In this document: positions 1 to 64,000 of the stretch, in pieces
How the letters are laid out: each line of letters begins with the position of its first letter
How positions within the stretch are numbered: the stretch's first letter is position 1
Source: a bacterium
Lineage (GTDB): Bacteria > JAHJDO01
DNA length: 64,000 nucleotides
Direction of reading: 5' to 3'
Assembly (NCBI GenBank): GCA_030652805.1
Contig: JAUSPT010000032.1
Coordinates: 1-64,000 of the forward strand
Program-made: the position numbers and the translations under genes
Notes under the pieces: model-generated
What the model saw: the letters and a program-made list of their open reading frames with translations, nothing else
What the model was told of the DNA's origin: nothing
Databases searched by the model: none

Positions 1-2
1 CA

Positions 3-149
3 GCTGTAACAAATTGGCTGATTGAGTACAATTTTAATCGCCCTCATCAAGCGCTTGATTATTTAACACCCATGAGATATATTGAGAATCACAATGAGAA
101 TCTTAAACAAAAAGTGTTACCTATGTGCCCAGCCAGCACAAGAACTTGA
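3..149 (+). CDS. Transposase (integrase-core), C-terminal fragment cut by window edge
   Basis: An open frame enters from the left edge and stops at 147-149. The readable part has the layout that ends DDE integrase-core (rve) transposases of the IS3/IS481 type: WLIEYNFNRPHQAL followed by YLTPM, where the shared family motif is YN..RPH.aL...TP. About 48 residues are visible, so family, completeness and catalytic residues cannot be judged. The following gene is on the same strand. A TTGACA hexamer (146-151) overlaps the stop codon, but no well-spaced -10 box follows. Confidence 0.7.
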   Translation, partial: AVTNWLIEYNFNRPHQALDYLTPMRYIENHNENLKQKVLPMCPASTRT

Positions 150-232
150 CACATTAAATTAAACTATGATAGATTGCTTGTAAATTTGAAGCTTTTTAAA
201 GTTTTTAAAAAAATCAAATGTTGGAGGGGAAT

Positions 233-1015
233 ATGGGCAAATTGATGAAGACTGGTGTTGTTCTGCTTTTAATAGTGTCTCTCTTATTTGCAGTTGCTAC
301 TATGATTATAATAGGACGAAACCAGGACCAAAAAAGACAAATTGCAAATCTCACTGATGATCTAAATAAAACAAAAGAAGCTAAGGCAAAGGTAGAGGAA
401 AACCTGAAAAACATGACTGCAACAAAAATTTCTCTCGAAAAACAGTTAGCACAAACACAGATAGAACGCGATAGATACAAAACAGCTCTAACATCAGAAA
501 AACAAAAAACAGCCCAATTAACAGATGATATAAAAAAAGAAATTCAAATAAAGGATAACTATAAGACTCAGTTAGACAAAGCTGATTCACAAATTAGTTC
601 TCTCATATCCCAGAAAGAAAATCTTAATAAAGAGTTAGAAAAAGAATCAGCAAAAAGGATAGCTATTGAAGTGCGTATTGCTAGGCTTCTTGGCAAGGAA
701 ATTTCTGAAAAGAAAGTACCTGGGGAGAAACAAGAAAGAAAAGATGTGCCTGTGTTTAATGAAAATATGATAGGAAAGATCCTGAAAATTGATAGAAAAA
801 CAGGAATAATTGCTATAGACTTTGAGCGTGACATAAGTAGACACACAGGCAAGAAACTTGTTGTCCTTCGCAATGATAGTCTCATAGACAAGATTACAAT
901 CAAGGGAATATATAATACAATAATGGTTTCCAAAATAGATGCATTCGATAATATAAGAAAGATAAAAGATGGCGACACAGTCCAACTTTTGAATCGAGAT
1001 CCTACAGAAGAGTAG
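233..1015 (+). CDS. Membrane-anchored coiled-coil protein, unknown function
   Basis: I do not recognise this 260-residue protein. Residues about 7-27 form one hydrophobic segment (uncleaved signal anchor). About residues 30-150 are a long Lys/Glu/Gln-rich coiled coil. After a charged linker, the last 80 residues look like a small beta-rich domain with alternating hydrophobics (IGKILKIDRKTGIIAIDF). An upstream ATG at 218 is in frame, but GGAGGGG at 222-228 sits 4 nt before the ATG at 233, so 233 is chosen. The next gene also encodes an anchored protein 20 nt downstream, so the two may work together. A cell-envelope or scaffold role is a guess. Confidence 0.6.
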   Translation: MGKLMKTGVVLLLIVSLLFAVATMIIIGRNQDQKRQIANLTDDLNKTKEAKAKVEENLKNMTATKISLEKQLAQTQIERDRYKTALTSEKQKTAQLTDDIKKEIQIKDNYKTQLDKADSQISSLISQKENLNKELEKESAKRIAIEVRIARLLGKEISEKKVPGEKQERKDVPVFNENMIGKILKIDRKTGIIAIDFERDISRHTGKKLVVLRNDSLIDKITIKGIYNTIMVSKIDAFDNIRKIKDGDTVQLLNRDPTEE

Positions 1016-1035
1016 CTAAAAGGAGAACAAAAATA

Positions 1036-1470
1036 ATGGAAGATAAGAAAGCAAAACCAATCATGGAAGATAAAAGTATTCAGAAGGGACCTGAGCTAAC
1101 ACAGAGTTCCGGTATAAATATTGAGCCTCCTAAACAAGAAAGTGTTCAAGTCCAAACAAGCAATAAAGTGAGTCAAGCGTTAGTTAGGGACGGTGGATCT
1201 ACTAATGTAATAAAACCTCCAGAAACTACACAAGACATTAATATAAAAAGAAGCGAGAAAGAAGAAAAGCCTGAATTTCTAAAACATCCTCCTAAAAAGT
1301 TGGATAAAAAAGAGAAATCAAAATTTATAGGAACCGTTGTAATACTTTCTCTTATTATATCGACATGTTCTATTATATTGCTTTTGTTCTGCATAAAGGA
1401 CACTGCAATACCACAGTTTATTCAACCAGCGATTGATTACTTATACAAAATTGCACAAAACTACCTGTGA
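1036..1470 (+). CDS. Hypothetical single-pass membrane protein
   Basis: This 144-residue protein has a long polar N-terminal half rich in Lys, Glu, Pro, Gln and Ser and probably disordered. One strong transmembrane segment lies near residues 98-120 (VVILSLIISTCSIILLLF). A short C-terminal tail follows. There is no signal peptide, so the disordered part would be cytoplasmic if the positive-inside rule holds. An AAAAGGAG site precedes the ATG by about 10 nt. It lies between the coiled-coil anchor gene and ktrB on the same strand, probably one transcript. No family recognised. Confidence 0.55.
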   Translation: MEDKKAKPIMEDKSIQKGPELTQSSGINIEPPKQESVQVQTSNKVSQALVRDGGSTNVIKPPETTQDINIKRSEKEEKPEFLKHPPKKLDKKEKSKFIGTVVILSLIISTCSIILLLFCIKDTAIPQFIQPAIDYLYKIAQNYL

Positions 1471-1482
1471 AATTAACCAACA

Positions 1483-2844
1483 GTGGTTAAAGAAAATCTC
1501 TTTAAAGCTATAGCCAAACTTGGTCTAAAACCCGTACAAATAGTTGCTTTAAGCTTTATCACAATCATTGCCATGGGAACGCTTTTATTACTGCTGCCCC
1601 AATCCAGGAAGCCAGGCATAGACCTCAGTATTATGAACACTTTGTTTACGGCTGCCTCAGCAACGTGTGTTACAGGACTTACTGTGGTTAATATATCAAA
1701 CACTTTTACACTTTTTGGACAACTCATTATTCTCGCTCTTATTCAAATCGGTGGACTTGGCCTTATGACTATGGTTGGTTTCTTTTCTATTATTCTGAGA
1801 AATATGAGTCTAAATGAAAGCTTAGTTATGCGAGATGCTCTCAATTATGAAACTCTTGACAAAATAGGTCATATGCTCGTATCCATTCTCCTTATCACAT
1901 TCACAATAGAGATTATAGGGTCAATATCTCTATATCTATTTTGGATAGGGGATTTTATAAGCATAAAAAAAACTATTTATTTCTCTGTATTTCATGCAGT
2001 TTCTGCATTTTGCAATGCTGGATTCTCACTGTTCCAGAATAGCTTCGCAAATTATAGTAAGTCCAGTGCTTTTAATCTTATAATTACCTCTTTAATTATA
2101 CTAGGCGGACTCGGTTTTATAGTAATTACTGATATCATTAAAGTTATTAACCTTAAATTGAGAAAAAAACCAGCCAGATTAAAAGTTCATACAAAATTAG
2201 TTCTAATTACCAGTATTATCTTAATAATTAGTGGCACACTTATTCTCTTCTTAATTGAAAACAGGAATTTGTTATGTTCATATTCAATTAAGGAGAAGTT
2301 GATGATATCCTATTTCCAATCTATAACAGCAAGAACTGCAGGATTTAACACCATAAATATTTGTGGATTAGCGAATGCGTCTTGTCTTATACTCATGATT
2401 CTTATGTTCATAGGGGCTTCTCCATGCTCTACAGGAGGTGGAATTAAAACAAGCACACTTGGAATCGCAGTAGTAAGTTTGCGATCATTTATTCAAGGGC
2501 AACAAAGGGTAGAGATATTTGGGAGAAGTCTACCCAGGCATTCTTTAAACAAAGTATTCGGAATTATCTTTGTTTCTGCTATATTTATTACGACATGTAT
2601 TGTAATATTACTACTTACAGAAAGAGCAAGTTTTATGGACATCTTGTTTGAGGAAATATCTGCTTTCGGCACAGTAGGTCTTTCAAGGGGAATAACGCCT
2701 AACTTAACTACATCAGGCAAATTAGTAATTATAATCACAATGCTTACTGGTAGGATTGGTCCTCTGGCTATGGCTCTGGCGCTTACAGGAAAGAGAAGAA
2801 AGGCTATATATGCATACCCAGAGGAAGAAGTAATTATTGGATAA
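1483..2844 (+). CDS. ktrB: Potassium uptake channel subunit KtrB (TrkH family)
   Basis: This is the translocating subunit of a Trk/Ktr potassium uptake system, 453 residues in the inner membrane. The four pore loops expected of the family can be read in order: TCVTGL, FCNAGF, ARTAGFNT and AFGTVGLS, each with the filter glycine. The N-terminus (LKPVQIVALSFI then GTLLLLLPQSR) matches the family start, which supports the GTG at 1483 although no strong ribosome site precedes it. The gating partner KtrA follows 15 nt downstream, and the shorter length favours KtrB over TrkH/TrkG. Energy coupling (Na+ or H+) cannot be read from sequence. Confidence 0.93.
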   Translation: MVKENLFKAIAKLGLKPVQIVALSFITIIAMGTLLLLLPQSRKPGIDLSIMNTLFTAASATCVTGLTVVNISNTFTLFGQLIILALIQIGGLGLMTMVGFFSIILRNMSLNESLVMRDALNYETLDKIGHMLVSILLITFTIEIIGSISLYLFWIGDFISIKKTIYFSVFHAVSAFCNAGFSLFQNSFANYSKSSAFNLIITSLIILGGLGFIVITDIIKVINLKLRKKPARLKVHTKLVLITSIILIISGTLILFLIENRNLLCSYSIKEKLMISYFQSITARTAGFNTINICGLANASCLILMILMFIGASPCSTGGGIKTSTLGIAVVSLRSFIQGQQRVEIFGRSLPRHSLNKVFGIIFVSAIFITTCIVILLLTERASFMDILFEEISAFGTVGLSRGITPNLTTSGKLVIIITMLTGRIGPLAMALALTGKRRKAIYAYPEEEVIIG

Positions 2845-2859
2845 TTAGAGGAGAAAACA

Positions 2860-3531
2860 ATGAAAAAATTCGCAGTAATAGGACTTGGGATGTTTGGCTA
2901 TAGAGTTGCCGTTACACTTGCTGAGGGGAATGCAGAGGTGATTGCTGTTGATAAAGATCCTAGAAAGATAGAAGCTATAAAGGATAAAGTGACATTAGCT
3001 GTAAGAATGGATTCCTCAATTGAAGAAAACTTAGTTTCACAGGGAATAAATAGAGTTGATAGTGTATTAGTCTGTATTGGCGAAATTTTTGAGGCAAATC
3101 TACTTACAACTGTCCTATTAAAAAAGCTCGGAGTAAAGCAGATAATATCCAGAGCTGCGAACGATATACAATTCCAAATATTAAAACTGGTTGGTGCTGA
3201 TAGGATTGTCTCACCTGAAGATGACATGGGGAAAAAAATTGCACAAAATCTGCTTATGTCAAGTATCCTGGATTACATTCCTCTCACAAACGGTCACAGC
3301 CTGGTTCAAATCAAAACCCCACCAAGTTTTCTACATAAAAAATTGCGCGATCTACATCTAAGAGACCAATACAAAGTAAATGTTGTAGCAATCAAAGAGC
3401 AGGGTGTAGACCAAGATGGAAAAACTATAGAAAAAATTCACAGCGTGCCAGACCCAAATCATATTTTTGTAGAAAATGATGTGCTTGTTGTAGTAGGAAG
3501 TAACAGTGACATTGAAAAAATAGCGAAATGA
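2860..3531 (+). CDS. ktrA: Potassium channel regulatory subunit KtrA (RCK protein)
   Basis: This cytoplasmic nucleotide-binding subunit of 223 residues gates KtrB. It opens with a Rossmann RCK_N domain, glycine motif GLGMFG at residues 8-13 and the acidic ribose-binding position in VIAVDKD. About residues 135-223 form the RCK_C (TrkA-C) domain. A single RCK_N/RCK_C pair is the KtrA arrangement; TrkA has two. GAGGAG precedes the ATG. It sits 15 nt after ktrB, so the two form a complete K+ uptake module. Family members bind ATP/ADP; that is known of the family, not seen here. Confidence 0.93.
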
Positions 3532-3544
3532 GGAGCCTTTAATT

Positions 3545-4111
3545 GTGAGAGTAAATCATAAAAAAATTATTGAAGCAGTAAAAGCGATCCTTGAGGCTGT
3601 TGGAGAAAATCCAAAAAGAAAAGGACTCATTAGAACACCACAACGTATTGCAGAAATGTATGAAGAAATATTTGCAGGACTGCGTAAAGACCCCAAAAAA
3701 GAATTAAAAGTCTCTATTCAAGAAGACCATGATGAGATTGTTCTTGTGAAAGATATCTACTTTGCTTCAATGTGCGAACATCATTTTCTCCCCTTCACAG
3801 GTAAAGCTCACGTTGCATATATTCCAAAAGGTAACAGAGTTATAGGCCTCAATACATTAGTCCATGCTGTTGATCTGTTTGCCAAGAAGCCTCAACTACA
3901 GGAAAGATTAACCACAAACATTGCTGATGCACTCATGGAAATATTGAAGCCTCAAGGCGTTATTGTTCTAATAGAAGCAGAGCATTTATGCATGACAATG
4001 AGAGGTGTTAAAAAACATGGTGCAATCGCAGTCACTTCTGCTGTGAGAGGAATATTTAGGAAAAACAGTAAAACACGCGCAGAAGCTCTAAGTCTTATTA
4101 AAAGTAACTGA
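3545..4111 (+). CDS. folE: GTP cyclohydrolase I
   Basis: FolE converts GTP to 7,8-dihydroneopterin triphosphate, the first step of tetrahydrofolate synthesis and also an entry to queuosine precursors. The 188 residues match the usual length. Zinc ligands are visible: Cys77 and His80 in MCEHHFLPF, and Cys149 in EHLCMTMRG. The active-site stretch [24 protein letters not shown] is partly conserved as VIGL.....V..FA..PQ.QERL. The start is GTG at 3545, with GAGGAG about 9 nt upstream. It lies 13 nt after ktrA and 2 nt before the nagA-like gene. No other folate gene is nearby. Confidence 0.95.
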
Positions 4112-4113
4112 AT

Positions 4114-5400
4114 ATGATAAAAATAAAAAATGGAAGTGCAATTCTTAAAAACCGAATAGAAAAGGCTGATTTATATATACAAGATGGCAAGATATATTTT
4201 GAATCCCAAAATCAGTCTCCTGATAGGATAATCGATGCTGAAGGAAAATATATATTCCCGGGTTTCTTTGATATCCATTTTCACGGCTGTAATCTGTTTG
4301 ATTTTACATTAGGCAAATACAATCCTGAAACAAGATCATTCGATGACTCTGAGAAAGCTTTTTCCGAAGGCATTGCTATGCTTGCAATGGAAAAGGCAAA
4401 GCAAGGAGTAACTTACGCATTTCCTACAACAGCTGCAGCTCCGATAAAAAATTTACAAACCTGCTTTGCATACCTAAAAAAATTCATGGAGAGCAAAAGC
4501 AATGGATTGCATGGAGCTTTTTTGTATGGAGCTTTTCTTGAAGGCACCTTTATAAGCTCTGATTTTTTAGGCGCTCAGTCCCCTACTTATGTGTTTAAAC
4601 CAAATAAAAAAATATTTAACCAAATAAATGAATCAGGCGCAATTAAATTGGCAAACATTGTATCTGAATATGGAGAAGATTCTATTAATCTTATAAAACA
4701 CCTTGTAAACAACAACATTGTTGTTGGGACAGGTCATACAAGAGCGACTTGCTTCCAGATTGAAGAAGCTATAAAAGCAGGATTGAAATACTTTGTACAC
4801 TTTATGAATGGACCTACAAACACTTCCTATAAACCGTTTAATGGAGGAGGAGCAGCCGAAGCCGTTCTGAAAAATGATGAAATTTATGCAGAACTTATTT
4901 TGGATGGCTATCATGTTAGCCCGGCCTATATTAGAGACGCAATAAGCAGAAAAACTGATACAAAAATTATTGCTGTAACAGACTCTATGTTTCTGACCGG
5001 TAAAAACAAAGTTAAAGAATTTGAATTTTTTGGAGTTAAAGGCACAGTGAGTGATAATAGAGATTACTTGGCTGTTAAGGGAAAAGAAAATACTCTTTTC
5101 GGAAGTGTACTCACAACAGATAAGGCATTCTCTAATTTATTGTCATGGCTAACACGAAAAATGGAAGGGATATGGATAAGAAGACACCCTGCATTAGACC
5201 TTGAAAGAGCTCTCGTATCTATGGCTAAAATCTTTTCTACAAATAACTGCAATATGCTTGGGCTAGATTCCAGAGGTGTTATTGAGAAGAACAAACAGGC
5301 AGATTTGACTATTGGATCTATTTCCGGAGAACAAGGAGATTATATCTTCAAAGTAGAACACACATTAGTAAACGGAAGAATTGTTTTTTCAACTGATTAA
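4114..5400 (+). CDS. nagA: N-acetylglucosamine-6-phosphate deacetylase-like amidohydrolase
   Basis: This amidohydrolase-fold protein of 428 residues most resembles NagA, which deacetylates GlcNAc-6-P to glucosamine-6-P. Visible landmarks in order: metal-binding HFH at 55-57 (DIHFHG), FLEGTF with Glu143, [22 protein letters not shown], and TDSM holding the catalytic Asp. Several are off-consensus: NagA usually has HLEGPF and HLFNAM. The substrate may therefore differ. No nagB, glmS or PTS gene is in the window. It converges on hisI, and the two stop codons overlap by 4 nt. Confidence 0.75.
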
Positions 5401-5801
5401 GTTTTCTTATAGATTTTTTCTGGCTCAAAGAGCTCCTTTTCTACAACTGTAAAACCATCTTTATCATACTTTCTATAAAAACATGTTCTGTAGCCCGTAT
5501 GACATGCTCCACCTATCTGCTCAACCTTTATAAGAAGCGTGTCATTATCACAGTCTATAAGGATATCTTTTACTTTCTGAATATGTCCTGAAGTCTCCCC
5601 TTTTATCCACAACTTCTCTCTTGACCTGCTCCAGAAACATGTTCTTCTTGTTTTAAGTGTTGTTTCCAGAGACTCTTTATTCATATATCCCATCATTAAA
5701 ACCTTTGAGGTCTTAAAATCCTGAACTATTGCAGGAATCAATCCTTTTTTATCAAACTTCACTTGCTCTGCAAGCTTCTTTAAAATCAAATCTCTTTTCA
5801 T
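5397..5801 (-). CDS. hisI: Phosphoribosyl-AMP cyclohydrolase
   Basis: HisI opens the adenine ring of phosphoribosyl-AMP in histidine biosynthesis. The family signatures are clear: [40 protein letters not shown] and the Cys-rich [15 protein letters not shown] that supplies zinc ligands. A TTG at 5816 could add five residues, but GGGAAGG lies 6 nt before the ATG at 5801, so that start is used (134 residues). There is no HisE domain. The gene overlaps the end of hisA by about 50 nt, a tight translational arrangement in the hisB-hisA-hisI run. Confidence 0.93.
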
Positions 5802-6471
5802 ATAGCGCCTTCCCAACTATTACTCCCATCAAGTCTTTTATTGAAGCTAATTTTTTAATATCATCTAGGCAAGAAATTCCTCCAGATGCTATAACTTTTA
5901 CTGTTTTTCTATTAATCAGGTGTCCGAATTTTTCTAAATTAGGACCTGTTAACATACCGTCTCTACTTATGTCTGTATAAATAACTGTTTTAATTCCTAT
6001 ATCTTCAACTTTTTCAATTATATCTTCAACTGTAAATTCTGATGCCTTCTGCCACCCTTGAACTGCAACCTTATCGTCCTTTGCATCTATGCTAACAATT
6101 ATTCTTTCGCCAAATTCAGAGTAAACTTGTTTTAAAAAATCAGAAGAAGCACATGCTTGAGTTCCAATAATTACCCATCTTACTCCATTTTTTAGCAATG
6201 TATCTATAGTAGAAATATCCCTTATCCCTCCTCCTACTTCGACAGGGATTTCCAATGCTTTACATATAGAAGTAATTATATCCGGATTTTTAATGCTGCC
6301 TGTTTTTGCTCCTTCCAAATCAACAATATGGATTCTCTCTGCCCCTTCTTTTTCCCACTTGAGAGCATATTCCAGAGGACTATTTCCATAAATCTTTAAA
6401 TCGCTGAAACTCCCCTGCTTTAGTCGAACTACTTTCCCTTGATATATATCTATAGCAGGAATTACAATCAT
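5752..6471 (-). CDS. hisA: ProFAR isomerase (HisA)
   Basis: HisA is a TIM-barrel isomerase that opens the ribosyl ring of ProFAR to PRFAR in histidine synthesis. The 239 residues match the family. N-terminal [17 protein letters not shown] carries the catalytic Asp8. The second phosphate-binding half shows [10 protein letters not shown] with the paired Asp and ASGGIS near the C-terminus. VEVGGGIR marks the first phosphate site. The ATG overlaps the hisB stop. HisF and HisH, which take PRFAR further, are not in this window. Confidence 0.95.
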
Positions 6472-7058
6472 TAAAGAATGCCTTTTGTAGATGGAATAGC
6501 TCTCTGTCTTGCATCTATTGCTGTCGCCTCATCCAGTGCTTTTCCCAGTGCCTTAAAAATAGATTCATATATGTGATGAGTGTTCTTCCCGTATATAAGA
6601 TTTACATGTAGTGTAATCAAAGCAGTATTTACAAATGCGCGCATAAACTCCTCTACAAGCTGAACCTCAAACCTTTTTATCCTTTTTGCCGGTGCGTTCA
6701 CATTGAAAACAAAAAAAGCTCTGCCGCTAATATCAACACTAACTTCTCCAAGTGCTTCATCCATTGGAAGTCTTGCATATCCAAAGCGTTTCACGCCCCT
6801 CTTGTCTCCAAGAGCCTTTCTGAGCGCCTCACCAAGACATATTCCTATGTCTTCAACTGTATGGTGATCATCTACTTCAATATCCCCACATGCCTTTATA
6901 TTCAAATCAAACAAACCGTGCTTTGTCATTAATGTAAGCATATGATCGAAAAAAGGGATCTTCGTTCTTATATTTGCATTTCCTTTACCGTCTAGAACAA
7001 GTTTTAGATCAATATTGGTCTCTTTTGTATCACGTTTTACAATTCCTGTTCTTTTCAT
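6471..7058 (-). CDS. hisB: Imidazoleglycerol-phosphate dehydratase
   Basis: HisB dehydrates imidazoleglycerol phosphate in the histidine pathway, using a di-manganese site. Metal-binding signatures are readable: FFDHML, DDHHTVEDIGI, and THHIYESIFKALGKAL near the C-terminus. A GTG at 7082 would add eight residues, but GGAGAAG lies 4 nt before the ATG at 7058, and MKRTGIVKRDTKET is the usual family beginning, giving 195 residues. It lacks the phosphatase domain of the bifunctional enterobacterial HisB. It is the first gene of hisB-hisA-hisI, 35 nt after lysC. Confidence 0.95.
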   Translation of the reverse strand: MKRTGIVKRDTKETNIDLKLVLDGKGNANIRTKIPFFDHMLTLMTKHGLFDLNIKACGDIEVDDHHTVEDIGICLGEALRKALGDKRGVKRFGYARLPMDEALGEVSVDISGRAFFVFNVNAPAKRIKRFEVQLVEEFMRAFVNTALITLHVNLIYGKNTHHIYESIFKALGKALDEATAIDARQRAIPSTKGIL

Positions 7059-7093
7059 CTTCTTCTCCATATTTTTATCCACTACAGCAAGAT

Positions 7094-8317
7094 TTACCTT
7101 GTCTTATCCAATTCAAACGCTTTATGAAGGACTCGTGCGGCTTTTTTGCCTTCTTTCTTATCCACCAAACATGAAATCTTTATTTCAGACGTGCTTATTG
7201 TTCTGATATTTATTTTATTTTTACCAAGTATTTGAAACATCTTTGCAGCAACACCTGCATGGGTTCTCATACCAATACCTACTATTGAAATCTTAGCTAT
7301 ATTTTTATCACATTCTATTTTCTTAGGATTAACAGTGCTTTTTAATTTATCAGTAACATCAAGTGTTCTCTTTATATCTTCTTTTGCAACAGTAAAAGAT
7401 ATGTCGGCCACTCCTTTTGCGCTTATATTCTGAATAATCATATCTACGTTTATATTTTCATCTGCTATATTATTGAAAATTGTTCCTGCAATTCCAGGCT
7501 TATCTGGAATACCAATAATTGATATCTTTGCCTCATCCTCGTTTAATATAACACTTCTAACTAATGCCTCTTCCATTTTTCCCCTCTCTTTTGATACAAC
7601 CACTGTACCTGTTTTGTTAATAAAGCTGGATCGTATATGAAGCGGTACTTTAAATCGCTGAGCTATCTGCATTGAACGCGGCGCCATTACCTTTGCCCCA
7701 AGGCTTGCCATTTCCAGCATTTCTTCATAAGTGATGCTTTTAATCTTCTTTGCCTGTGGAATTACCCTTGGATCTGATGTAAAGACTCCTTCAACATCAG
7801 TATATACTTCGCACTCATCTGCGCCTAGAGCTGCAGCAATTGCAATAGCACTCGTATCTGAAGCTCCACGTCCCATGGTTGTTACATCATTATTAATACT
7901 TACTCCCTGAAATCCCGCAATAACTACAATCTTTCCTTTTTTAAGTTCTTCTCTTACTCTCTTTGCTCCAATCCTCAAGATTCTGGCCTTTGTATGGGAT
8001 GTGTCAGTAATTATTTCTACCTGAGACCCTGTAAAGGATATTGCATCATATCCTAAAGAGTGTATAGCCATTGTAATTAGTGCTATTGAGATTCGTTCTC
8101 CTGTAGAAAGGAGCATATCCATCTCTCGTCTTGATGGAGAATCTGTTATTTCTGCTGCCATTTTTATCAAATTGTCAGTAGTTTTCCCCATAGCAGAAAC
8201 GACTACTACCACATTATCATATCTATCTCTAGCCTTAACAATCAGTTTCGCTACATGCTTGATTCTCTCTGCATTTGCTACTGACGTTCCACCATACTTC
8301 TGCACAATAAGACTCAT
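7094..8317 (-). CDS. lysC: Aspartate kinase
   Basis: Aspartate kinase phosphorylates aspartate, the first step toward lysine, threonine and methionine. The 407 residues hold an amino-acid-kinase domain (KYGGTSV at 7-13, FQGV, GRGASDTSAIA, EVYTDVEGVFT) and two C-terminal ACT domains from about residue 265 (ISIIGIPDKPGIAGTIF and ISIVGIGMRTHAGVAAKMF). The ACT pair is the usual site of feedback inhibition by lysine or threonine. It lies 3 nt after thrC in a hom-PAP2-thrC-lysC run and 35 nt before hisB. Confidence 0.96.
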   Translation of the reverse strand: MSLIVQKYGGTSVANAERIKHVAKLIVKARDRYDNVVVVVSAMGKTTDNLIKMAAEITDSPSRREMDMLLSTGERISIALITMAIHSLGYDAISFTGSQVEIITDTSHTKARILRIGAKRVREELKKGKIVVIAGFQGVSINNDVTTMGRGASDTSAIAIAAALGADECEVYTDVEGVFTSDPRVIPQAKKIKSITYEEMLEMASLGAKVMAPRSMQIAQRFKVPLHIRSSFINKTGTVVVSKERGKMEEALVRSVILNEDEAKISIIGIPDKPGIAGTIFNNIADENINVDMIIQNISAKGVADISFTVAKEDIKRTLDVTDKLKSTVNPKKIECDKNIAKISIVGIGMRTHAGVAAKMFQILGKNKINIRTISTSEIKISCLVDKKEGKKAARVLHKAFELDKTR

Positions 8318-8320
8318 AAT

Positions 8321-9394
8321 TTATATTCCTATAATTCTTAATATACTATTTATGTTCGGTTCTACTGTTATAGGTTTCTCAACGCTTCCTATTGCGCGAT
8401 CCGGATCCTTTAAACCATGACCAGTAAGAACACAAACTGTTATCTTTTCTGAATGATTAGCTGAATTCTGCTGCTTTTTAAAATAATCATCCTTTGCCAA
8501 TTTAATTATCCCTGCCACACTTGCTGCTGAGGCTGGTTCAACAAAAACCCCATCCTCCTTTGCCAGTAATTTATAGGCTTCGAGAATCTCATCATCTGTA
8601 ACTGCATATATTAGTCCTGATGACTCATCCCTTGCTTCCTCAGCCTTTTTCCAGCTTGCCGGATTACCAATTCTTATTGCAGTTGCAATAGTCTCAGGAT
8701 TACGAACAATCTCCCCTCTTACAATGGGCGCTGCTCCCGCTGCCTGAAAGCCCAGCATTTTAGGAAGATTTCTAATTTTACCTGCTTCCTTATATTCCTT
8801 ATATCCCATCCAGTACGCAGTAATGTTTCCCGCGTTTCCGACTGGAATTGCATGAAAGTCCGGCGATCTTCCACCAAGCTGGTCACAGACTTCAAAAGCA
8901 CCCGTCTTCTGCCCTTCTATTCTATATGGATTTATGGAATTTACCAGAGTGATAGGATAATTATCTGTTATCTCCCTGACTAGTTTGAGAGCATTGTCAA
9001 AGTTCCCCTTAATGGCAATAACCTTTGCGCCATGGATAAGCGCCTGAGCAAGCTTGCCCATTGCAATTGCACCTTCTGGAATTAATACAATGCAATTCAG
9101 CCCCGCTCTGGCAGAATATGCAGCGGCCGATGCTGAAGTATTGCCTGTTGATGCGCACATTACTGCCTCTGCGCCCTTCTCCAACGCCTTTGAAATTGCC
9201 ATTGTCATTCCACGATCTTTAAAAGAACCTGTTGGATTCGCTCCTTCAAATTTTAGAAATACTCTTGTTCCTGTTATATTTGAAAGCTTCTCAGAAAAAA
9301 TTAAAGGAGTATTACCTTCATTTAACGTTACTATCGGAGTAGCTCGAGACACAGGAAGATATTTTCTGTATTGATTTATAACACCATTCCACAT
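8321..9394 (-). CDS. thrC: Threonine synthase
   Basis: ThrC converts O-phosphohomoserine to threonine with PLP. This 357-residue protein is the short bacterial class. The PLP lysine sits in GSFKDRG (Lys59), the phosphate-binding loop is [18 protein letters not shown], and [16 protein letters not shown] is typical. The C-terminal region has [10 protein letters not shown]. It lies between the PAP2 gene (3 nt) and lysC (3 nt). HomB-type kinase (thrB) is not in the window. Together with hom and lysC it covers most of the aspartate-to-threonine branch. Confidence 0.95.
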
Positions 9395-9397
9395 AAG

Positions 9398-9943
9398 CTA
9401 ACTCGCTTTCTTAAAATCTAATCTTTGACTTATTATTAAAATTAGTTTTGCTGATAGATAACCGATCATGCTGCCTGCAACTATATCTAATGGATAATGA
9501 ACTCCTATATAGACTCTGGAGAATGCAACCAGAAAAGCCAATAAATAAAATAATAGCCATTTTTTATAATAACCAGACAACACTGCAGCCGTTGAAAAAG
9601 CAGTCTGAGAATGGCCTGATGGAAATGAGCCTACATATAATTTTTGTCCATATATATTCATATCCATAAATTGAGACAATGGCCTGGGTCTCTGAATAAG
9701 CTCTTTCAAGATATGAACAACTATGCCTCCCAAAAAGATAGTAATTAGTGATATGACGAGTATTAATAAAGCATTTTTTCTGTCAAAGATTAATATGCTT
9801 ACTACTATAAGTGGGATTAGGAAAAAACCATTTCCTAGTTGCGTCAATGTGAACATTACGAATCCCATACATGAATTCCAGAGATGCTGATTAATAAATA
9901 GGAAAATTGACTGGTCTATTGATATAATGTAGTCAAGCATCAA
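9398..9943 (-). CDS. PAP2-family membrane phosphatase
   Basis: This 181-residue integral membrane protein has the PAP2 acid-phosphatase signature in full: KELIQRPRP, then PSGHSQTAF with the catalytic His, then SRVYIGVHYPLDIVAG. Five or six hydrophobic segments surround it. Family members remove phosphate from phosphatidate, undecaprenyl diphosphate or similar lipids on the periplasmic face; which one is used here cannot be told. It is wedged between hom (4-nt overlap) and thrC (3 nt), an unexpected partner for amino-acid genes. Confidence 0.88.
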   Translation of the reverse strand: MMLDYIISIDQSIFLFINQHLWNSCMGFVMFTLTQLGNGFFLIPLIVVSILIFDRKNALLILVISLITIFLGGIVVHILKELIQRPRPLSQFMDMNIYGQKLYVGSFPSGHSQTAFSTAAVLSGYYKKWLLFYLLAFLVAFSRVYIGVHYPLDIVAGSMIGYLSAKLILIISQRLDFKKAS

Positions 9944-11193
9944 TCTTCAACTCGTATGATCACGCTTTTTCTCTTAATAATATCCAACTTATCAATCTCT
10001 CTTATTGCTAAGCAAATATCCTTTTCCTTTGCCTCATGGGTCATCATAATAATTGGAACAGCGCCGCTTTGTTTTCTATCCTTTTGGATTACTGAAGCTA
10101 TACTAATCTTACTCCTGCCCAATATGCCGGAAATTTTCGCAAGGACACCCGGTTTATCTACTGCTGAGAATCTAATATAATACCTTAATTTATTCTCTGA
10201 TGTTTCTTTAATATCTAAACGATTGGTAAAGGAATAATCATCCATTACATTGCTTTTTGCGCTCATCTTTCCAACAATGTCAATAATGTCTGAGTAAACA
10301 GCATTGGCCGTTGGCATCTGTCCTGCCCCAAGCCCATAGAACATCATCTCTCCGATACTGTCGCCACGTAAATATATAGCATTATACACATCGGACACAG
10401 AAGAAAGTAAATGTCCCTTGGAAATTAGAACTGGATGCACACGAACATCCAACTTATTTTCTTCTCTATTTGCTATGGCTAGCGGTTTAATTACATATCC
10501 TAATTCCTCAGCGTATTGAATATCCTCTAAAGTTATATTTCTGATTCCCTCTACATAAATGTGCCCCATATCAACCCTTGTTCTATAAATGATAGAGCTG
10601 AGAATTGCTATTTTATGAGCAGAATCAACACCGTCTATATCAAGAGATGCGTCAGCTTCCGCATACCCTAAATCTTGAGCGTCTTTTAATGCCGCGGAGA
10701 AAGTCTGACCATCCAGAGACATCCTGCTAAGTATAAAATTAGATGTTCCATTAACTATTCCTAAAACAGATGTTATATCTGATGAACGGAAACTGTCTCT
10801 GACAGCTTTTATAATAGGAATGCCCCCTGCGACACTTGCTTCAAATTTTATATACACATTTTTATCTTTTGCCGCCTGAAAGATCTCATCACCATGAATC
10901 GCAAGAAGCGCTTTATTAGCCGTTACAACATGTTTCTTGTTTTTTAGTGCAGTAAGTATAAACTTCTTTGCAGGTTGTATGCCTCCTATTAACTCTACAA
11001 TTATATCAATTGAGGGATCATTCAACACTCTGTTTACATCAGTAGTGAGTAAAGCTTTATTAATCTTCACAGATCTAGGCGTTGTGATATCTAAATCCAC
11101 TACATGTTTTAACTCTACCTGTTTCTCCTGCTGAATTATTTTTACAAGACCTGTGCCTATTGTTCCAAACCCTATAAGCCCAACCTTTTTCAT
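9940..11193 (-). CDS. hom: Homoserine dehydrogenase
   Basis: Hom reduces aspartate semialdehyde to homoserine. The N-terminal NAD(P) fold carries GFGTIGTG. The catalytic domain shows VVTANKALLA, GGIPIIK, GIVNGTSNFIL and LGYAEADASLDIDGVDSAHKI (partly listed). An ACT domain occupies the last 80 residues (YYIRFSAVDKPGVLAKIS). An in-frame ATG at 11214 overlaps the preceding stop, but GGAG precedes the ATG at 11193, so that start is preferred (417 residues). It heads the hom-PAP2-thrC-lysC cluster. Feedback control through the ACT domain is usual for the family. Confidence 0.94.
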   Translation of the reverse strand: MKKVGLIGFGTIGTGLVKIIQQEKQVELKHVVDLDITTPRSVKINKALLTTDVNRVLNDPSIDIIVELIGGIQPAKKFILTALKNKKHVVTANKALLAIHGDEIFQAAKDKNVYIKFEASVAGGIPIIKAVRDSFRSSDITSVLGIVNGTSNFILSRMSLDGQTFSAALKDAQDLGYAEADASLDIDGVDSAHKIAILSSIIYRTRVDMGHIYVEGIRNITLEDIQYAEELGYVIKPLAIANREENKLDVRVHPVLISKGHLLSSVSDVYNAIYLRGDSIGEMMFYGLGAGQMPTANAVYSDIIDIVGKMSAKSNVMDDYSFTNRLDIKETSENKLRYYIRFSAVDKPGVLAKISGILGRSKISIASVIQKDRKQSGAVPIIMMTHEAKEKDICLAIREIDKLDIIKRKSVIIRVED

Positions 11194-11213
11194 CCCGGTC
11201 TCCACTGATTTCA

Positions 11214-11402
11214 TTAGAAAACTTGAACCATATCTTTTTTAGGTACATATATAATGACAGGATCATTATGCCCTTTTTTAGCAGCTTTTTCATAAACTTC
11301 ATTAACATGATCTCCGCTACTAATAACTGTATCGTCTTCAAAGCTTTTAAGTGCTACATACTGCCCACTATATTTTTTTTCTTTTACCAACTGAACGGTC
11401 AT
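11214..11402 (-). CDS. DUF5678 small protein
   Basis: This protein of 62 residues matches the DUF5678 pattern as I know it: YSGQYVALKSF, then VISSGDHVNEVYEKAAKKG and a final hydrophobic stretch VIIYVPKKD. The family has no established biochemical function. It is common as a tiny stand-alone protein in candidate-phylum genomes. It lies directly upstream of hom on the same strand. About 95 nt of DNA with no evident gene separate it from the preceding lipoprotein gene. Confidence 0.7.
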   Translation of the reverse strand: MTVQLVKEKKYSGQYVALKSFEDDTVISSGDHVNEVYEKAAKKGHNDPVIIYVPKKDMVQVF

Positions 11403-11498
11403 TGTTATACCCTTCCCCTTTTTTCAGCCTATTAGTCACTTCGCTTTTACCTTAGTATTACGATATCACAATGGGATATGTCCCTATTTATTCATTAA

Positions 11499-11795
11499 TC
11501 AATCATTTTCGTGTACTGCAGATACTCTGCCATAAATGAACTTAACATAATAAACTTTTAAAATCCCTTTATAAACCCACCATTCTTCTTTTACTTCTAT
11601 TCCAGAAAAAGAAGTAGAATGAGAAATGCGTTTACGTGTAGGTGCACCACAAAGAGACATAACTTCACTTTGGGACATACCAATCTTAACTTTTTTTGAA
11701 ACATCTCCAGAGAGAAGACCGCAGGAACTAAGAAGAAAAGAACATATGAGAGTTATTGCAATCCAGAGTTTCTTGCCCTTCAGTTCATTTTTCAT
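11499..11795 (-). CDS. Small lipoprotein, SmpA/OmlA- or DUF2845-like
   Basis: The protein of 98 residues has a signal peptide ending in a lipobox LLSSC, so it should be lipidated and anchored in the envelope. The mature part contains KIGMSQSEVMSLCGAPT, matching the G.s..eV...cG.P motif shared by BamE/SmpA-like and DUF2845 proteins, then strand-like segments. An ATG at 11816 is upstream, but GGAAGGGG lies just before the ATG at 11795. That ATG overlaps the stop of the preceding small gene (ATGA), suggesting coupled translation. Confidence 0.6.
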   Translation of the reverse strand: MKNELKGKKLWIAITLICSFLLSSCGLLSGDVSKKVKIGMSQSEVMSLCGAPTRKRISHSTSFSGIEVKEEWWVYKGILKVYYVKFIYGRVSAVHEND

Positions 11796-12001
11796 AATAC
11801 CCCTTCCATTCTCCATTTTTTCAATATACCCTTTTCTTTAGAGTTTAGCTTTTCAGAATGATCTAATAGCTTGGCTACTATTTTTACATTAGTATTTTTA
11901 TTAATTTTATTTTGAGGAAGCATGCTAGAAACACCTATTGCCTCTTCTTTGTATTTTAATAGCCATTCTGTCTGTTCTTTTACCAACTTTACTCTGCACA
12001 T
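11792..12001 (-). CDS. Hypothetical 69-residue protein
   Basis: No family is recognised. The protein is basic and Lys-rich, probably helical, with no membrane segment. Support for it being real: GGGAGG lies 5 nt before the ATG at 12001, and its stop overlaps the start of the lipoprotein gene. It begins about 25 nt after the truncated HEPN frame and might have been joined to that locus by a deletion. Confidence 0.45.
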   Translation of the reverse strand: MCRVKLVKEQTEWLLKYKEEAIGVSSMLPQNKINKNTNVKIVAKLLDHSEKLNSKEKGILKKWRMEGVL

Positions 12002-12025
12002 TTTGCCTCCCTTTCCGTTATTTTA

Positions 12026-12118
12026 TCATAAACTGCTGGTTTTATTTTTTAGAAAAGATTCTATTTCTTCAATGGCTTGTTTTACGTCATAAAGATATTT
12101 TTTGATTTCAAGCAACAT
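12026..12118 (-). pseudogene. Truncated HEPN (DUF86) toxin-like frame
   Basis: A 30-codon frame begins at an ATG that overlaps the end of the MNT gene by 11 nt. It reads MLLEIKKYLYDVKQAIEEI followed by ESFLKNKTSSL and a stop. This is how HEPN/DUF86 proteins begin; intact ones run about 100-140 residues and carry an RX4-6H catalytic motif, absent here. The MNT-then-HEPN order with overlapping frames is the normal toxin-antitoxin layout. I read it as the remnant of the toxin after a deletion. A short functional peptide is possible but unlikely. Confidence 0.5.
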
Positions 12119-12410
12119 AAATATTCTTTCTCGTACGATTTAAACTTTCTTTTAAAAATGGGTTTCTAACCGACCCTTCAATTATAATGTCTACGGATCT
12201 ATGGAAGACATTTCTTAATCTTTCTTTAAGCTCAAAATATCTATCAAAAAGATTGTCGTTTTCTTTTTGAGCAAATTCAACAATTATGTCTATATCACTA
12301 CCTGCTCCAAAGTTATCGTTTGTAGCTGACCCAAATAAATCTAATTTTTTAAGATGCAATTCATTGCAAATTTTACTAACTTTTCCTTCATAGGGTTTTA
12401 TGTCTAACAT
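12108..12410 (-). CDS. mntA: MNT-type minimal nucleotidyltransferase (antitoxin-like)
   Basis: This protein of 100 residues belongs to the small nucleotidyltransferases that act as antitoxins by AMPylating HEPN toxins. The active-site motif is intact: LFGSATNDNF followed by GSDIDIIVEF, with the two metal-binding Asp residues, and a third acidic strand at VDIII. The length is normal. The partner HEPN gene downstream is cut to 30 codons, so the antitoxin appears to have lost its target here. The gene symbol follows the MntA/HepT naming and is by family analogy. Confidence 0.7.
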   Translation of the reverse strand: MLDIKPYEGKVSKICNELHLKKLDLFGSATNDNFGAGSDIDIIVEFAQKENDNLFDRYFELKERLRNVFHRSVDIIIEGSVRNPFLKESLNRTRKNIYVA

Positions 12411-12527
12411 ATTTTTTACTCCTTGAATACTAACTGAATTGTATCACATAATCTTATCATTTTAAATACATGCCTGAGATTAAATCAGGGGCACATCCTA
12501 TTTATTCCAAAGACATGTAACATATTA

Positions 12528-12683
12528 TCAATAGTCATCTTCCTTCAGTCTTATTCTTTTGAAGAGATTCTCTACGGGGATACCTTTTGTTCCATCCGCT
12601 ATAGCCATTCTACCAGCCTGAACAGCTTTTATAGTTTCTTTATCCTGAAGTTCATCAAGAACATCTGTAAGAATATTCGTCAT
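12528..12683 (-). CDS. Small antitoxin-like protein (51 residues)
   Basis: A 51-residue frame starts at an ATG overlapping the aspC stop (ATGA) and ends at 12528. The sequence (LQDKETIKAVQAGRMAIADG, then GIPVENLFKRIRLKEDD) has the KA...G......V..LF.R pattern of the C-termini of Phd/YefM-type antitoxins, but it is too short to assign. No toxin gene is adjacent. Translational coupling to aspC is the main reason to believe it is expressed. The stretch 12411-12527 upstream of the MNT gene holds nothing recognisable. Confidence 0.4.
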   Translation of the reverse strand: MTNILTDVLDELQDKETIKAVQAGRMAIADGTKGIPVENLFKRIRLKEDDY

Positions 12684-13876
12684 CTCAATTCTTTCAATGC
12701 GGATTCCATTCTATCAATACCTTCTTTTATGTTCTCCATTGATGTAGCGTATGACATCCTGATGTGGTATGGAGAGCCAAAGGCAGATCCAGGAATAACG
12801 CCGACTTTGGCAATGTCCAACAGGAAATTACAAAAATCAATATCTGTATTTATTCTGTTGCCATTATATTCTTTCCCGTAATACGCAGATATATTCGGGA
12901 ATACATAAAAAGCCCCTTTCGGCTTCTGGCATGAGACATTGTCCATATCATTTAATCTTCCTACAATATAATCGCGTCTTTTCCCGAACTCATTTACCAT
13001 TTTAGCAACATCGTTTGTTTTTTTCTGTATGGCAGTTAAAGCCGCTTTTTGAGAAATGGATGTCGGATTGGATGTGCTCTGGCTCTGAAGTTTGCCTGCT
13101 GCTTTTATTATGTCTGTATCTCCAGCCGCGTAGCCAATTCTCCATCCTGTCATGGAATAGGTTTTTGAAACTCCATTTACTACTATGGTGCGTTCTTTAA
13201 TATCACTATTCAAAGACGCTATGCTAATATGTTGTATACCGTCATAAATTATTTCCTCATATATCTCATCTGCAATTACATAAATATCATGTTTGCAAGC
13301 AATATCTGCAATCTCCATTAATTCATCCTTTGAGTACACGGTTCCACATGGATTTGAAGGGCTGTTAATAATCAGAATTTTTGTTTTCTCTGTTATAGCA
13401 TTCTCCAATTCATCAGGTAAGATTTTAAAAGCATTCTTTTCAACGCCTTGTATAAAAACAGGTTTTGCACCGGCAAGCTTTACCATATCAGGATAGCTAA
13501 CCCAATATGGTATAGGGATAATAACCTCATCATCCGGATTACACATAACCTGAATGAGGTTATAAAGGGAATGCTTTGCTCCGCATGAGACAATAACTTG
13601 TTCCGACGTATAATCCAGCCCATTATCATTTCCAAACTTATCGCAAACTGCCTTCTTAAGTTCCAATGTTCCTGAAGCAGGTGTATATTTTGTGAAGCCA
13701 TTCTTTATTGAAGATATAGCAGCATTCTTAATATATTCAGGAGTATCAAAATCTGGCTCTCCAGCACTAAAACCAATTACATCTATCCCTTGCGCGCGCA
13801 ATGTCTTTATTTTGGCACTGATAGCTAATGTAGCTGATGGCTTTATGCTTTTTATTCTATCAGATAATTTTTGCAT
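12680..13876 (-). CDS. aspC: Class I aminotransferase, aspartate aminotransferase-like
   Basis: This 398-residue PLP enzyme is of the aminotransferase I fold (subgroup Ib by look). Landmarks: GFSAGEPDFDTPEYIK, YTPASG, NSPSNPCGTVYSKDE, VIADEIYEEI, the PLP lysine in VSKTYSMTGWRIGYAAG, and the substrate Arg near IRMSYATS. Such enzymes mostly transaminate aspartate, sometimes prephenate or aromatic amino acids. AGGAG for this gene lies inside the end of the lipoyl-domain gene 4 nt upstream. The start matches family members. Confidence 0.88.
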   Translation of the reverse strand: MQKLSDRIKSIKPSATLAISAKIKTLRAQGIDVIGFSAGEPDFDTPEYIKNAAISSIKNGFTKYTPASGTLELKKAVCDKFGNDNGLDYTSEQVIVSCGAKHSLYNLIQVMCNPDDEVIIPIPYWVSYPDMVKLAGAKPVFIQGVEKNAFKILPDELENAITEKTKILIINSPSNPCGTVYSKDELMEIADIACKHDIYVIADEIYEEIIYDGIQHISIASLNSDIKERTIVVNGVSKTYSMTGWRIGYAAGDTDIIKAAGKLQSQSTSNPTSISQKAALTAIQKKTNDVAKMVNEFGKRRDYIVGRLNDMDNVSCQKPKGAFYVFPNISAYYGKEYNGNRINTDIDFCNFLLDIAKVGVIPGSAFGSPYHIRMSYATSMENIKEGIDRMESALKELR

Positions 13877-13880
13877 TTAA

Positions 13881-14123
13881 CTATTCTCCTATCTCTGCCA
13901 TCTTCTGTCCAACCCTGACTATGTCTCCCTCTTTGACAAGAATATCCTTCAAAACACCAGATACTGGCGCAGGAACATTAAACGTAGCCTTATCTGTCAG
14001 CATCTCAATTACATCATCTCCTTTGTTTATATTATCCCCTTTTTCGCACATCCAAAAGGAAACCGTTGCTTCTTCAATCCCCTCTCCAAGTTCCGGCAAA
14101 ATAAAATCCACGCTATTATTCAT
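13881..14123 (-). CDS. Stand-alone lipoyl domain protein (E2 type)
   Basis: At 80 residues this is a single lipoyl domain and nothing else. The swinging-arm lysine is in MLTDKATFNVPAPVSG, the family's E.TDKA..ev.aP.sG motif. The N-terminus FILPELGEGIEEATV is that of 2-oxoacid dehydrogenase E2 subunits rather than of glycine-cleavage GcvH. Subunit-binding and acyltransferase domains, which normally follow, are absent; the frame ends cleanly just before aspC. lipA, lipB and lpdA are close by, so the lipoylation and reoxidation partners are present but the E1/E2 core is not. Confidence 0.82.
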   Translation of the reverse strand: MNNSVDFILPELGEGIEEATVSFWMCEKGDNINKGDDVIEMLTDKATFNVPAPVSGVLKDILVKEGDIVRVGQKMAEIGE

Positions 14124-14198
14124 ACTTTAAATTATTCCAAAATTTCTTGCTACGGATTATATAACATAACTACTCCTGCAATCAATAACAATAACGTC

Positions 14199-15053
14199 TC
14201 AGCTTGCAGATGCAAACAGCTCATCTGCCTTATATGAACTTCTGACAAAAGGACCTGAAGCAATAATAAAACCTTTATCTTCGGCAAATTTTTTATATTC
14301 CTCAAACATTTCAGGCGTAATAAATTCTTTAACAGGAAAGTGATTTTGTGACGGAGATAAATATTGACCGAGCGTTAATAAATTACAGCCAACGCTGCTT
14401 AAATCGTCCATAACTCTTAAAACTTCTTTTTTTGTTTCTCCAAGCCCCAGCATTATACCTGATTTAGTGACTATTTTTGAATCAAACTCTTTTATCATTC
14501 CAAGCAAATTAAGAGATATTCTATAATTTGCTTCCTGCCGCACATTCTCATATAAACTTGGAACAGTCTCGAGATTATGACCAAATACATCAGGCTTGCT
14601 CCGAGCAACCTGTTCTACACAATCCTCTTTGCCTTTAAAGTCAGGCGTAAGAATCTCTATTACAACATCCGGGATATTGCTTCTAATATCCATTATAACA
14701 TCTGCAAATTGGCCCGCTCCATAATCCTTGAGATCATCTCTTGTTACGGAAGTTATAACAACATATTTTAATCTTAATTCATAAACCGCCTTGCTTAATC
14801 TTTTCGGCTCATTTTTATCAACTGACAAAGGGATGCCATGCTTTACTGCACAAAATCTACAGTTTCGCGTGCAAACATCCCCGAGTATCATAAAAGTCGC
14901 AGTATGACGAGAAAAACATTCGCCTATATTGGGACACTTTGCGCTTTCACATACTGTATTTAAGCTTAGTTTTTTAAGAATATGCCTTGTCTCTTCTGTA
15001 GCCTTTATATCAGGTATTCTTTTTTTGAGCCAATCAGGTAATCTTTTATGCAT
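14199..15053 (-). CDS. lipA: Lipoyl synthase
   Basis: LipA is a radical-SAM enzyme that inserts two sulfurs into a protein-bound octanoyl group. Both iron-sulfur motifs are intact: the auxiliary cluster Cys35, Cys40 and Cys46 in CESAKCPNIGEC, and the radical-SAM CX3CX2C at Cys61, Cys65 and Cys68 (CTRNCRFC). The C-terminal RSSYKADE supplies the conserved serine that ligates the auxiliary cluster. Length 284 is normal. Its start overlaps the end of lipB, giving the usual lipB-lipA pair, and it lies 75 nt before the lipoyl-domain gene. Confidence 0.97.
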   Translation of the reverse strand: MHKRLPDWLKKRIPDIKATEETRHILKKLSLNTVCESAKCPNIGECFSRHTATFMILGDVCTRNCRFCAVKHGIPLSVDKNEPKRLSKAVYELRLKYVVITSVTRDDLKDYGAGQFADVIMDIRSNIPDVVIEILTPDFKGKEDCVEQVARSKPDVFGHNLETVPSLYENVRQEANYRISLNLLGMIKEFDSKIVTKSGIMLGLGETKKEVLRVMDDLSSVGCNLLTLGQYLSPSQNHFPVKEFITPEMFEEYKKFAEDKGFIIASGPFVRSSYKADELFASAS

Positions 15054-15699
15054 ATCTCATATCTCTACTGAAACAATTCCCAAATTCAGTTATAAGAATT
15101 TGTTTTGTTTTCTGCATATCAGTTTGTTTTTCTGTTAATTCATCCAGAGACGTTACTTTTTTATCTCTTATACCACACGGAGTTATCATCCTAAAATGTT
15201 CCTTGTTCGGATTAATATTTATACAAAATCCGTGAAAAGTCGTCCATTTACTCACGCCAATACCTATTGCCGCAATCTTTTCATTTTCTATCCAAACGCC
15301 AGTGTAATTATTTATTCTGCCAGCCGCTATTTTGAAATGCGACAAGAATCTAATTATTACCTCTTCTAAGCTCCTCAGATAAAGATGTATATCCTTGTTC
15401 CATTGTGCAAGATTTATAATTGGATAACCTACTATCTGACCAGGCCCATGATAGGTTATATCCCCTCCCCTATCTACCTCGTAAACTTTTATTCCATTTT
15501 TTTTCAGAACCTCATTACTGACAAGGATATTTCCCCTGCCGCCTTTTCTGCCTATTGTAAATGTTGGAGGATGTTCTGTTAATATAAGTGTGTCTGGAAT
15601 CTCATTCTTAATCCTTTCAGACAGTATTTTTTTTTGAAGATTATAAACTTCCATATAATCCTTAAGTCCAATGTCTAACACATTACATACTGCTTTCAT
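15046..15699 (-). CDS. lipB: Octanoyltransferase
   Basis: LipB moves octanoyl groups from acyl-carrier protein to lipoyl domains. Visible motifs: RGGDITYHGPGQIVGYPI, then VSKWTTFHGFCININ with the catalytic lysine, and TPCGIRDKKVTSL with the catalytic cysteine. Length 217 fits the family. GGAAGGG precedes the ATG at 15699. It is the first gene of lipB-lipA. The 55 nt upstream separate it from the attC-like site and the PHP gene, which look foreign. Confidence 0.95.
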   Translation of the reverse strand: MKAVCNVLDIGLKDYMEVYNLQKKILSERIKNEIPDTLILTEHPPTFTIGRKGGRGNILVSNEVLKKNGIKVYEVDRGGDITYHGPGQIVGYPIINLAQWNKDIHLYLRSLEEVIIRFLSHFKIAAGRINNYTGVWIENEKIAAIGIGVSKWTTFHGFCININPNKEHFRMITPCGIRDKKVTSLDELTEKQTDMQKTKQILITEFGNCFSRDMRYA

Positions 15700-15754
15700 C
15701 TAAATGCCCTTCCTCTTTGTCACAAAATCTATTCATAATTTTTAATTATTTTTT

Positions 15755-15809
15755 TATAACGTGCGTCTGAGGCGCGCTGTCAGGCGTCGCCTCCAACCGT
15801 CTTGTTAGA
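15755..15809 (-). repeat. attC-like recombination site (integron cassette type)
   Basis: A 55-nt imperfect inverted repeat starts TATAAC (15755-15760) and ends GTTAGA (15804-15809). The terminal boxes pair 5 of 6, a mismatched spacer follows, then inner boxes pair again through CTGAGGCG against CGCCTCCAA, with a short loop. Two paired boxes separated by an unpaired spacer, with AAC/GTT ends, is the architecture of integron attC sites. The stop codon of the PHP gene lies in the centre, as is common for cassette genes. It shares 20 of 22 nt with 47862-47883. No integrase gene is present. Confidence 0.5.
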
Positions 15810-16670
15810 AGATCTTTTCTTGTCAGTTCTCGGCTCCAAGCACCAGAAATCATCCGTGATTCCCGCGCTCTCCAACATCTGGCTGGTTTTCTCAAAATCA
15901 ATGTCATAGTGAGCGGTATGGCAGTCTGAACCGATGCTGAGACGAACTCCCTGCGATTTTAGTTCAGCCAGATATTCCAGGTATTGGGAGACAAATCCTT
16001 CTGGATAGTGTGGATTCAACAGATTTGCCCCGATATTGATTTCGACCGCCGTATTATGCTTGATCGCCGCTGCGGCGAACTCTCGATGCATGGATCTCGG
16101 AATCACGCTGAAGTCATCAAACCATGGTTCTGCTGGATAATTGTTATTTTCGTCTTTCCAGTGTCCCATCCACCACCAGGGATGTGCGACAATATCTACC
16201 AGGGGATGAGTTGCTAGAAACATGTTTTGTCTGTGATAATCTCGGATCACGGCCTTACGTTCCATCGGAACGTACATAGGCCAGTGTGTGCCGCCGATTA
16301 CGTATTCGATCTGGTATTTCGCTATGTCTTCTGCAGTGATTCCTATCGCAAGGGAACATCCTTGTTGACCACCCGAACGCAAGCCGTAGACAGGCTTATC
16401 GTGCTGACCGCTCGCGATTTCGTCAAGTTCCCATTGCGACACACAACTCGCCTCAACCCCGAAATGAAAACGAGAGGAAGGGGCGGTGAACAGGAATTCC
16501 TCTCGAGACCTGGCAATATCGGCCAGGTTGTACGGAGTGTGCAAATGATCCGTTAATCCAAAATCGCAAATATCCTTTTCCTCTGCTTCACGAACAAGAT
16601 CTGAGACTGTCATGCAAGCCCCGTCGCATGAGTTCTGTGAATGGATGTGCCAGTCGGATACCAACTTCAT
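15780..16670 (-). CDS. PHP-domain metal-dependent hydrolase
   Basis: This 296-residue protein has the PHP metal-site layout: DWHIHSQNSCDG at the N-terminus, LTDHLHTPY, an HFGVEAS segment, IGGTHWP, DIVAHPWWW and a final IGSDCHTAHYD. Known PHP proteins are phosphoesterases (such as histidinol phosphatase) or polymerase-associated nucleases; the substrate here is unknown. Codon use is visibly G+C-richer than in the lip and lpd genes on either side. It ends inside an attC-like site and pairs with the DegT gene 207 nt upstream, so lateral transfer as a cassette is likely. Confidence 0.75.
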   Translation of the reverse strand: MKLVSDWHIHSQNSCDGACMTVSDLVREAEEKDICDFGLTDHLHTPYNLADIARSREEFLFTAPSSRFHFGVEASCVSQWELDEIASGQHDKPVYGLRSGGQQGCSLAIGITAEDIAKYQIEYVIGGTHWPMYVPMERKAVIRDYHRQNMFLATHPLVDIVAHPWWWMGHWKDENNNYPAEPWFDDFSVIPRSMHREFAAAAIKHNTAVEINIGANLLNPHYPEGFVSQYLEYLAELKSQGVRLSIGSDCHTAHYDIDFEKTSQMLESAGITDDFWCLEPRTDKKRSSNKTVGGDA

Positions 16671-16877
16671 TCCGTCGACCTTCTAACATTAATCAGTGAA
16701 CATTTAGTTCTACTTTAATATTACCATAGCTCAGATTGCTTCGTCGTTCCAAAAGATTTCTGAACTTTGCAGCAAAATTATATTTCAACTTATACAAACG
16801 CAAGAATAATTGCAATAGAGAGCATTGACATCATGGTAGAGGTTACAATAATACTGCCATTATAAAGGACGCTGCTT

Positions 16878-18104
16878 TTAATCAAAACGTTTGATGGTCT
16901 TTGCGAAGATTTCCGCTTGACGATCCGCTTCAACAGTATCAAAATAATTGGTTTTCAGCATGATGATCCATGGCTGGATTTTCTCCCAGACAGGACAACT
17001 TCCACGCTCATAGCGGGGTAGCTTGCCTGCGAGCTGAGGATAACGATCCTTGTTCTCATCAACGGACTTGTTCAGGTTTGCGAAAACAGGTTCAAGATGA
17101 ACAGGTTGATATGATCCGTAAAAACCGTCGCCTCCAAGCTCAATAAAAGTGGCTAAGAAGTCTGACCACACAATATCATTACGCGTGATCCTTGCTGCGT
17201 AGTTCCAGTAAGCATTGACGTACCCTTCTGGGTTTTTCTGAGGAACAATCCACTCACAGTCATTAACGACACTGTCAAATACATTAGCGCTGTATGTGCG
17301 CATCTTTGCCAGTTCATCGATACGCTCAAGTTCAGCTAGCGCTACCGCAGCGGCTATTTCAGGCAGACGCTGGTTCCAGCCTATACTATCGTGTCTCTGG
17401 TAATTCGGTTGGCAACGCAACTGTTCCGAGACTACATTATCGCCCGGTTTAAGAGTAAGATCTTTAAATCCAATGGTAGCTGCCTTCCTAGCCGCAAGCG
17501 CCAGTGTATCATCTGAACAGATCAAGATACCGCCGTCACCGCAGGTCAGTGTTTTAGAAGACTGAAAACTGAAGCTGGCAAAATGGCCGATGGAGCCGGT
17601 TACGCGTCCTTTGTAGTAACCCAATATGCTCTGAGCATTGTCTTCAATAACAACAAGGTTATGCTCTTCGGCTAATTCCATGATTGGATCCATATCAGCT
17701 GGCAATCCACAGATGGAAACAGGAATAATTGCTCGTGTTCGTGGCGTTATGTGCTTGCGGATGGCGTCTATACTGATAGTCCATGTATCAGGATCTACGT
17801 CAACAATTATCGGAATAGCATTGCAGTGCAACACTGCCGCCGGAGTTGAAAACACAGTAAAAGTCGGAACAATTACCTCATCACCAACCCCAACGCCTGC
17901 GGCCATAAGCGCGCTCTGCATTGTAGCAGTGCCGTTGCAGTGAGCTATGCCGTAAGTCTGTCCGAAACGTTCCGCAAATTCACGCTCGAGCCTAGCAGTC
18001 ATGCCCACAGAATGGGAATTGTGAAATCCAAAATCAAGAACTTGTTTCACATATTCATAGGACTTTGGTGCAACACGCGGGATCCTTTTGGGTAAATTAG
18101 CCAT
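16878..18104 (-). CDS. DegT/DnrJ/EryC1/StrS-family sugar aminotransferase
   Basis: This PLP-dependent protein of 408 residues belongs to the family that transaminates keto-sugars or keto-inositols. Landmarks: YGIAHCNGTATMQSALMAAG, VGVGDEVIVPTFTVFSTPAA (split across motif), VVIEDNAQSILGYYKG, and the PLP lysine in SFQSSKTLTCGDGG. Codon use is G+C-richer than the surroundings, as in the PHP gene. GGAGAA precedes the ATG. A perfect RYYYAAC box (ACCTAAC, 18141-18147) lies upstream. The 207 nt between it and the PHP gene hold no gene. No nucleotide-sugar genes are adjacent, so the substrate cannot be inferred. Confidence 0.85.
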   Translation of the reverse strand: MANLPKRIPRVAPKSYEYVKQVLDFGFHNSHSVGMTARLEREFAERFGQTYGIAHCNGTATMQSALMAAGVGVGDEVIVPTFTVFSTPAAVLHCNAIPIIVDVDPDTWTISIDAIRKHITPRTRAIIPVSICGLPADMDPIMELAEEHNLVVIEDNAQSILGYYKGRVTGSIGHFASFSFQSSKTLTCGDGGILICSDDTLALAARKAATIGFKDLTLKPGDNVVSEQLRCQPNYQRHDSIGWNQRLPEIAAAVALAELERIDELAKMRTYSANVFDSVVNDCEWIVPQKNPEGYVNAYWNYAARITRNDIVWSDFLATFIELGGDGFYGSYQPVHLEPVFANLNKSVDENKDRYPQLAGKLPRYERGSCPVWEKIQPWIIMLKTNYFDTVEADRQAEIFAKTIKRFD

Positions 18105-18174
18105 AAGACAATTCTCCTTTCTCTTATTATCTATTTAATAACCTAACAATTGATATACAAACCAAAAAATCAAT

Positions 18175-19563
18175 TCAGTGCTTTTTAGGCAAACTTATAG
18201 CAATATTATCTACATCCTCTGCTGCTTCCATAACTGCCTCAGACAGTGTTGGATGTGCATGGATTGTTTCTGCAAGTTCCCTGTATGTACATTCAGCCTT
18301 TATTGCTAGCACACACTCAGCGATCAGTTCTGTTGCATGAGGAGCAATCATTCTCACTCCCAAAATCTCATCCGTATCCTTGTCAGCTATAATTTTAACC
18401 AAGCCTTCTGTCTCTCCTATACACATTGCTTTCCCACTTGCCATTAGAGGGAATCTGCCTATCTTTATCTCATGAGTTTCTTTTGCTTTTTGCTCAGTTA
18501 AACCAACTCCTGCTACTTCAGGATCTGTATAAACACAGGATGGTATAGCCTTATAATCCATTTTTGAATCCATACCCATTATATGCTCCACAGCCACAAT
18601 TCCCTCCTTTGAAGCAACATGCGCAAGCATAGGGCCTGGCGTAATATCTCCTACCGCATAAATATGTGGAATATTTGTCTGCATATACTCATTTACAAGA
18701 ATTCTATTTTTATCCAGTTTTATTTGATTCTCTTCTAATCCAATTCCAGAAATATTTGAACTCCTTCCAACAGCAACAAGCACTCTATCTACTTCAAATG
18801 TCTTATCTCCTGACAAATATACATTTGCTGCAGAGTCTCTTTTCTCTACTTTATTAACTTTTGTCTGAGTAAAAACTTCAATGCCTTTCTTTTTAAAAAT
18901 GTTCTCAAGCTTACCTGCAATTTCATTATCTTCTTCCGGTAGTATATGAGTCATCATCTCAACTAGTCTTACTTTGACTCCAAAAGAATTGAAAATATCT
19001 GCAAATTCACAACCAATAACACCTGCGCCTATTATTAAAATACTTCCGGGCAGATTCTCACAAGAAAGAACCTCTCTGCTTGTCTGGATTATCTCCCCAT
19101 CTGTTGGAATATTAGCCAATTTCATAGGTTCTGAACCAGTTGCTATTATTATATTATCTGTCTCTACTTCAAATTGTTCAGAATTATCTGTTGCTTTTAT
19201 TATTCCTGAAGATGCAATTTCTCCTTTCCCTTTTATTATTTTAATATCATTACTCTTAAACAAAAATTCTATACCCTTTGTTAGCCTGTTAACAATCTGA
19301 TTCTTTCTATTTATTATCTTTTCATAATTCAAGGTTATATCAGAAATATTTATGCCAAAATTTTCTGTATTTTTAAAAGTCCTATATATCTTTGCAGAAT
19401 GAAGAATAGCTTTTGTGGGAATACATCCTCTGTTAAGACATGTTCCTCCAAGCACTCCATCCTTTTCAACAACACAAACCTTTGCTCCTAACTGCGCTGC
19501 TCTTATCGCCGCAACATAACCACCAGGTCCTCCACCAATTATTCCAATATCATATTTTGCCAT
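18175..19563 (-). CDS. lpdA: Dihydrolipoyl dehydrogenase (E3)
   Basis: This FAD-dependent protein reoxidises dihydrolipoyl groups of 2-oxoacid dehydrogenases or the glycine cleavage system. FAD fold GIIGGGPGG at 8-16, redox-active disulfide Cys42/Cys47 in GGTCLNRGCIPTKA, NAD fold IIGAGVIGCEFA, second FAD motif YAVGDITPGPMLAH, and the C-terminal HAHPTLSEAVMEA with the His-Glu dyad. An upstream start at 19581 exists, but GGGGAA precedes the ATG at 19563 (462 residues). It is separated from lipB/lipA by the foreign DegT-PHP pair. Confidence 0.95.
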   Translation of the reverse strand: MAKYDIGIIGGGPGGYVAAIRAAQLGAKVCVVEKDGVLGGTCLNRGCIPTKAILHSAKIYRTFKNTENFGINISDITLNYEKIINRKNQIVNRLTKGIEFLFKSNDIKIIKGKGEIASSGIIKATDNSEQFEVETDNIIIATGSEPMKLANIPTDGEIIQTSREVLSCENLPGSILIIGAGVIGCEFADIFNSFGVKVRLVEMMTHILPEEDNEIAGKLENIFKKKGIEVFTQTKVNKVEKRDSAANVYLSGDKTFEVDRVLVAVGRSSNISGIGLEENQIKLDKNRILVNEYMQTNIPHIYAVGDITPGPMLAHVASKEGIVAVEHIMGMDSKMDYKAIPSCVYTDPEVAGVGLTEQKAKETHEIKIGRFPLMASGKAMCIGETEGLVKIIADKDTDEILGVRMIAPHATELIAECVLAIKAECTYRELAETIHAHPTLSEAVMEAAEDVDNIAISLPKKH

Positions 19564-19577
19564 TATTCTTTCCCCTT

Positions 19578-21245
19578 TCACATTTTCTCAGGCGCAGATA
19601 TGCCAAGAAGCCTGAGTCCATTTGCCAGCACAATTCTGCTAGATTTAACAATCAACAACCTTGCAACTGTCAATTCTTTATTTTCAGTAACAACACGGTG
19701 TTTATTATAAAAATTATGAAATATCCCAGCAAGTTTTAGTAAATATCCTGCTATTCTGTGAGGTGCGTAAGTCAGAGCGCTGATTTCGCATATATCTTTA
19801 AATCCAGCCAATGTCTTTGCTAATTCAATTTCCTCAGGCTTATTTAGAAGCTCTGTATTGACTTTATCCGTTTGTCCTATATCAATTTTATCCTCTTCAG
19901 AATGTTTTAATATATTACATATCCTTGCATGCGCATACTGGATATAATAAACAGGATTTTTAGAAGACTTTTCCTTTGCCAGATTTAAATCAAAATCAAG
20001 ATGACTGCTCTGAGTTCTCATAAGAAAAAAGAATCTGGCAGCATCTTTGCCGACCTCCGCTACTAAATCTCTCATTGTCTCAAACCTGCCAGCTCTTTTA
20101 GACATTTTAATTTTCTCTCCACTGCGCATAAGATTAACCTGCTGAACTATAAAAACATCCAGCCATTTCTCATCAATACCCAATGCCTTCATAGCCGTTT
20201 TTAATTTTGCTATATGCCCGTGATGATCGGGGCCCATAAAATCAATGGCTTTATCAAATCCCCTCTCAAACTTATCAAGATGATATGCAATGTCCGCCAG
20301 AAAATAAGTTGGCGCTCCATTTTTTTTGATTAAAACTCTGTCTTCGTCGTCACCAAACTTTGTTGATTGAAACCACTCTGCATTATCTTTTTCGTATGTA
20401 AAACCACGCTCTTCTAATTTTTTCAAAGCATTAGTAATTTTGTCTGAATCATGAAGTGTTTTCTCGCTGAACCACTTATCAAACTTAACTCCAAAATCCT
20501 CCACATCGCGCTTTTGGTCGCCTAATATCCTTGAAAGATAAAAACTCCTGCATCTATTTTTCACATCATCATCTCTCTTGTTCAGCAAGCTCTTGCCATA
20601 TTCTTTATCCAGTTCTTCTGCCATATCCTTTACGTAGTCACCATGATAGCCTTCTTCCGGAAATGGAAAATCGGGATTGTATATCTGTTTATACCTTGCA
20701 ATAAGAGATTCAACAAATCTTGAAACCTGTTCTCCTGCATCGTTTATATAAAATTCCCTTTTTACGTCATATCCATTAAACGAGAGAATATTGCACAAAC
20801 TATCGCCAATAGACGCGGCTCTTGCGCTCACTACATTAAGGGGCCCGGTGGGATTTGACCCTACAAATTCCACAAGGATCTTTTTCCCCTCTCCCGTATT
20901 ACTTCTGCCATAATTCTCTCCTGCCAAAACAACTTCTTTAAAGATATCTATCCAGAACTTCTTGCTGATGTAAAAATTTATAAATCCAGGTTTAACCAGC
21001 AGAACTTTATCTATTAATAAATCTTTAGACAAGGACTGCTGAATATTTTTACATAACTCTTCACCTATACTAATTGGAGATTCTTTAAATTTATGCGAGT
21101 GCATCATTGCTGCGTTTGTTGAAAAATCACCAAATTTCTCATCTTTTGTTCTTTCTACTGAAACAAGCAGACCTCGGATAGAATATATTTTTTCAATACT
21201 TTCTTGAACTATTTTTATTATGTGTGTTTTCGCTTTGTTAATCAC
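19578..21245 (-). CDS. argS: Arginyl-tRNA synthetase
   Basis: This class I synthetase of 555 residues charges tRNA-Arg. The KMSK loop is intact (KMSKRAGRFETM), the catalytic GPDHHGHIAKL segment is present, and the C-terminal DALR domain is recognisable (YAHARICNIL, then LLKLAGIFHNFY). The HIGH signature is unusual: NPTGPLNVVSARAASIGD where most ArgRS have NPTGPLHVGHARN. The N-terminal Add1 domain is present. Its start overlaps the yqeK stop by 4 nt. The altered HIGH box does not look like decay because everything else is conserved. Confidence 0.93.
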   Translation of the reverse strand: MINKAKTHIIKIVQESIEKIYSIRGLLVSVERTKDEKFGDFSTNAAMMHSHKFKESPISIGEELCKNIQQSLSKDLLIDKVLLVKPGFINFYISKKFWIDIFKEVVLAGENYGRSNTGEGKKILVEFVGSNPTGPLNVVSARAASIGDSLCNILSFNGYDVKREFYINDAGEQVSRFVESLIARYKQIYNPDFPFPEEGYHGDYVKDMAEELDKEYGKSLLNKRDDDVKNRCRSFYLSRILGDQKRDVEDFGVKFDKWFSEKTLHDSDKITNALKKLEERGFTYEKDNAEWFQSTKFGDDEDRVLIKKNGAPTYFLADIAYHLDKFERGFDKAIDFMGPDHHGHIAKLKTAMKALGIDEKWLDVFIVQQVNLMRSGEKIKMSKRAGRFETMRDLVAEVGKDAARFFFLMRTQSSHLDFDLNLAKEKSSKNPVYYIQYAHARICNILKHSEEDKIDIGQTDKVNTELLNKPEEIELAKTLAGFKDICEISALTYAPHRIAGYLLKLAGIFHNFYNKHRVVTENKELTVARLLIVKSSRIVLANGLRLLGISAPEKM

Positions 21246-21829
21246 TTCTTTTTCTCTTTTCCCAGAAACCAGTTTAATGCTTTAACTGACCTTGGATGAA
21301 TTAGCACCTTTTTCTTTACTAAATATGGAATCTTCTTTCTTAGAATAAAAAGCATTGCTCTATCTATATCTTTCTCTGCTGCTTTTCTTGCATCTACTAC
21401 TCCTTTATGACCTCTGGCTAATTCTATGAAATCTGCTACATATATAATTTTTGCGACATCGGACATCTTAGGAGCTGCTGTTGTATGATATCTTATTGCG
21501 CTTAATATTTGAGGGGCTGTTATTCCAAAAAGAACACTGGTGAGCTTACTGCCAACTGGAGCATGAAGCAGGGACTCTGTCCTTAATTCAAGTTTATCAA
21601 CAGGAATTTTATATTTTTGAACATTATACACCAGTTCATTATATGACATTGATTTTGCGCAATCATGAAGAAGAGCTGCAAGCTCGACCTTCTTCTCTGA
21701 AGCACCAAATCTTTTTGCCAAGTCTAGTGCGGTTTCACATGTTGAAAGAGAATGAGCATATATTTGGTCATTAAGCATTCTTCTGAGTTTCTTCTTAATA
21801 TTGTCCATAGCTATTAATAAATCATTCAC
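21242..21829 (-). CDS. yqeK: YqeK-type HD hydrolase (Ap4A hydrolase family)
   Basis: An HD-domain protein of 195 residues (or 188 from the ATG at 21808; the 21829 start is GTG and neither has a strong ribosome site). Metal-binding motifs are visible: HSLSTCETA, ALLHDCAKSM, HAPVGSKL, IRYHTTA and YVADFIE. This order is that of YqeK, a symmetrical diadenosine tetraphosphate hydrolase. It precedes argS with a 4-nt overlap. In many genomes yqeK sits beside nadD; here nadD is 10 kb away. Confidence 0.88.
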   Translation of the reverse strand: MNDLLIAMDNIKKKLRRMLNDQIYAHSLSTCETALDLAKRFGASEKKVELAALLHDCAKSMSYNELVYNVQKYKIPVDKLELRTESLLHAPVGSKLTSVLFGITAPQILSAIRYHTTAAPKMSDVAKIIYVADFIELARGHKGVVDARKAAEKDIDRAMLFILRKKIPYLVKKKVLIHPRSVKALNWFLGKEKKK

Positions 21830-21898
21830 GGCATTATATCATTTTGTTAGTATAAGGCAATATTGTAATGGAATCACCTATCTGCTAATATAATCAAG

Positions 21899-23428
21899 AT
21901 GAAAAAAGCTTATATATACATAGGTCTTTGCATCTTTCTTCTTACCTTCATCTCAAGTGTGCTTACTGTTGTGGATTATGGTATAACCTGGGATGAACCA
22001 ATCTATATTTCCTACATTCTTCATCAGATTGATTGGCTAATTTCTCCACATCCTTTCTTGGAAAGCACAATAGAAAAATTCTGGCAATTTGAACCACATC
22101 CACCTCTTGTAAAATATGTTATGAGTGGAGGTTTATTATTGCTGCATAAATCCATTGGCATTCTATACGCTTGTAGGATACCTATGTGCCTATTATTCTC
22201 TCTTCTTATAACCGCTGTTTATTTCTTTAGTTTAAGATACTACAATATTCATACTGCTCTTTTTTCCTCTTTATCATTATTCTTAATGCCACGTGTTTTT
22301 GCGCATGGACATTTTGCAGTATATGATGTCCCTATTGCTCTAGCCTGGTTTATTGTGACCTGGGCATTTATCAAGGGAACTAATTCCCTGAAATGGAGTA
22401 TATTTGTCGGTCTACTATGTGGACTTGCTTTATTAACAAAGGAGAACGCAGTATTTTTAATAATCCCTCTTTTATTGTGGGGACAAATATATAGAAGAAA
22501 ATTTTATGCGAGGAATATATTCTTTATCTTTCTTCTTTCCCCTATAGTACTTATAGCACTCTGGCCAAGACTATGGTACGACCCTTTTTCTAATATTATT
22601 AAGTTTTATATGTATCATGTTAAACATAATCCTGTTAATGTTTTTTATCTTGGAAAAACCTATGGTACACAACTTGCTCCCTGGCACTATCCAGTCCTCC
22701 TTTTGCTAACAACCGTTCCCTCTGCAACGCTCTTATTATCAATCTACGGAATCCACGCATATATCAAAAAACATCTTAAAGATGAAATTTTAGGCATTGT
22801 CATTATAAATATTCTATTTTTATTAATACTAATGTCATTACCAATAGCCAAAAAATATGACGGCATAAGACTTTTTATGCCTATATTCCCTTTTTTAGCT
22901 GTGCTTGCAGGCGTAGGATTCTCTGAACTATATAAGAGAATAAGCACATTTACTAAAACATATAAATTCTTAGCAAATGGACTTTACTTATTATTGCTTC
23001 CTGCACTAATAAGTCTGGCATGCATGCATCCATATCAAACATCCTATTACAACATGTTTATTGGTGGAATCAGAGGAGCACATAAACTGGGAATGGAAAC
23101 TACTTACTGGGGAGACTGCATTACAGGGAAAACCATAAAATTTATAAATAATAATACTCCGAAAAATGGACGCATTATATTTTGTCCGGTTGGCAGTTTT
23201 GTACCAAGATACTATAAAGAAACAGGTCTGTTGAGAAAAGACATAGAAATAGCTGACATCAATGATGAGGATTTTGATTATCTGATTCTTTTGTCAAGAC
23301 AGGGAATGTTTAATGACAAACTATGGGAAATATATAAACATGGGAAGCCGATATATGAAGTGTCTTATCAAGGAGTACCATTCTTAAAGATATACAAAAG
23401 AGATGTTCTTTTGCCCAAATCCTTTTGA
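21899..23428 (+). CDS. GT39-type membrane glycosyltransferase (ArnT/PMT-like)
   Basis: This integral membrane protein of 509 residues has about eleven hydrophobic segments. The first periplasmic loop contains YGITWDEPIYISY, the acidic DE motif that family-39 polyprenyl-phosphate-sugar transferases use, and YDVPIALAWF and LTKENAVFL fit the same group. It most likely transfers a sugar from a lipid carrier to protein or envelope glycan. It shares no operon partner of obvious function: yqeK is divergent and pta follows 55 nt downstream. It resembles the second GT39 gene at 61795 in general plan. Confidence 0.78.
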   Translation: MKKAYIYIGLCIFLLTFISSVLTVVDYGITWDEPIYISYILHQIDWLISPHPFLESTIEKFWQFEPHPPLVKYVMSGGLLLLHKSIGILYACRIPMCLLFSLLITAVYFFSLRYYNIHTALFSSLSLFLMPRVFAHGHFAVYDVPIALAWFIVTWAFIKGTNSLKWSIFVGLLCGLALLTKENAVFLIIPLLLWGQIYRRKFYARNIFFIFLLSPIVLIALWPRLWYDPFSNIIKFYMYHVKHNPVNVFYLGKTYGTQLAPWHYPVLLLLTTVPSATLLLSIYGIHAYIKKHLKDEILGIVIINILFLLILMSLPIAKKYDGIRLFMPIFPFLAVLAGVGFSELYKRISTFTKTYKFLANGLYLLLLPALISLACMHPYQTSYYNMFIGGIRGAHKLGMETTYWGDCITGKTIKFINNNTPKNGRIIFCPVGSFVPRYYKETGLLRKDIEIADINDEDFDYLILLSRQGMFNDKLWEIYKHGKPIYEVSYQGVPFLKIYKRDVLLPKSF

Positions 23429-23483
23429 CAAAACTAGAGTGAGTTGATATAGTGTGAGACCTCTTAAAACAGGAAAATCTGAT

Positions 23484-24479
23484 ATGAATTTAATAGAAGA
23501 AATCAGAAATAAAGCAAAGTTTGACAGGAAAAGAATAGTCTTGCCTGAGTCACAGGATTTAAGAGTAATACAAGCTGCATCCATACTGGAAAAAGAGAAG
23601 ATTGCTGACCCTATCCTATTAGGAAAAAGAGAGAATATAATTAAGGCAGCAAAACATGCCGGTATAAATATAGAAAACGTGAAAGTAATTGACCCAGAAC
23701 AAAAAGTAACAGATGAAGATATTGAATTGTTTTATAATATGAGGAAACATAAAGGCATAAGTAAGGAAGATGCCTGTACACTAATTAAGCAGCCTCTATT
23801 ATACGCTGCTTTGATGGTGAGAAAAGGCATGGCTGATGGTTCAGTAGCAGGAGCAGTAAATACTACTGCAAATACACTGCGCGCTGCAATATGGCTAATA
23901 GGCCCTGCAAATGGTATAAAAGTAGTCTCAAGCTGCTTTGTTATGATTGTTCCGGACTGCGTTTATGGGGAGCATGGTGTTTTTATATACGCTGATGCAG
24001 GTATCGTGCCAAATCCAACATCTGAAGAGCTTGCTAGTATTGCCATAGCATCCGCAAAAACAGCCCGTATGTTCATAAAATCTGAGCCAAGGGTTGCTAT
24101 GCTCTCATTCTCAACAAAGGGAAGCGCATCTCATAGTCTTATTGATAAAGTAATAAAAGCTACTGAGCTTGCAAAAAAAATGTGTCCTGATTTACAAATT
24201 GACGGAGAGCTACAAGCAGATGCTGCTATTGTTCCAGAAGTTGCAAAAATAAAGGCTCCCCAAAGTAATGTTGCAGGAAAAGCTAATGTATTAGTATTCC
24301 CAAATTTAGAAACAGGAAATATATCGTATAAACTTACTCAGCGCTTGGCAAAAGCAGAAGCAATCGGCCTAATTCTTCAGGGACTTCGAAAGCCTGCTAA
24401 TGATTTATCCAGAGGTTGCAGCACAAATGATATTGTTAATATGTCTGCTATTACAGCCATACAAGCTCACTCTGCATAG
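23484..24479 (+). CDS. pta: Phosphate acetyltransferase
   Basis: Pta interconverts acetyl-CoA and acetyl phosphate, feeding substrate-level ATP synthesis through acetate kinase. This 331-residue protein is the short PTA_PTB form without the regulatory N-terminal domain. Recognisable stretches: IVLPESQDLRVIQAA, DGSVAGAVNTTANTLRAA (partly), FADAGIVPNP-like IYADAGIVPNPTSEE, MLSFSTKGSASH, DGELQADAA and NVLVFPNLETGNISYKL. A GTG at 23454 could start ten residues earlier, but AGGAAAA precedes the ATG at 23484. Acetate kinase is not in the window. Confidence 0.93.
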   Translation: MNLIEEIRNKAKFDRKRIVLPESQDLRVIQAASILEKEKIADPILLGKRENIIKAAKHAGINIENVKVIDPEQKVTDEDIELFYNMRKHKGISKEDACTLIKQPLLYAALMVRKGMADGSVAGAVNTTANTLRAAIWLIGPANGIKVVSSCFVMIVPDCVYGEHGVFIYADAGIVPNPTSEELASIAIASAKTARMFIKSEPRVAMLSFSTKGSASHSLIDKVIKATELAKKMCPDLQIDGELQADAAIVPEVAKIKAPQSNVAGKANVLVFPNLETGNISYKLTQRLAKAEAIGLILQGLRKPANDLSRGCSTNDIVNMSAITAIQAHSA

Positions 24480-24528
24480 GATTAAGTTGTAAGTTAAATA
24501 AGTATTTAATGAAAAAAGGAGAATAACA

Positions 24529-24714
24529 GTGGCACTTCCAAAAAGGAAATTTTCAAAATCGAGACGGGATAAAAAACGCACGCATAAAAAGTTATCATTA
24601 CCTGCAATGGCTACATGTTCACATTGTAGTCAGGTCAAATCTCCACACAGAGTTTGTCCTCATTGTGGGTACTATAATGGTAAAAAAATAATTGAAATGA
24701 AGAAGGCTTCATAA
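24529..24714 (+). CDS. rpmF: Ribosomal protein L32
   Basis: L32 of the large ribosomal subunit, 61 residues. It begins with the family's MALPKRKFSKSRRDKKRTH and carries a zinc-binding pair CSHC and CPHCGYY. GTG is the start at 24529, with AAAAGGAG 8 nt upstream. It leads the classical rpmF-plsX-fabH-fabD arrangement, one nucleotide before plsX, tying ribosome and lipid synthesis as in many bacteria. The zinc cysteines suggest this is the C+ paralogue. Confidence 0.97.
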   Translation: MALPKRKFSKSRRDKKRTHKKLSLPAMATCSHCSQVKSPHRVCPHCGYYNGKKIIEMKKAS

Positions 24715-24715
24715 T

Positions 24716-25702
24716 ATGAAAATAGCAGTAGATGTTATGGGCTCTGATAAAGGGCCTTCTGTCGTTATACAAGGAGCGTTAGATGCTGCTAAAAAACAGA
24801 CCTTTGACCTTGTGCTAGTTGGTGACGAGAAAATAATAAAAAGAGAGTTAATACAACATGGATATACGGGTTCTAATATCCAGATCAAACATGCGTCTGA
24901 AATCATAGCCATGCATGAACCTCCTTCTCAAGCTATTAGGCGAAAAAAAGATTCATCTATGATCAAAGCTGTAGTCTTGGTTAAAAATAAAGAGGCAGAT
25001 GCTGTAGTATCAGCTGGCAATACAGGAGCATACATGGCATCCGCTACAATCTACATAAGGACAATAGAAAGTATAGAGCGCCCGGCAATCGCTATCTTGA
25101 TGCCTACTCTAAGTGAAGCTTCCCTACTGCTTGATGTAGGCGCAAATGTGGACTGTAGCCCTTTGAATCTTTACCAATTTGCAATAATGGGAAATGAATA
25201 CAGCAAGTATATCTTGAAAAAAGGAACTCCAAAAGTAGGTCTTTTAAACATTGGAGAGGAGGAACATAAAGGAAATGACTTAACAAAAAAAGCATATGAA
25301 GAACTAAAAAAAGCGCCAATTAACTTTGTTGGCAATGTAGAGGGAAGAGATATTTTTAATGGTAAAGTGGATGTTATTGTTTGTGATGGTTTTATTGGCA
25401 ATATAATCCTTAAGGCTGCTGAAGGACTGGGAGAAAATATATATCTTAAACTACGCAATGAGCTGAAAAGTAATTTTCTCTCCAAAATTGGAGCTATGTT
25501 GAGTAGAGGAGCTTATAAGAATTTCAAAAAAAGTCTGAACTATGCGGAATATGGCGGCGCGCCTTTCCTTGGAATTAACGGTGTATGTATAAAAGCACAT
25601 GGTAACTCCTCTTCTCTGGCCATCAAAAACAGCATTTTGGTAGCTGAAAAATTCGTAAACAACCGTGTTAATGAACATATAAAAGAGAGGTTAAAGAACT
25701 AA
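24716..25702 (+). CDS. plsX: Phosphate acyltransferase PlsX
   Basis: PlsX makes acyl-phosphate from acyl-ACP for phospholipid synthesis. Length 328 and the family landmarks fit: MKIAVDVMGSDKGP at the start, SEIIAMHEPPSQAIR, SAGNTGAYMA, LLDVGANVDC, LLNIGEEEHKGN, and FNGKVDVIVCDGFIGN. It follows rpmF by one base and precedes fabH by 3. The acylated product normally goes to PlsY, which is not in the window. Confidence 0.97.
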   Translation: MKIAVDVMGSDKGPSVVIQGALDAAKKQTFDLVLVGDEKIIKRELIQHGYTGSNIQIKHASEIIAMHEPPSQAIRRKKDSSMIKAVVLVKNKEADAVVSAGNTGAYMASATIYIRTIESIERPAIAILMPTLSEASLLLDVGANVDCSPLNLYQFAIMGNEYSKYILKKGTPKVGLLNIGEEEHKGNDLTKKAYEELKKAPINFVGNVEGRDIFNGKVDVIVCDGFIGNIILKAAEGLGENIYLKLRNELKSNFLSKIGAMLSRGAYKNFKKSLNYAEYGGAPFLGINGVCIKAHGNSSSLAIKNSILVAEKFVNNRVNEHIKERLKN

Positions 25703-25705
25703 AAA

Positions 25706-26695
25706 ATGGAGAATATTAAAGCAGGTATTTTAGGAACTGGTTTTTATGTGCCAGAAAAAATTCTTACGAATGCAGACCTTGAAAAAATGGTAGATACATC
25801 TGACGAATGGATTACAACAAGAACAGGGATAAAAGAAAGACATATAATTGATGATAAACACACTACCTCTGATTTGGCTATGTTTGCTTCTCAGGAAACT
25901 CTTAAAAATGCCGGCGTAGATGTCAAACAAATAGATTGTATTATTGTTGCCACTATAACCCCTGATATGCCATTCCCTTCCACTGCATGCATTCTTCAGG
26001 ATAAAATAGGAGCTAAAACTGTGTGCGCATTTGATGTGAATGCAGCATGCTGCGGTTTTATTTATGCCTTAACAATGGCAAAAAATTTCGTTGAAAATAA
26101 TACATTTACAAAAGTTTTAGTTGTCGCAGCAGACACACTTTCTAGAATCACAGATTGGACAGATCGTACAACCTGTGTGTTATTTGGAGACGGGGCAGGT
26201 GCTGCTGTTATTGGACGTGCTATAGATAACAAAAGAGTTATTCTGGACTCATACCTCGGAGCGGATGGTTCAGCCTGGGATTTATTGAATATGCCCGGTG
26301 GAGGTGCACAATTTCCCGCAACACATAAAACGATAGATGAAAGACTGCATTTTCTAAAAATGAGCGGAAATTCTGTTTTTAAACTTGCTGTTAGGGCAAT
26401 GACAAATGCTGCAGAAACAGTACTTGCTAAATGCAAGCTAAAAAATGAAGACATAGATATTGTTATTCCCCATCAGGCGAACTTGAGAATTATAAACGCT
26501 CTAGCACGCAAACTCAACACTCCTCTGGAAAAAGTATGGATAAATGTTACAAGATATGGAAACGTCTCAGGCGCTTCTGTACCAATAGCAATGGCTGAAG
26601 CAGCTGCTTCGGGAAAATTAAAAGATGGACAGATAATACTTCTGGATGCTTTCGGCGCTGGTCTTACATGGGCATCAGCTGTTATAAGGTGGTAG
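25706..26695 (+). CDS. fabH: 3-oxoacyl-ACP synthase III
   Basis: FabH condenses acetyl-CoA (or a branched acyl-CoA) with malonyl-ACP to start fatty-acid synthesis. The Cys-His-Asn triad is readable: the cysteine in NAACCGFIYAL, His in IPHQANLRII, and Asn in NVTRYGNVSGAS. SDEWITTRTGIKERH is the family's N-terminal signature. Length 329 is normal. It sits 3 nt after plsX and 1 nt before fabD. Branched-chain priming would fit the VOR-type oxidoreductase further on, but that is speculative. Confidence 0.97.
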   Translation: MENIKAGILGTGFYVPEKILTNADLEKMVDTSDEWITTRTGIKERHIIDDKHTTSDLAMFASQETLKNAGVDVKQIDCIIVATITPDMPFPSTACILQDKIGAKTVCAFDVNAACCGFIYALTMAKNFVENNTFTKVLVVAADTLSRITDWTDRTTCVLFGDGAGAAVIGRAIDNKRVILDSYLGADGSAWDLLNMPGGGAQFPATHKTIDERLHFLKMSGNSVFKLAVRAMTNAAETVLAKCKLKNEDIDIVIPHQANLRIINALARKLNTPLEKVWINVTRYGNVSGASVPIAMAEAAASGKLKDGQIILLDAFGAGLTWASAVIRW

Positions 26696-26696
26696 A

Positions 26697-27644
26697 ATGA
26701 AGAAAATCGCATATGTATTTCCTGGACAAGGTTCCCAATATGTTGGAATGGCAAAAGACTTCTACCATGATTATTCGTGTGCTAAAGATATTTTTCAATG
26801 CGCAAATAAAATTCTCAAATATGATATTGCAAAATTATGTTTTGAAGGCCCTATAGAAATTCTGAGCGCTACAGAGAATTGTCAACCAGCAATACTTACA
26901 GCGAGTATTGCCTGTTTGGTTGTGCTTGATGAACTTCTTAAAAGAGAATCTGTTTCTTCTGTTGCAGGCCACAGTTTGGGGGAATACTCTGCTTTGGTAG
27001 CCGCAAACGCATTGGATCTGGAATCCGCATTACTGCTTGTCAAAAAGAGAGGGCTTTTTATACAGGAATCATCTCAGCAATATCCGGGAACAATGGCAGC
27101 GATTATCGGATTAGATGTAAAACAAGTAAAAAATATTTGCAAGATCTCCTATAAATATGGAATTGTACAGATTGCCAATTACAATTGTCCAGGACAAATT
27201 GTCATATCAGGTGAACATAAAGCTGTTGATAAAGCAATAGAGGAAGCCATTTCTACAGGAGCTCGAAAAACAATCAAACTAGCGGTGAGCGGTCCATTTC
27301 ATTCCTGTCTAATGCAATCCGCAGAGGAAAAATTATATGATGAACTGCAAAATTACGACGTTAAAAATGCAAATATTCCCATATATGCAAATGTTTCCGC
27401 AAAACCGATAACACAGCCCTCTGATATAAAAGAGGCATTGACTAAACAGATAACAGGTTCTGTACTATGGGAAGACTCAATTAAAAACATGATATCAGCA
27501 GGAATTAGTACATTTATCGAAGTAGGACCAAAGAGAGTATTATCAGGACTTATCTCAAGAATTGATAAGAACATCCAGGTTATTAATCTAAACGACGAAC
27601 AAAGTCTGGATAAGACAAAAACCATTCTAAATAGTATGACGTGA
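26697..27644 (+). CDS. fabD: Malonyl-CoA:ACP transacylase
   Basis: FabD loads malonate on acyl-carrier protein. The 315 residues include PGQGSQYVGMAKD at the start, the nucleophile serine in GHSLGEYSAL, ANYNCPGQIVISG, and SGPFHSCLM with the catalytic His. VGPKRVLSGLI closes the domain. ATGA overlaps connect it to fabH. fabG and acpP, which often follow, are missing; rplI follows 12 nt downstream instead. Confidence 0.96.
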   Translation: MKKIAYVFPGQGSQYVGMAKDFYHDYSCAKDIFQCANKILKYDIAKLCFEGPIEILSATENCQPAILTASIACLVVLDELLKRESVSSVAGHSLGEYSALVAANALDLESALLLVKKRGLFIQESSQQYPGTMAAIIGLDVKQVKNICKISYKYGIVQIANYNCPGQIVISGEHKAVDKAIEEAISTGARKTIKLAVSGPFHSCLMQSAEEKLYDELQNYDVKNANIPIYANVSAKPITQPSDIKEALTKQITGSVLWEDSIKNMISAGISTFIEVGPKRVLSGLISRIDKNIQVINLNDEQSLDKTKTILNSMT

Positions 27645-27656
27645 GAGGAGATCAAA

Positions 27657-28100
27657 ATGAAGGTTGTTTTAAAACAAGATATTGACAAGCTAGGAAGCAC
27701 AGGGGATATAGTGAAAGTAGCAGACGGCTATGGCAGAAACTATCTATTACCACACGGATTAGCTCTTAAAGCAACTCCAGGTGCTGAGAAAGTTGCAGAA
27801 CATATCAAAAAAGCTAAAGGCAGAAAAATACGGGAGGAAAAAGCAGGATTTGAAGAGATAGCAAAAAAACTTTCTAGTTTATCTTTAACAATTCCTGTTC
27901 AAGTTGGAGAAGATGAAAAAATGTATGGCTCTGTCACTTCTATTGATATTGCAAACATGCTAAAGCAAGAAGGAATAGAAATTGATAAGAAGAATATCTC
28001 ATTAAAAGATCCAATTAAAAAGCTAGGTATCTTCAATATTCAGATCAAACTTCATCCAGAAGTAACAGCAGAAGTGAAAACGTGGGTAGTAAAGGCATAA
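27657..28100 (+). CDS. rplI: Ribosomal protein L9
   Basis: L9 binds 23S rRNA and stabilises the L1 stalk region. The N-terminal RNA-binding domain is distinct: VVLKQDIDKLGSTGDIVKV, then GYGRNYLLPHGLAL with the family's NYLlP..lA signature. A helical linker leads to the C-terminal domain ending at 147 residues, the usual length. GAGAGGAG precedes the ATG. It opens the rplI-obgE-proB-proA-nadD run. Confidence 0.96.
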   Translation: MKVVLKQDIDKLGSTGDIVKVADGYGRNYLLPHGLALKATPGAEKVAEHIKKAKGRKIREEKAGFEEIAKKLSSLSLTIPVQVGEDEKMYGSVTSIDIANMLKQEGIEIDKKNISLKDPIKKLGIFNIQIKLHPEVTAEVKTWVVKA

Positions 28101-28101
28101 T

Positions 28102-29082
28102 TTGTTTATTGATAATGTTGTCATACATGTAAAAGCAGGAGACGGTGGTAATGGATGTGTAAGCTTCCGCAGAGAAAAATGTGTTCCAAAAGGCGGTCCT
28201 GACGGTGGAGACGGCGGAAAAGGCGGAGACATCATTATTGAAGCTGTCCCCAATCAAAGAACTCTTATCAGTTTTCTGCATAGAAAACACATCAAAGGCA
28301 AAAATGGCCAGCATGGCAAAGGCAAAAAAATGTTTGGCAGAAACAGTCCTGACATTTTGCTGGAAGTTCCTGTCGGAACGGTTATAAAAGAGAATAATCA
28401 AATCATAGCAGATCTATGTCATCAGAGTGACAAGATCATAGTTGCGCGTGGCGGAAGAGGAGGAAAAGGAAATGCCAAATTTTCCACATCTATCAGACGC
28501 GTTCCGCGAATCGCAGAAGAAGGCAAAGAAGGAGAAGAAAAGGATATTAGATTAGAGCTGCGCCTAATCGCTGATGTTGGGCTGGTTGGATATCCAAATT
28601 CAGGAAAATCCACTTTGCTTTCCCGCATATCACATGCCAGACCTAAAATAGCTGATTATCCATTTACCACTATAGAGCCGCTTTTAGGAGTTGTAAAAGT
28701 ACACGACTCATCCTTTGTAGCTGCTGATATCCCTGGATTGATAGAAGGCGCAAGCAATGGGAAAGGCATGGGAAACAAGTTTTTGGCTCACATAAGCAGA
28801 ACAAAAATCATTCTGCATCTTATTGATATGTCTGATGAAAACGCATATTCAAAATTTAATGCTATTAATAAGGAATTATCTCTATATAATTTAGGTGATC
28901 GAGCCCAAATAATAGTTGCTAATAAGATGGACATAATTACTGCACAAACCAACCTAAAAGATTTTAGAAAAAAGTTGCATTCAAAGGAGATATTTGCTAT
29001 TTCTGCACTCACTGGAGAAGGAGTAAAAAAGTTAATCTATTACATTGATAAACTACTGAACAGTGAAGAGAGACAAATATGA
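28102..29082 (+). CDS. obgE: Obg-family GTPase
   Basis: Obg is a ribosome-associated GTPase linked to 50S assembly and stress. The glycine-rich Obg fold occupies about residues 1-158 (VKAGDGGNGCVSFRREK, then GGPDGGDGGKGGD). The G domain has P-loop GYPNSGKSTLL, DIPGLIEGAS, NKMD and SALTGEG. The start is TTG at 28102 because no ATG or GTG lies at the family's conserved beginning. The C-terminal OCT domain is absent (326 residues). It overlaps proB by 4 nt. Confidence 0.96.
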   Translation: MFIDNVVIHVKAGDGGNGCVSFRREKCVPKGGPDGGDGGKGGDIIIEAVPNQRTLISFLHRKHIKGKNGQHGKGKKMFGRNSPDILLEVPVGTVIKENNQIIADLCHQSDKIIVARGGRGGKGNAKFSTSIRRVPRIAEEGKEGEEKDIRLELRLIADVGLVGYPNSGKSTLLSRISHARPKIADYPFTTIEPLLGVVKVHDSSFVAADIPGLIEGASNGKGMGNKFLAHISRTKIILHLIDMSDENAYSKFNAINKELSLYNLGDRAQIIVANKMDIITAQTNLKDFRKKLHSKEIFAISALTGEGVKKLIYYIDKLLNSEERQI

Positions 29083-30197
29083 ATAGAAAAGAGCTAATCA
29101 AGAGTTCCAAGTGCATTGTTATTAAGATAGGTACATATGTGCTGACCTCAGACACTGGGTTAAATAGAACAAGAATATCCAATATTGCCGAAGAAATAGT
29201 GGAACTGCGAAAACAAAATATTAAAATAATTATTGTGTCCTCAGGTGCTATAGGCGCAGGCATGAAAGTTTTGGGCATTGGGAAGCATTCATTGACAATA
29301 TCAAAAAAACAAGCTGTTGCTGCTGTAGGGCAGAATGAGCTAATGCATACTTATAAAGAAATCTTCGGAAAAAGAGGATATCATACTGCGCAGATTCTGC
29401 TCACAAGAGATGACTTTAAGTCCAGACTTAGATACCTCAATATACGTAATACAATAATGGAACTATTTAAAGCGAATGTTATTCCTATTGTTAATGAAAA
29501 CGACACTGTTGCAACTGAGGAAATTAAGTTTGGGGATAACGATACTCTTTCTGCACTTGTTGCTAATCTCTTAGATGCAGACCTTTTAATTATGCTTTCT
29601 AATATTGATGGACTGTTTACTGTTGATCCCCAAAAAAGTAAGCAAGCTTTTCTTATATCTGAAGTCGATAAAATCCGATCTAAAATAGAGTCGTATGCTT
29701 CTGACTCAAAAACAGGGGTTGGAGGCATGTTGACAAAAATAACTGCAGCCAAAATGGGAACACAGTCAGGGGTGACTGTAATAATAGCTAATGGGCTTAA
29801 AAAAAATATTGTCTCTAGAATAATGAATGGAGAAAAAATTGGCACGATCTTTCTCCCAAAAATTGACAAAAGAAAAACAGGCCGAAAAAAATGGATAGCA
29901 TTTGCTCATTATATAAGAGGGACAATTATTGTTGATAAAGGAGCAAAACAAGTTTTAATAAACAAAGGCAAGAGCCTTTTATCCACAGGCATTATTGCCT
30001 CAAAAGGAAAATATAACATAGGAGACGTAGTTGGAATTGCTGATGCCAGAGGCAGTGAATTTGCGAGAGGACTGGTTAATTATTCAGATAAAGATGTAGC
30101 AAAAATTAAAGGGAATAAGACTTCCCAAATCGAAAGCATACTCGGTTATAAGTCTTATGATGAAGTAATACACAGGGATAATCTGGTGATATTATGA
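29079..30197 (+). CDS. proB: Glutamate 5-kinase
   Basis: ProB phosphorylates glutamate in proline synthesis. The amino-acid-kinase domain shows VIKIGTYVLTS, VSSGAIGAGM, NENDTVATEEIKFGDND and KTGVGGMLTKITAA. A PUA domain fills about residues 275-372 (RGTIIVDKGAKQVL), the two-domain form. The start overlaps obgE by 4 nt and its end overlaps proA by 4 nt, so the two proline enzymes are likely made together. ProC is not in the window. Confidence 0.96.
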   Translation: MNRKELIKSSKCIVIKIGTYVLTSDTGLNRTRISNIAEEIVELRKQNIKIIIVSSGAIGAGMKVLGIGKHSLTISKKQAVAAVGQNELMHTYKEIFGKRGYHTAQILLTRDDFKSRLRYLNIRNTIMELFKANVIPIVNENDTVATEEIKFGDNDTLSALVANLLDADLLIMLSNIDGLFTVDPQKSKQAFLISEVDKIRSKIESYASDSKTGVGGMLTKITAAKMGTQSGVTVIIANGLKKNIVSRIMNGEKIGTIFLPKIDKRKTGRKKWIAFAHYIRGTIIVDKGAKQVLINKGKSLLSTGIIASKGKYNIGDVVGIADARGSEFARGLVNYSDKDVAKIKGNKTSQIESILGYKSYDEVIHRDNLVIL

Positions 30198-31435
30198 TAA
30201 GAAAAATCGCTCAGCATGCAAAAGATGCGTCAAGAGTGTTGGCAATTCTTTCAACAGAAGAAAAAAATAAAGCCCTTCTGGCTATTGCCAATGGTGTTAA
30301 AAAAAACAAATCTAAAATTTTATCTGCAAATATCATTGATATCAAACGTGCAAAGGGAAACAACCTGTCCCCTGCTTTAATAGACCGTCTAACTTTAACT
30401 CCACAGCGAATAGAAAATATTTGCAACGCCTTGGGGCAACTAACTAAACTCCCAGACCCTGTTGGCAGAATACTTAGCAAGACAACCAGGTCAAATAAAT
30501 TAAGAATAGAAAAGGTAAGCGTACCTATTGGAGTTATTGGTATAATCTATGAATCTCGGCCTAATGTCACTGTGGACGCAGCAAGCCTTTGTCTAAAAGC
30601 TGGTAACGCTGTAATCCTTCGCGGAGGAAAAGAATCTATAAATTCAAATATTGCTTTATATCAAATAATGATAAATAGTCTGCGAAAAACAAAAGTTCCT
30701 CCTAGTTCCATTCAAATGATAAAAAGCACTGATCGTAAAATGGTGAATCGCATGTTAAAAATGGATAAATATATTGATCTTATAATTCCGCGCGGAGGTG
30801 CTGGCCTTATACAATTTGTTGCTAAAAATTCTACTATTCCTGTAATTAAACATAGTGACGGAATATGTCACACTTATGTTGATAAACATGCAGATATTGA
30901 TATTGCAAAAACTGTATGTTTCAATGCGAAAGTCCAGCGTCCGGGAGTATGCAATGCAATGGAGACGCTTCTTGTTCATAAAGATATTGCCAAGGTCTTT
31001 CTGCCTCAGATGATAGATATGTTCAGGAATGCAGGCGTTGAAATAAGAGGCTGTAGAAAAACCAAAGAAATTGCCCCTGAGATAAAACTAGCAAAGGAGA
31101 AAGATTGGTCAACTGAATATCTTGACTTAATACTTTCCATCAAGATAGTGTCCGCAGAACAAGAGGCAATCAATCACATTAATACATATGGATCCTGCCA
31201 TTCTGACGCTATAATTACAAAAGATAGTTCATCTGCAGATAGGTTTCTGAAAGAAGTAGATTCTGCTACTGTATATGTCAATTCATCTACTCGATTTACT
31301 GATGGTGGCGAATTTGGATTAGGCGCTGAAATTGGTATAAGTACAGGCAAGCTGCATGCCAGAGGACCTATGGGATTGGAAGAACTCACAACTTACAAAT
31401 ACCTTATATTTGGCAATGGCCAGGTGCGAATATAA
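30194..31435 (+). CDS. proA: Glutamate-5-semialdehyde dehydrogenase
   Basis: ProA reduces glutamyl phosphate to the semialdehyde with NADPH. The 413 residues match. The catalytic cysteine lies in VQRPGVCNAMETLLVH. Other landmarks are PIGVIGIIYESRPNVT, LKAGNAVILRGGKES, IIPRGGAGLI and STRFTDGGEFGLGAEIGIS (in part). The C-terminal LHARGPMGLEELTTYKY is typical. It overlaps proB by 4 nt and nadD by 1 nt. Confidence 0.97.
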   Translation: MIRKIAQHAKDASRVLAILSTEEKNKALLAIANGVKKNKSKILSANIIDIKRAKGNNLSPALIDRLTLTPQRIENICNALGQLTKLPDPVGRILSKTTRSNKLRIEKVSVPIGVIGIIYESRPNVTVDAASLCLKAGNAVILRGGKESINSNIALYQIMINSLRKTKVPPSSIQMIKSTDRKMVNRMLKMDKYIDLIIPRGGAGLIQFVAKNSTIPVIKHSDGICHTYVDKHADIDIAKTVCFNAKVQRPGVCNAMETLLVHKDIAKVFLPQMIDMFRNAGVEIRGCRKTKEIAPEIKLAKEKDWSTEYLDLILSIKIVSAEQEAINHINTYGSCHSDAIITKDSSSADRFLKEVDSATVYVNSSTRFTDGGEFGLGAEIGISTGKLHARGPMGLEELTTYKYLIFGNGQVRI

Positions 31436-32016
31436 TGCGCATTGGTATTATGGGCGGTACTTTTAATCCCATTCATTATGGGCATCTTGTAAGCGCTTCC
31501 GAAGTTTGCAGCAAATTCAAGCTGGACAAGGTAATATTTGTTCCTTCATCCATTAATCCACTCAAAAACACATCCAATCTTGTCGGAGCTCATCATCGTC
31601 TTAAGATGATAAAATTGGCAATAGCCGATAATCCCCGGTTTGAGGATTCAGACATTGAAATAAAAAGAGGAGGCGCATCCTATACTATAGATACGATTAA
31701 AACATTTGTAAAAAAATATGGCAAAGATGTTAATATATATTTCATAATAGGCACAGATGCTTTTTTGGAAATAAATAGCTGGGCATCTCCTGATGCGCTT
31801 TTAAGAATGTGCAAGTTCATAGTAACAACCCGTCCAGGATATGATATTAAAGAGGCAAAACTTGTTTTTAAGAAGTATATTGAAATAATGAAGATTACCT
31901 ATCTTAAAATCTCTTCTTCTGATATTCGAGAGAGGATAAAATCCGGTACTCCGATAAGATACCTATTGCCCAAGAAGGTTGAAGATTATATACAAAAACA
32001 TGAACTGTATAAATAA
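31435..32016 (+). CDS. nadD: Nicotinate-nucleotide adenylyltransferase
   Basis: NadD adenylylates nicotinate mononucleotide during NAD synthesis. The nucleotidyltransferase motif GGTFNPIHYGHL (the TxGH variant H.GH) is near the N-terminus, and ISSSDIRERIKSG near the C-terminus is the matching second motif. Length 193 is usual. The ATG overlaps the proA stop (TAATG). It is the last gene on the plus strand before rnpB, with which it converges across 4 nt. Confidence 0.95.
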   Translation: MRIGIMGGTFNPIHYGHLVSASEVCSKFKLDKVIFVPSSINPLKNTSNLVGAHHRLKMIKLAIADNPRFEDSDIEIKRGGASYTIDTIKTFVKKYGKDVNIYFIIGTDAFLEINSWASPDALLRMCKFIVTTRPGYDIKEAKLVFKKYIEIMKITYLKISSSDIRERIKSGTPIRYLLPKKVEDYIQKHELYK

Positions 32017-32020
32017 AAAA

Positions 32021-32371
32021 CAAGCAGGTCTATAAGCCGGATTCTGTAGCAGTTGACCATCTATCTTGTACCGACATTGCTATCGGTCTCTAGCGGCCTA
32101 CCCAAGGGTTAAATTGAGACGAGCAGCCTCTTCCCTCTTACTTAGCCTTTCTCCAGATGGGGTTTGCCATGCGCCTGACATTACCATCAGACCGGTGTGC
32201 TCTTACCACACCATTTCAACTTTTCCAAGTGTCTAATTAGACACTTGGAAGTTTGCTTTCTGCTGCACTTTCCTCGGAATTGCTTCCATCCTATGTTACA
32301 GGACATCTTGCTTTCTGGAGCCCGGACTTTCCTCCCCGACATACATCGAGGCGGTCAACCGACCTGCTTGC
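32021..32371 (-). ncRNA. rnpB: RNase P RNA (type A-like)
   Basis: Catalytic RNA of RNase P, about 350 nt. Read on the minus strand, the 5' part has the near-invariant GAGGAAAGTCCGGGCTCC (CR I) at about 32311-32330, and the 3' part ends GAATCCGGCTTATAGACC. The P1 helix is formed by AGCAAGCAGGTC (5', near 32371) and GACCTGCTTG (3', near 32021). A 24-nt perfect palindrome at 32225-32248 looks like the P12-type arm. The mature ends are estimates from P1 pairing. The 5' portion overlaps the RNase H gene. Confidence 0.95.
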
Positions 32372-32743
32372 TAATTTATCAGCTTCTTTATTATTGGCAC
32401 GTTCTATGTGTGTAATATTGAATTTTTTAAATCCACCTTTTAGATGCTGAACCTGTTTATATAAGCGAAACAAGTTATCATCTCTGACTTTGTAAATGCC
32501 TTGTATTTGATTTGCAATAAGCTCGCTATCTGTAAAAATAGTAATATTCTGCACTCTCATAATCAGAGCTTCCTGCATAGCAAAAACTACAGCCATATAC
32601 TCAGCTACATTATTTGTTGTAACTCCTATGTCTTGAGAAAATTCCCTTACCTTCTTCCCTTCACAAAAAAACACAATACCGATACCTGCTTTTCCTGGAT
32701 TACCTTTAGATGCCCCATCAACGTATATAGTTAACTCATCCAT
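32291..32743 (-). CDS. rnhA: Ribonuclease HI-like protein, C-terminus read through rnpB
   Basis: RNase HI degrades RNA in RNA:DNA hybrids. The fold is readable: YVDGASKGNPGKAGIG with the first Asp, VAEYMAVVFAMQEAL with Glu, TDSELIANQI with Asp, and the HIERANNKEADKLAS end. Conserved sequence stops near residue 123. The last roughly 27 codons, to the stop at 32291, are the 5' end of RNase P RNA read as protein. The frame has no earlier stop. Cell role: removal of primers and R-loops. Start ATG at 32743 fits the family. Confidence 0.9.
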   Translation of the reverse strand: MDELTIYVDGASKGNPGKAGIGIVFFCEGKKVREFSQDIGVTTNNVAEYMAVVFAMQEALIMRVQNITIFTDSELIANQIQGIYKVRDDNLFRLYKQVQHLKGGFKKFNITHIERANNKEADKLASRSVDRLDVCRGGKSGLQKARCPVT

Positions 32744-33463
32744 CTAATTATTTTCCTTTATATACAGTATACGCGAACATCTCTCACATACAGCAACTCC
32801 GTTACCAGCCTTTGTATTATTTATAATCTGTGGAGGTAATTCCATATGACAGCCTCCACATGTTCCATCACTAATATTCACAATACCCACTCCATTCTTC
32901 AAATCTCTAATTCTTTCATATTTGGCTACAATAGCGTCACTTATAGCACTAACTAAATTCTTTCGATCTTCTTGCCTTTTTTGAAGCTCCTGTTCAATCT
33001 GGTCTACCTTCTTCTTATTATCTTGCTCTTCCTGTTCAAGTTTTCCATTCTCCAGCTTAATCTCCTCTGCCTTTTTTTCTATATTCTCATGTGCTACATC
33101 TGATTGTTCCATTAATGAGAGTATCTCATCTTCTAATATAGAATTTTTCTCTTGTATTTGTTCAATCTCATGCTGCAAAGAGGTATATTCTTTATTCGTC
33201 TTAACAGAATACTGTTGTGTTTTATATTTCTTTATTGCTTCTGTACCACTGTCAAGTTCGACCTCTTTTAATTTTCTATTCTTCTGAATCTCCACAAACT
33301 CTGACTCTAAAACTGCTAACTCGTCTTTCTTTGCCTTAAAACTCCTATAATGAGCATCCATTTCTTTGGGTATTCTTTTTATCTCTGTATCTAAATTTTT
33401 TATTTGCTCATCTAAATCTTGGACATTGACTAGTAACTTAATATCATTCTCTAGTTCTGTCAT
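32744..33463 (-). CDS. Coiled-coil zinc-ribbon protein (CdsZ/CT398 family)
   Basis: The 239-residue protein begins with a long antiparallel-type coiled coil (about residues 5-180, rich in Glu, Lys and Gln) and ends with a C4 zinc ribbon: CGGCHMELPP and CERCSRILY. This plan is the CdsZ/CT398 family, found in many bacteria; reported roles include a link to RNA-polymerase sigma-54 and secretion in Chlamydia, but general function is not settled. It follows a small Cys4 protein with a 4-nt overlap and precedes rnhA and rnpB directly. Confidence 0.8.
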   Translation of the reverse strand: MTELENDIKLLVNVQDLDEQIKNLDTEIKRIPKEMDAHYRSFKAKKDELAVLESEFVEIQKNRKLKEVELDSGTEAIKKYKTQQYSVKTNKEYTSLQHEIEQIQEKNSILEDEILSLMEQSDVAHENIEKKAEEIKLENGKLEQEEQDNKKKVDQIEQELQKRQEDRKNLVSAISDAIVAKYERIRDLKNGVGIVNISDGTCGGCHMELPPQIINNTKAGNGVAVCERCSRILYIKENN

Positions 33464-33621
33464 TTACCTTTACCTTGAGTATGCTTCTCTATGTCAGCCT
33501 CCTTCTTCATATAACACTCCTCGCAGTTATAAATCGCTCTTGCTTGTGTCCTATCATAACCTTTTTCAAGAACAATCCTCTTTACATTGAGAACCTCTTT
33601 ACCACACGTATCACATTTCAT
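33460..33621 (-). CDS. Small CxxC/CxxC zinc-binding protein
   Basis: Starting at the ATG at 33621 (GGGGAG about 8 nt upstream), this gives 53 residues with CDTCGKEV and CEECYMKK, a rubredoxin-like Cys4 knuckle, and a Lys-rich tail. An upstream in-frame start would run through the tRNA-Val gene and is not credible. No family is recognised beyond zinc ribbon. It overlaps the CdsZ-like gene by 4 nt, so the two are probably made together. Confidence 0.65.
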   Translation of the reverse strand: MKCDTCGKEVLNVKRIVLEKGYDRTQARAIYNCEECYMKKEADIEKHTQGKGK

Positions 33622-33637
33622 ACTTAATCTCCCCATT

Positions 33638-33712
33638 TGGTGGGCGATACTGGGTTTGAACCAGTGACTTCTACTCTGTGAAAGTAGCACTCTACCGCTG
33701 AGTTAATCGCCC
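33638..33712 (-). tRNA. tRNA-Val (CAC)
   Basis: A complete cloverleaf on the minus strand. The acceptor 5' arm GGGCGAT pairs with ATCGCCC, the D arm is ACTC/GAGT, and the anticodon arm CTACT-AGTAG carries loop TTCACAG with anticodon CAC (33678-33680). The T loop is TTCAAAC. CCA is encoded. It reads GUG codons. It lies 58 nt from the tRNA-Arg gene on the same strand. Confidence 0.93.
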
Positions 33713-33769
33713 AAAAACTCACAGAAGTTTATATCACAAAAATTTTATATTTTCAAACTTACCTAAATC

Positions 33770-33848
33770 TGGTACGCCTGAGAGGATTCGAACCTCCGAC
33801 ACAGGGATTAGGAATCCCTTGCTCTATCCATTACTGAGCTACAGGCGC
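33770..33848 (-). tRNA. tRNA-Arg (CCT)
   Basis: Cloverleaf on the minus strand: acceptor GCGCCTG pairs with CAGGCGT (one G-U), anticodon arm AGGGA-TCCCT with loop TTCCTAA giving anticodon CCT (33810-33812), and T arm GGAGG-TTCGAAT-CCTCT. CCA is encoded. It reads AGG codons, matching the A+T-leaning Arg codon use of host genes here. It lies just 9 nt after the apt stop. Confidence 0.93.
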
Positions 33849-33856
33849 ATATTCGC

Positions 33857-34369
33857 TCAATATTTTATCAATGAACTTACTTCATATCCTTCAAGTTTCT
33901 CAGCGCCTTTCAGAAACGTAAGGTCTATAAGAAACACGATCTTTGATACATTTCCGCCAAGTTTCTTAACAAGTTTAACTGTTGCCAAACTTGTTCCGCC
34001 TGTTGCAAGAAGGTCATCTATAACCAGAACACTATCTCCATGTTTTATTGCGTCTTCATGTATTTCCAATGTATCAGTGCCGTATTCCAGTGTGTATGTC
34101 TCCTTTATTGTCTTGTATGGAAGTTTTCCCGGCTTTCTGAGCGGAACAAACCCTGCTCCAAGCTTGTATGCCAACGCTCCGCCGAATATAAAACCTCTTG
34201 CTTCTACAGCAACTACAATATCAATCTTTTTTTCCTCGCATTCTTCTGCAAGTTTATCAACCGCCTCTTTAAACGCATCTTTATCCTTAAGTAATGTAGT
34301 TATATCTTTAAAAATTATACCCTTTTTGGGGAAATCGGGCACGTCCCGAATCAAATCTTTTAAGTCCAT
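33857..34369 (-). CDS. apt: Adenine phosphoribosyltransferase
   Basis: Apt salvages adenine to AMP using PRPP. Length 170 is normal. The PRPP-binding motif VLVIDDLLATGGTSLATV is intact, and the N-terminal RDVPDFPKKGIIFKDITTLL is the family signature. VAVEARGFIFGGALAYKLGA carries the base-binding region. GGAGGG precedes the ATG. It follows the antiporter gene in the same direction and is directly upstream of tRNA-Arg. Confidence 0.96.
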   Translation of the reverse strand: MDLKDLIRDVPDFPKKGIIFKDITTLLKDKDAFKEAVDKLAEECEEKKIDIVVAVEARGFIFGGALAYKLGAGFVPLRKPGKLPYKTIKETYTLEYGTDTLEIHEDAIKHGDSVLVIDDLLATGGTSLATVKLVKKLGGNVSKIVFLIDLTFLKGAEKLEGYEVSSLIKY

Positions 34370-34393
34370 TTTACCCTCCTTGTTAGTTCCATT

Positions 34394-35410
34394 TTACCTT
34401 AACCTAAAAATCATATATGTACTGGCAATGTATACCATAATTATAGCTATTGCGTCCCAACCAAGCTTAAGAAAGGATTTTTTTGATCTATAAATGATCC
34501 CAACTATCACAATCATCGTTAAAAGAATTCCCATAACTGCTGTCAGAATGTGCGTAGAAGATAGATAGGCATATATAGAACCTGTTCTGTATAAGACATC
34601 GCTGATTGGTATCAGCACTATATTGAGCATGTTGCTTCCAAATATATTTCCAATCGCCATATCAAAAAGACCCATTTTAACTGCTCCTATTGTTGCCATA
34701 AGCTCAGGAAGAGATGTTACTATCGCAAGGAAAAGGCTGCCAACAAAAGTTTCCCCTAATCCGGTTCCTACGGCTATAAGTTTAGCAGTGTGAGCAACCC
34801 ATATACTTCCTCCAAAAATAGCTGCTGCACAAAACAGATAGCCAAAAATTGTCTTTGCAACGGAAACATTCTCATATTTTTTTTCTTCTGCCACTTCCCT
34901 ATCCTGAGATTCATCAGAATGATGTTCATCAGAATTACGATATTGATATCTAAATGAAAGACGCATGCCTACTAAATATATTCCTATTATCAAGAAACTT
35001 GCAGGACCTATAGAAAAGACTGACATTGCATCTTTCAATAACATGCCTAAAATCGCCACTACTGAGAGAATTGCAGAAATTGCACCCAGTAAAATTAACC
35101 CAAGATTTACTTTCCTTAAAATCGGGCCATGACCTTGAATAATATCGAGTATCGCGATTATAAAAAGATTAAATATGATACTTCCAAGGACATTGCCTGC
35201 AGCTAAATTAGGAGCTTTCTCAATAACTACGGAACTGCACGTAGTGAAAAGTTCAGGAAGCGCTGTTGCACCGGCAAGAAATATCATTCCTACCCATGCC
35301 CGGCCAATACCTGTCTTTTCGGCAATTATATCCCCGTATTTTGATAACTTAAAACCAGCAAGAATAATTATAATTGCGCCTATTGAGAATTGAATCCAAA
35401 CATTTAGCAT
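34394..35410 (-). CDS. Calcium/sodium antiporter, CaCA family
   Basis: This integral membrane protein of 338 residues has about ten hydrophobic segments and two inverted alpha repeats: GATALPELFTTCSSVVIEK with GNVLGSIIFNL, and TSLPELMATIGAVKMG with GNIFGSNMLNI. These acidic PE pairs are the ion-binding sites of the YrbG/CaxA-like CaCA exchangers. A central acidic/His-rich loop (around residue 165) is cytoplasmic. It probably exports Ca2+. It starts 1 nt after the manC stop. Confidence 0.88.
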   Translation of the reverse strand: MLNVWIQFSIGAIIIILAGFKLSKYGDIIAEKTGIGRAWVGMIFLAGATALPELFTTCSSVVIEKAPNLAAGNVLGSIIFNLFIIAILDIIQGHGPILRKVNLGLILLGAISAILSVVAILGMLLKDAMSVFSIGPASFLIIGIYLVGMRLSFRYQYRNSDEHHSDESQDREVAEEKKYENVSVAKTIFGYLFCAAAIFGGSIWVAHTAKLIAVGTGLGETFVGSLFLAIVTSLPELMATIGAVKMGLFDMAIGNIFGSNMLNIVLIPISDVLYRTGSIYAYLSSTHILTAVMGILLTMIVIVGIIYRSKKSFLKLGWDAIAIIMVYIASTYMIFRLR

Positions 35411-36496
35411 TTATTTAACCAGTTTGGAAAGTTTTTTATTCTGCTTAATATTCTCTAAAAGTTTTTTTACTTTCTGTGCCTCTGTTTTCTTGCAGACCAG
35501 TACAACATCCCCTGTGTTTACAATGATTAAATCTGAAACACCTATAGCGGTTATTGGACTCTTATCCCCTATTAATATACAATTCTTTGTATCAATGCCT
35601 ATATAATCTCCTACAACGATATTGCCATCATCATCTTTTTTATAAACTTTCTCCAAAGCGAGCCATGAGCCTACATCATTCCAGTCAAAGAGACCTTCTA
35701 CAACGCTTACATTTTTCGCCCTCTCCATAACTCCGTAATCAATTGAGATCTTTTCCAGCTTCTCATACTCCTCTTTTATAACTTCATCCCTGAGTGAAGA
35801 TGAAAGAGAATTGTCTATAACCTTTAGCGCATTATAAAGTTCAGGCATATATTTCTTAAACGCTTCTTCTATGCACTTAGTTGTCCATACAAACATACCG
35901 CTATTCCAATAATACTCACCTTTCTTAAAATACTCTCTTGCAGTTTTCAAATCAGGCTTTTCTCTGAACTCAACTACCTTAAAAATACCAGGCGTATCAC
36001 TACCATACTCAGTAAATATTTTGTCTCCTCTGTGAATATATCCGTAACCAGTTTCCGGATAGCTTGGTTTTATACCTATTGTAACAAGATCCCCTTCTTC
36101 AGCTGCTATACAAGCTGTAGTAATGGTCTTTTTAAATTGTCCAATATCCTTTATAATATGGTCCGCTGGCAATACAACCGTAATGGAATTTTTGTCTCTT
36201 TTTTGAATAATTAAATTGGCAAGACCTATTGCTGCCGCAGTATTTCTAGCAAATGGCTCAATTATAATATTCTCTTTGGGGATATGAGAAACTTGTTTAT
36301 GTATCTCATTTTCTAACCCAATTCGGGTGACTATAAAAATATTTTTTGAAGAAGTTAGAGCTTGCGCTCTTTTTACTGTTTCTTGAAGCATGGTATTCTT
36401 AGAACCTATTGGCAATAACTGCTTAGGATTTCTTTCCCTGCTCTTTGGCCAAAATCTCTCCCCGCTCCCTCCTGCCATAATAACAACATTCAACAT
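35411..36496 (-). CDS. manC: Mannose-1-phosphate guanylyltransferase
   Basis: ManC makes GDP-mannose for envelope glycans. The nucleotide-binding motif VIMAGGSGERFWPKSRERNP is at the N-terminus; LPADHII, FREKPDLKTA and YYWNSGMFVW are all typical of the type I GMP family, and GDWNDVGSW-like FDWNDVGSWLAL closes the catalytic part. It has no fused isomerase domain (361 residues). Starts at 36511 and 36502 are possible, but GAGGG is best spaced for 36496. It converges on nothing and diverges from the kinase gene at 36605. Confidence 0.9.
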   Translation of the reverse strand: MLNVVIMAGGSGERFWPKSRERNPKQLLPIGSKNTMLQETVKRAQALTSSKNIFIVTRIGLENEIHKQVSHIPKENIIIEPFARNTAAAIGLANLIIQKRDKNSITVVLPADHIIKDIGQFKKTITTACIAAEEGDLVTIGIKPSYPETGYGYIHRGDKIFTEYGSDTPGIFKVVEFREKPDLKTAREYFKKGEYYWNSGMFVWTTKCIEEAFKKYMPELYNALKVIDNSLSSSLRDEVIKEEYEKLEKISIDYGVMERAKNVSVVEGLFDWNDVGSWLALEKVYKKDDDGNIVVGDYIGIDTKNCILIGDKSPITAIGVSDLIIVNTGDVVLVCKKTEAQKVKKLLENIKQNKKLSKLVK

Positions 36497-36604
36497 AACC
36501 ATGTCCCTCACTTTTAATAATGCAAGAATATCACAAATTTAGTTTTAAATAAATAAAGAACTATGTCATAATGTTGTCAAAGCCTGAATGATAAGGAACT
36601 TACC

Positions 36605-38080
36605 GTGGGAAAGAGCAAAAATTACATAGCTGTTGATCTGGGCGCAGAAAGTGGACGATTAACACTTGGTAAATTCGAGGGAAAGAAAATAGTTCTTGAA
36701 GAGAAACATAGATTTGCTACAGGAGGCACAAGACTTAATAATACCCTCTATTGGGGCGCCATAAATTTCTTTAACGAGATAAAAAAAGGACTGCAAAAGT
36801 GTTCTAAGTCTAAAATCTCTGCAATTGCATTCGATAGCTGGGGCGTAGATTTCGGACTCATTGATAAAAATAACCATCTATTAGAAAATCCTGTACATTA
36901 TCGTGATAAGCGGACTGATGGAATGATGGAAGAATGTTTCAAAAAACTGTCGCGAGAAGAAGTATTTGAAGGGACAGGTATCCAGTTTATGCAAATAAAT
37001 ACACTTTATCAACTACTATGGATGAGAATAAATCAGCCCCATCTTCTTCAATCGAGCGATTGTCTCTTGCCGATAGCCGCCCTGTTTACTTATTTCTTCT
37101 CCGGAGAAAAAGCAGCGGAATTTACCCTGGCTACTACCACTCAATGTTATGATCCTCGCAAGAATAGATGGAGCGGTGAAATTCTAGAAAGATTAGATAT
37201 TCCCTGCAAAATAATGCCCCGTATTGTAAATCCTGGGACAGTTATAGGCAAACTACTACCGTCTATATCTTGTGAATTGGGAATATCTCAAATACCCCTC
37301 ATTGCTACAGCGTCGCATGATACAGCTGCAGCAGTTGCGGCTGTTCCTGCTCAAGGAAATAACTGGGCATTTTTAAGTTCGGGCACATGGTCTTTAATGG
37401 GATGTGAAATAAGCAGTCCATTGATAAATAAGGAAGTCTTGAAAAACAATTTTACTAATGAAGGAGGCGTAAACAATACATTTCGTTTTCTAAAAAATAT
37501 CATGGGGCTCTGGCTGGTTCAGGAATGCAAAAGAAACTGGGAATCCAATGGTACAAAACTCCCCTACCCTGCTTTAACAAAAGAGGCAGAAAAGGCAAAA
37601 GCATTTCTCTGTTTTATCGATCCTGAAGACGCAACTTTTTTGAAGCCGGGCAATATGCCAGAAAAAATACAGAACTACTGTCGCAAAACAAATCAAAAAG
37701 TTCCATCGGATAGAGGAAGCATCTTGCGTTGTGTCATGGAAAGCCTGGCCTTTAAATATCGCCAGGTTCTTGAAAAACTTGAAGAAATGCGACAGCGAAA
37801 AATAGATGTGCTCCACATTGTTGGAGGAGGAATACAAAACAAGCTTTTATGTCAACTCACTGCGAATGCAACTAAAAAACATATCATTGCCGGTCCTGTT
37901 GAGGCAACAGCAACTGGTAATATCCTGATACAGGCCATTGCAACGGGTGAACTCTCATCCGTTAAACAGGCAAGAGAAATTGTTCGAAACTCGTTTGAGC
38001 TCATCAGATATGAACCTGAACAAACAGATATATGGGAAGAAGCTTATGAAAGATATAAAAATCACAAATCAAAGACTTAA
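36605..38080 (+). CDS. rhaB: FGGY carbohydrate kinase, rhamnulokinase-like
   Basis: A 491-residue FGGY kinase. N-terminal AVDLGAESGRLTLGKFEG is the RhaB version of the DxGxxS phosphate motif, and the C-terminal VGGGIQNKLLCQLTANAT is RhaB-like. Others: DSWGVDFGLID, NTLYQLLW and SSGTWSLMG. RhaB phosphorylates L-rhamnulose on C1. GTG at 36605, AAGGA 8 nt upstream. It opens a seven-gene run with dehydrogenases and aldolases. There is no rhamnose isomerase or mutarotase, so the true substrate may be another ketose. Confidence 0.8.
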   Translation: MGKSKNYIAVDLGAESGRLTLGKFEGKKIVLEEKHRFATGGTRLNNTLYWGAINFFNEIKKGLQKCSKSKISAIAFDSWGVDFGLIDKNNHLLENPVHYRDKRTDGMMEECFKKLSREEVFEGTGIQFMQINTLYQLLWMRINQPHLLQSSDCLLPIAALFTYFFSGEKAAEFTLATTTQCYDPRKNRWSGEILERLDIPCKIMPRIVNPGTVIGKLLPSISCELGISQIPLIATASHDTAAAVAAVPAQGNNWAFLSSGTWSLMGCEISSPLINKEVLKNNFTNEGGVNNTFRFLKNIMGLWLVQECKRNWESNGTKLPYPALTKEAEKAKAFLCFIDPEDATFLKPGNMPEKIQNYCRKTNQKVPSDRGSILRCVMESLAFKYRQVLEKLEEMRQRKIDVLHIVGGGIQNKLLCQLTANATKKHIIAGPVEATATGNILIQAIATGELSSVKQAREIVRNSFELIRYEPEQTDIWEEAYERYKNHKSKT

Positions 38081-38095
38081 CCTTGGAGCAATAAA

Positions 38096-39202
38096 ATGCA
38101 AACTATGAAAGCTGTTTTTTTATACACAGACAGACCGAAACATATGGAAACAGAAAACGTTTCAAAACCGGATTGTAAAGCAGAAGATGTACTGATAAGA
38201 GTTACTGCTTGCGCTGTTTGTGGAACAGATGGAAGAATGTACGAAGGAACAAAAGACGTTACTAAAGGATCTGTCCCCCAAATCAGAGGATATGGTGAAG
38301 GCAAATTTATTATAGGTCATGAAATCGTAGGAATCATAGAAGAAATTGGTTCTGAAGTTAAAAATCCAGAATATGAGATTGGATGCAAAGTAATTCTGGT
38401 AACTTCCATAGGCTGCCAAAAAGAAGAGTGCAGACCTTGCAGAGAAGGCAACTACAATATGTGCGCCAATAACCAGCCTATTGGATATTATTATCCTGGA
38501 GGTTTTGCTGAATACATATTAGTTCAGGATCATGCTGTGAAACAAGGCGTTATAATCCCTGTCACAACCGAGGAGCGTATTTTAGATGAACATCTGGCAA
38601 TGGTTGAACCACTTTCCTGCGCAATAAACGGCCAGAATTATCTAAACATCAAAAAAGGAGAGTATGTTGCTATAGTAGGAGCAGGTCCCATTGGTTTGAT
38701 GCATGCGCTACTAGCAAAAGATAAAGGAGCAAAGGTTATACTGGCTGAATATTCTTCAGAAAGGCTCATAAAGGCAAAAGAATTTGGGTTTGACCATTAT
38801 ATTGCTACTAAAGAGACTGATTTAATGCAGAATATATCAGAAATTACTAAAGGCGAAGGTATTGACGTGGGAATAGTTGCATGCTCCGTTAATAAAGTCG
38901 CAGAAGATCTTTTAGGAGCAATGGCTATGAAAGGAAGATTAAGCTTTTTTGCTGGATTCCCAAAACAGAATTCCATTTTAAAATTAGATGGGAACATAAT
39001 TCATTATAAAGAAGTCTCTATTTACGGAGCGTTTGCTTCGCATAAAGCACAATTTGAGGAAGCTTTAAAGCTGATTGTCAGCAGAAAAATACTTATGGAT
39101 AAAATAGTTACGCATACATTCCCTTTAGAGAATACAGTTGAAGCAATGGAAAAAATGCTGGATAAAAAGGGAAATGCTTTAAAAGTGGTTATAAAACCGT
39201 AA
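38096..39202 (+). CDS. Zinc-dependent alcohol dehydrogenase (MDR superfamily)
   Basis: A medium-chain dehydrogenase of 368 residues. Catalytic zinc ligands are visible: Cys in ACAVCGTDGRMYEG, HE in FIIGHEIVGI, and the structural zinc cysteines in CQKEECRPCREGNYNMC. The nucleotide motif is VAIVGAGPIGLMHALLA. Sugar-alcohol and threonine dehydrogenases share this plan. GGAG precedes the ATG by 7-8 nt. Between the kinase and an SrlD-like reductase, it most likely oxidises a polyol or sugar phosphate. Confidence 0.85.
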   Translation: MQTMKAVFLYTDRPKHMETENVSKPDCKAEDVLIRVTACAVCGTDGRMYEGTKDVTKGSVPQIRGYGEGKFIIGHEIVGIIEEIGSEVKNPEYEIGCKVILVTSIGCQKEECRPCREGNYNMCANNQPIGYYYPGGFAEYILVQDHAVKQGVIIPVTTEERILDEHLAMVEPLSCAINGQNYLNIKKGEYVAIVGAGPIGLMHALLAKDKGAKVILAEYSSERLIKAKEFGFDHYIATKETDLMQNISEITKGEGIDVGIVACSVNKVAEDLLGAMAMKGRLSFFAGFPKQNSILKLDGNIIHYKEVSIYGAFASHKAQFEEALKLIVSRKILMDKIVTHTFPLENTVEAMEKMLDKKGNALKVVIKP

Positions 39203-39232
39203 AAAAATATAAATAAGAGGAGCTTGAATGAA

Positions 39233-40027
39233 ATGTCACAGCCTGGTTTGAAAGGAAAAACAGTTTTAGTAACTGGTGCAGGACAAGGATTCGGAGAGGC
39301 TATAGCAGCATATTTTGCAAAAGAGGGATGTCTGGTAGCTGTTGCAGACATATCAGAAAAAAACGCAGAAAAAGTAGCTGGAGAAATAGAAAAAAAATAT
39401 AAAAACAAAGCAGTTGCGATAGAGGCAGACGTAACACAAGAAGCCCAGGTAACCAATATGTTTGAGAGGATTGAGAAAGAATTTAAGAATCTGGATATAT
39501 TAGTCAGTAATGCTGGAATTCTTATTGCAAAGGAAATAACAGAATTCCCTCTTAAAGAATGGAAAAGAGTGATGGATGTAAACCTTATCGGCTATTTCCT
39601 GTGTGCCCGTGAGGCAGCAAAGATAATGAAAAAACAAAAGAAGGGCGTAATTATACAAATTAACTCTAAATCTGGTAAAAAAGGTAGTTTTAAAAATTCT
39701 GCATATGCTGCATCTAAATTTGGAGGCATAGGACTAACTCAAAGTATTGCTCTGGATTTAGCTCCCTATGGCATAAGAGTCAATGCGGTTTGTCCTGGTA
39801 ATTTTCTTGATTCTCCTTTATGGAAGAACAGTCTCTTTGACCAGTATTCAAAAAAATGGGGTATTTCAAAAGAAGAGGTAAGAAAAAAATATATTGAACA
39901 GGTCCCATTAGGAAGAGGCTGTACCTATGACGATGTTATCAATGCAGTAGCTTTTCTGGTAAGTGATGAGGCCTCTTACATAACAGGTCAGGCCATAAAC
40001 GTAACTGGTGGACAGGAAATGAGATGA
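39233..40027 (+). CDS. srlD: SDR oxidoreductase, sorbitol-6-phosphate dehydrogenase-like
   Basis: A short-chain dehydrogenase of 264 residues. It has the nucleotide motif TGAGQGFGEAIA, NAG at about residue 95, and YAASK with catalytic Tyr and Lys. The C-terminal part (VNAVCPGNFLDSPLWK, KKYIEQVPLGRGCTYDD and YITGQAINVTGGQEM) is close to SrlD, which oxidises sorbitol-6-phosphate to fructose-6-phosphate. The TTG at 39224 would add three residues; ATG at 39233 is better supported. It overlaps the PHP gene by 4 nt. Confidence 0.78.
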   Translation: MSQPGLKGKTVLVTGAGQGFGEAIAAYFAKEGCLVAVADISEKNAEKVAGEIEKKYKNKAVAIEADVTQEAQVTNMFERIEKEFKNLDILVSNAGILIAKEITEFPLKEWKRVMDVNLIGYFLCAREAAKIMKKQKKGVIIQINSKSGKKGSFKNSAYAASKFGGIGLTQSIALDLAPYGIRVNAVCPGNFLDSPLWKNSLFDQYSKKWGISKEEVRKKYIEQVPLGRGCTYDDVINAVAFLVSDEASYITGQAINVTGGQEMR

Positions 40028-41229
40028 TAGAAGAACTGGAAGCTCGTCTTGATAATTTTGATAAAAATGTGAGAAAAAACGCCCTCTTAGAACTTATCAA
40101 GCTTAAAAAAGATGGGAAAGTTAAGTGGGCAGAGGAAAAAGAAATTTCAAACATGCATTGTCATAGCTTTTTCTCATTCAATGGATATGGCTATTCACCA
40201 ATAAAGATAGCATGGCTATGCAAAAAAAATGGTATTAAACTTTGCCAAATAGTGGATTTTGACGTTCTGGACGGAATTGAAGAGCTATTTTATGCAGCTG
40301 ACTTATTAAATCTAAGAGCATCTGTTGGCATAGAAACTAGAGTTTTTATCCCGGAATTTAAAGATAAGGAGATAAATTCTCCCGGAGAGCCTGGAATCTA
40401 CTACTTAATGGGTGTGGGATTTACAAAACTTCCCTCTCCTGAATCCCCTATTTATAAGATATTAACTGATATGTCTCATCGAGCACATATGCGAACCAGA
40501 AAAATGGTTGATATATTAAATGAATATCTGGATGACATCAGGGTTAAATATGAGACAGACGTTATTTCCCTGACTCCCAATGGTAACGTCACGGAAAGAC
40601 ACATCTTAAGAGCTTTTTATAATAAATCAAAGGACGTTTTTAAAAACCCTGCAAGCTTCATCAGGTATTGGACATCAAAACTTCCCGTCCAAGAAGAGGA
40701 TATCAATAATAGTCTGGATAACCCTCATGTTTTATGCGAAATAATTCGTTCAAAGCTCATGAAAAAGGGTGGGATTGCCTATATAAAACCCGACTCAGCG
40801 ACCTTCCCAGAGATTCAAACAGTAAATAAAATGACAACAGAATTAGGCGGAATACCATGCGCAACATGGCTTAATGGGCTCTCTGATGGTGAGAAAAAGC
40901 TGGAGGAATTACTTGCTTTATTAATCAGCAAGGGAATTTCAATGATGAACATAATCCCTGATAGAAATTACAATATAAAGGATAAAAAAGAAAAAAGGAT
41001 TAAAGTGAAAAATCTCTATAAAGCTGTGGAGATTGCAAAAAGATTTAATCTTCCTATAATAGCAGGCACAGAGATGAACAAGTTTGGGCAGAAACTTGTT
41101 GATGATTTTAATTCCAAAGAATTAAGCCCTATTAGAAAAACATTTATGGATGGTGCGAATTTTTTATATGATCATACCTTAATGCAAAGAACCAAGGAGA
41201 AAGGAAAAAGGATAAATGAAGAATATTAA
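40024..41229 (+). CDS. PHP-domain protein in a sugar-phosphate operon
   Basis: This protein of 401 residues contains a PHP-like hydrolase domain from about residue 40: NMHCHSFFSFNGYGYSP, QIVDFDVLDGIEEL, SVGIETRVFI, and a C-terminal IIAGTEMNKFGQ. The first 40 residues are an extra helical region. Compared with polymerase-type PHP, several metal ligands differ, so activity should be treated as unknown. Sugar-phosphate phosphatase or lactonase roles are possible. It overlaps the SDR gene and the following aldolase gene (14 nt), so it is certainly part of the operon. Confidence 0.65.
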   Translation: MIEELEARLDNFDKNVRKNALLELIKLKKDGKVKWAEEKEISNMHCHSFFSFNGYGYSPIKIAWLCKKNGIKLCQIVDFDVLDGIEELFYAADLLNLRASVGIETRVFIPEFKDKEINSPGEPGIYYLMGVGFTKLPSPESPIYKILTDMSHRAHMRTRKMVDILNEYLDDIRVKYETDVISLTPNGNVTERHILRAFYNKSKDVFKNPASFIRYWTSKLPVQEEDINNSLDNPHVLCEIIRSKLMKKGGIAYIKPDSATFPEIQTVNKMTTELGGIPCATWLNGLSDGEKKLEELLALLISKGISMMNIIPDRNYNIKDKKEKRIKVKNLYKAVEIAKRFNLPIIAGTEMNKFGQKLVDDFNSKELSPIRKTFMDGANFLYDHTLMQRTKEKGKRINEEY

Positions 41230-41896
41230 TATCAAAAAACAGTTAATAGAAATAGGCAAAAAGATTGCTGATAAAGGACTAGTTGTAGGTCCGGGCGGCA
41301 ATATAAGCGCAAGGATTGGCAATATTGTTTATATGAAAGCCAGCGGCATTTGTTTTGAAGAGGCAAAAGCATCAGACTATATAGGGGTTAACTTAAAAAC
41401 AGGTAAGATTGTAGACGGAAGCAAAAAGCCCACATGTGAAATCGCTATGCATTTAGGTTGTTATCTTGAAAGAAAAGATATAACTGCAGTAATCCACACT
41501 CATCCTCCTACTGCTACTGCCGTCGGAATGCTCGGCATAACGCTTGAACCTTTTACACCAGATTTTGTTGCACTCGTAGATTCTGATGTCCCAACTATAA
41601 ACTACGTATGTCCATCAACCAAAGAGCTGGCAAATGAAATAAAAAAAGTTATAAAAAAACATAACGCTGTCCTGATGTGTAATCATGGACTCTTGACTGT
41701 TGGCTCAAATTTAGTGGAAGCTTATTACAGAACACTTCTCATTGAAGATGCCTGCAAAACGTTCGTAGCGGCAAAGTCACTGGGCAAGATGAAATTTTTT
41801 ACAAGAGGTCAGGCTAAAGAGATTAATAATCTTAAAGCAGAGTCTTATAGAAAAGCATTGTTAAAAAAAAAGGAGTATGAGCTATGCCAGATGTAG
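41216..41896 (+). CDS. Class II aldolase, FucA-like
   Basis: A zinc-dependent class II aldolase/adducin-fold protein of 226 residues. Landmarks: [12 protein letters not shown] near residue 27, [16 protein letters not shown], the zinc-binding [13 protein letters not shown], and [17 protein letters not shown] with the third His. FucA and RhaD relatives cleave ketose-1-phosphates to dihydroxyacetone phosphate and an aldehyde, which fits with the kinase at 36605. GGAAAAAGG precedes the ATG inside the preceding gene. The sugar it acts on cannot be told. Confidence 0.85.
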
Positions 41897-42780
41897 ATAG
41901 TACCAAAAAGAAAAAGAATTTTTATACAGATATTCCTATGAAAACACCCGGTTTCTTTCTCAAGGGATCGGGTGCGTATGATTGGGGCATGAAGAATCGC
42001 CTGGCACGAATCTTTAAACCAGAAACTGGACGAACAGTAATGCTTGCAATAGATCATGGATATTTCCAGGGGCCAACAACAGGGTTGGAACGAATTGATT
42101 TAAACATTGTACCCCTTGTTCCATACGCTGACGCACTGATGCTTACACGCGGTATTTTGCGAACAACGATACCTCCTTCATTCAATAAGGCAATTGTGAT
42201 GCGTGCCAGCGGTGGACCGAGCATCCTGAAGGAACTCTCGAATGAAGAAATAGCTGTTGGTATCGAGGATGCTATCCGGATGAACGTGGCTGCAATAGCG
42301 ATTCAGGTATTTATTGGAGGCGAATTCGAGACTCGTTCGGTACACAATATGACTCGCCTCGTCGATATGGGCATCCGATACGGAATTCCGGTTATGGCAG
42401 TGACATCTGTCGGCAAGGATATGACCAGGGATGCAAAATATTTTCGCCTTGCCTGCCGCATTTGCGCTGAACTGGGTGCACAGGTTGTCAAGACATATTA
42501 TATCCCGGAGGATTTTGAAACAGTGACAGCCTCCTGTCCAGTGCCCATTGTGATGGCGGGTGGTAAGAAAATTCCGCTCTTGGATGCTTTGACAATGGCT
42601 TATAACGCTGTGCAACAGGGAGCTGCGGGTGTGGATATGGGACGAAATATTTTTCAGAGTGAGTTCCCGACCGCCATGATTCAGGCAGTAAGTAATATTG
42701 TTCACAAAAATATGAAACCGGCCGATGCACTTGAGGTTTATAACACGCTGAAGAACAAAATGGAAAAGGAGCAGAAATAA
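41884..42780 (+). CDS. lsrF: Class I aldolase/thiolase, LsrF-like
   Basis: A 298-residue DeoC/FbaB-fold Schiff-base protein most like LsrF (3-hydroxy-5-phosphonooxypentane-2,4-dione thiolase). Seen: [24 protein letters not shown], the probable Schiff-base lysine in [20 protein letters not shown] and [14 protein letters not shown]. LsrF acts on AI-2 breakdown product, but no lsr transport or kinase genes are here, so another deoxysugar phosphate is equally likely. From about 41930 on, codon use becomes G+C-richer than in the first five genes of the operon. Confidence 0.8.
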
Positions 42781-43883
42781 ATAGAGTTATCCCTATCATT
42801 CGTGGACTTCTGGCGGAATTCTCCGGCAGCGATGACATCCCATATCACCGAGTTATCCTTAAATCGTTTACAACCAAAGATACCCGGGATTTCGTAGCTT
42901 CATCTCCTCCTCTGTACTTAGATACACTTGAGTACGACGCGGCTCCAGAAAAGCTTCGGGAACATATCTCATCGTCACTCGCCGATTATTCACGACAATA
43001 CGCTGCAAAACCTCAGGTAATATTACTGCCTGATGCTGGAATCGTCCAGGTCATTGAAAAAGCGGCTAAGCCTGACCCTCCTCTTCGAAACGAAGTGGCT
43101 CTTCTTACAGGTGCCGCTGGGGCGATTGGTTCTGGAATATGCCGGAGGCTTCTGGAAAATGGCTGCCGAGTGGCCGCGACCGACTTGCCAGGAAAACGCC
43201 TCGACGACTTCGTCTCCGAGTTTAAGAAAAGTGCTGGTGATTACATCATCGGCGTTCCGCTCGATGTGACAGACAAGGAGTCAGTAACAGACGGGTTTAA
43301 CAGTGTTATCCGGGAATGGGGTGGTATTGACATTGTCCTTGTGAACGCTGGTATCCCGTTAATCTCATCAATTATGGAAATGAACCTCAATGACTTTCGC
43401 CGACTGGAGAAGGTGAATGTTGAAGGCACCTTATTAACACTTGCAGAAGCCGGACGTCACATGTGTTTGCAGGGTACTGGCGGCGATATCGTTCTTACAT
43501 CGACAAAGAACGTCTTTAGTCCAGGTGCTCGATTTGGCGCCTACAGCGCAACCAAGGCCGCTTCGCACCAGTTGGCCAGGATTGCTAGTCTGGAACTTGC
43601 TGAATTTGGAATTCGAGTGAACATGGTTGCGCCCGATGCAGTGTTCTCCGATGGAGAATGCAAATCCGGCTTATGGAAAAAAATAGGTCCTGATCGCATG
43701 CGCCACAAGGGAATTGATGAAAAAGAACTCCATGAGCATTACCGCCAGCGCAATCTCCTTAAGACCACGATAACAGCACAACATGTGGCAAATGCAGTAT
43801 TGTTTTTTGTAACACGGCAGACACCTACTACCGGGGCTACAATTCCGGTGGACGGTGGTCTTCCAGATGCTACTCCAAGATAG
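42777..43883 (+). CDS. RhaD-remnant/SDR fusion; start codon reads ATA
   Basis: The SDR domain (from about residue 107) has [20 protein letters not shown] with Tyr/Lys, and a GGLP end. The frame is open far upstream: about 104 residues ([33 protein letters not shown]) look like a shortened C-terminal half of the RhaD-type aldolase domain found in bifunctional aldolase/SDR proteins. No ATG, GTG or TTG starts this extension. AAGGAG (42766-42771) sits 5 nt before ATA at 42777, overlapping the lsrF stop as ATAA. The first standard start is GTG at 43095. Confidence 0.6.
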
Positions 43884-43897
43884 ACAACAGGTCTTTT

Positions 43898-44695
43898 TTA
43901 TTCTGGAGTTTCAGAGATCAAAGAGCAGTCCTTCGGGATTCGTCCCGTAGAATTCCCCTTTATATTTTTTTTGAGAAGATAATCATTTGTTGATTGTATG
44001 GAATTTACAATTACAATAGAATCTTTTCGTATAACAAATTCAGAAAGACCTATTTCTGAAGTGGTTGGGTTCCAGTCATATGTATATCCTAATCGAGTCC
44101 AAGGATATTGTCTGGCGGCATAATAGGATGAAATAATTTTTTTATTAAACCAGTTTATATATGATTTTTCTGCATTTTCAGGAAATTCTAATTGAACTGA
44201 TTTATCCCATATTTCGTTATCTGGACTTGGACGAAACAAGCTATCCGGTCTGACCCATAATTCTACAAAATGAGAATATCCGCTATTTTTAGGAAGGCCT
44301 AATAATTGTTCTGTTCTTAAATTTAGTTTTTCATTTTTATAATTATTATTAAACCAATTTTGAACTTCAGGAACGATGGTTACCCATGTATCTCCCCAGA
44401 AGGTTTTTATAATTTTACTTCTTTTATAATTGTTAATATCTTTGGTCCAGGTAACAGTTAATACATATTTATGGCCATTAATTTTCTCCCAACAGATATA
44501 GCCGTTTTTCTCATTAATATCAATAAGCCGGTTTGAGATTTCATCTTCTTCTGCAATCATGCTATCAATAACAGCACTTTTATATAATGTATCAGTATCA
44601 ACATGTTTAGAATCAATGATGTTTTTATTTGAACAGCCTAATAACTGTACAAAAATAAGAAGTAAAGTAATTTGTGTTTTTATATTGATTTTCAT
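43898..44695 (-). CDS. Hypothetical lipoprotein
   Basis: A signal peptide with a lipobox (LLIFVQLLGC) makes the 265-residue protein a lipoprotein. The mature part is hydrophilic and aromatic-rich, with Trp-Tyr stretches (WTKDINN, FWGDTW, WTRLGYTYDW). No family is recognised. Base use is A+T-rich, unlike most of the next genes. It converges on the SDR gene and is the last of six unrelated genes sharing one direction. The flanking upstream gap of 47 nt contains AGAAGTTATA (minus), weakly like a cassette core box. Confidence 0.6.
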   Translation of the reverse strand: MKINIKTQITLLLIFVQLLGCSNKNIIDSKHVDTDTLYKSAVIDSMIAEEDEISNRLIDINEKNGYICWEKINGHKYVLTVTWTKDINNYKRSKIIKTFWGDTWVTIVPEVQNWFNNNYKNEKLNLRTEQLLGLPKNSGYSHFVELWVRPDSLFRPSPDNEIWDKSVQLEFPENAEKSYINWFNKKIISSYYAARQYPWTRLGYTYDWNPTTSEIGLSEFVIRKDSIVIVNSIQSTNDYLLKKNIKGNSTGRIPKDCSLISETPE

Positions 44696-44742
44696 GCTGA
44701 CTGACTGACTTCTGTCATCATAGATATAACTTCTGCTCTCGC

Positions 44743-45540
44743 TTATTTCAACTTGTAATCCTGCAGCTTAACAAAACTGAATCCCTTACTCTTAAGTTCC
44801 GGAACCGCGGCTATTATTCCCTCTGCGGTTTCCTTTTCAGGGTGGTTCATATGACATATTATTATATCACCAGGTTGAGATTTGAGCAGGGATTCCTTCA
44901 CCTTTCCCGCGGAATAGCTTGCTCCTGCATCACCAAGCACGCTGAAACCGGCTATCTCATAACCAAGCTCATTCACTATCTTCGCCGCCACTTCATCATA
45001 ATAAGCGGTTCCTGACCTGTAGAACTTCGCCTTGCGCCCCGTAAGAGATTCTATTTTTAAAGCGTTTTTTTCTATTTCATCAACCACCTGTCCGACGTTT
45101 TTCGTGCCCTCAATACCGTAAATGGACTTTCCGTTTACTGAGCAGGGTCTATGCATTAAACCATGGTTTTCTATTTCAAAAAGCGGGTTTGCTGCGAGCT
45201 TGTCAAATATATCAGGAAACTTGTCTATCCATCTTGCATTTATAAACAGTGTTGCCTGAACCTTCTCCTTGATAAGATAGTTTACCAGCTTTGCGTCATA
45301 ACTATCAGTTTTTGAGCCGCATGCATCTAACGTTAACGCGAGCACATTATCACTCGTATCAAGTTTTGTTTTCACTCCGGGAACATTCTCCGCCCACTGT
45401 TTCGGAACACGGTGAACATATTTGGCGATTATAATCGCCTTTGATTCTTTATACTCCAGTGAGTCCGCGGGTGCAAATCTGCATCCGGAAATTACAGGAA
45501 GACCATAAGCAGCAATCAACAATATTAATATTTTTACCAT
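44743..45540 (-). CDS. Polysaccharide deacetylase (NodB fold), envelope-anchored
   Basis: A 265-residue NodB-type (CE4) deacetylase. The N-terminus has a lipobox ISGC after a hydrophobic stretch. Motifs: LTLDACGS for the usual TFDDG, the metal-binding HGLMHRPC, FYRSGTAYYD for RxPYG, and ICHMNHPEKET near the end. The first motif keeps Asp but is otherwise off-consensus. Likely substrate: a peptidoglycan or exopolysaccharide N-acetyl group. Its ATG follows a CATAACAAATAA stretch. Gene neighbours are unrelated, as in cassette arrays. Confidence 0.78.
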   Translation of the reverse strand: MVKILILLIAAYGLPVISGCRFAPADSLEYKESKAIIIAKYVHRVPKQWAENVPGVKTKLDTSDNVLALTLDACGSKTDSYDAKLVNYLIKEKVQATLFINARWIDKFPDIFDKLAANPLFEIENHGLMHRPCSVNGKSIYGIEGTKNVGQVVDEIEKNALKIESLTGRKAKFYRSGTAYYDEVAAKIVNELGYEIAGFSVLGDAGASYSAGKVKESLLKSQPGDIIICHMNHPEKETAEGIIAAVPELKSKGFSFVKLQDYKLK

Positions 45541-45558
45541 TATTTGTTATGTGGCATT

Positions 45559-45996
45559 CTACTCACCAATATCTTCATTCCACAGTTCTGGATTATTTTT
45601 GATAAACGTCTCCATAAGCTGACGACATTCTTTGTTATCAATAATAACCACTTCTACGCCTCGCGACCTTACGTAATCTTCCGGCCCGCAAAATGTACGG
45701 TTCTCTCCAATAACTACTTTTGGAATTCTATAAAGAAGCACTGCGCCGCTGCACATATCACAGGGAGACAATGTCGAGTACAACGTTGCTCTACGATAAT
45801 CGGATGCTTTAATTCGTCCCGCATTTTCCAAACAATCCATTTCTGCGTGTAATATTGCACTTCCTTTTTGTACTCGCTGGTTGTGACCGCGCCCAACTAT
45901 TCGGCCATCAATAACAAGTACCGAGCCGATAGGAACACCACCCTCAGCCATCCCCTTTTTCGCTTCCTCAATTGCAGCCTCTAAAAATTTATCCAT
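45559..45996 (-). CDS. Cytosine/nucleoside deaminase (CDA fold)
   Basis: A 145-residue zinc deaminase. HAEMDCLENAG supplies the first zinc ligand and the catalytic Glu, and LSPCDMCSGAVL supplies the paired cysteines. The C-terminal part (FCGPEDYVRSRGVEVVII) is most like yeast-type cytosine deaminase (FCY1) and its bacterial relatives. Substrate is not proven: cytosine, guanine or a tRNA adenosine analogue remain possible. AAGGAG precedes the ATG. GTTAAGG, a cassette-type core box, lies just upstream. Confidence 0.82.
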   Translation of the reverse strand: MDKFLEAAIEEAKKGMAEGGVPIGSVLVIDGRIVGRGHNQRVQKGSAILHAEMDCLENAGRIKASDYRRATLYSTLSPCDMCSGAVLLYRIPKVVIGENRTFCGPEDYVRSRGVEVVIIDNKECRQLMETFIKNNPELWNEDIGE

Positions 45997-46018
45997 GTTT
46001 TCTCCTTAACAAACTGCG

Positions 46019-46852
46019 TCACTGGCTCAGTTCGATGCACGCGATAAAAGCCCTTTGTATTCTGATGAGTTCCAAGGGTCTGTCCACAGGAGTCATGTGG
46101 GCACTTCCCTGTATGACATGATACTGATGGTCATTGGCAAAGTCAGACTGCCATTTAGTAAAGGCAGGCGTACACAAATCGTCGCTTCCGCAGGTTATAA
46201 GAACAGGGACATCCAGCCTGGACAGTTGCGAGGTTACGTCTACCGTTTTTAGATTCCCAGGTAAATTCAACTCCGAATCACTTGCAACCATAACGTCGTG
46301 GACTGCAGTATTTCGTGCGGCAATCAATTTCTTCATCGATTCAGGTAATGGCCAGGTGTGTGTCACATGCCGCCTTGTAAATTCCATACATGCCTCGTCA
46401 TAGTCGCTCTTTGTCCCTACCCCGTTCAACTCATAGTCATCAATAATCTGCCCTGCTTTTCCATTCAAACAACTCAAGCCCTGCTTAAGTTTTGGGGCAA
46501 CATGATTGATGTAATAGGGAAAACTCAATACCGGACTATGGAGAGAAATGGACAATATGCCGTCGGGGTGTTTGGCAGCAAATCCAACAGCCAGAGTAGT
46601 TCCCCATGAATGACCAATCAAATGGTACTTCTTCAGTCCCAGACCGTCCCTAAACGCCTGAAACGCTACGAGATTATGATGACTGCCTCCCGGACCGCCG
46701 TGCAGAACCAACGCAGCCGGCGCACTGCCGGAGCCAATTCTGCCGTACCATAATTTGTATGTATGACCGTCATAGATGTAGTTGAGGAAACCTTCGTAAT
46801 CATAATCAGGTTCTGTTAAGATTTTTTCCACAGATACTTGTTCTTCATTCAT
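46019..46852 (-). CDS. pip: Alpha/beta hydrolase, proline iminopeptidase-like
   Basis: An alpha/beta hydrolase of 277 residues from the ATG at 46852. LVLHGGPGGSHHNLVAF is the oxyanion-hole HGGPG signature of prolyl iminopeptidases, GHSWGTTLAV carries the nucleophile, and ITCGSDDLCTP and GSAHMTPVD carry the Asp and His. Family members release N-terminal proline from peptides, but substrates vary. The frame reaches upstream to 46924, yet its start overlaps the preceding Cache-PAS stop by 8 nt (ATGAATGA), so 46852 is chosen. Confidence 0.82.
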   Translation of the reverse strand: MNEEQVSVEKILTEPDYDYEGFLNYIYDGHTYKLWYGRIGSGSAPAALVLHGGPGGSHHNLVAFQAFRDGLGLKKYHLIGHSWGTTLAVGFAAKHPDGILSISLHSPVLSFPYYINHVAPKLKQGLSCLNGKAGQIIDDYELNGVGTKSDYDEACMEFTRRHVTHTWPLPESMKKLIAARNTAVHDVMVASDSELNLPGNLKTVDVTSQLSRLDVPVLITCGSDDLCTPAFTKWQSDFANDHQYHVIQGSAHMTPVDRPLELIRIQRAFIACIELSQ

Positions 46853-47828
46853 GATCTCTTGTTTTTTTGTGGCTGGATATGTCTTGAATAATGCCGAACA
46901 AACGAGTTGCCTTATGGTTTTCATCCATTATCAACCACGATTGTATACGGATTGGAAATACGGTTCCGTCTTTTCTGATATATTCCTTTTCATACACGCC
47001 TGAGTACCCTGTTTTCATAACTTTCTTAAAAAGATCATTTTCCATTGCGTGCCATTTTGAAGGTGTGAGTTCCTGATAAGTAATGGACTTAATTTCTTCA
47101 GATGTATACCCGAGCATTTTAAGATAATTCCTATTGGCTTCGATAGTAATGCCATCTAAAGAATTGATAACTATACCTTCGTCTTTGTACTTCCTAAGTT
47201 CATTAAGAAGAATGTTGTAACTATCAACATTCATTAATAAGCCAGGTCCCAATTCCTTGATTTCTTTAAGAAGTTTTTGAGAGGATTCAATACTCAAGTT
47301 ACTATAGTTGATCTCTTTGATGTAGTATCCACTACCGACAACCCATCCGAATGGTTTAAACAGGAGTACGTATGATCTCTTGGGTTGAGCTGTGGTCTGT
47401 CCCTTCCTCGGAAACCAGTACTCGACATACCCGCCACCAGCTTTGCCTTTTGTCAGGAATCTCTTTATGTAGAACGTGCCCTGATGGTCTCTGTCCTCAA
47501 GTCGATTCCTTCCCTCCACATCTTTTCGGCCGTACAAAACCACATTGACGCCTTCAGTCGTATCGGCCCAAAAATATCCTTCGGTACCGTACTTAAGTTC
47601 TCGCAGAAGGTCGGCACCAAGCTTCTTTGCCTGCTTAAGGTTCATTTCCCCCTGTTGATGTTTTGTGAAAATTGCCTGAAGCATGCTGACCGCTGTTTCG
47701 ACCTCATGCTTGATCAGCAGGTCCTGAGCCGACGAATTTTTCAGCTTTTCAATCTGCGTACAAGCCGGCAGACAAAAAAATGAAATACTCAGAAGAACCA
47801 CAAACATTGTCATCTTTGCCCTTTTCAT
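46845..47828 (-). CDS. Cache-PAS sensory lipoprotein without output domain
   Basis: From the ATG at 47828 (GGAGG 5 nt upstream) this gives 327 residues. The N-terminus is a signal peptide with lipobox LPAC. Residues about 55-165 form a single Cache domain (YGTEGYFWADTT, DVEGRNRLEDRDHQG, VVGSGYYIKEI). Residues about 200-320 form a PAS domain ending DISSHKKTRDHE. No kinase, GGDEF, HD-GYP or methyl-accepting domain follows; the frame stops where one would begin. Upstream in-frame codons to 47936 run through the attC-like half-site. Confidence 0.75.
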   Translation of the reverse strand: MKRAKMTMFVVLLSISFFCLPACTQIEKLKNSSAQDLLIKHEVETAVSMLQAIFTKHQQGEMNLKQAKKLGADLLRELKYGTEGYFWADTTEGVNVVLYGRKDVEGRNRLEDRDHQGTFYIKRFLTKGKAGGGYVEYWFPRKGQTTAQPKRSYVLLFKPFGWVVGSGYYIKEINYSNLSIESSQKLLKEIKELGPGLLMNVDSYNILLNELRKYKDEGIVINSLDGITIEANRNYLKMLGYTSEEIKSITYQELTPSKWHAMENDLFKKVMKTGYSGVYEKEYIRKDGTVFPIRIQSWLIMDENHKATRLFGIIQDISSHKKTRDHE

Positions 47829-47861
47829 ACTTCCTCCTTTTTTATTGTTGAGTTGTTCAAT

Positions 47862-47886
47862 GTCGCCTGCATCCGTCTTGTTATGC
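47862..47886 (-). repeat. attC half-site related to 15786-15810
   Basis: On the plus strand this 25-nt stretch reads GTCGCCTGCATCCGTCTTGT followed by TATGC. It matches 15786-15810 at 20 of the first 22 positions. Read on the minus strand it starts GCATAAC, a cassette outer box, at the stop codon of the 170-residue gene. The matching second arm expected for a full attC is not visible downstream, so it looks like a truncated site. Confidence 0.4.
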
Positions 47887-48393
47887 TCCTTTTTTAAGCT
47901 TAATATTTTGTGTGTTTTGAATATAGTCAGATGCACAAATCATATATTTTTCAAAATTTTCAACGTCAGAAAATTCGTTCCCATCACTTCCATATTTACG
48001 AATCAACTCTTGACGGTTTTTCATCTCAGAGCGGTCAAGCCATTGTTTGTCAAACAAAACTCCATAGATGAGATACGTGGTCATTATCAATCTAATCATC
48101 AATTCTCGAATGCGTTTGTTTTGAGTGATTGCTTCTACAGCTTTTGGCTCAATGAGATTTTTGATAGTGTCAACCTTGCTTTGAACATCTGGTTGTAGGC
48201 TATCATAGACTTTGACAAAATCATCACCCATCAAATAATTAACAACTTGTATTGCAAGAACCTTTGCAGAGTCTGGAGTCATCTGTGTTCCATACTGAGA
48301 TGCCAGATCTAGGTATAGACAAAATCTAAGTTTCGAATCTAAATTCGCAATTGCATTGAGTTGGCTACGAAAATTCTTTTTTAACCGAAACAT
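47881..48393 (-). CDS. Hypothetical cytoplasmic protein
   Basis: No family is recognised in this 170-residue, helical, mostly charged protein without signal peptide or membrane segment. Base use is A+T-rich, near the host average. Read on its strand, GTTATGC lies 39 nt upstream of the ATG (48432-48438) and GCATAAC overlaps its stop (47880-47886). Those are the positions of the outer boxes of an integron cassette. The 215 nt upstream to xerD hold no other gene. Confidence 0.55.
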   Translation of the reverse strand: MFRLKKNFRSQLNAIANLDSKLRFCLYLDLASQYGTQMTPDSAKVLAIQVVNYLMGDDFVKVYDSLQPDVQSKVDTIKNLIEPKAVEAITQNKRIRELMIRLIMTTYLIYGVLFDKQWLDRSEMKNRQELIRKYGSDGNEFSDVENFEKYMICASDYIQNTQNIKLKKGA

Positions 48394-48608
48394 ATAAATA
48401 TCTTCAAATATAGGTAAATATCAAATTGTCAGCATAACAATTAACATATGAAATCCACGTTTTTTGCTTCTTTATTATAAAACTACCCGAAATATATCAA
48501 ATTTTTATTGATTTAGTCAAATCAATTCCCGCTAACTTCTATATTTGCAATACAATACCAGTAAAAACGGATTCCATATATCCTGGCTGTTGTGGCAGAC
48601 TACCATTG

Positions 48609-49489
48609 TTACCCTCTTGGATGAAACTTCTGGTGAACTTCTCTGAGGCGGGCTCTGTCTATGTGAGTATAAATTTGTGTGGTGGAAATATCTACATGAC
48701 CAAGCATTTCCTGAACAGACCTTAGATCCGCGCCATGGGAGAGAAGATGTGTGGCAAAACAGTGCCTTAGTGTGTGAACTGTTATCTCTTTATTCATGCC
48801 CATTAATACGGAGTACCTTTTTATTATTTTCCATATCCCCTGTCTTGTATATCTTCTGCCAAGCCGGGTTATGAAAAGCATATTGCTGTTACCTCTGGCA
48901 ACATATTTGCTTCTTACTGCATCTATGTATTTTTTAACAGCTTTTTGAGCTTTTCTGCCAACAGGTATAATGCGCTCCTTTGAGCCCTTGCCAATACATT
49001 TCAGATACCCTTCGTGCAAATCTATATTATCAATAGGGAGATTGATAAGCTCTGATACCCTCATACCTGTAGCATAGAGGAGCTCAAGTATTGCTTTATC
49101 TTTTATTCCCTGTTCTTTATTATCTGGCAAAGCCAATAATCTCTCTACTTCATCCTGAGAAAGCACTTCTGGTAAAGACAAACCTGTTTTTGGAGAATCT
49201 AAATTTAGAGTAGGATCATCGTTTATTACATCTTCATTAACCAGAAACTTATAAAACATTCTTATAGCAACTAGATTTCTTGAAATGGAACGTATGGCAA
49301 GCTTGCTTTTTCTAAGATAAATAAGATAGGCTATTATATCTCTGGGACCTACACCTTCTATGCTGACACTAGATTTTTTATCCAAAAAGCCTAAGAATTT
49401 AGTTAAGTCTCTCCTGTAAGCCTCTAATGTGTTAGCAGCGAGCCCTCGTTCTACTGAAAGATAATCTATAAACTGGTCAAGTAATTGAT

Positions 49490-49493
<4 letters not shown>
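48609..49493 (-). CDS. xerD: Site-specific tyrosine recombinase XerD
   Basis: XerD (with XerC or alone) resolves chromosome dimers at dif. Length 294 is normal. Catalytic residues: Arg in ATGMRVSEL, Lys in GKGSKERIIP, HTLRHCFATHLL, GHVDISTTQIYTHID with the nucleophile Tyr. There is no insertion of the type that marks integron integrases, so it is a housekeeping Xer. Its start overlaps the MBL gene by 4 nt. It ends the long leftward run and abuts the cassette-like array. Confidence 0.93.
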
Positions 49494-52848
<3,355 letters not shown>

Positions 52849-52854
52849 ACAATA

Positions 52855-53838
52855 TCATTCCATGCTTTTTCTCAGTTCATCTATAGACACTGTGGCTGTT
52901 CCAAGCTTCCCAACAACAATACCTGCAGCATGATTTGCAATATATGCAGATTCATACATTGATGCTTTATTTCCAAGACACAATGCAAGCACTCCAACAA
53001 CTGTATCTCCTGCTCCGGTTACATCAAAAACCTCTTTTGCAACAGTTGGAATATTGGCTACTTTGCCGTCTCTTTCAAAAAGGGACATTCCCTTCTCTCC
53101 GCGAGTGATTAATATTGAATTTGCCTGTAATAACTTTAATAAACTCTTCCCTACCCGCACTAAACTTTGTTCATCCTTTATCTCTGTTTTAAGACTCTCT
53201 CCCGCTTCATGATTATTTGGTGTTATCATAGTTACGTTCTTGTAATATGTAAGATGTCTTGGTATAGGGTCAACAATAATTGGATAATTAAATTCTCTGT
53301 TCAACTTTATAATTTGTTTAACTAGATACCGTGTTACAATGCCCTTCCCGTAATCAGATATGACAATGGCAGAAATTTCACGCATATTGGATTTGATATA
53401 TGCAAGTATTCTTTTTGCTTCTGTAGACTTAATCTGGCTGACAAATTCCTTATCTGTCCTGACAACTTGCTGATGTTGAGCAATGATTCTTGTCTTCACT
53501 ATAGTTGGTCTTTTCTTGCTTAGAATAATTCCATCCTCATTCATGCCCTGTTTCTTTACCAACTGCAGAAATTCTTCTCCTGCAATATCGTCTCCAATAA
53601 TTCCTGTAATTAATGCCTCTGCACCAAGTGCACATATATTATTTGCAACATTAGATGCGCCACCCATCATAATAGATTCGGAGCTGATTTTAACAACAGG
53701 CACAGGCGCTTCTGGGGAAATGCGCTCCACAGTGCCCCAGACAAATCTATCAAGCATCAGATCGCCTACAACAAGCACTTTTGTGCTCTTAAACCCTGCT
53801 ATCACGTGTCTCAACTGGTTTATATCTATACCTTTCAT
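52855..53838 (-). CDS. rfaE1: Heptose-7-phosphate kinase (RfaE domain I)
   Basis: A PfkB-family kinase of 327 residues that phosphorylates D-glycero-D-manno-heptose-7-P at C1 for lipopolysaccharide core. Landmarks: LVVGDLMLDRFVWG, PEAPVPVVK, MGGASNVANNICALGA, and the ATP-site FDVTGAGDTVVGVLAL. The adenylyltransferase half (domain II) is not fused. It overlaps the oxidoreductase gamma gene by 4 nt. Its presence supports an LPS-bearing outer membrane. Confidence 0.92.
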   Translation of the reverse strand: MKGIDINQLRHVIAGFKSTKVLVVGDLMLDRFVWGTVERISPEAPVPVVKISSESIMMGGASNVANNICALGAEALITGIIGDDIAGEEFLQLVKKQGMNEDGIILSKKRPTIVKTRIIAQHQQVVRTDKEFVSQIKSTEAKRILAYIKSNMREISAIVISDYGKGIVTRYLVKQIIKLNREFNYPIIVDPIPRHLTYYKNVTMITPNNHEAGESLKTEIKDEQSLVRVGKSLLKLLQANSILITRGEKGMSLFERDGKVANIPTVAKEVFDVTGAGDTVVGVLALCLGNKASMYESAYIANHAAGIVVGKLGTATVSIDELRKSME

Positions 53839-54365
53839 GCCTTGAATCCTCTCTCTAATGCCTTAACATTTATTGGGATAAGATTATGTCTCCTGGGAGG
53901 AAGGATTTTTTCTAAAGCTGACTTTAGAAAATCCAGCTTTACCTCACCAGTTTCCCTCGCAAATGCTCCTAAAACAATCATATTTGCTACCTTCAGATTC
54001 TCAAGCCCAATTGCCATATCATTTGCAGGAACTTCTACAACTCTTATTTTAGTCCTTATATCCTTATTTATTTTTACCAGACTACTGTTCGCAATTATGA
54101 GTCCATCATTCAAAACAAGTTTGGAAAATTTATCCAATGATGCCTGGTTCATTACAATAAGCGTATCCGGATGTGATATAAATGGAGAAGCTATTTCTCT
54201 TTCCGATATAATAACTGAGCAATTTGCAGTTCCTCCACGCATTTCCGGCCCGTATGAAGGAAGAGAGGTAACGTGTTTACCTTCTTTCATGCCGGCATAT
54301 GCCAGCATCTTACCCATTGACACTATTCCCTGCCCGCCAAAACCTGCTACAAGAATCCGCTGCAT
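53835..54365 (-). CDS. vorC: 2-oxoacid:ferredoxin oxidoreductase, gamma subunit
   Basis: This subunit of 176 residues belongs to the POR/KOR/VOR enzymes that oxidise 2-oxoacids to acyl-CoA with ferredoxin. It shows AGFGGQGIVSMGKMLAYAG, SYGPEMRGGTANCSVI and MNQASLDKF, typical of the gamma domain. The beta and alpha subunits lie 5.6 kb upstream at 59959 and 60702, and a restriction block has been placed between them. AAGGTGG precedes the ATG. The symbol is by analogy with VOR-type operons. Confidence 0.88.
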   Translation of the reverse strand: MQRILVAGFGGQGIVSMGKMLAYAGMKEGKHVTSLPSYGPEMRGGTANCSVIISEREIASPFISHPDTLIVMNQASLDKFSKLVLNDGLIIANSSLVKINKDIRTKIRVVEVPANDMAIGLENLKVANMIVLGAFARETGEVKLDFLKSALEKILPPRRHNLIPINVKALERGFKA

Positions 54366-54383
54366 CTAAAAACCACCTTTCAT

Positions 54384-54455
54384 GTCATTGCGAGTCAAAG
54401 GCGAAGCAATCTCGTCTTCTGGGATTACTTCGTCGCTAATACTTCTCGTAATGAC
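54384..54455. repeat. Palindromic GTCATTGCGAG-type dispersed repeat
   Basis: A 72-nt imperfect palindrome starts GTCATTGCGAG and ends CTCGTAATGAC, with AGGCGAAGCAATCTCGTC in the left arm and GATTACTTCGTCGCT in the right. This is the widely seen repeat found scattered in many bacterial genomes between genes. It sits between MTase2 and the gamma gene, at the left edge of the inserted block, so it may mark or have aided the junction. Only one copy is in the window. Confidence 0.75.
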
Positions 54456-54483
54456 ATCTTTAATCATATTCTAAAAATTAAGT

Positions 54484-55167
54484 TTAAATTTTCTGCATAA
54501 TGAACAGTTGCTTAAACCCTCGTAAATAAAAGTTGAATTCTCTTGCTCGTTTATGCCAAATTCCTGTATTGGATGTTTGATTGTGCCGTGTAACACATAT
54601 CATATCAACTGGTTTAAAATATTTTTCTAAAATAGCATACATTTGGAAACCAACTGGGATAAATCCAGTTTTTTTGCGCCAGTGGTCTCCAATAAGCCAT
54701 GCCATATACTTTCCTATTTTTAAAATCCGATGCGTTTCCTTTGCAACTTTTCCTAATTCTTCAAAGAATTTTGTGCTTTCGCAAGAAATGTTACCAATAT
54801 TATCAGGGTGTTCATTATATTTTATATTATCCGAATAAGGCGAATCAATAAAAACAAAATCTGCGACTTCATTATCCAATGGTAATTTTCTAGCATCAGC
54901 TTGTTTTATATCTGCTCTGTAAGGCACTATATCAAATCCTAGCACCTCTCGATTTTCTTCCTTACAAACATCGATAGTAGTTCCACTTCCACACATAGGG
55001 TCAACCACCAAATCTCCTTCTTTTGTGTACCTTTGAAGTAAGTTCCAGACAATAAATGCAGGCGTAACACCTGGATATTTATTATTACCGTGTGGTTTAT
55101 CCCCATAATTTTGGGTTGGAAAATCCCATAATGTTGTTGTTTCGAATGATGGGGTGGTATTTTTCAT
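54484..55167 (-). CDS. DNA methyltransferase 2 (N4/N6 amino type)
   Basis: A 227-residue adenine-N6 or cytosine-N4 methyltransferase. Motif X-like NKYPGVTPAFIV (about 29-40), SAM motif I DPMCGSGTT (56-64), and catalytic motif IV DSPY (108-111), which has Ser for the usual middle Pro. Order X-I-IV means no large target-recognition insert before IV. Its position at the end of a block with a nuclease gene suggests it protects one strand or site. It may be too small for full recognition on its own. Confidence 0.85.
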   Translation of the reverse strand: MKNTTPSFETTTLWDFPTQNYGDKPHGNNKYPGVTPAFIVWNLLQRYTKEGDLVVDPMCGSGTTIDVCKEENREVLGFDIVPYRADIKQADARKLPLDNEVADFVFIDSPYSDNIKYNEHPDNIGNISCESTKFFEELGKVAKETHRILKIGKYMAWLIGDHWRKKTGFIPVGFQMYAILEKYFKPVDMICVTRHNQTSNTGIWHKRAREFNFYLRGFKQLFIMQKI

Positions 55168-55168
55168 G

Positions 55169-56419
55169 TCACCACCTTATATTTTTATCAAAAACCTTTT
55201 GCACTATGAATAAAAGTAATTTGTTAATTTCTATAAAAGTATTTTGTTCACTTTCACTTAGGTTGCTAACACTACTTTTCTCTGCTTCCTTTGTGTGAAC
55301 AACATTATTTCTAATTAAATAAATAATATCTGACAATAGATTAGCCATTTTATCTTTATCCCAGTTATTCGGCTCTATATCATTTTTGTTTATAACATCT
55401 TCACAAAATTTCTTAAAATTCTGAATTTTTGCAAATTCTTCCTTTATAAAAGGGAAATCATTTGAAATATCTTCAATTACTAATTTCAGCATCCCTCTTT
55501 CGCTTTTAGCATTTTCAATCTGTTTAAATTCTTTTTTAGTTTTAAGCTCCTTAAGGCCTTTTATATAATTATAAAAGTATTTATAAAAATAAGACTCCAA
55601 AGCATGATATAGTTCCAGAAATTGATAACTTGGATCTAAGTTTTCCATTGCTGATATATAAAATTTTAGTGAGTCAATATTATATTGTTTTTTGTTTGAT
55701 AATAACAAGGAATCCGTAGCTTTATCGTAGATTTCATTAATGTTTTGTGGCATATTTATTTTAAAAGGAGTGCGTGTCTTACGTTCAGTAAGTCCTAGGT
55801 CGGTACATAACCTGTATAATAACTTTTCTTGTAAAGTTTCTTTATCTTTTTTTACCTTTAAAATATATTTCATGGGCTTAAACAAGGAACAAAAATTAAT
55901 GTATATGTCAGTATCTACACTGAAAACATAATGATTCCTAATAAGCCTTTCTCTAAGTTGAAAAATATAGATAGGCAATACCTCCTTTGGATAATATAAG
56001 TCTTCTTTACTATCTTCATTTATGAAGAAATATCCCCAGCAATATCTCCTTTTGGATAGAGAACTTTTGGACAGAGGGAATAAGTCTGAGTTCTCTTCAT
56101 CTTTTAAATTCACAAGAGGAGATTCTTTTAGTTCCAGATAAATATAGTTATTTAACTCTAATCTTTGACCAATAGGTTTAGCGAACTCAATTGCAGTTTT
56201 GTTTAAGAATAAAATATCAAATATAGGTTTAGAGAATTTAATCTTTAACTTTGAAAAATCAACTCCATACTCTTTATTATCTCTTTTGTAGACAGCACTC
56301 TTTAGGGAGTCCAAGAATTCTGGTTTACTTTTCCACAAGCTATCTATTATCTCTTGAGGATACAAGGATATAACTTCAGAGTAGAACTTTATAGCCTTTT
56401 GTTCATTTATATTGACCAT
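55169..56419 (-). CDS. Hypothetical protein with HEPN-like C-terminus
   Basis: No full-length family is recognised in the 416 residues. About residues 270-400 look like a HEPN fold: ALESYFYKYFYNYIKG and, near residue 370, RNNVVH (RX4H), the catalytic pattern of HEPN RNases. The N-terminal half is mixed alpha/beta with no clear motif. It lies between the DGxQR-like gene (5 nt) and MTase2 (1 nt), tightly in the block. Start: a frame reaches 56449, but AAGGA favours the ATG at 56419. RNase toxin or sensor roles are inference. Confidence 0.55.
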   Translation of the reverse strand: MVNINEQKAIKFYSEVISLYPQEIIDSLWKSKPEFLDSLKSAVYKRDNKEYGVDFSKLKIKFSKPIFDILFLNKTAIEFAKPIGQRLELNNYIYLELKESPLVNLKDEENSDLFPLSKSSLSKRRYCWGYFFINEDSKEDLYYPKEVLPIYIFQLRERLIRNHYVFSVDTDIYINFCSLFKPMKYILKVKKDKETLQEKLLYRLCTDLGLTERKTRTPFKINMPQNINEIYDKATDSLLLSNKKQYNIDSLKFYISAMENLDPSYQFLELYHALESYFYKYFYNYIKGLKELKTKKEFKQIENAKSERGMLKLVIEDISNDFPFIKEEFAKIQNFKKFCEDVINKNDIEPNNWDKDKMANLLSDIIYLIRNNVVHTKEAEKSSVSNLSESEQNTFIEINKLLLFIVQKVFDKNIRW

Positions 56420-56424
56420 GGACA

Positions 56425-57633
56425 TTATCCTTGAGTTGCCCTTTGCCATATCATCTCGAAGTTATTTTCACCTCCAAGGAATTCATTAAATCCATGAAAG
56501 AAAAAGTTTCTAAGGGTAATACCGATCTTTTTTGATCGGGCTTCTTCATCTTCAAGAATATTGCTTAGAATTCTGAGTTTTAATGGGTCTTCAATATTTT
56601 CATCAAAAATTCTGAAGAATTCGCTTTTCCTACTTTCGTAATTTTCATTATTTCTATTTCTATAGTTCCCACATGACGCGAAAAATCCTGACAAAAAAGG
56701 TGCAGAATTCATAAAACCGTTTCTTGATGTCCACTCTAACGATTTTTCATTTCCAAAATCATCTGACTCTTTCATTCTTTCCCTATACTTCTTCCAAAGT
56801 TTCTCATCTAAATTAAATAATAAATTTGAGAATTGTTCTATATCATCGTCACTGCACAATTTCAATGTATCTGAATGTTCTTCAATAAATCGCATCCTTT
56901 CCAGTTCTGCCACAACTATATTTGTTTTATCCACTATTGGATCACGAGTATTAAAAGCAGTAAGAGCTTCAACTATGTTTGCAAAACTATACTGATATGG
57001 TTTTTTTGAAGGAGAAGAATCTTTGTACGTAGAAAATCTCATATCTTCTATTCCACGTTTTGTGGCAATATTTGATATCGCTTCTTTAAGTGGTATATAT
57101 AGAATTTCGAGTTGATGGCGCATACTCATTTTAAATTGTCCTGTATTTAATACCAATATCTTATACAAGAGAGCGTTTGTTTTTATAGAGTACCACAACT
57201 CAGCTCTTATTCTCGAACTTTTGAAGTGCTTTAATTTTTCAGGTTTATCTTTCAATTCGTCAATTACATTTAAAATACAATATGTTCTTTGCAAACCATC
57301 TAATATTGAAAGCGATTTCTCATTTACTTTATCGTTTATTATATCTTCTATTCTTTTCGTATCTTCAATATCCTTTATGCTATCTGAAAATTCTCTGCTT
57401 GCCACCAATGAAAGTGGGGGCATAATTGTATTGCTTTTTAAATCTTCTTTTAAACGATTATAGACATCATTTTTTCTGGAAATAACTTTCCCTCTCTGTA
57501 TGGGCAAATTCTCTAAATTGTTTTTGACTAATTCAATGTAGTTACCGATACCTATATCTATTAGCAAACATTTTCCACTTACTTTCTTATCTTCCTTTAA
57601 GTCAAATACTCTAATTTTATTATTTATGCCCAT
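56425..57633 (-). CDS. DGxQR-motif protein (ParB/DndB-like)
   Basis: The 402-residue protein has LDGLQRTYCIL at 111-121 and VLNTGQFKMS at 161-170. These match the DGQ(Q/H)R and N-T-G motifs shared by DndB-like (DGQHR), DUF262 and ParB-type proteins, which act in phosphorothioation and restriction systems. The rest is unrecognised and helical at the C-terminus (about 290-400). GGAG precedes the ATG. It overlaps the 89-residue gene by 14 nt and ends 5 nt before the HEPN-like gene. Nuclease, NTPase or regulator roles cannot be separated. Confidence 0.5.
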   Translation of the reverse strand: MGINNKIRVFDLKEDKKVSGKCLLIDIGIGNYIELVKNNLENLPIQRGKVISRKNDVYNRLKEDLKSNTIMPPLSLVASREFSDSIKDIEDTKRIEDIINDKVNEKSLSILDGLQRTYCILNVIDELKDKPEKLKHFKSSRIRAELWYSIKTNALLYKILVLNTGQFKMSMRHQLEILYIPLKEAISNIATKRGIEDMRFSTYKDSSPSKKPYQYSFANIVEALTAFNTRDPIVDKTNIVVAELERMRFIEEHSDTLKLCSDDDIEQFSNLLFNLDEKLWKKYRERMKESDDFGNEKSLEWTSRNGFMNSAPFLSGFFASCGNYRNRNNENYESRKSEFFRIFDENIEDPLKLRILSNILEDEEARSKKIGITLRNFFFHGFNEFLGGENNFEMIWQRATQG

Positions 57634-57889
57634 TTTTCACTCCTTTTAAAGTTTTCTCCTTACTGTTTTTGTCCCAATTATAATAAGTCTCCATTACTTT
57701 GTTATACATCTCACTTTCAAATCTTTCATCCCTTTTGGCACCAAGAATATTGCTCAAATGGACTTGTGCAAAAAGTAAATACTCTCTCCGTTTGATAACG
57801 TCTGGTGGATATGGTGTAAAATTGGGTCTATTAACAAAGAGTTCATAGTCAATTTTCTTGAATTCTTGCTCAATTTGTTTCTTGGTCAT
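57620..57889 (-). CDS. Hypothetical 89-residue protein in restriction block
   Basis: Not recognised. The sequence is charged and aromatic (NRPNFTPYPPDVIKRREYLL) with predicted helices and no signal or membrane segment. GGAGAG lies about 8 nt before the ATG, and the frame overlaps both neighbours (nuclease, 20 nt; DGxQR gene, 14 nt). It is clearly translated with them. A small accessory or inhibitor of the nuclease is one guess. Confidence 0.5.
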   Translation of the reverse strand: MTKKQIEQEFKKIDYELFVNRPNFTPYPPDVIKRREYLLFAQVHLSNILGAKRDERFESEMYNKVMETYYNWDKNSKEKTLKGVKNGHK

Positions 57890-58565
57890 TTTTTATTCTC
57901 TCCTTCAATAATAATTTTTTTAAATCTTGAAATATTTGATTAAAATTCTTTACCTTTTTGCTTTCTTCGATGTCTCTGAATATATATGAACCGTCTAACT
58001 CGTATTCAGCAATTATTCTGCTTTTCGTTATATCTTTATCTTTGTAAGTAAATATCGTATCATTATCAGTAGAGACAAGCACTATTTTTATATCCTTCGT
58101 TATTTTGCTTGTTCTTAATTTCAACTTCCAATAAGCAGCCTGTGCAACTCTTTCTCTCAGACTGGCCTTACATGAAATAATCATTTTTACAGAACAGTCA
58201 CTTTTATTATAGACTATTATGTCAGCATCAGGTACTACTGAGTGTTTATCATAAAACACTTCCACATTTCTACGTACTTTATCTAATTTCTCATTCAGCT
58301 TTTTCCTTGAAAGTCTGTTATCGTTTGTTATACCAATATTCTCGTCTAAATTTTGGATAAAATCCTTAACAATGAAAGTTATCAACTTTTGCAGATTATG
58401 CCCACTCCAGCTATTCCATGCTTGATTAGGATCTTTTCCTCTCCTCATAGCTTCACTTTTGTACTTTTTTTTAATATCAGAGAATATCTTACTCACGAAA
58501 TTAAAGTCATTTGGACTTTTCTCCCTTTCCATTAAATATATTTTTTTCAAGTCCTTAAAAGTCAT
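57870..58565 (-). CDS. Type II-like restriction endonuclease, PD-(D/E)xK, BsaWI-like
   Basis: A nuclease candidate of 231 residues. GKDPNQAWNSWSGHNLQKLI around 43-62 is a pattern often seen in type II enzymes. PDAD at 112-115 and SCK at 131-133 form a PD...xCK variant, and SLRERV at 135-140 follows. The SCK..LRERV combination recalls BsaWI-type enzymes that cut WCCGGW, as I remember them; this is not verified. It lies between MTase1 (4 nt) and the 89-residue gene. Sequence specificity is unknown. Confidence 0.65.
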   Translation of the reverse strand: MTFKDLKKIYLMEREKSPNDFNFVSKIFSDIKKKYKSEAMRRGKDPNQAWNSWSGHNLQKLITFIVKDFIQNLDENIGITNDNRLSRKKLNEKLDKVRRNVEVFYDKHSVVPDADIIVYNKSDCSVKMIISCKASLRERVAQAAYWKLKLRTSKITKDIKIVLVSTDNDTIFTYKDKDITKSRIIAEYELDGSYIFRDIEESKKVKNFNQIFQDLKKLLLKERIKNDQETN

Positions 58566-58569
58566 AATC

Positions 58570-59940
58570 TCACTCCTTTAAACCAATTACAATATACTCG
58601 ACAGGATATGCTTGCGAATTCGCATTGTCATTACTTGCAAACCTGCCAGTCTTTTCATCTCTTTTCTGCGGAAGTATCTTTGAAGGGATTTCTCTTTTTA
58701 TAATCCTGTCAAGTTTAAAGCCTGAATGTTGCAAACTTTCCGCAAAGACTTCTGCATTTAGTATGTTTACTCCTTTAAGTTTAGTATCGCCAATGACATA
58801 GCAACATCTGCTACCATGCTTTAAAATTCTGAAACTTTCATCAAATACTTCTTCCATATCAATAAAAAATGCTTCGATTTCTTTTGCCATTTTCTTGCTT
58901 TTTGTAGACATTTCAAAAACAATGTCCCTAGCAATTTCACTTTTTAATTCTTTGTCTTCGTACCCTTTGTATGAAGTCCCAATAAACTCTTTTTTGTATT
59001 CCCCTAAATCATCTACCAAGTCAAACCAGATTGTTGATAACTGATGTAAATCAGCATATTCATAGCTTGTAACATAAGGACTTGAACTTACTATTAAGTC
59101 AACACTCTCATCAGAAACAGGTTGTCTCCTTGCATCATCAATCTTGATGTTTAGATAATTATTTAGGTTCTTTCCCATTAATCTCTCAGGAATAACACGA
59201 TAAAAAGCTTCATTACCTCTCTGCATTTTCCTTAAATGCCTTCGCAATACGTTATAGGGCTTTATCTGCTGTTTTTTAAAATCTCTTGTTGGTTTTGTGC
59301 TCACCTGTAACCATATAGAACAATTTTTCAAGATGTGACTGAAAGCAACGAGGAAAAAGTCCCTGATAGTCCTATCTTTTTCGTTATAAATAACTCTTAA
59401 TATTTTCCCAAGCTCAATCTTATTTTCTGTAGTGAACCAGTAATTAATTCTGTCTACATGTTTTTGTGGAATTAAAGGATTGATTTGTTGTCCATCCAAA
59501 AATTTTAATCTTGATAAAATTTTTATTATTTTTTTATCAAGATATTCAGGATTTATAGGTGTTGCCTTTACTTTCGTCATTAGACAAGCTATTTTATTAA
59601 TATCTGTTCCACTAGCTTTAAAGCCTCTCGATATTGCAGTGACTATAGTAGTTCCACAACCCATAAATGGATCATTTATATGGGCGTTCTCATCAGATAT
59701 GTATTCATCAACAAGTTTTTCAACCAACTGAGGAATAAATTTAGCGGGATAACGATGATAACAATGAGTCCATTTAGCAGTATCTGACGGCTTATACTCT
59801 ATAAAAGACCAATCTTTATCAATTTCTTTTTTATTAAAAACTTTGATAATTTTGTTAGCTAGATTTTCTCTTTCAGATTCAATAAATTGAACAGGAAAAA
59901 TACCTTCATGGATGTTTGTATTGACTACAGCTCTCTGCAT
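58570..59940 (-). CDS. DNA methyltransferase 1 (likely N4-cytosine type)
   Basis: A 456-residue methyltransferase. Motif X-like HRYPAKFIPQLVEKLV, SAM motif I DPFMGCGTT (about 90-98), then a long middle region that may hold target recognition, and motif IV SSSPYVTSYEY (about 285). SSPY is close to SPPY, typical of N4-cytosine enzymes. A GTG at 59958 exists, but GAGGA precedes the ATG at 59940. It lies 19 nt after vorA, so it opens the inserted block and would be read from the oxidoreductase promoter unless it has its own. Confidence 0.88.
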   Translation of the reverse strand: MQRAVVNTNIHEGIFPVQFIESERENLANKIIKVFNKKEIDKDWSFIEYKPSDTAKWTHCYHRYPAKFIPQLVEKLVDEYISDENAHINDPFMGCGTTIVTAISRGFKASGTDINKIACLMTKVKATPINPEYLDKKIIKILSRLKFLDGQQINPLIPQKHVDRINYWFTTENKIELGKILRVIYNEKDRTIRDFFLVAFSHILKNCSIWLQVSTKPTRDFKKQQIKPYNVLRRHLRKMQRGNEAFYRVIPERLMGKNLNNYLNIKIDDARRQPVSDESVDLIVSSSPYVTSYEYADLHQLSTIWFDLVDDLGEYKKEFIGTSYKGYEDKELKSEIARDIVFEMSTKSKKMAKEIEAFFIDMEEVFDESFRILKHGSRCCYVIGDTKLKGVNILNAEVFAESLQHSGFKLDRIIKREIPSKILPQKRDEKTGRFASNDNANSQAYPVEYIVIGLKE

Positions 59941-59958
59941 TTCTCTTTCCTCAAGCAC

Positions 59959-60699
59959 CTATCCGCTTTTATCCTTAATCACCCCAAGAGGATAAGTCTT
60001 TATTAACGTATTATCAATCCACTCCGCAGCTTTCTGTGGAGTCATAGCAAGGTTAACAGGACACTGAGACAGAACCTCAACCATTGAAAACCCCTTGTCT
60101 TCCAGCTGTACTTGAAAAGCTTTTTTGATGGCTTTTTTAGCTTTAATAATATTTGCCGGTTTATTCACTGCCACTCTTTCTATATAAATAGATCCATCCG
60201 TAATAGCCAGCATTTCTGAGATTTTTATTGGGTATCCAATTAGCCTGGCATCTCTGCCTAAAGGAGTTGTTGTTGTCTTTTGACTAAGTAATGTTGTGGG
60301 AGCCATTTGTCCGCCTGTCATTCCATATACGGTATTATTTACAAATATTGTGGTTATTCTTTCCCCGCGATTTGCTGCATGAATTATCTCTCCTGTGCCT
60401 ATAGCAGCAAGATCTCCATCTCCTTGATATGTAAATACAACTTTATCAGGATGAACCCGCTTTATTCCTGTTGCAACAGCAGGTGTTCTTCCATGCGCAG
60501 CTTCAGTCATATCTATATTAAAATAATGATACATAATAACTGCGCACCCAACAGGAGGAACTCCAATAGTTCTATCCTGAATGCCAAGTTCATCTATTAC
60601 CTCACCTATTAACCTATGGACAATCCCATGCCCACAACCCGGGCAATAATGAAATGGTTTGTCTGTCATAGATCTTGGCCTGCCAAATATCTTCTTCAT
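59959..60699 (-). CDS. vorA: 2-oxoacid:ferredoxin oxidoreductase, beta subunit
   Basis: The TPP-binding subunit, 246 residues. YCPGCGHGIVHRLI carries the metal-near cysteines, and GDGDLAAIGTGEIIHAANR with VNNTVYGMTGGQMAPTT is the TPP-binding core of KOR/VOR beta subunits. It starts 3 nt after vorA's partner, the alpha gene. Together with alpha, gamma and delta it makes a four-subunit ferredoxin enzyme. Substrate choice (2-ketoisovalerate, ketoglutarate or pyruvate) is inferred from alpha only. Confidence 0.9.
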   Translation of the reverse strand: MKKIFGRPRSMTDKPFHYCPGCGHGIVHRLIGEVIDELGIQDRTIGVPPVGCAVIMYHYFNIDMTEAAHGRTPAVATGIKRVHPDKVVFTYQGDGDLAAIGTGEIIHAANRGERITTIFVNNTVYGMTGGQMAPTTLLSQKTTTTPLGRDARLIGYPIKISEMLAITDGSIYIERVAVNKPANIIKAKKAIKKAFQVQLEDKGFSMVEVLSQCPVNLAMTPQKAAEWIDNTLIKTYPLGVIKDKSG

Positions 60700-60701
60700 C
60701 T

Positions 60702-61784
60702 CTATTCTTTCTTTTTTGTGCCTTTGTGCCTTTGTACCTCTAATTCTTTAATTCTATTTACTATCTCTTCTGACGTAGGAACTCCTCCACCCATTCTTCC
60801 ATAAAAATACACAGGGCATCTTCCCAGAACCGCAAGTTTTACATCTTCAACCATCTGTCCTGCGCTCATCTCCACAGTAAGAACATACCTGACATTATTA
60901 CTTATCTTTCTTATTATTGCTGATGGATAAGGCCATAATGTGATAGGTCGAATCAACCCGGCTTTTATCCCCTCTTTTCTCAAAAGAAACACAGATTCTT
61001 TGCAAATTCGAGCGCACATTCCATAAGCTACCAGTATTATCTCTGCGTCATCTGTCAACACTGCTTCGTATTCTACAAGCTCTTTCTCTATTCTTCTATA
61101 CTTGTTCTGAATTTTCTTATTATGCTCTTCCAACTCTCCAACTTTCAGCATCAGAGTCCTGATTATATTTGCCCTGCGGCCTTTTGCGCCGGTAAGCGCC
61201 CATGTTTTTGGGGGAAGCTTCAACTCTTTTATTTTTCTTATTTCCAATGGCTCCATCATTTGCCCGAGGAAACCATCTCCCAATATCATCACAGGATTTC
61301 GGTATTTATCTGCCAGGTAAAAAGCTCTGGCTGTCCAGTCATAAAGCTCCTGAACAGAGGCAGGCCCGATTGTAATAAGTCTATAATCTCCATGTCCTCC
61401 ACCTTTTACTGCCTGAAAGTAATCTGCCTGAGAAGGAGTTATATCTCCCAATCCCGGACCAGCACGCATTACATTCACAATTACACACGGCAGCTCTGCG
61501 CCTGCAATATAGGAGATTCCTTCCTGTTTAAGACTTATTCCAGGACTGGATGAAGATGTCATAGCTCTTGCGCCGGCCGCTGACGCGCCAAAGACCATGT
61601 TAATGGCAGCAAGCTCACTTTCAGATTGGATAAAGACACCTCCAAGTTCACCTAATCTCTCTGCCATATATGCGGTTAATTCATTCTGCGGAGTTATAGG
61701 ATAACCGAAATAATGCCTGCATCCCGCCTGAATCGCGGCCTCTCCAACAGCGCCATTTCCACTCATTAAGACTTTCTCTGTCAT
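60702..61784 (-). CDS. vorB: 2-oxoacid:ferredoxin oxidoreductase, alpha subunit (VorB-like)
   Basis: A 360-residue alpha subunit. GNGAVGEAAIQAGCRHYFGYPITPQNEL (partly listed) is the N-terminal domain, with the conserved ITPQ..L stretch. FIQSESELAAINMVFGAS and MTSSSSPGISLKQEG follow, and MRAGPGLGDITPSQADYFQA and GHGDYRLITIGPAS are close to 3-methyl-2-oxobutanoate (ketoisovalerate) enzymes. Acyl-CoAs from branched 2-oxoacids could supply fabH or ATP synthesis. It follows a GT39 gene by 10 nt. Confidence 0.88.
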   Translation of the reverse strand: MTEKVLMSGNGAVGEAAIQAGCRHYFGYPITPQNELTAYMAERLGELGGVFIQSESELAAINMVFGASAAGARAMTSSSSPGISLKQEGISYIAGAELPCVIVNVMRAGPGLGDITPSQADYFQAVKGGGHGDYRLITIGPASVQELYDWTARAFYLADKYRNPVMILGDGFLGQMMEPLEIRKIKELKLPPKTWALTGAKGRRANIIRTLMLKVGELEEHNKKIQNKYRRIEKELVEYEAVLTDDAEIILVAYGMCARICKESVFLLRKEGIKAGLIRPITLWPYPSAIIRKISNNVRYVLTVEMSAGQMVEDVKLAVLGRCPVYFYGRMGGGVPTSEEIVNRIKELEVQRHKGTKKKE

Positions 61785-61794
61785 TCAGTATCCT

Positions 61795-63666
61795 CTATAT
61801 TAATCCAAGTAAGAATACCCCTTTTTTTGAATATAGGCAAGTAGTAAATCTGGCTATGAATTCATTGAACCTCTCCTCTGCACCGTATTTCCAGTTGAAT
61901 GAACGATATGTATTAGAGACTCTTTTGACCTCAGAGGCGTTATATAATATGTGTGTAATATGCGTGTCCCTCAATTTAGCATAAATAATGCTGGCATTCT
62001 CAGATGCGTTAGATATCTCCACAATATCGTTAACATCAAGAGGGCTACTTCCAACATAATCCCTATCGCAGTAGAAACTCTGATTCTCTCCTACGAATAG
62101 GATTTTACTATTTTCTGGTAACTTTTCATTAATAAATTTGAACGCACCATACTGGTAAAGATTTTTTGATAGGAATTCTTCCTTTGTTACTTTCCCATAC
62201 GCTGCATCAAAAAAGTTAAAACCAACAGTCGCTGCAAATTTAAATGTGTTCCAGCATAAAAATCCAATAACAAGAATGTGTAACACTATTGAAATTATCT
62301 TACTCTTTTTAAAATTAACCAGAGCATATGCTGTCAATATACTTGCAACGGCTAAACAAGGAAGCAAGAATCTAATTATCCGATGCGTAAAGAACATCCA
62401 GAGTATAAAAACTAGTATAGTGTATGATATAAGTATTTTTATATTCCTATTAAGCCTGGTAAAAAATAATACAGGCAATATTAACAAAATTACGCTCCCC
62501 TGCCTATCCAGAGGCATTTTCCATAATAGAGAGACAATATGCAATACGTTCATATCCTTTGATATGTGAAATCTTGTAAACCTCTGGACAAGTTCTCTGT
62601 TCCAGTCAATGCCGCCAAAGATGTTATAAAACAACGGATATACTGGGTTATGAGTATATATAAGATTCTTTATAAGCCATGGTAAAAAAGCGAGAGACGC
62701 AAAGAATATAAACAAGAGCACACTTTTGCATGTATTCTTGAGAATGCTCTCTTTCTTTTGAAGTATAAAAGTCATAATAAAAATAAGTGCAGTAGGAATA
62801 AAATATAATGCTCCTGTGTATTTAGTGCCGATTGCAAATCCACAAAATATACCGGCAAGCATTAACCATGTTGCCTCGTTCTTAGAAGACCAATTAAGAA
62901 TACAAAAAAGCATTAGTAGACCATAAAGCACTAATCCAAGATCATTAAAGGCATAGGTTGATGATAAACACGCTACAGGCATATTATAAAATATTGCGGC
63001 TGCCAAAAGGCCTACATTCCTGCCGAAGTATTTTCTTCCAGTAACAAAGATTGTTAAAACACATAAGATACCTATAGAAAAATGTATTAGTTTTGCCAAT
63101 ATCTCATCCTTTATTACTAGGGCAAGGGTATAGAACATCTCTGCTCCGAAAGGAAGATTTGAATACATATTGTGAGGGATAAAGAATATCCTGCCGGCTC
63201 TCACATAGAGTTTTGGAAATGCAAGATGGTATGAAAGGGTATCATAGTTCAAAGGAGGTGCCAATGCGCCTGTAAAGGCAAGAAATATTGTTAGTCCTAT
63301 TGATATTATCAAAAACTTGTTAAATGCGGAGATATATGGAAGTTGAGATATTATCTCTTTTGAAAATCTTTCAGAAAAGCTAGATTTTAATTTGCTAAAA
63401 AAGTATTTGATCTCCCTGATTGAAACTATGCATAGCATTAATAATACTGAGTACAGACAAAATCTATTTAACCCTTTAGCAAAACCAATAAGCAGCACTA
63501 GAATAGATAGTACTCCCAATCCCAGTCCAAATGATAGGGACATTTCCTCAAGAAGGGACTTCGTCCTCAATTTAAAAAGATCTAATAGCTTTTTACCAAG
63601 TCCTAAAATTGATGTAAAAATAAATGCGAGCAGAATAATCTGGGAGAATATATATTGGAATTTCAC
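61795..63666 (-). CDS. Membrane GT39-type glycosyltransferase
   Basis: An integral membrane protein of 623 residues with a dozen or more hydrophobic segments. PPLNYDTLSYHLAFPKLYV in the first large loop has the acidic Asp of polyprenyl-phosphate-sugar transferases, and YNMPVACLSSTYAFNDLG is the second. The C-terminal part is a soluble domain. It starts by overlapping the ferredoxin gene (4 nt) and ends 10 nt before vorB, so a glycosyltransferase lies inside an oxidoreductase operon, a placement with no obvious metabolic logic. Confidence 0.75.
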   Translation of the reverse strand: MKFQYIFSQIILLAFIFTSILGLGKKLLDLFKLRTKSLLEEMSLSFGLGLGVLSILVLLIGFAKGLNRFCLYSVLLMLCIVSIREIKYFFSKLKSSFSERFSKEIISQLPYISAFNKFLIISIGLTIFLAFTGALAPPLNYDTLSYHLAFPKLYVRAGRIFFIPHNMYSNLPFGAEMFYTLALVIKDEILAKLIHFSIGILCVLTIFVTGRKYFGRNVGLLAAAIFYNMPVACLSSTYAFNDLGLVLYGLLMLFCILNWSSKNEATWLMLAGIFCGFAIGTKYTGALYFIPTALIFIMTFILQKKESILKNTCKSVLLFIFFASLAFLPWLIKNLIYTHNPVYPLFYNIFGGIDWNRELVQRFTRFHISKDMNVLHIVSLLWKMPLDRQGSVILLILPVLFFTRLNRNIKILISYTILVFILWMFFTHRIIRFLLPCLAVASILTAYALVNFKKSKIISIVLHILVIGFLCWNTFKFAATVGFNFFDAAYGKVTKEEFLSKNLYQYGAFKFINEKLPENSKILFVGENQSFYCDRDYVGSSPLDVNDIVEISNASENASIIYAKLRDTHITHILYNASEVKRVSNTYRSFNWKYGAEERFNEFIARFTTCLYSKKGVFLLGLI

Positions 63667-63866
63667 TTATATATTTGAATCGCTATATCAGGACAAACTA
63701 ACCCACAGAATGTACAGGATGTACATTTCTCTGGACAGGCAACCTCTGCAGGGAAAAAACCCTTTGAATTTTGCATCTTTGATATATTTAATGCTTTTCT
63801 GGAGCATACTGATATACAAAGCCTACACCCTTTGCATCTCTCCTTGTCTATAACCACGTTGGGCAT
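63663..63866 (-). CDS. 2-oxoacid:ferredoxin oxidoreductase, delta (2[4Fe-4S]) subunit
   Basis: A 67-residue ferredoxin-like protein with two CxxCxxCxxxC clusters: CKGCRLCISVC and CTSCTFCGLVCPD. It would carry electrons from the TPP site to external ferredoxin. The spacer between clusters is long (KALNISKMQNSKGFFPAEVACPEK in part), as in VOR/KOR delta subunits. AAGGTG precedes the ATG. It overlaps the GT39 gene by 4 nt and begins 14 nt after a partial gene. Confidence 0.85.
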   Translation of the reverse strand: MPNVVIDKERCKGCRLCISVCSRKALNISKMQNSKGFFPAEVACPEKCTSCTFCGLVCPDIAIQIYK

Positions 63867-63879
63867 AACAGAGCACCTT

Positions 63880-64000
63880 TTACTTATCCCGAATGCTTTC
63901 GGGATTTACTGAATGTCCACTCCACTTGAGCTTTTTCCTGAGTATTGTAAAAAAATCATTTTCAGGTAACGAAATTAACTTCAAAGTATATGGAGCTTTT
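63880..64000 (-). CDS. Partial CDS entering from right edge, unidentified
   Basis: An open frame of 39 codons runs from the edge to a TAA at 63880-63882. It reads KAPYTLKLISLPENDFFTIL then RKKLKWSGHSVNPESIRDK. Its composition and the lack of other stops suggest the true C-terminus of a gene on the ferredoxin strand. No family is recognised from so short a piece. A CCCGAA...TTCGGG hairpin (about 63888-63903) lies inside its last codons. Confidence 0.4.
   Translation of the reverse strand, partial: KAPYTLKLISLPENDFFTILRKKLKWSGHSVNPESIRDK

Follow-up and report, generated by a model that had tools for sequence, protein, structure and literature searches.

How two genes richer in G+C than their surroundings came to lie between the host genes lipB and lpdA, and whether they arrived as integron gene cassettes, is the question raised by the window, a stretch of 64,000 nucleotides of bacterial DNA. 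On its minus strand the gene order is lpdA (18175–19581, TIGR01350, left of the site), a DegT/DnrJ/EryC1/StrS aminotransferase gene (16878–18104, PF01041), a PHP-domain phosphoesterase-like gene (15780–16670, 296 amino acids, PF02811 with 28.4 bits at a cut-off of 26.4) and lipB (15046–15699, TIGR00214, right of the site). A preliminary description had read the DegT–PHP pair as delivered jointly; both open reading frames and their composition (G+C about 0.48–0.50, surroundings 0.33–0.39) were borne out by our analysis. According to our best reading, to which we assign a probability of roughly 0.7, a PHP cassette sits here in one of a set of integrase-less, dispersed attI-like pads that hold cassettes. 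For comparison we made use of four congeners, the sole relatives of the window organism below domain level in the genome set used; of the five same-genus genomes (G000–G004), four are at least 90% complete and one is 62% complete.

The PHP cassette and its neighbour

The PHP gene is strongly supported as an integron gene cassette. Scanning one genome per species returned PHP homologues at 25 loci in many phyla. Those from Spirochaetes (L065, 89% amino acid identity) and Lentisphaerae (L070, 79%) start with the same GTTAGAAGG leader that lies at 16687–16679 of the window, and the sequence preceding it is unrelated to that of the window. Because homologues in other phyla start at GTTAGAAGG, the further box described earlier before the PHP ATG is the true left end, and the cassette therefore holds the PHP gene alone (15760–16686, minus strand; 927 nt from TTAGAAGG through the G of attC), that is, a single open reading frame with an attC at its 3′ end. 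As inserted, the attC-like sequence comprises 57 nt (15810–15754, minus strand, TTCTAACAAGACGGTTGGAGGCGACGCCTGACAGCGCGCCTCAGACGCACGTTATAA) with the PHP stop codon TGA (15780–15782) in its middle; it opens with the R″ box TTCTAAC (15810–15804), and its right end is G|TT (15760–15758), together with the right half of the platform described below. The cassette's left end is G|TTAGAAG, and the R″ box CTTCTAAC is reverse-complementary to GTTAGAAG at eight of eight positions. At L065 and L067, too, the stop codon falls within a terminal attC-like sequence.

The attC was judged by fold tests, by a boundary-complementarity permutation test and against positive controls from an intI-linked array. In its inserted form it only modestly beats shuffled sequences (z about −2). 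In a free circle, the cassette's own left end TTAGAAG would complete the attC across a junction predicted to read CACGTTAGAAGG, and the completed attC could fold as a single-stranded hairpin. Rejoined in this way, the sequence reaches z-scores of −3.8 for the top and −4.3 for the bottom strand, within the range of the control attCs from the G064 array, which adjoins a true intI (z −2 to −6). Fold tests and the complementarity of left end and R″ support the attC-like structure that had been proposed around the PHP stop codon. An arm-complementarity scanner recovered the G064 array and was too noisy in A+T-rich DNA for single sites, giving similar scores elsewhere in the window locus; an Rfam scan matched only RNase P and two tRNAs, none of them at the attC. 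Mean G+C does not differ between cassettes and host, and only the spread is wider among cassettes, so that an elevated G+C content does not identify them.

The DegT gene, a foreign-looking neighbour, is a separate arrival. The RYYYAAC box reported ahead of it is present (ACCTAAC at 18141–18147, reading GTTAGGT before DegT); by our own arithmetic, a degenerate 7-nt box is expected on each strand about every 0.9 kb at such a composition. The box is not a cassette end because no attC follows DegT: none was found between DegT and the platform or after the DegT homologue in G069, and no ACCTAAC lies behind DegT to pair with the GTTAGGT. The proposed order of core box, gene and attC thus holds for PHP, where boundary and fold tests bear it out, and is unsupported for DegT, so that the two genes were not delivered as a pair. 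No close DegT homologue was found among the four congeners; the homologue in G069 (64%) lies in a genome with IntI.

Beside lipB, a toxin-antitoxin-like pair (mazEF-like, assigned by eye) occupies DegT's place in G002 (L044:9761–10380, G002:C75), and another (vapBC-like, also by eye) is found in G004 (L045:8441–9093, G004:C50). A distant PHP paralogue, 31–33% identical over 164 amino acids, is present in G000 (L047, G000:C54:37880–38611) and G002 (L048, G002:C42:6006–6737). Upstream of another PHP homologue there is a very regular attC-like site (L069:712–771, CCCAACATTGGGGATGCAGGCGAC..).

Dispersed pads with differing cargo

Immediately left of the PHP cassette lies one copy of a dispersed repeat of approximately 75 nt that ends in AATTAATGTT. 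This left half of the platform (16685–16765, minus strand; E 1.1e-17 with the sequence-only model R1) ends in AATG|TT, with the crossover after G16687. The right half (15722–15759, minus strand, TTATAAAAAAATAATTAAAAATTATGAATAGATTTTGT) is common to the orthologous G002 site at lipB and to an unrelated, non-orthologous G002 pad (G002:C62) in the form TTATAAAAAAA[TC]AATTAAAA..TTATGAATAGATTTTGT. An initial DNA search yielded 36 repeat matches across the five congeneric genomes; alignment of copies yields the consensus TATTTTTATTGAGGTTTTAAGCAATTTGAGCTATGGTAATATTAAAGTAGAAGTGAnTGTTCAATAATTAATGTT. With R1 (E ≤ 1e-3), each of the five genomes has 8–16 copies, the lowest number (8) in the 62%-complete genome and a dozen or more in every well-covered one. 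The same model found no copy in 54 genomes of other groups, and a search of viral contigs gave no match.

The copies diverge exactly after GTT, with nothing in common beyond, and each is followed by a different gene. An ATG-initiated open reading frame of at least 60 amino acids begins no more than 60 nt past the crossover in 36 of 42 copies (random positions: mean 2.5, maximum 7), the median gene start being about 15 nt past it. Most copies carry promoter-like hexamers: a TATGGT or TAGGGT preceded, at a spacing of 17 nt, by TTGAGG or TTGAGA. The −35-like element of the window copy is degenerate, and a simple promoter scan identifies no promoter there. The 30 positions immediately left of GTT rank with the most strongly conserved of the alignment, and an inverted repeat of TAAYATTAA and TTAATGTT is well kept. 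Sequence conservation and the crossover pattern at G|TT both fit a putative attI. About 16 R1 matches consist of the promoter-like left half only and lack the GTT end (G002:C62:47070–47130, G004:C19:18245–18300, G000:C26:13793–13846 and others), and other matches of the att-core half only, which gives the impression of two separable modules. Several platforms are adjoined by short repetitive palindromes (GACGAAGCAATCT.., GGGCAGCCGCAAGGGCTGCC..; window ~16735–16755, L187 ~3975, L195 ~4900).

If the genes behind the repeat are integron cassettes, the reverse complement of the bases directly after GTT, with AAC behind it, should be found again at the gene end. Within 2.5 kb of 41 copies we found five perfect 6-nt matches where 0.29 are expected and seven 5-nt matches where 1.1 are expected, counts that were reached in none of 2,000 permutations. 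On the controls there were two 5-nt matches on the opposite strand and one on the upstream side. The matches lie mostly at stop codons and open readable attCs (G000:C99, G000:C87, G002:C62, G003:C104, G004:C7, G004:C48 and G003:C133, the last with seven of seven positions counting AAC). Four matched sites, when rejoined, have z-scores of −2.8 to −6.1, like the attCs of the intI-linked array. A recognisable R″ match is kept in only about 7–12 of the 41 copies, several cassette ends being eroded or absent.

The pads are inherited at fixed positions and their cargo differs between species. In G002, which is about 93% identical over lipA–lipB, the right junction (..CG|TTATAAAAAAATAATTAAAA) is identical to that of the window and the left flank is homologous, and the pad holds a URO-D family gene (PF01208) with a different attC in place of the PHP cassette; this site folds weakly when rejoined. 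A simple alignment of the left flank is weak (score 41, against 49 for the best of 300 shuffles), and model R1 finds it with an E-value of 4e-10. In G004 a third gene, encoding a vitamin B12-dependent methionine synthase activation domain (PF02965) and having an attC-like end, precedes lipB, a case that is suggestive only because its boundary match is poor. The arrangement, which would count against a cassette if it were the same in all relatives, thus differs among them. In five further pairs of orthologous pads (G003:C124/G004:C7, G000:C7/G003:C118, G003:C38/G004:C20, G000:C55/G003:C76 and G000:C34/G003:C122), about 1 kb of upstream sequence is 85–89% identical, the similarity reaching the GTT or stopping no more than about 30 nt short of it, and the 400 nt that follow show no relationship; in the first pair the downstream flank is shared as well. 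Since upstream flanks are shared and the DNA after GTT is unrelated, the pads were inherited in place with differing cargo.

One small cassette is 98% identical between G000:C70 and G002:C123 (L169 4850–5305, L174 3056–3512), above the approximately 93% usual for flanks of these two genomes, and the sequences just upstream of the platform are dissimilar. It encodes a 62-amino acid protein, 4-oxalocrotonate tautomerase-like by eye, and its terminal TTTCTAAT departs from the predicted R″ at a single base. Its G000 copy abuts an apparent tRNA-Leu gene.

Integrase, mechanism and alternative explanations

The search for intI in this genome was negative, as it was in the four congeners: TIGR02249 gave no match over its cut-off in G000–G004, and the recombination agent is therefore missing from these five genomes. 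Four of them being at least 90% complete, this absence is meaningful, if not proof. G000 encodes only two complete tyrosine recombinases, both XerC/XerD-like. A recombinase on G002:C121 was considered as the missing IntI and rejected, as it scores far below the cut-off and lies beside an apparent IS91-type transposase. True IntI occurs in six of the 11 genomes that hold PHP homologues. The integron integrases of G064 and G068 (L125:7498–8826 and L126:6112–7467, frames of 442–451 amino acids) carry about 120 additional residues N-terminal to the IntI domain, and the intI of G064 is preceded, on its own strand, by the attC array. The Spirochaetes genome with the closest PHP cassette contains a decayed IntI with four stops (L119, G059:C31:11099–11449).

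On our preferred reading of a PHP cassette in a dispersed attI-like pad, an integron integrase acting in trans would have joined the cassette to a resident attI-like site at its G|TT. The left half of this site, approximately 75 nt ending in AATTAATG|TT, is present in a dozen or more dispersed copies, most of them with the promoter-like hexamers TTGAGG-N17-TATGGT. Insertion would leave the site's right half as TTATAAAA..., and an empty pad would read AATTAATGTTATAAAAAAATAATT; a search for empty pads via the right half matched only three known places and no clearly empty platform. The platform may serve as landing site and promoter at once, in which case the cassette gene would be expressed from it, and cassettes may move even at present. 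The integrase could have been lost, reside on a mobile or unassembled element, or be too divergent to recognise. We lean slightly towards an extended version, a distributed integron, in which an attI-plus-promoter module has multiplied to a dozen or more fixed pads whose cassettes are swapped between species by a non-resident integrase in trans.

The main alternative is an attG hot spot, with the repeat an ordinary dispersed promoter element at which an integrase inserts off-target because a GTT lies beside the promoter. This would account for the copies with the promoter-like half alone and agrees with the lack of an integrase beside any platform copy read; insertions outside integrons are also described, as PMC12901181 relates from Loot et al. 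2024. We nevertheless consider it unlikely, because the 30 nt left of GTT rank with the best conserved columns, a copy reduced to the att core (G000:C87) carries a cassette whose R″ matches, insertion is always at the same repeat base and the right half is common to two sites. The repeat could instead be the genus's own attC, which would make DegT (mazEF in G002) the first cassette and PHP the second. Its arms TAAYATTAA and TTAATGTT do pair in 94% of cells (21–58% when slid), and DegT is G+C-rich with a GTTAGGT box before it, but there is no covariation beyond shuffles, RNAalifold gives no consensus structure, many copies directly follow core genes read as plsY, ppdK, purN and ispA, and the GTTAGGT is without its ACCTAAC partner after DegT, all of which renders this version highly improbable.

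That host XerC/XerD rather than an integron integrase insert single-stranded hairpin cassettes has a very slim chance of being correct: although the only complete tyrosine recombinases of G000 are of this kind, a crossover at G|TT with nothing shared beyond it is the pattern of integrons, and the PHP cassette has the same ends in G064, a genome with true IntI. Ordinary horizontal transfer combined with a fortuitous attC-like palindrome can appeal to the modest fold of the inserted attC and to the scanner's indifference within the locus; set against the exact ends shared in other phyla, the outcome of the R′/R″ permutations and the presence of another cassette at this junction in G002, its prospects are close to negligible.

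Relation to known integron systems

An integron as described has one attI beside one integrase gene and a tandem array behind one promoter, and most cassettes in large arrays are silent. Should the dispersed pads be attI sites, every acquired cassette would stand first and be expressed at a fixed locus of its own, which would solve in another way the problem that large arrays leave most cassettes silent; attI could then spread independently of intI, and an isolated bacterial genus would join the known range of cassette exchange. In the open-access literature searched we found no description of multiple or dispersed attI sites.

The PHP cassette shares with integron gene cassettes its single open reading frame, an attC with complementary R″ and R′ that folds into R and L stems with extrahelical bases, the G|TT crossover and an occurrence in several phyla, but it is solitary and not part of an array beside intI. 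As a single attC without intI nearby, it qualifies as a SALIN; SALIN and CALIN are attC sites without integrase (PMC12690207, PMC8618304). Unlike these, the PHP site has on its left a conserved multi-copy attI-like repeat instead of arbitrary DNA. With attG insertions the pads have in common that chromosomal cassettes lie outside an integron and downstream of a promoter. Whereas attG sites are strongly diverged from classical att sites according to PMC12901181, which cites Loot et al. 2024, the target here is a sequence-conserved repeat in five species and lacks such divergence. An attI usually adjoins intI (PMC12901181, PMC8618304, PMC12690207), and the attI2 of class 2 integrons, with the core AATAAAATGTTRRRY, is present in one copy beside intI2 (PMC12901181). 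This core resembles AATTAATGTTRRRY of the platform, a likeness that is short and A+T-rich, and the platform differs in having many copies and no intI.

In delta-attI-type cassettes an attI piece replaces the attC behind the gene, and they are found inside mobile integron arrays (PMC12901181). A comparable arrangement is seen in G000:C99, where the attC left arm of one cassette is fused to a second platform att core; speculatively, this could be how platforms spread. On the same contig a stretch of 3.5 kb contains four platform copies, full or partial (L162 ~8077–11607, G000:C99:26076–29606).

Follow-up and report, generated by a model that had tools for sequence, protein, structure and literature searches.

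A putative Dazbog-type gene pair within a methylase-nuclease-methylase restriction cassette inserted into a 2-oxoacid:ferredoxin oxidoreductase operon

Results

Gene content of the interrupted operon

The window analysed here is a stretch of 64,000 nucleotides of bacterial DNA. ORF calling placed six co-directional minus-strand genes between the gamma subunit gene and the beta and alpha subunit genes of a 2-oxoacid:ferredoxin oxidoreductase. The genes are tightly packed in the operon direction, as had been described in an initial annotation of the sequence, with neighbours overlapping or a few bases apart and a clear ribosome-binding site on most of them. The features, in window coordinates, are as follows.

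53835–54365, minus strand: gamma subunit of the oxidoreductase (flank; POR, PF01558, 5.4e-39)
54366–59961, minus strand: inserted segment of about 5.6 kb, replacing 8 bp (GAATAGTA) of the relatives' beta-gamma junction, as determined by blastn and junction alignment with genomes G002, G003 and G004
54366–54483, minus strand: non-coding spacer with a hairpin, its core being a repeat dispersed through the genus
54484–55167, minus strand: MtA, N6/N4-type DNA methyltransferase, 227 aa (PF01555, 3.2e-22)
55169–56449, minus strand: DzbB-like protein with a C-terminal HEPN domain, 426 aa (own HMM and R-x4-H motif)
56425–57633, minus strand: probable DzbA, ParB/DUF262-like DGLQR protein, 402 aa (PADLOC DzbA, PDLC03835)
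57620–57889, minus strand: orf89, small restriction-associated protein, function unassigned, with homologues only in G059, G174 and G254
57870–58565, minus strand: RE, CCGG-family PD-(D/E)xK restriction endonuclease of the BsaWI type, 231 aa (PF18643, RE_BsaWI, 2.8e-25)
58570–59940, minus strand: MtB, N6/N4-type DNA methyltransferase, 456 aa from ATG 59940 (462 aa from GTG 59958)
59959–60699, minus strand: beta subunit (flank; TPP_enzyme_C, PF02775), its last residue (Glu) lost at the junction
60702–61784, minus strand: alpha subunit (flank; PF01855, 8.5e-50; VorB subfamily)

All six open reading frames of the initial annotation were retained, and two of its boundaries were revised. ATG 59940, which is preceded by the ribosome-binding site GAGGAAAG, is a more probable start of the first methylase, MtB, than GTG 59958, and positions 54366–54483 are non-coding.

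Insertion between the gamma and beta genes

Relatives of the beta gene were found at 93–98% identity in three congeneric genomes (G002, G003 and G004), in each of which beta and gamma are adjacent, with a 2-bp gap to the gamma ATG. The relatives' beta gene ends in ...AGC GGA GAA TAG, or in GAT TAG in G004. Identity of the two flanks to the relatives was 97/95% (G002), 91/90% (G004) and 87/87% (G003), with matches running to position 54365 and resuming from 59962. In a DNA search with the insert, the cassette was absent from four congeners apart from the dispersed repeat and a partial MtB match in G002, the latter being a distant MtB relative beside a type I RM locus. Target-site duplication was not evident at the insert. 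The uninterrupted junction in three related genomes bears out the earlier proposal of an insertion that kept the direction of the operon; the segment is a real insertion. The event can also be dated, in that one species has the insert and three relatives have the empty site.

Vertical inheritance with subsequent losses was considered and judged less likely, the 8-bp empty site being common to the three junction-intact relatives and the genes being absent there.

The hairpin spacer at the cassette boundary has a core of roughly 80 bp, a MITE- or REP-like repeat with copies at several positions in congeneric genomes; this repeat may have taken part in recombination. RNA families were not found in the region, and a promoter scan gave no more sites than were obtained in shuffles. 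The possibility that unrelated contigs were joined at a repeat during assembly, which the repeat at the gamma-side junction and the 102-contig draft state of the genome would allow, is extremely improbable: the sequence read at the beta-side junction contains no such repeat, the cassette is flush between gamma and beta, both flanks align to the same loci in three relatives, and the repeat copies in the same genome match over only about 33 bp.

A 623-aa membrane protein (window positions 61795–63666) is encoded between the alpha and delta genes of the oxidoreductase operon. It is also found upstream of alpha in G002 and G003, while G004 has a different gene there.

A methylase-nuclease-methylase type II cassette

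MtB, RE and MtA constitute an ordinary methylase-nuclease-methylase (M-R-M) type II restriction cassette. The two DNA methyltransferases of the initial annotation both match N6_N4_Mtase (MtB with PF01555 at 7.2e-14 and with PADLOC MTase_II at 1.8e-54), MtB displaying the motifs DPFMGCGTT and SSSPYVTSYEYADLHQL. The proposed PD-(D/E)xK nuclease was identified as a member of RE_BsaWI, a family present in 16 of 385 genomes by family search. Residues D113, K133 and R137-E138-R139 of RE were invariant among 10 relatives, and the spacing of 20 between D and K equals that of D145 and K165, the catalytic residues of BsaWI, in which an R-(D/E)R motif is also found (PMC4652773). The order MtB-RE-MtA, with RE directly adjoining MtA, was observed in six unrelated genomes (loci L065, L066, L067, L068, L070 and L071, with MtB cut by the contig end in L071). 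The window cassette was therefore assigned to type II RM of the BsaWI/CCGG family by an endonuclease domain containing D, K and R-(D/E)-R and by cognate methylases in conserved M-R-M order.

Relatives of MtA and RE were not found in viral contigs, nor was RE matched on plasmids, and a PDB sequence search with RE gave no convincing match. Avoidance of CCGG or WCCGGW was not seen in 136 kb of sequence from the same genome, which bears nothing on a recent insert. In the same 136 kb, GATC and GGCC, but not CCGG, were clearly under-represented against Markov expectation, as they were in the relatives. At another locus of the family, L069 (G043:C154, 7513–8899), two BsaWI-family endonuclease genes lie in tandem behind one MtB-type methylase.

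A DzbA homologue and a divergent DzbB-like partner

Dazbog (DzbA-DzbB) was reportedly described by Millman et al. in 2022; a literature search on the gene name DzbA returned no relevant paper. The DGxQR-motif protein noted in the initial annotation matches PADLOC DzbA at 1e-80, and DGLQR, Q46-R47 and LN-GQ are invariant. A PDB sequence search with DzbA gave no convincing match. Its structural model (pLDDT 83.5) matches ParB, BrxU and SspE folds over residues 12–168, and comparison with PadC, which has a ParB-type fold, gave a Z-score of 7.6 over 99 residues with an rmsd of 2.9.

The HEPN-like protein, also noted previously, was found to keep the R-x4-H motif. Its identification as DzbB rests on an HMM of our own, gene position and motif because the PADLOC DzbB model (PDLC03836) gave no match to it at E ≤ 1. 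The HMM, built from 71 DzbB partners, scored the window protein at 24.8 bits (E 3.9e-7), compared with an E value of 0.76 for the best unrelated decoy, and detected the DzbB of locus L087, which had been missed by the ORF filter, at 1.5e-42. Profile comparison of the window protein with seven plasmid DzbB proteins returned a probability of 82.5. Residues Y281, E285, R380 and H385 were invariant in an alignment of 57 sequences, and R-x4-H was kept by 70 of the 71 DzbB proteins versus 20% in shuffles. The full-length model was poor (overall pLDDT 63.9), with only the C-terminal domain usable, and a Foldseek search with the full-length model found nothing. The C-terminal domain aligned best to a Csm6 and to the HEPN toxin 7ae8, the latter over 108 residues with an rmsd of 3.8 and a Z-score of 5.2, which is modest for a domain made of helices. 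These modest Z-scores support, but do not prove, the ParB and HEPN folds predicted from the models.

Adjacency of the two genes was observed broadly. A DzbB-type partner of 300–480 aa lies behind DzbA in 71 of 80 genome loci, the two genes are adjacent in 36 of 41 viral contigs, and a DzbB-type gene follows all seven of the plasmid DzbA genes inspected, six of these seven partners matching PADLOC DzbB (one at only 0.0012). A search of phage records with DzbA gave no match. As in Dazbog, the window has a DzbA homologue with a HEPN-type, DzbB-like gene directly behind it, and both DGxQR and R-x4-H are kept. It differs in that the pair is enclosed by a type II RM cassette, with orf89 ahead, and in that its DzbB has diverged beyond the reach of the PADLOC model. 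On these sequence grounds the DGxQR and HEPN proteins are assigned as a Dazbog-type DzbA/DzbB pair, of which DzbB is a distant member.

Nesting of the pair in the cassette

The orf89, DzbA and DzbB genes sit exactly between RE and MtA. The window cassette resembles other BsaWI-type type II RM systems with two methylases in its RE_BsaWI domain, D-x19-K spacing, R-E-R motif and two flanking N-type methylases. It differs by these three extra genes between RE and the second methylase and by its RE, which is only 34–39% identical to the other cassette REs, themselves mostly 57–80% identical to one another (47–54% for one). MtA is 67–79% identical to the MtA proteins of the six M-R-M cassettes, and MtB is 64–71% identical to the MtB proteins of other cassettes (43–47% for two divergent ones). 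The low identity of RE relative to the methylases suggests that the middle block may have been swapped as a unit; RE, orf89, DzbA and DzbB may thus have been exchanged together while the methylases on either side were conserved. A possible alternative is that RE alone diverged rapidly. A more general proposal is that methylase-flanked type II cassettes serve as exchange platforms, in which the methylases stay and the nuclease and a ParB-like/HEPN pair are swapped, the pair being tuned to resident methylation and triggered by foreign methylation or by lost restriction. This generalization is speculative and rather unlikely.

The defence block seen in the initial annotation was confirmed as an M-R-M type II cassette plus an apparent Dazbog-type pair. 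The suggestion made there that it may be an undescribed defence module was not supported, since three of the genes form the M-R-M cassette of six other genomes and two form the DzbA/DzbB pair. The novelty lies in one known module being nested in another; a second BsaWI-type M-R-M cassette enclosing a Dazbog pair was not found in the genomes searched, and we know of no description of one. The insertion and the identity of its parts, taken jointly, are held with high confidence. That defence genes can be embedded in other defence systems is already an established concept (Payne et al. 2024, cited in PMC12988326).

A parallel locus after ssrA and other RM contexts of DzbA

A second RM insertion was found in the same genome on contig C86, adjoining ssrA. 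Its gene order is methylase, PD-(D/E)xK-like gene, orf100, PD-T4-2_A, PD-T4-2_B and a C-terminal MtA remnant, the pair being recognized as PD-T4-2_A (DUF262) at 1.9e-153 and PD-T4-2_B (HEPN-type) at 8.1e-53. The ssrA site is empty in G003 and G004. G002 has this methylase there too, at 95% DNA identity, and behind it come a 136-aa gene, a gene for a DndB/DpdB-like DGQHR protein and one for a different type II REase. The methylase is thus kept at this site and the rest exchanged, a pattern that mirrors the window. PD-T4-2 (DUF262 with a MAE_28990-type HEPN protein) follows the same two-gene logic, but its protein families differ from those of the window pair, which gave no match to the PD-T4-2_A and PD-T4-2_B models. 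Two loci in one genome that join type II RM to DGxQR/HEPN pairs of different families point to repeated assembly of a two-layer design. In this genus the flank of ssrA acts as a hotspot of integration (L035, G000:C86, 5628–9095; L228, G002:C52; L229; L230).

Of the 80 DzbA loci, 12 had a detected methylase or HsdR/M gene no more than 7 kb away, a lower bound given the limited methylase seed set. Clear in-operon cases have the orders hsdM..hsdS-DzbA-DzbB-..-hsdR (L155), C5-methylase-DzbA-DzbB (L099), methylase, two genes, DzbA-DzbB (L133) and DzbA-DzbB-methylase (L122). Embedding in RM operons therefore recurs, as a minority arrangement, and an RM partner is not needed by Dazbog, since no methylase was detected within that distance at the other 68 loci. 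The L155 locus (2997–14261) is a Saprospiraceae type I RM operon in which a toxin-antitoxin-like pair accompanies DzbA-DzbB between the hsdS-like gene and hsdR. L133 (2066–9221), on a Roseburia contig, combines a D12-type methylase, two further N-type methylases and nuclease-like genes with DzbA-DzbB.

Discussion

The locus is fairly probably explained, as a whole, as a horizontally acquired two-layer defence cassette. In the first layer, RE would cut DNA at a site with a predicted CCGG core, and MtA and MtB would methylate the host's own copies of that site. In the second, DzbA, a putative NTPase-like sensor with a ParB/DUF262 fold, would detect foreign methylation or bypassed restriction and release DzbB, a presumed HEPN RNase, leading to cell shutdown. 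The NTPase and RNase activities and the trigger are predicted; the catalytic motifs of the cassette proteins are intact. The layers would be complementary, restriction removing unmodified DNA and DzbAB confronting phages that evade it by methylating their DNA. According to reviews, Dazbog is activated by phage methylases (PMC12409349) and requires its DUF262 protein, a probable reader of methylated DNA (PMC10952713). HEPN genes recur in RM operons and have been proposed, by analogy with PrrC, as second-line RNases (PMC3710099).

In favour of the two-layer cassette are the empty site in three congeners, M-R-M cassettes without the middle genes, DzbA-DzbB adjacency, the HMM match, the kept Y/E/R/H columns, the HEPN and ParB folds, these reviews and the C86 RM locus. 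Counted against it are the failure of the PADLOC DzbB model to detect the window protein, the 68 DzbA loci lacking a detected methylase and the two resident methylases, which a methylation-responsive Dazbog must tolerate. Functional coupling of the RM and DzbAB layers is only tentatively proposed, at somewhat below an even chance.

The RM cassette and the Dazbog pair may instead work independently, sharing no more than a promoter and a history of mobility, and this has a substantial prospect of being correct, if one slightly short of even. It agrees with the majority of DzbA loci, which have no methylase gene nearby, and with the existence of M-R-M cassettes without Dazbog. It does not readily account for the exact placement of the pair between RE and MtA, where genes overlap or nearly abut, for the position of DzbAB in L155, flanked by hsdS and hsdR, and in L099, immediately behind a C5-methylase, or for the C86 locus, where the order is repeated with a different pair.

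A guard mechanism like that of PrrC, with the RM enzymes holding the HEPN protein inactive until phage anti-restriction factors release it, is improbable. The linked EcoprrI type I enzyme silences PrrC, the same has been proposed for HEPN genes in RM operons (PMC3710099), and the HEPN motif here is intact. As in PrrC-EcoprrI, a HEPN gene is embedded in an RM operon, but the window RM is type II rather than type I, and its sensor is a separate ParB-like protein rather than a fused ABC ATPase; the HEPN protein has no ATPase domain and so falls outside PrrC/RloC, in which HEPN is fused to an ABC ATPase. Furthermore, DzbA-DzbB has no RM neighbour in most genomes, and the reported trigger of Dazbog is a phage methylase (PMC12409349). 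GmrSD, BrxU and SspE share with the window the ParB/DUF262 fold, the DGxQR motif and modification sensing, the last being a prediction for the window pair. The window differs in having a separate HEPN protein as the effector and no DUF1524 HNH nuclease; DUF1524, which accompanies DUF262 in type IV GmrSD systems, is absent from all six proteins.

A single new six-gene system with one joint function would suit the tight packing of all six genes in one direction but is very improbable, as the RM trio and the DzbAB pair are each complete without the other and the six-gene order, sought as the initial annotation had suggested, was not found elsewhere in the 385 genomes, plasmid records and viral contigs searched.

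The two-layer cassette would be of wider use because Dazbog, reportedly triggered by phage methylases, lies here between two resident methylase genes, making self versus foreign methylation addressable in one small cassette.

Searches with orf89 gave no match on plasmids or in phage records. Its homologue follows a methylase in G174 and a nuclease-like gene in G254, and in three of its four contexts (window 57620–57889 and loci L235, L236 and L237) the family adjoins restriction or methylase genes.
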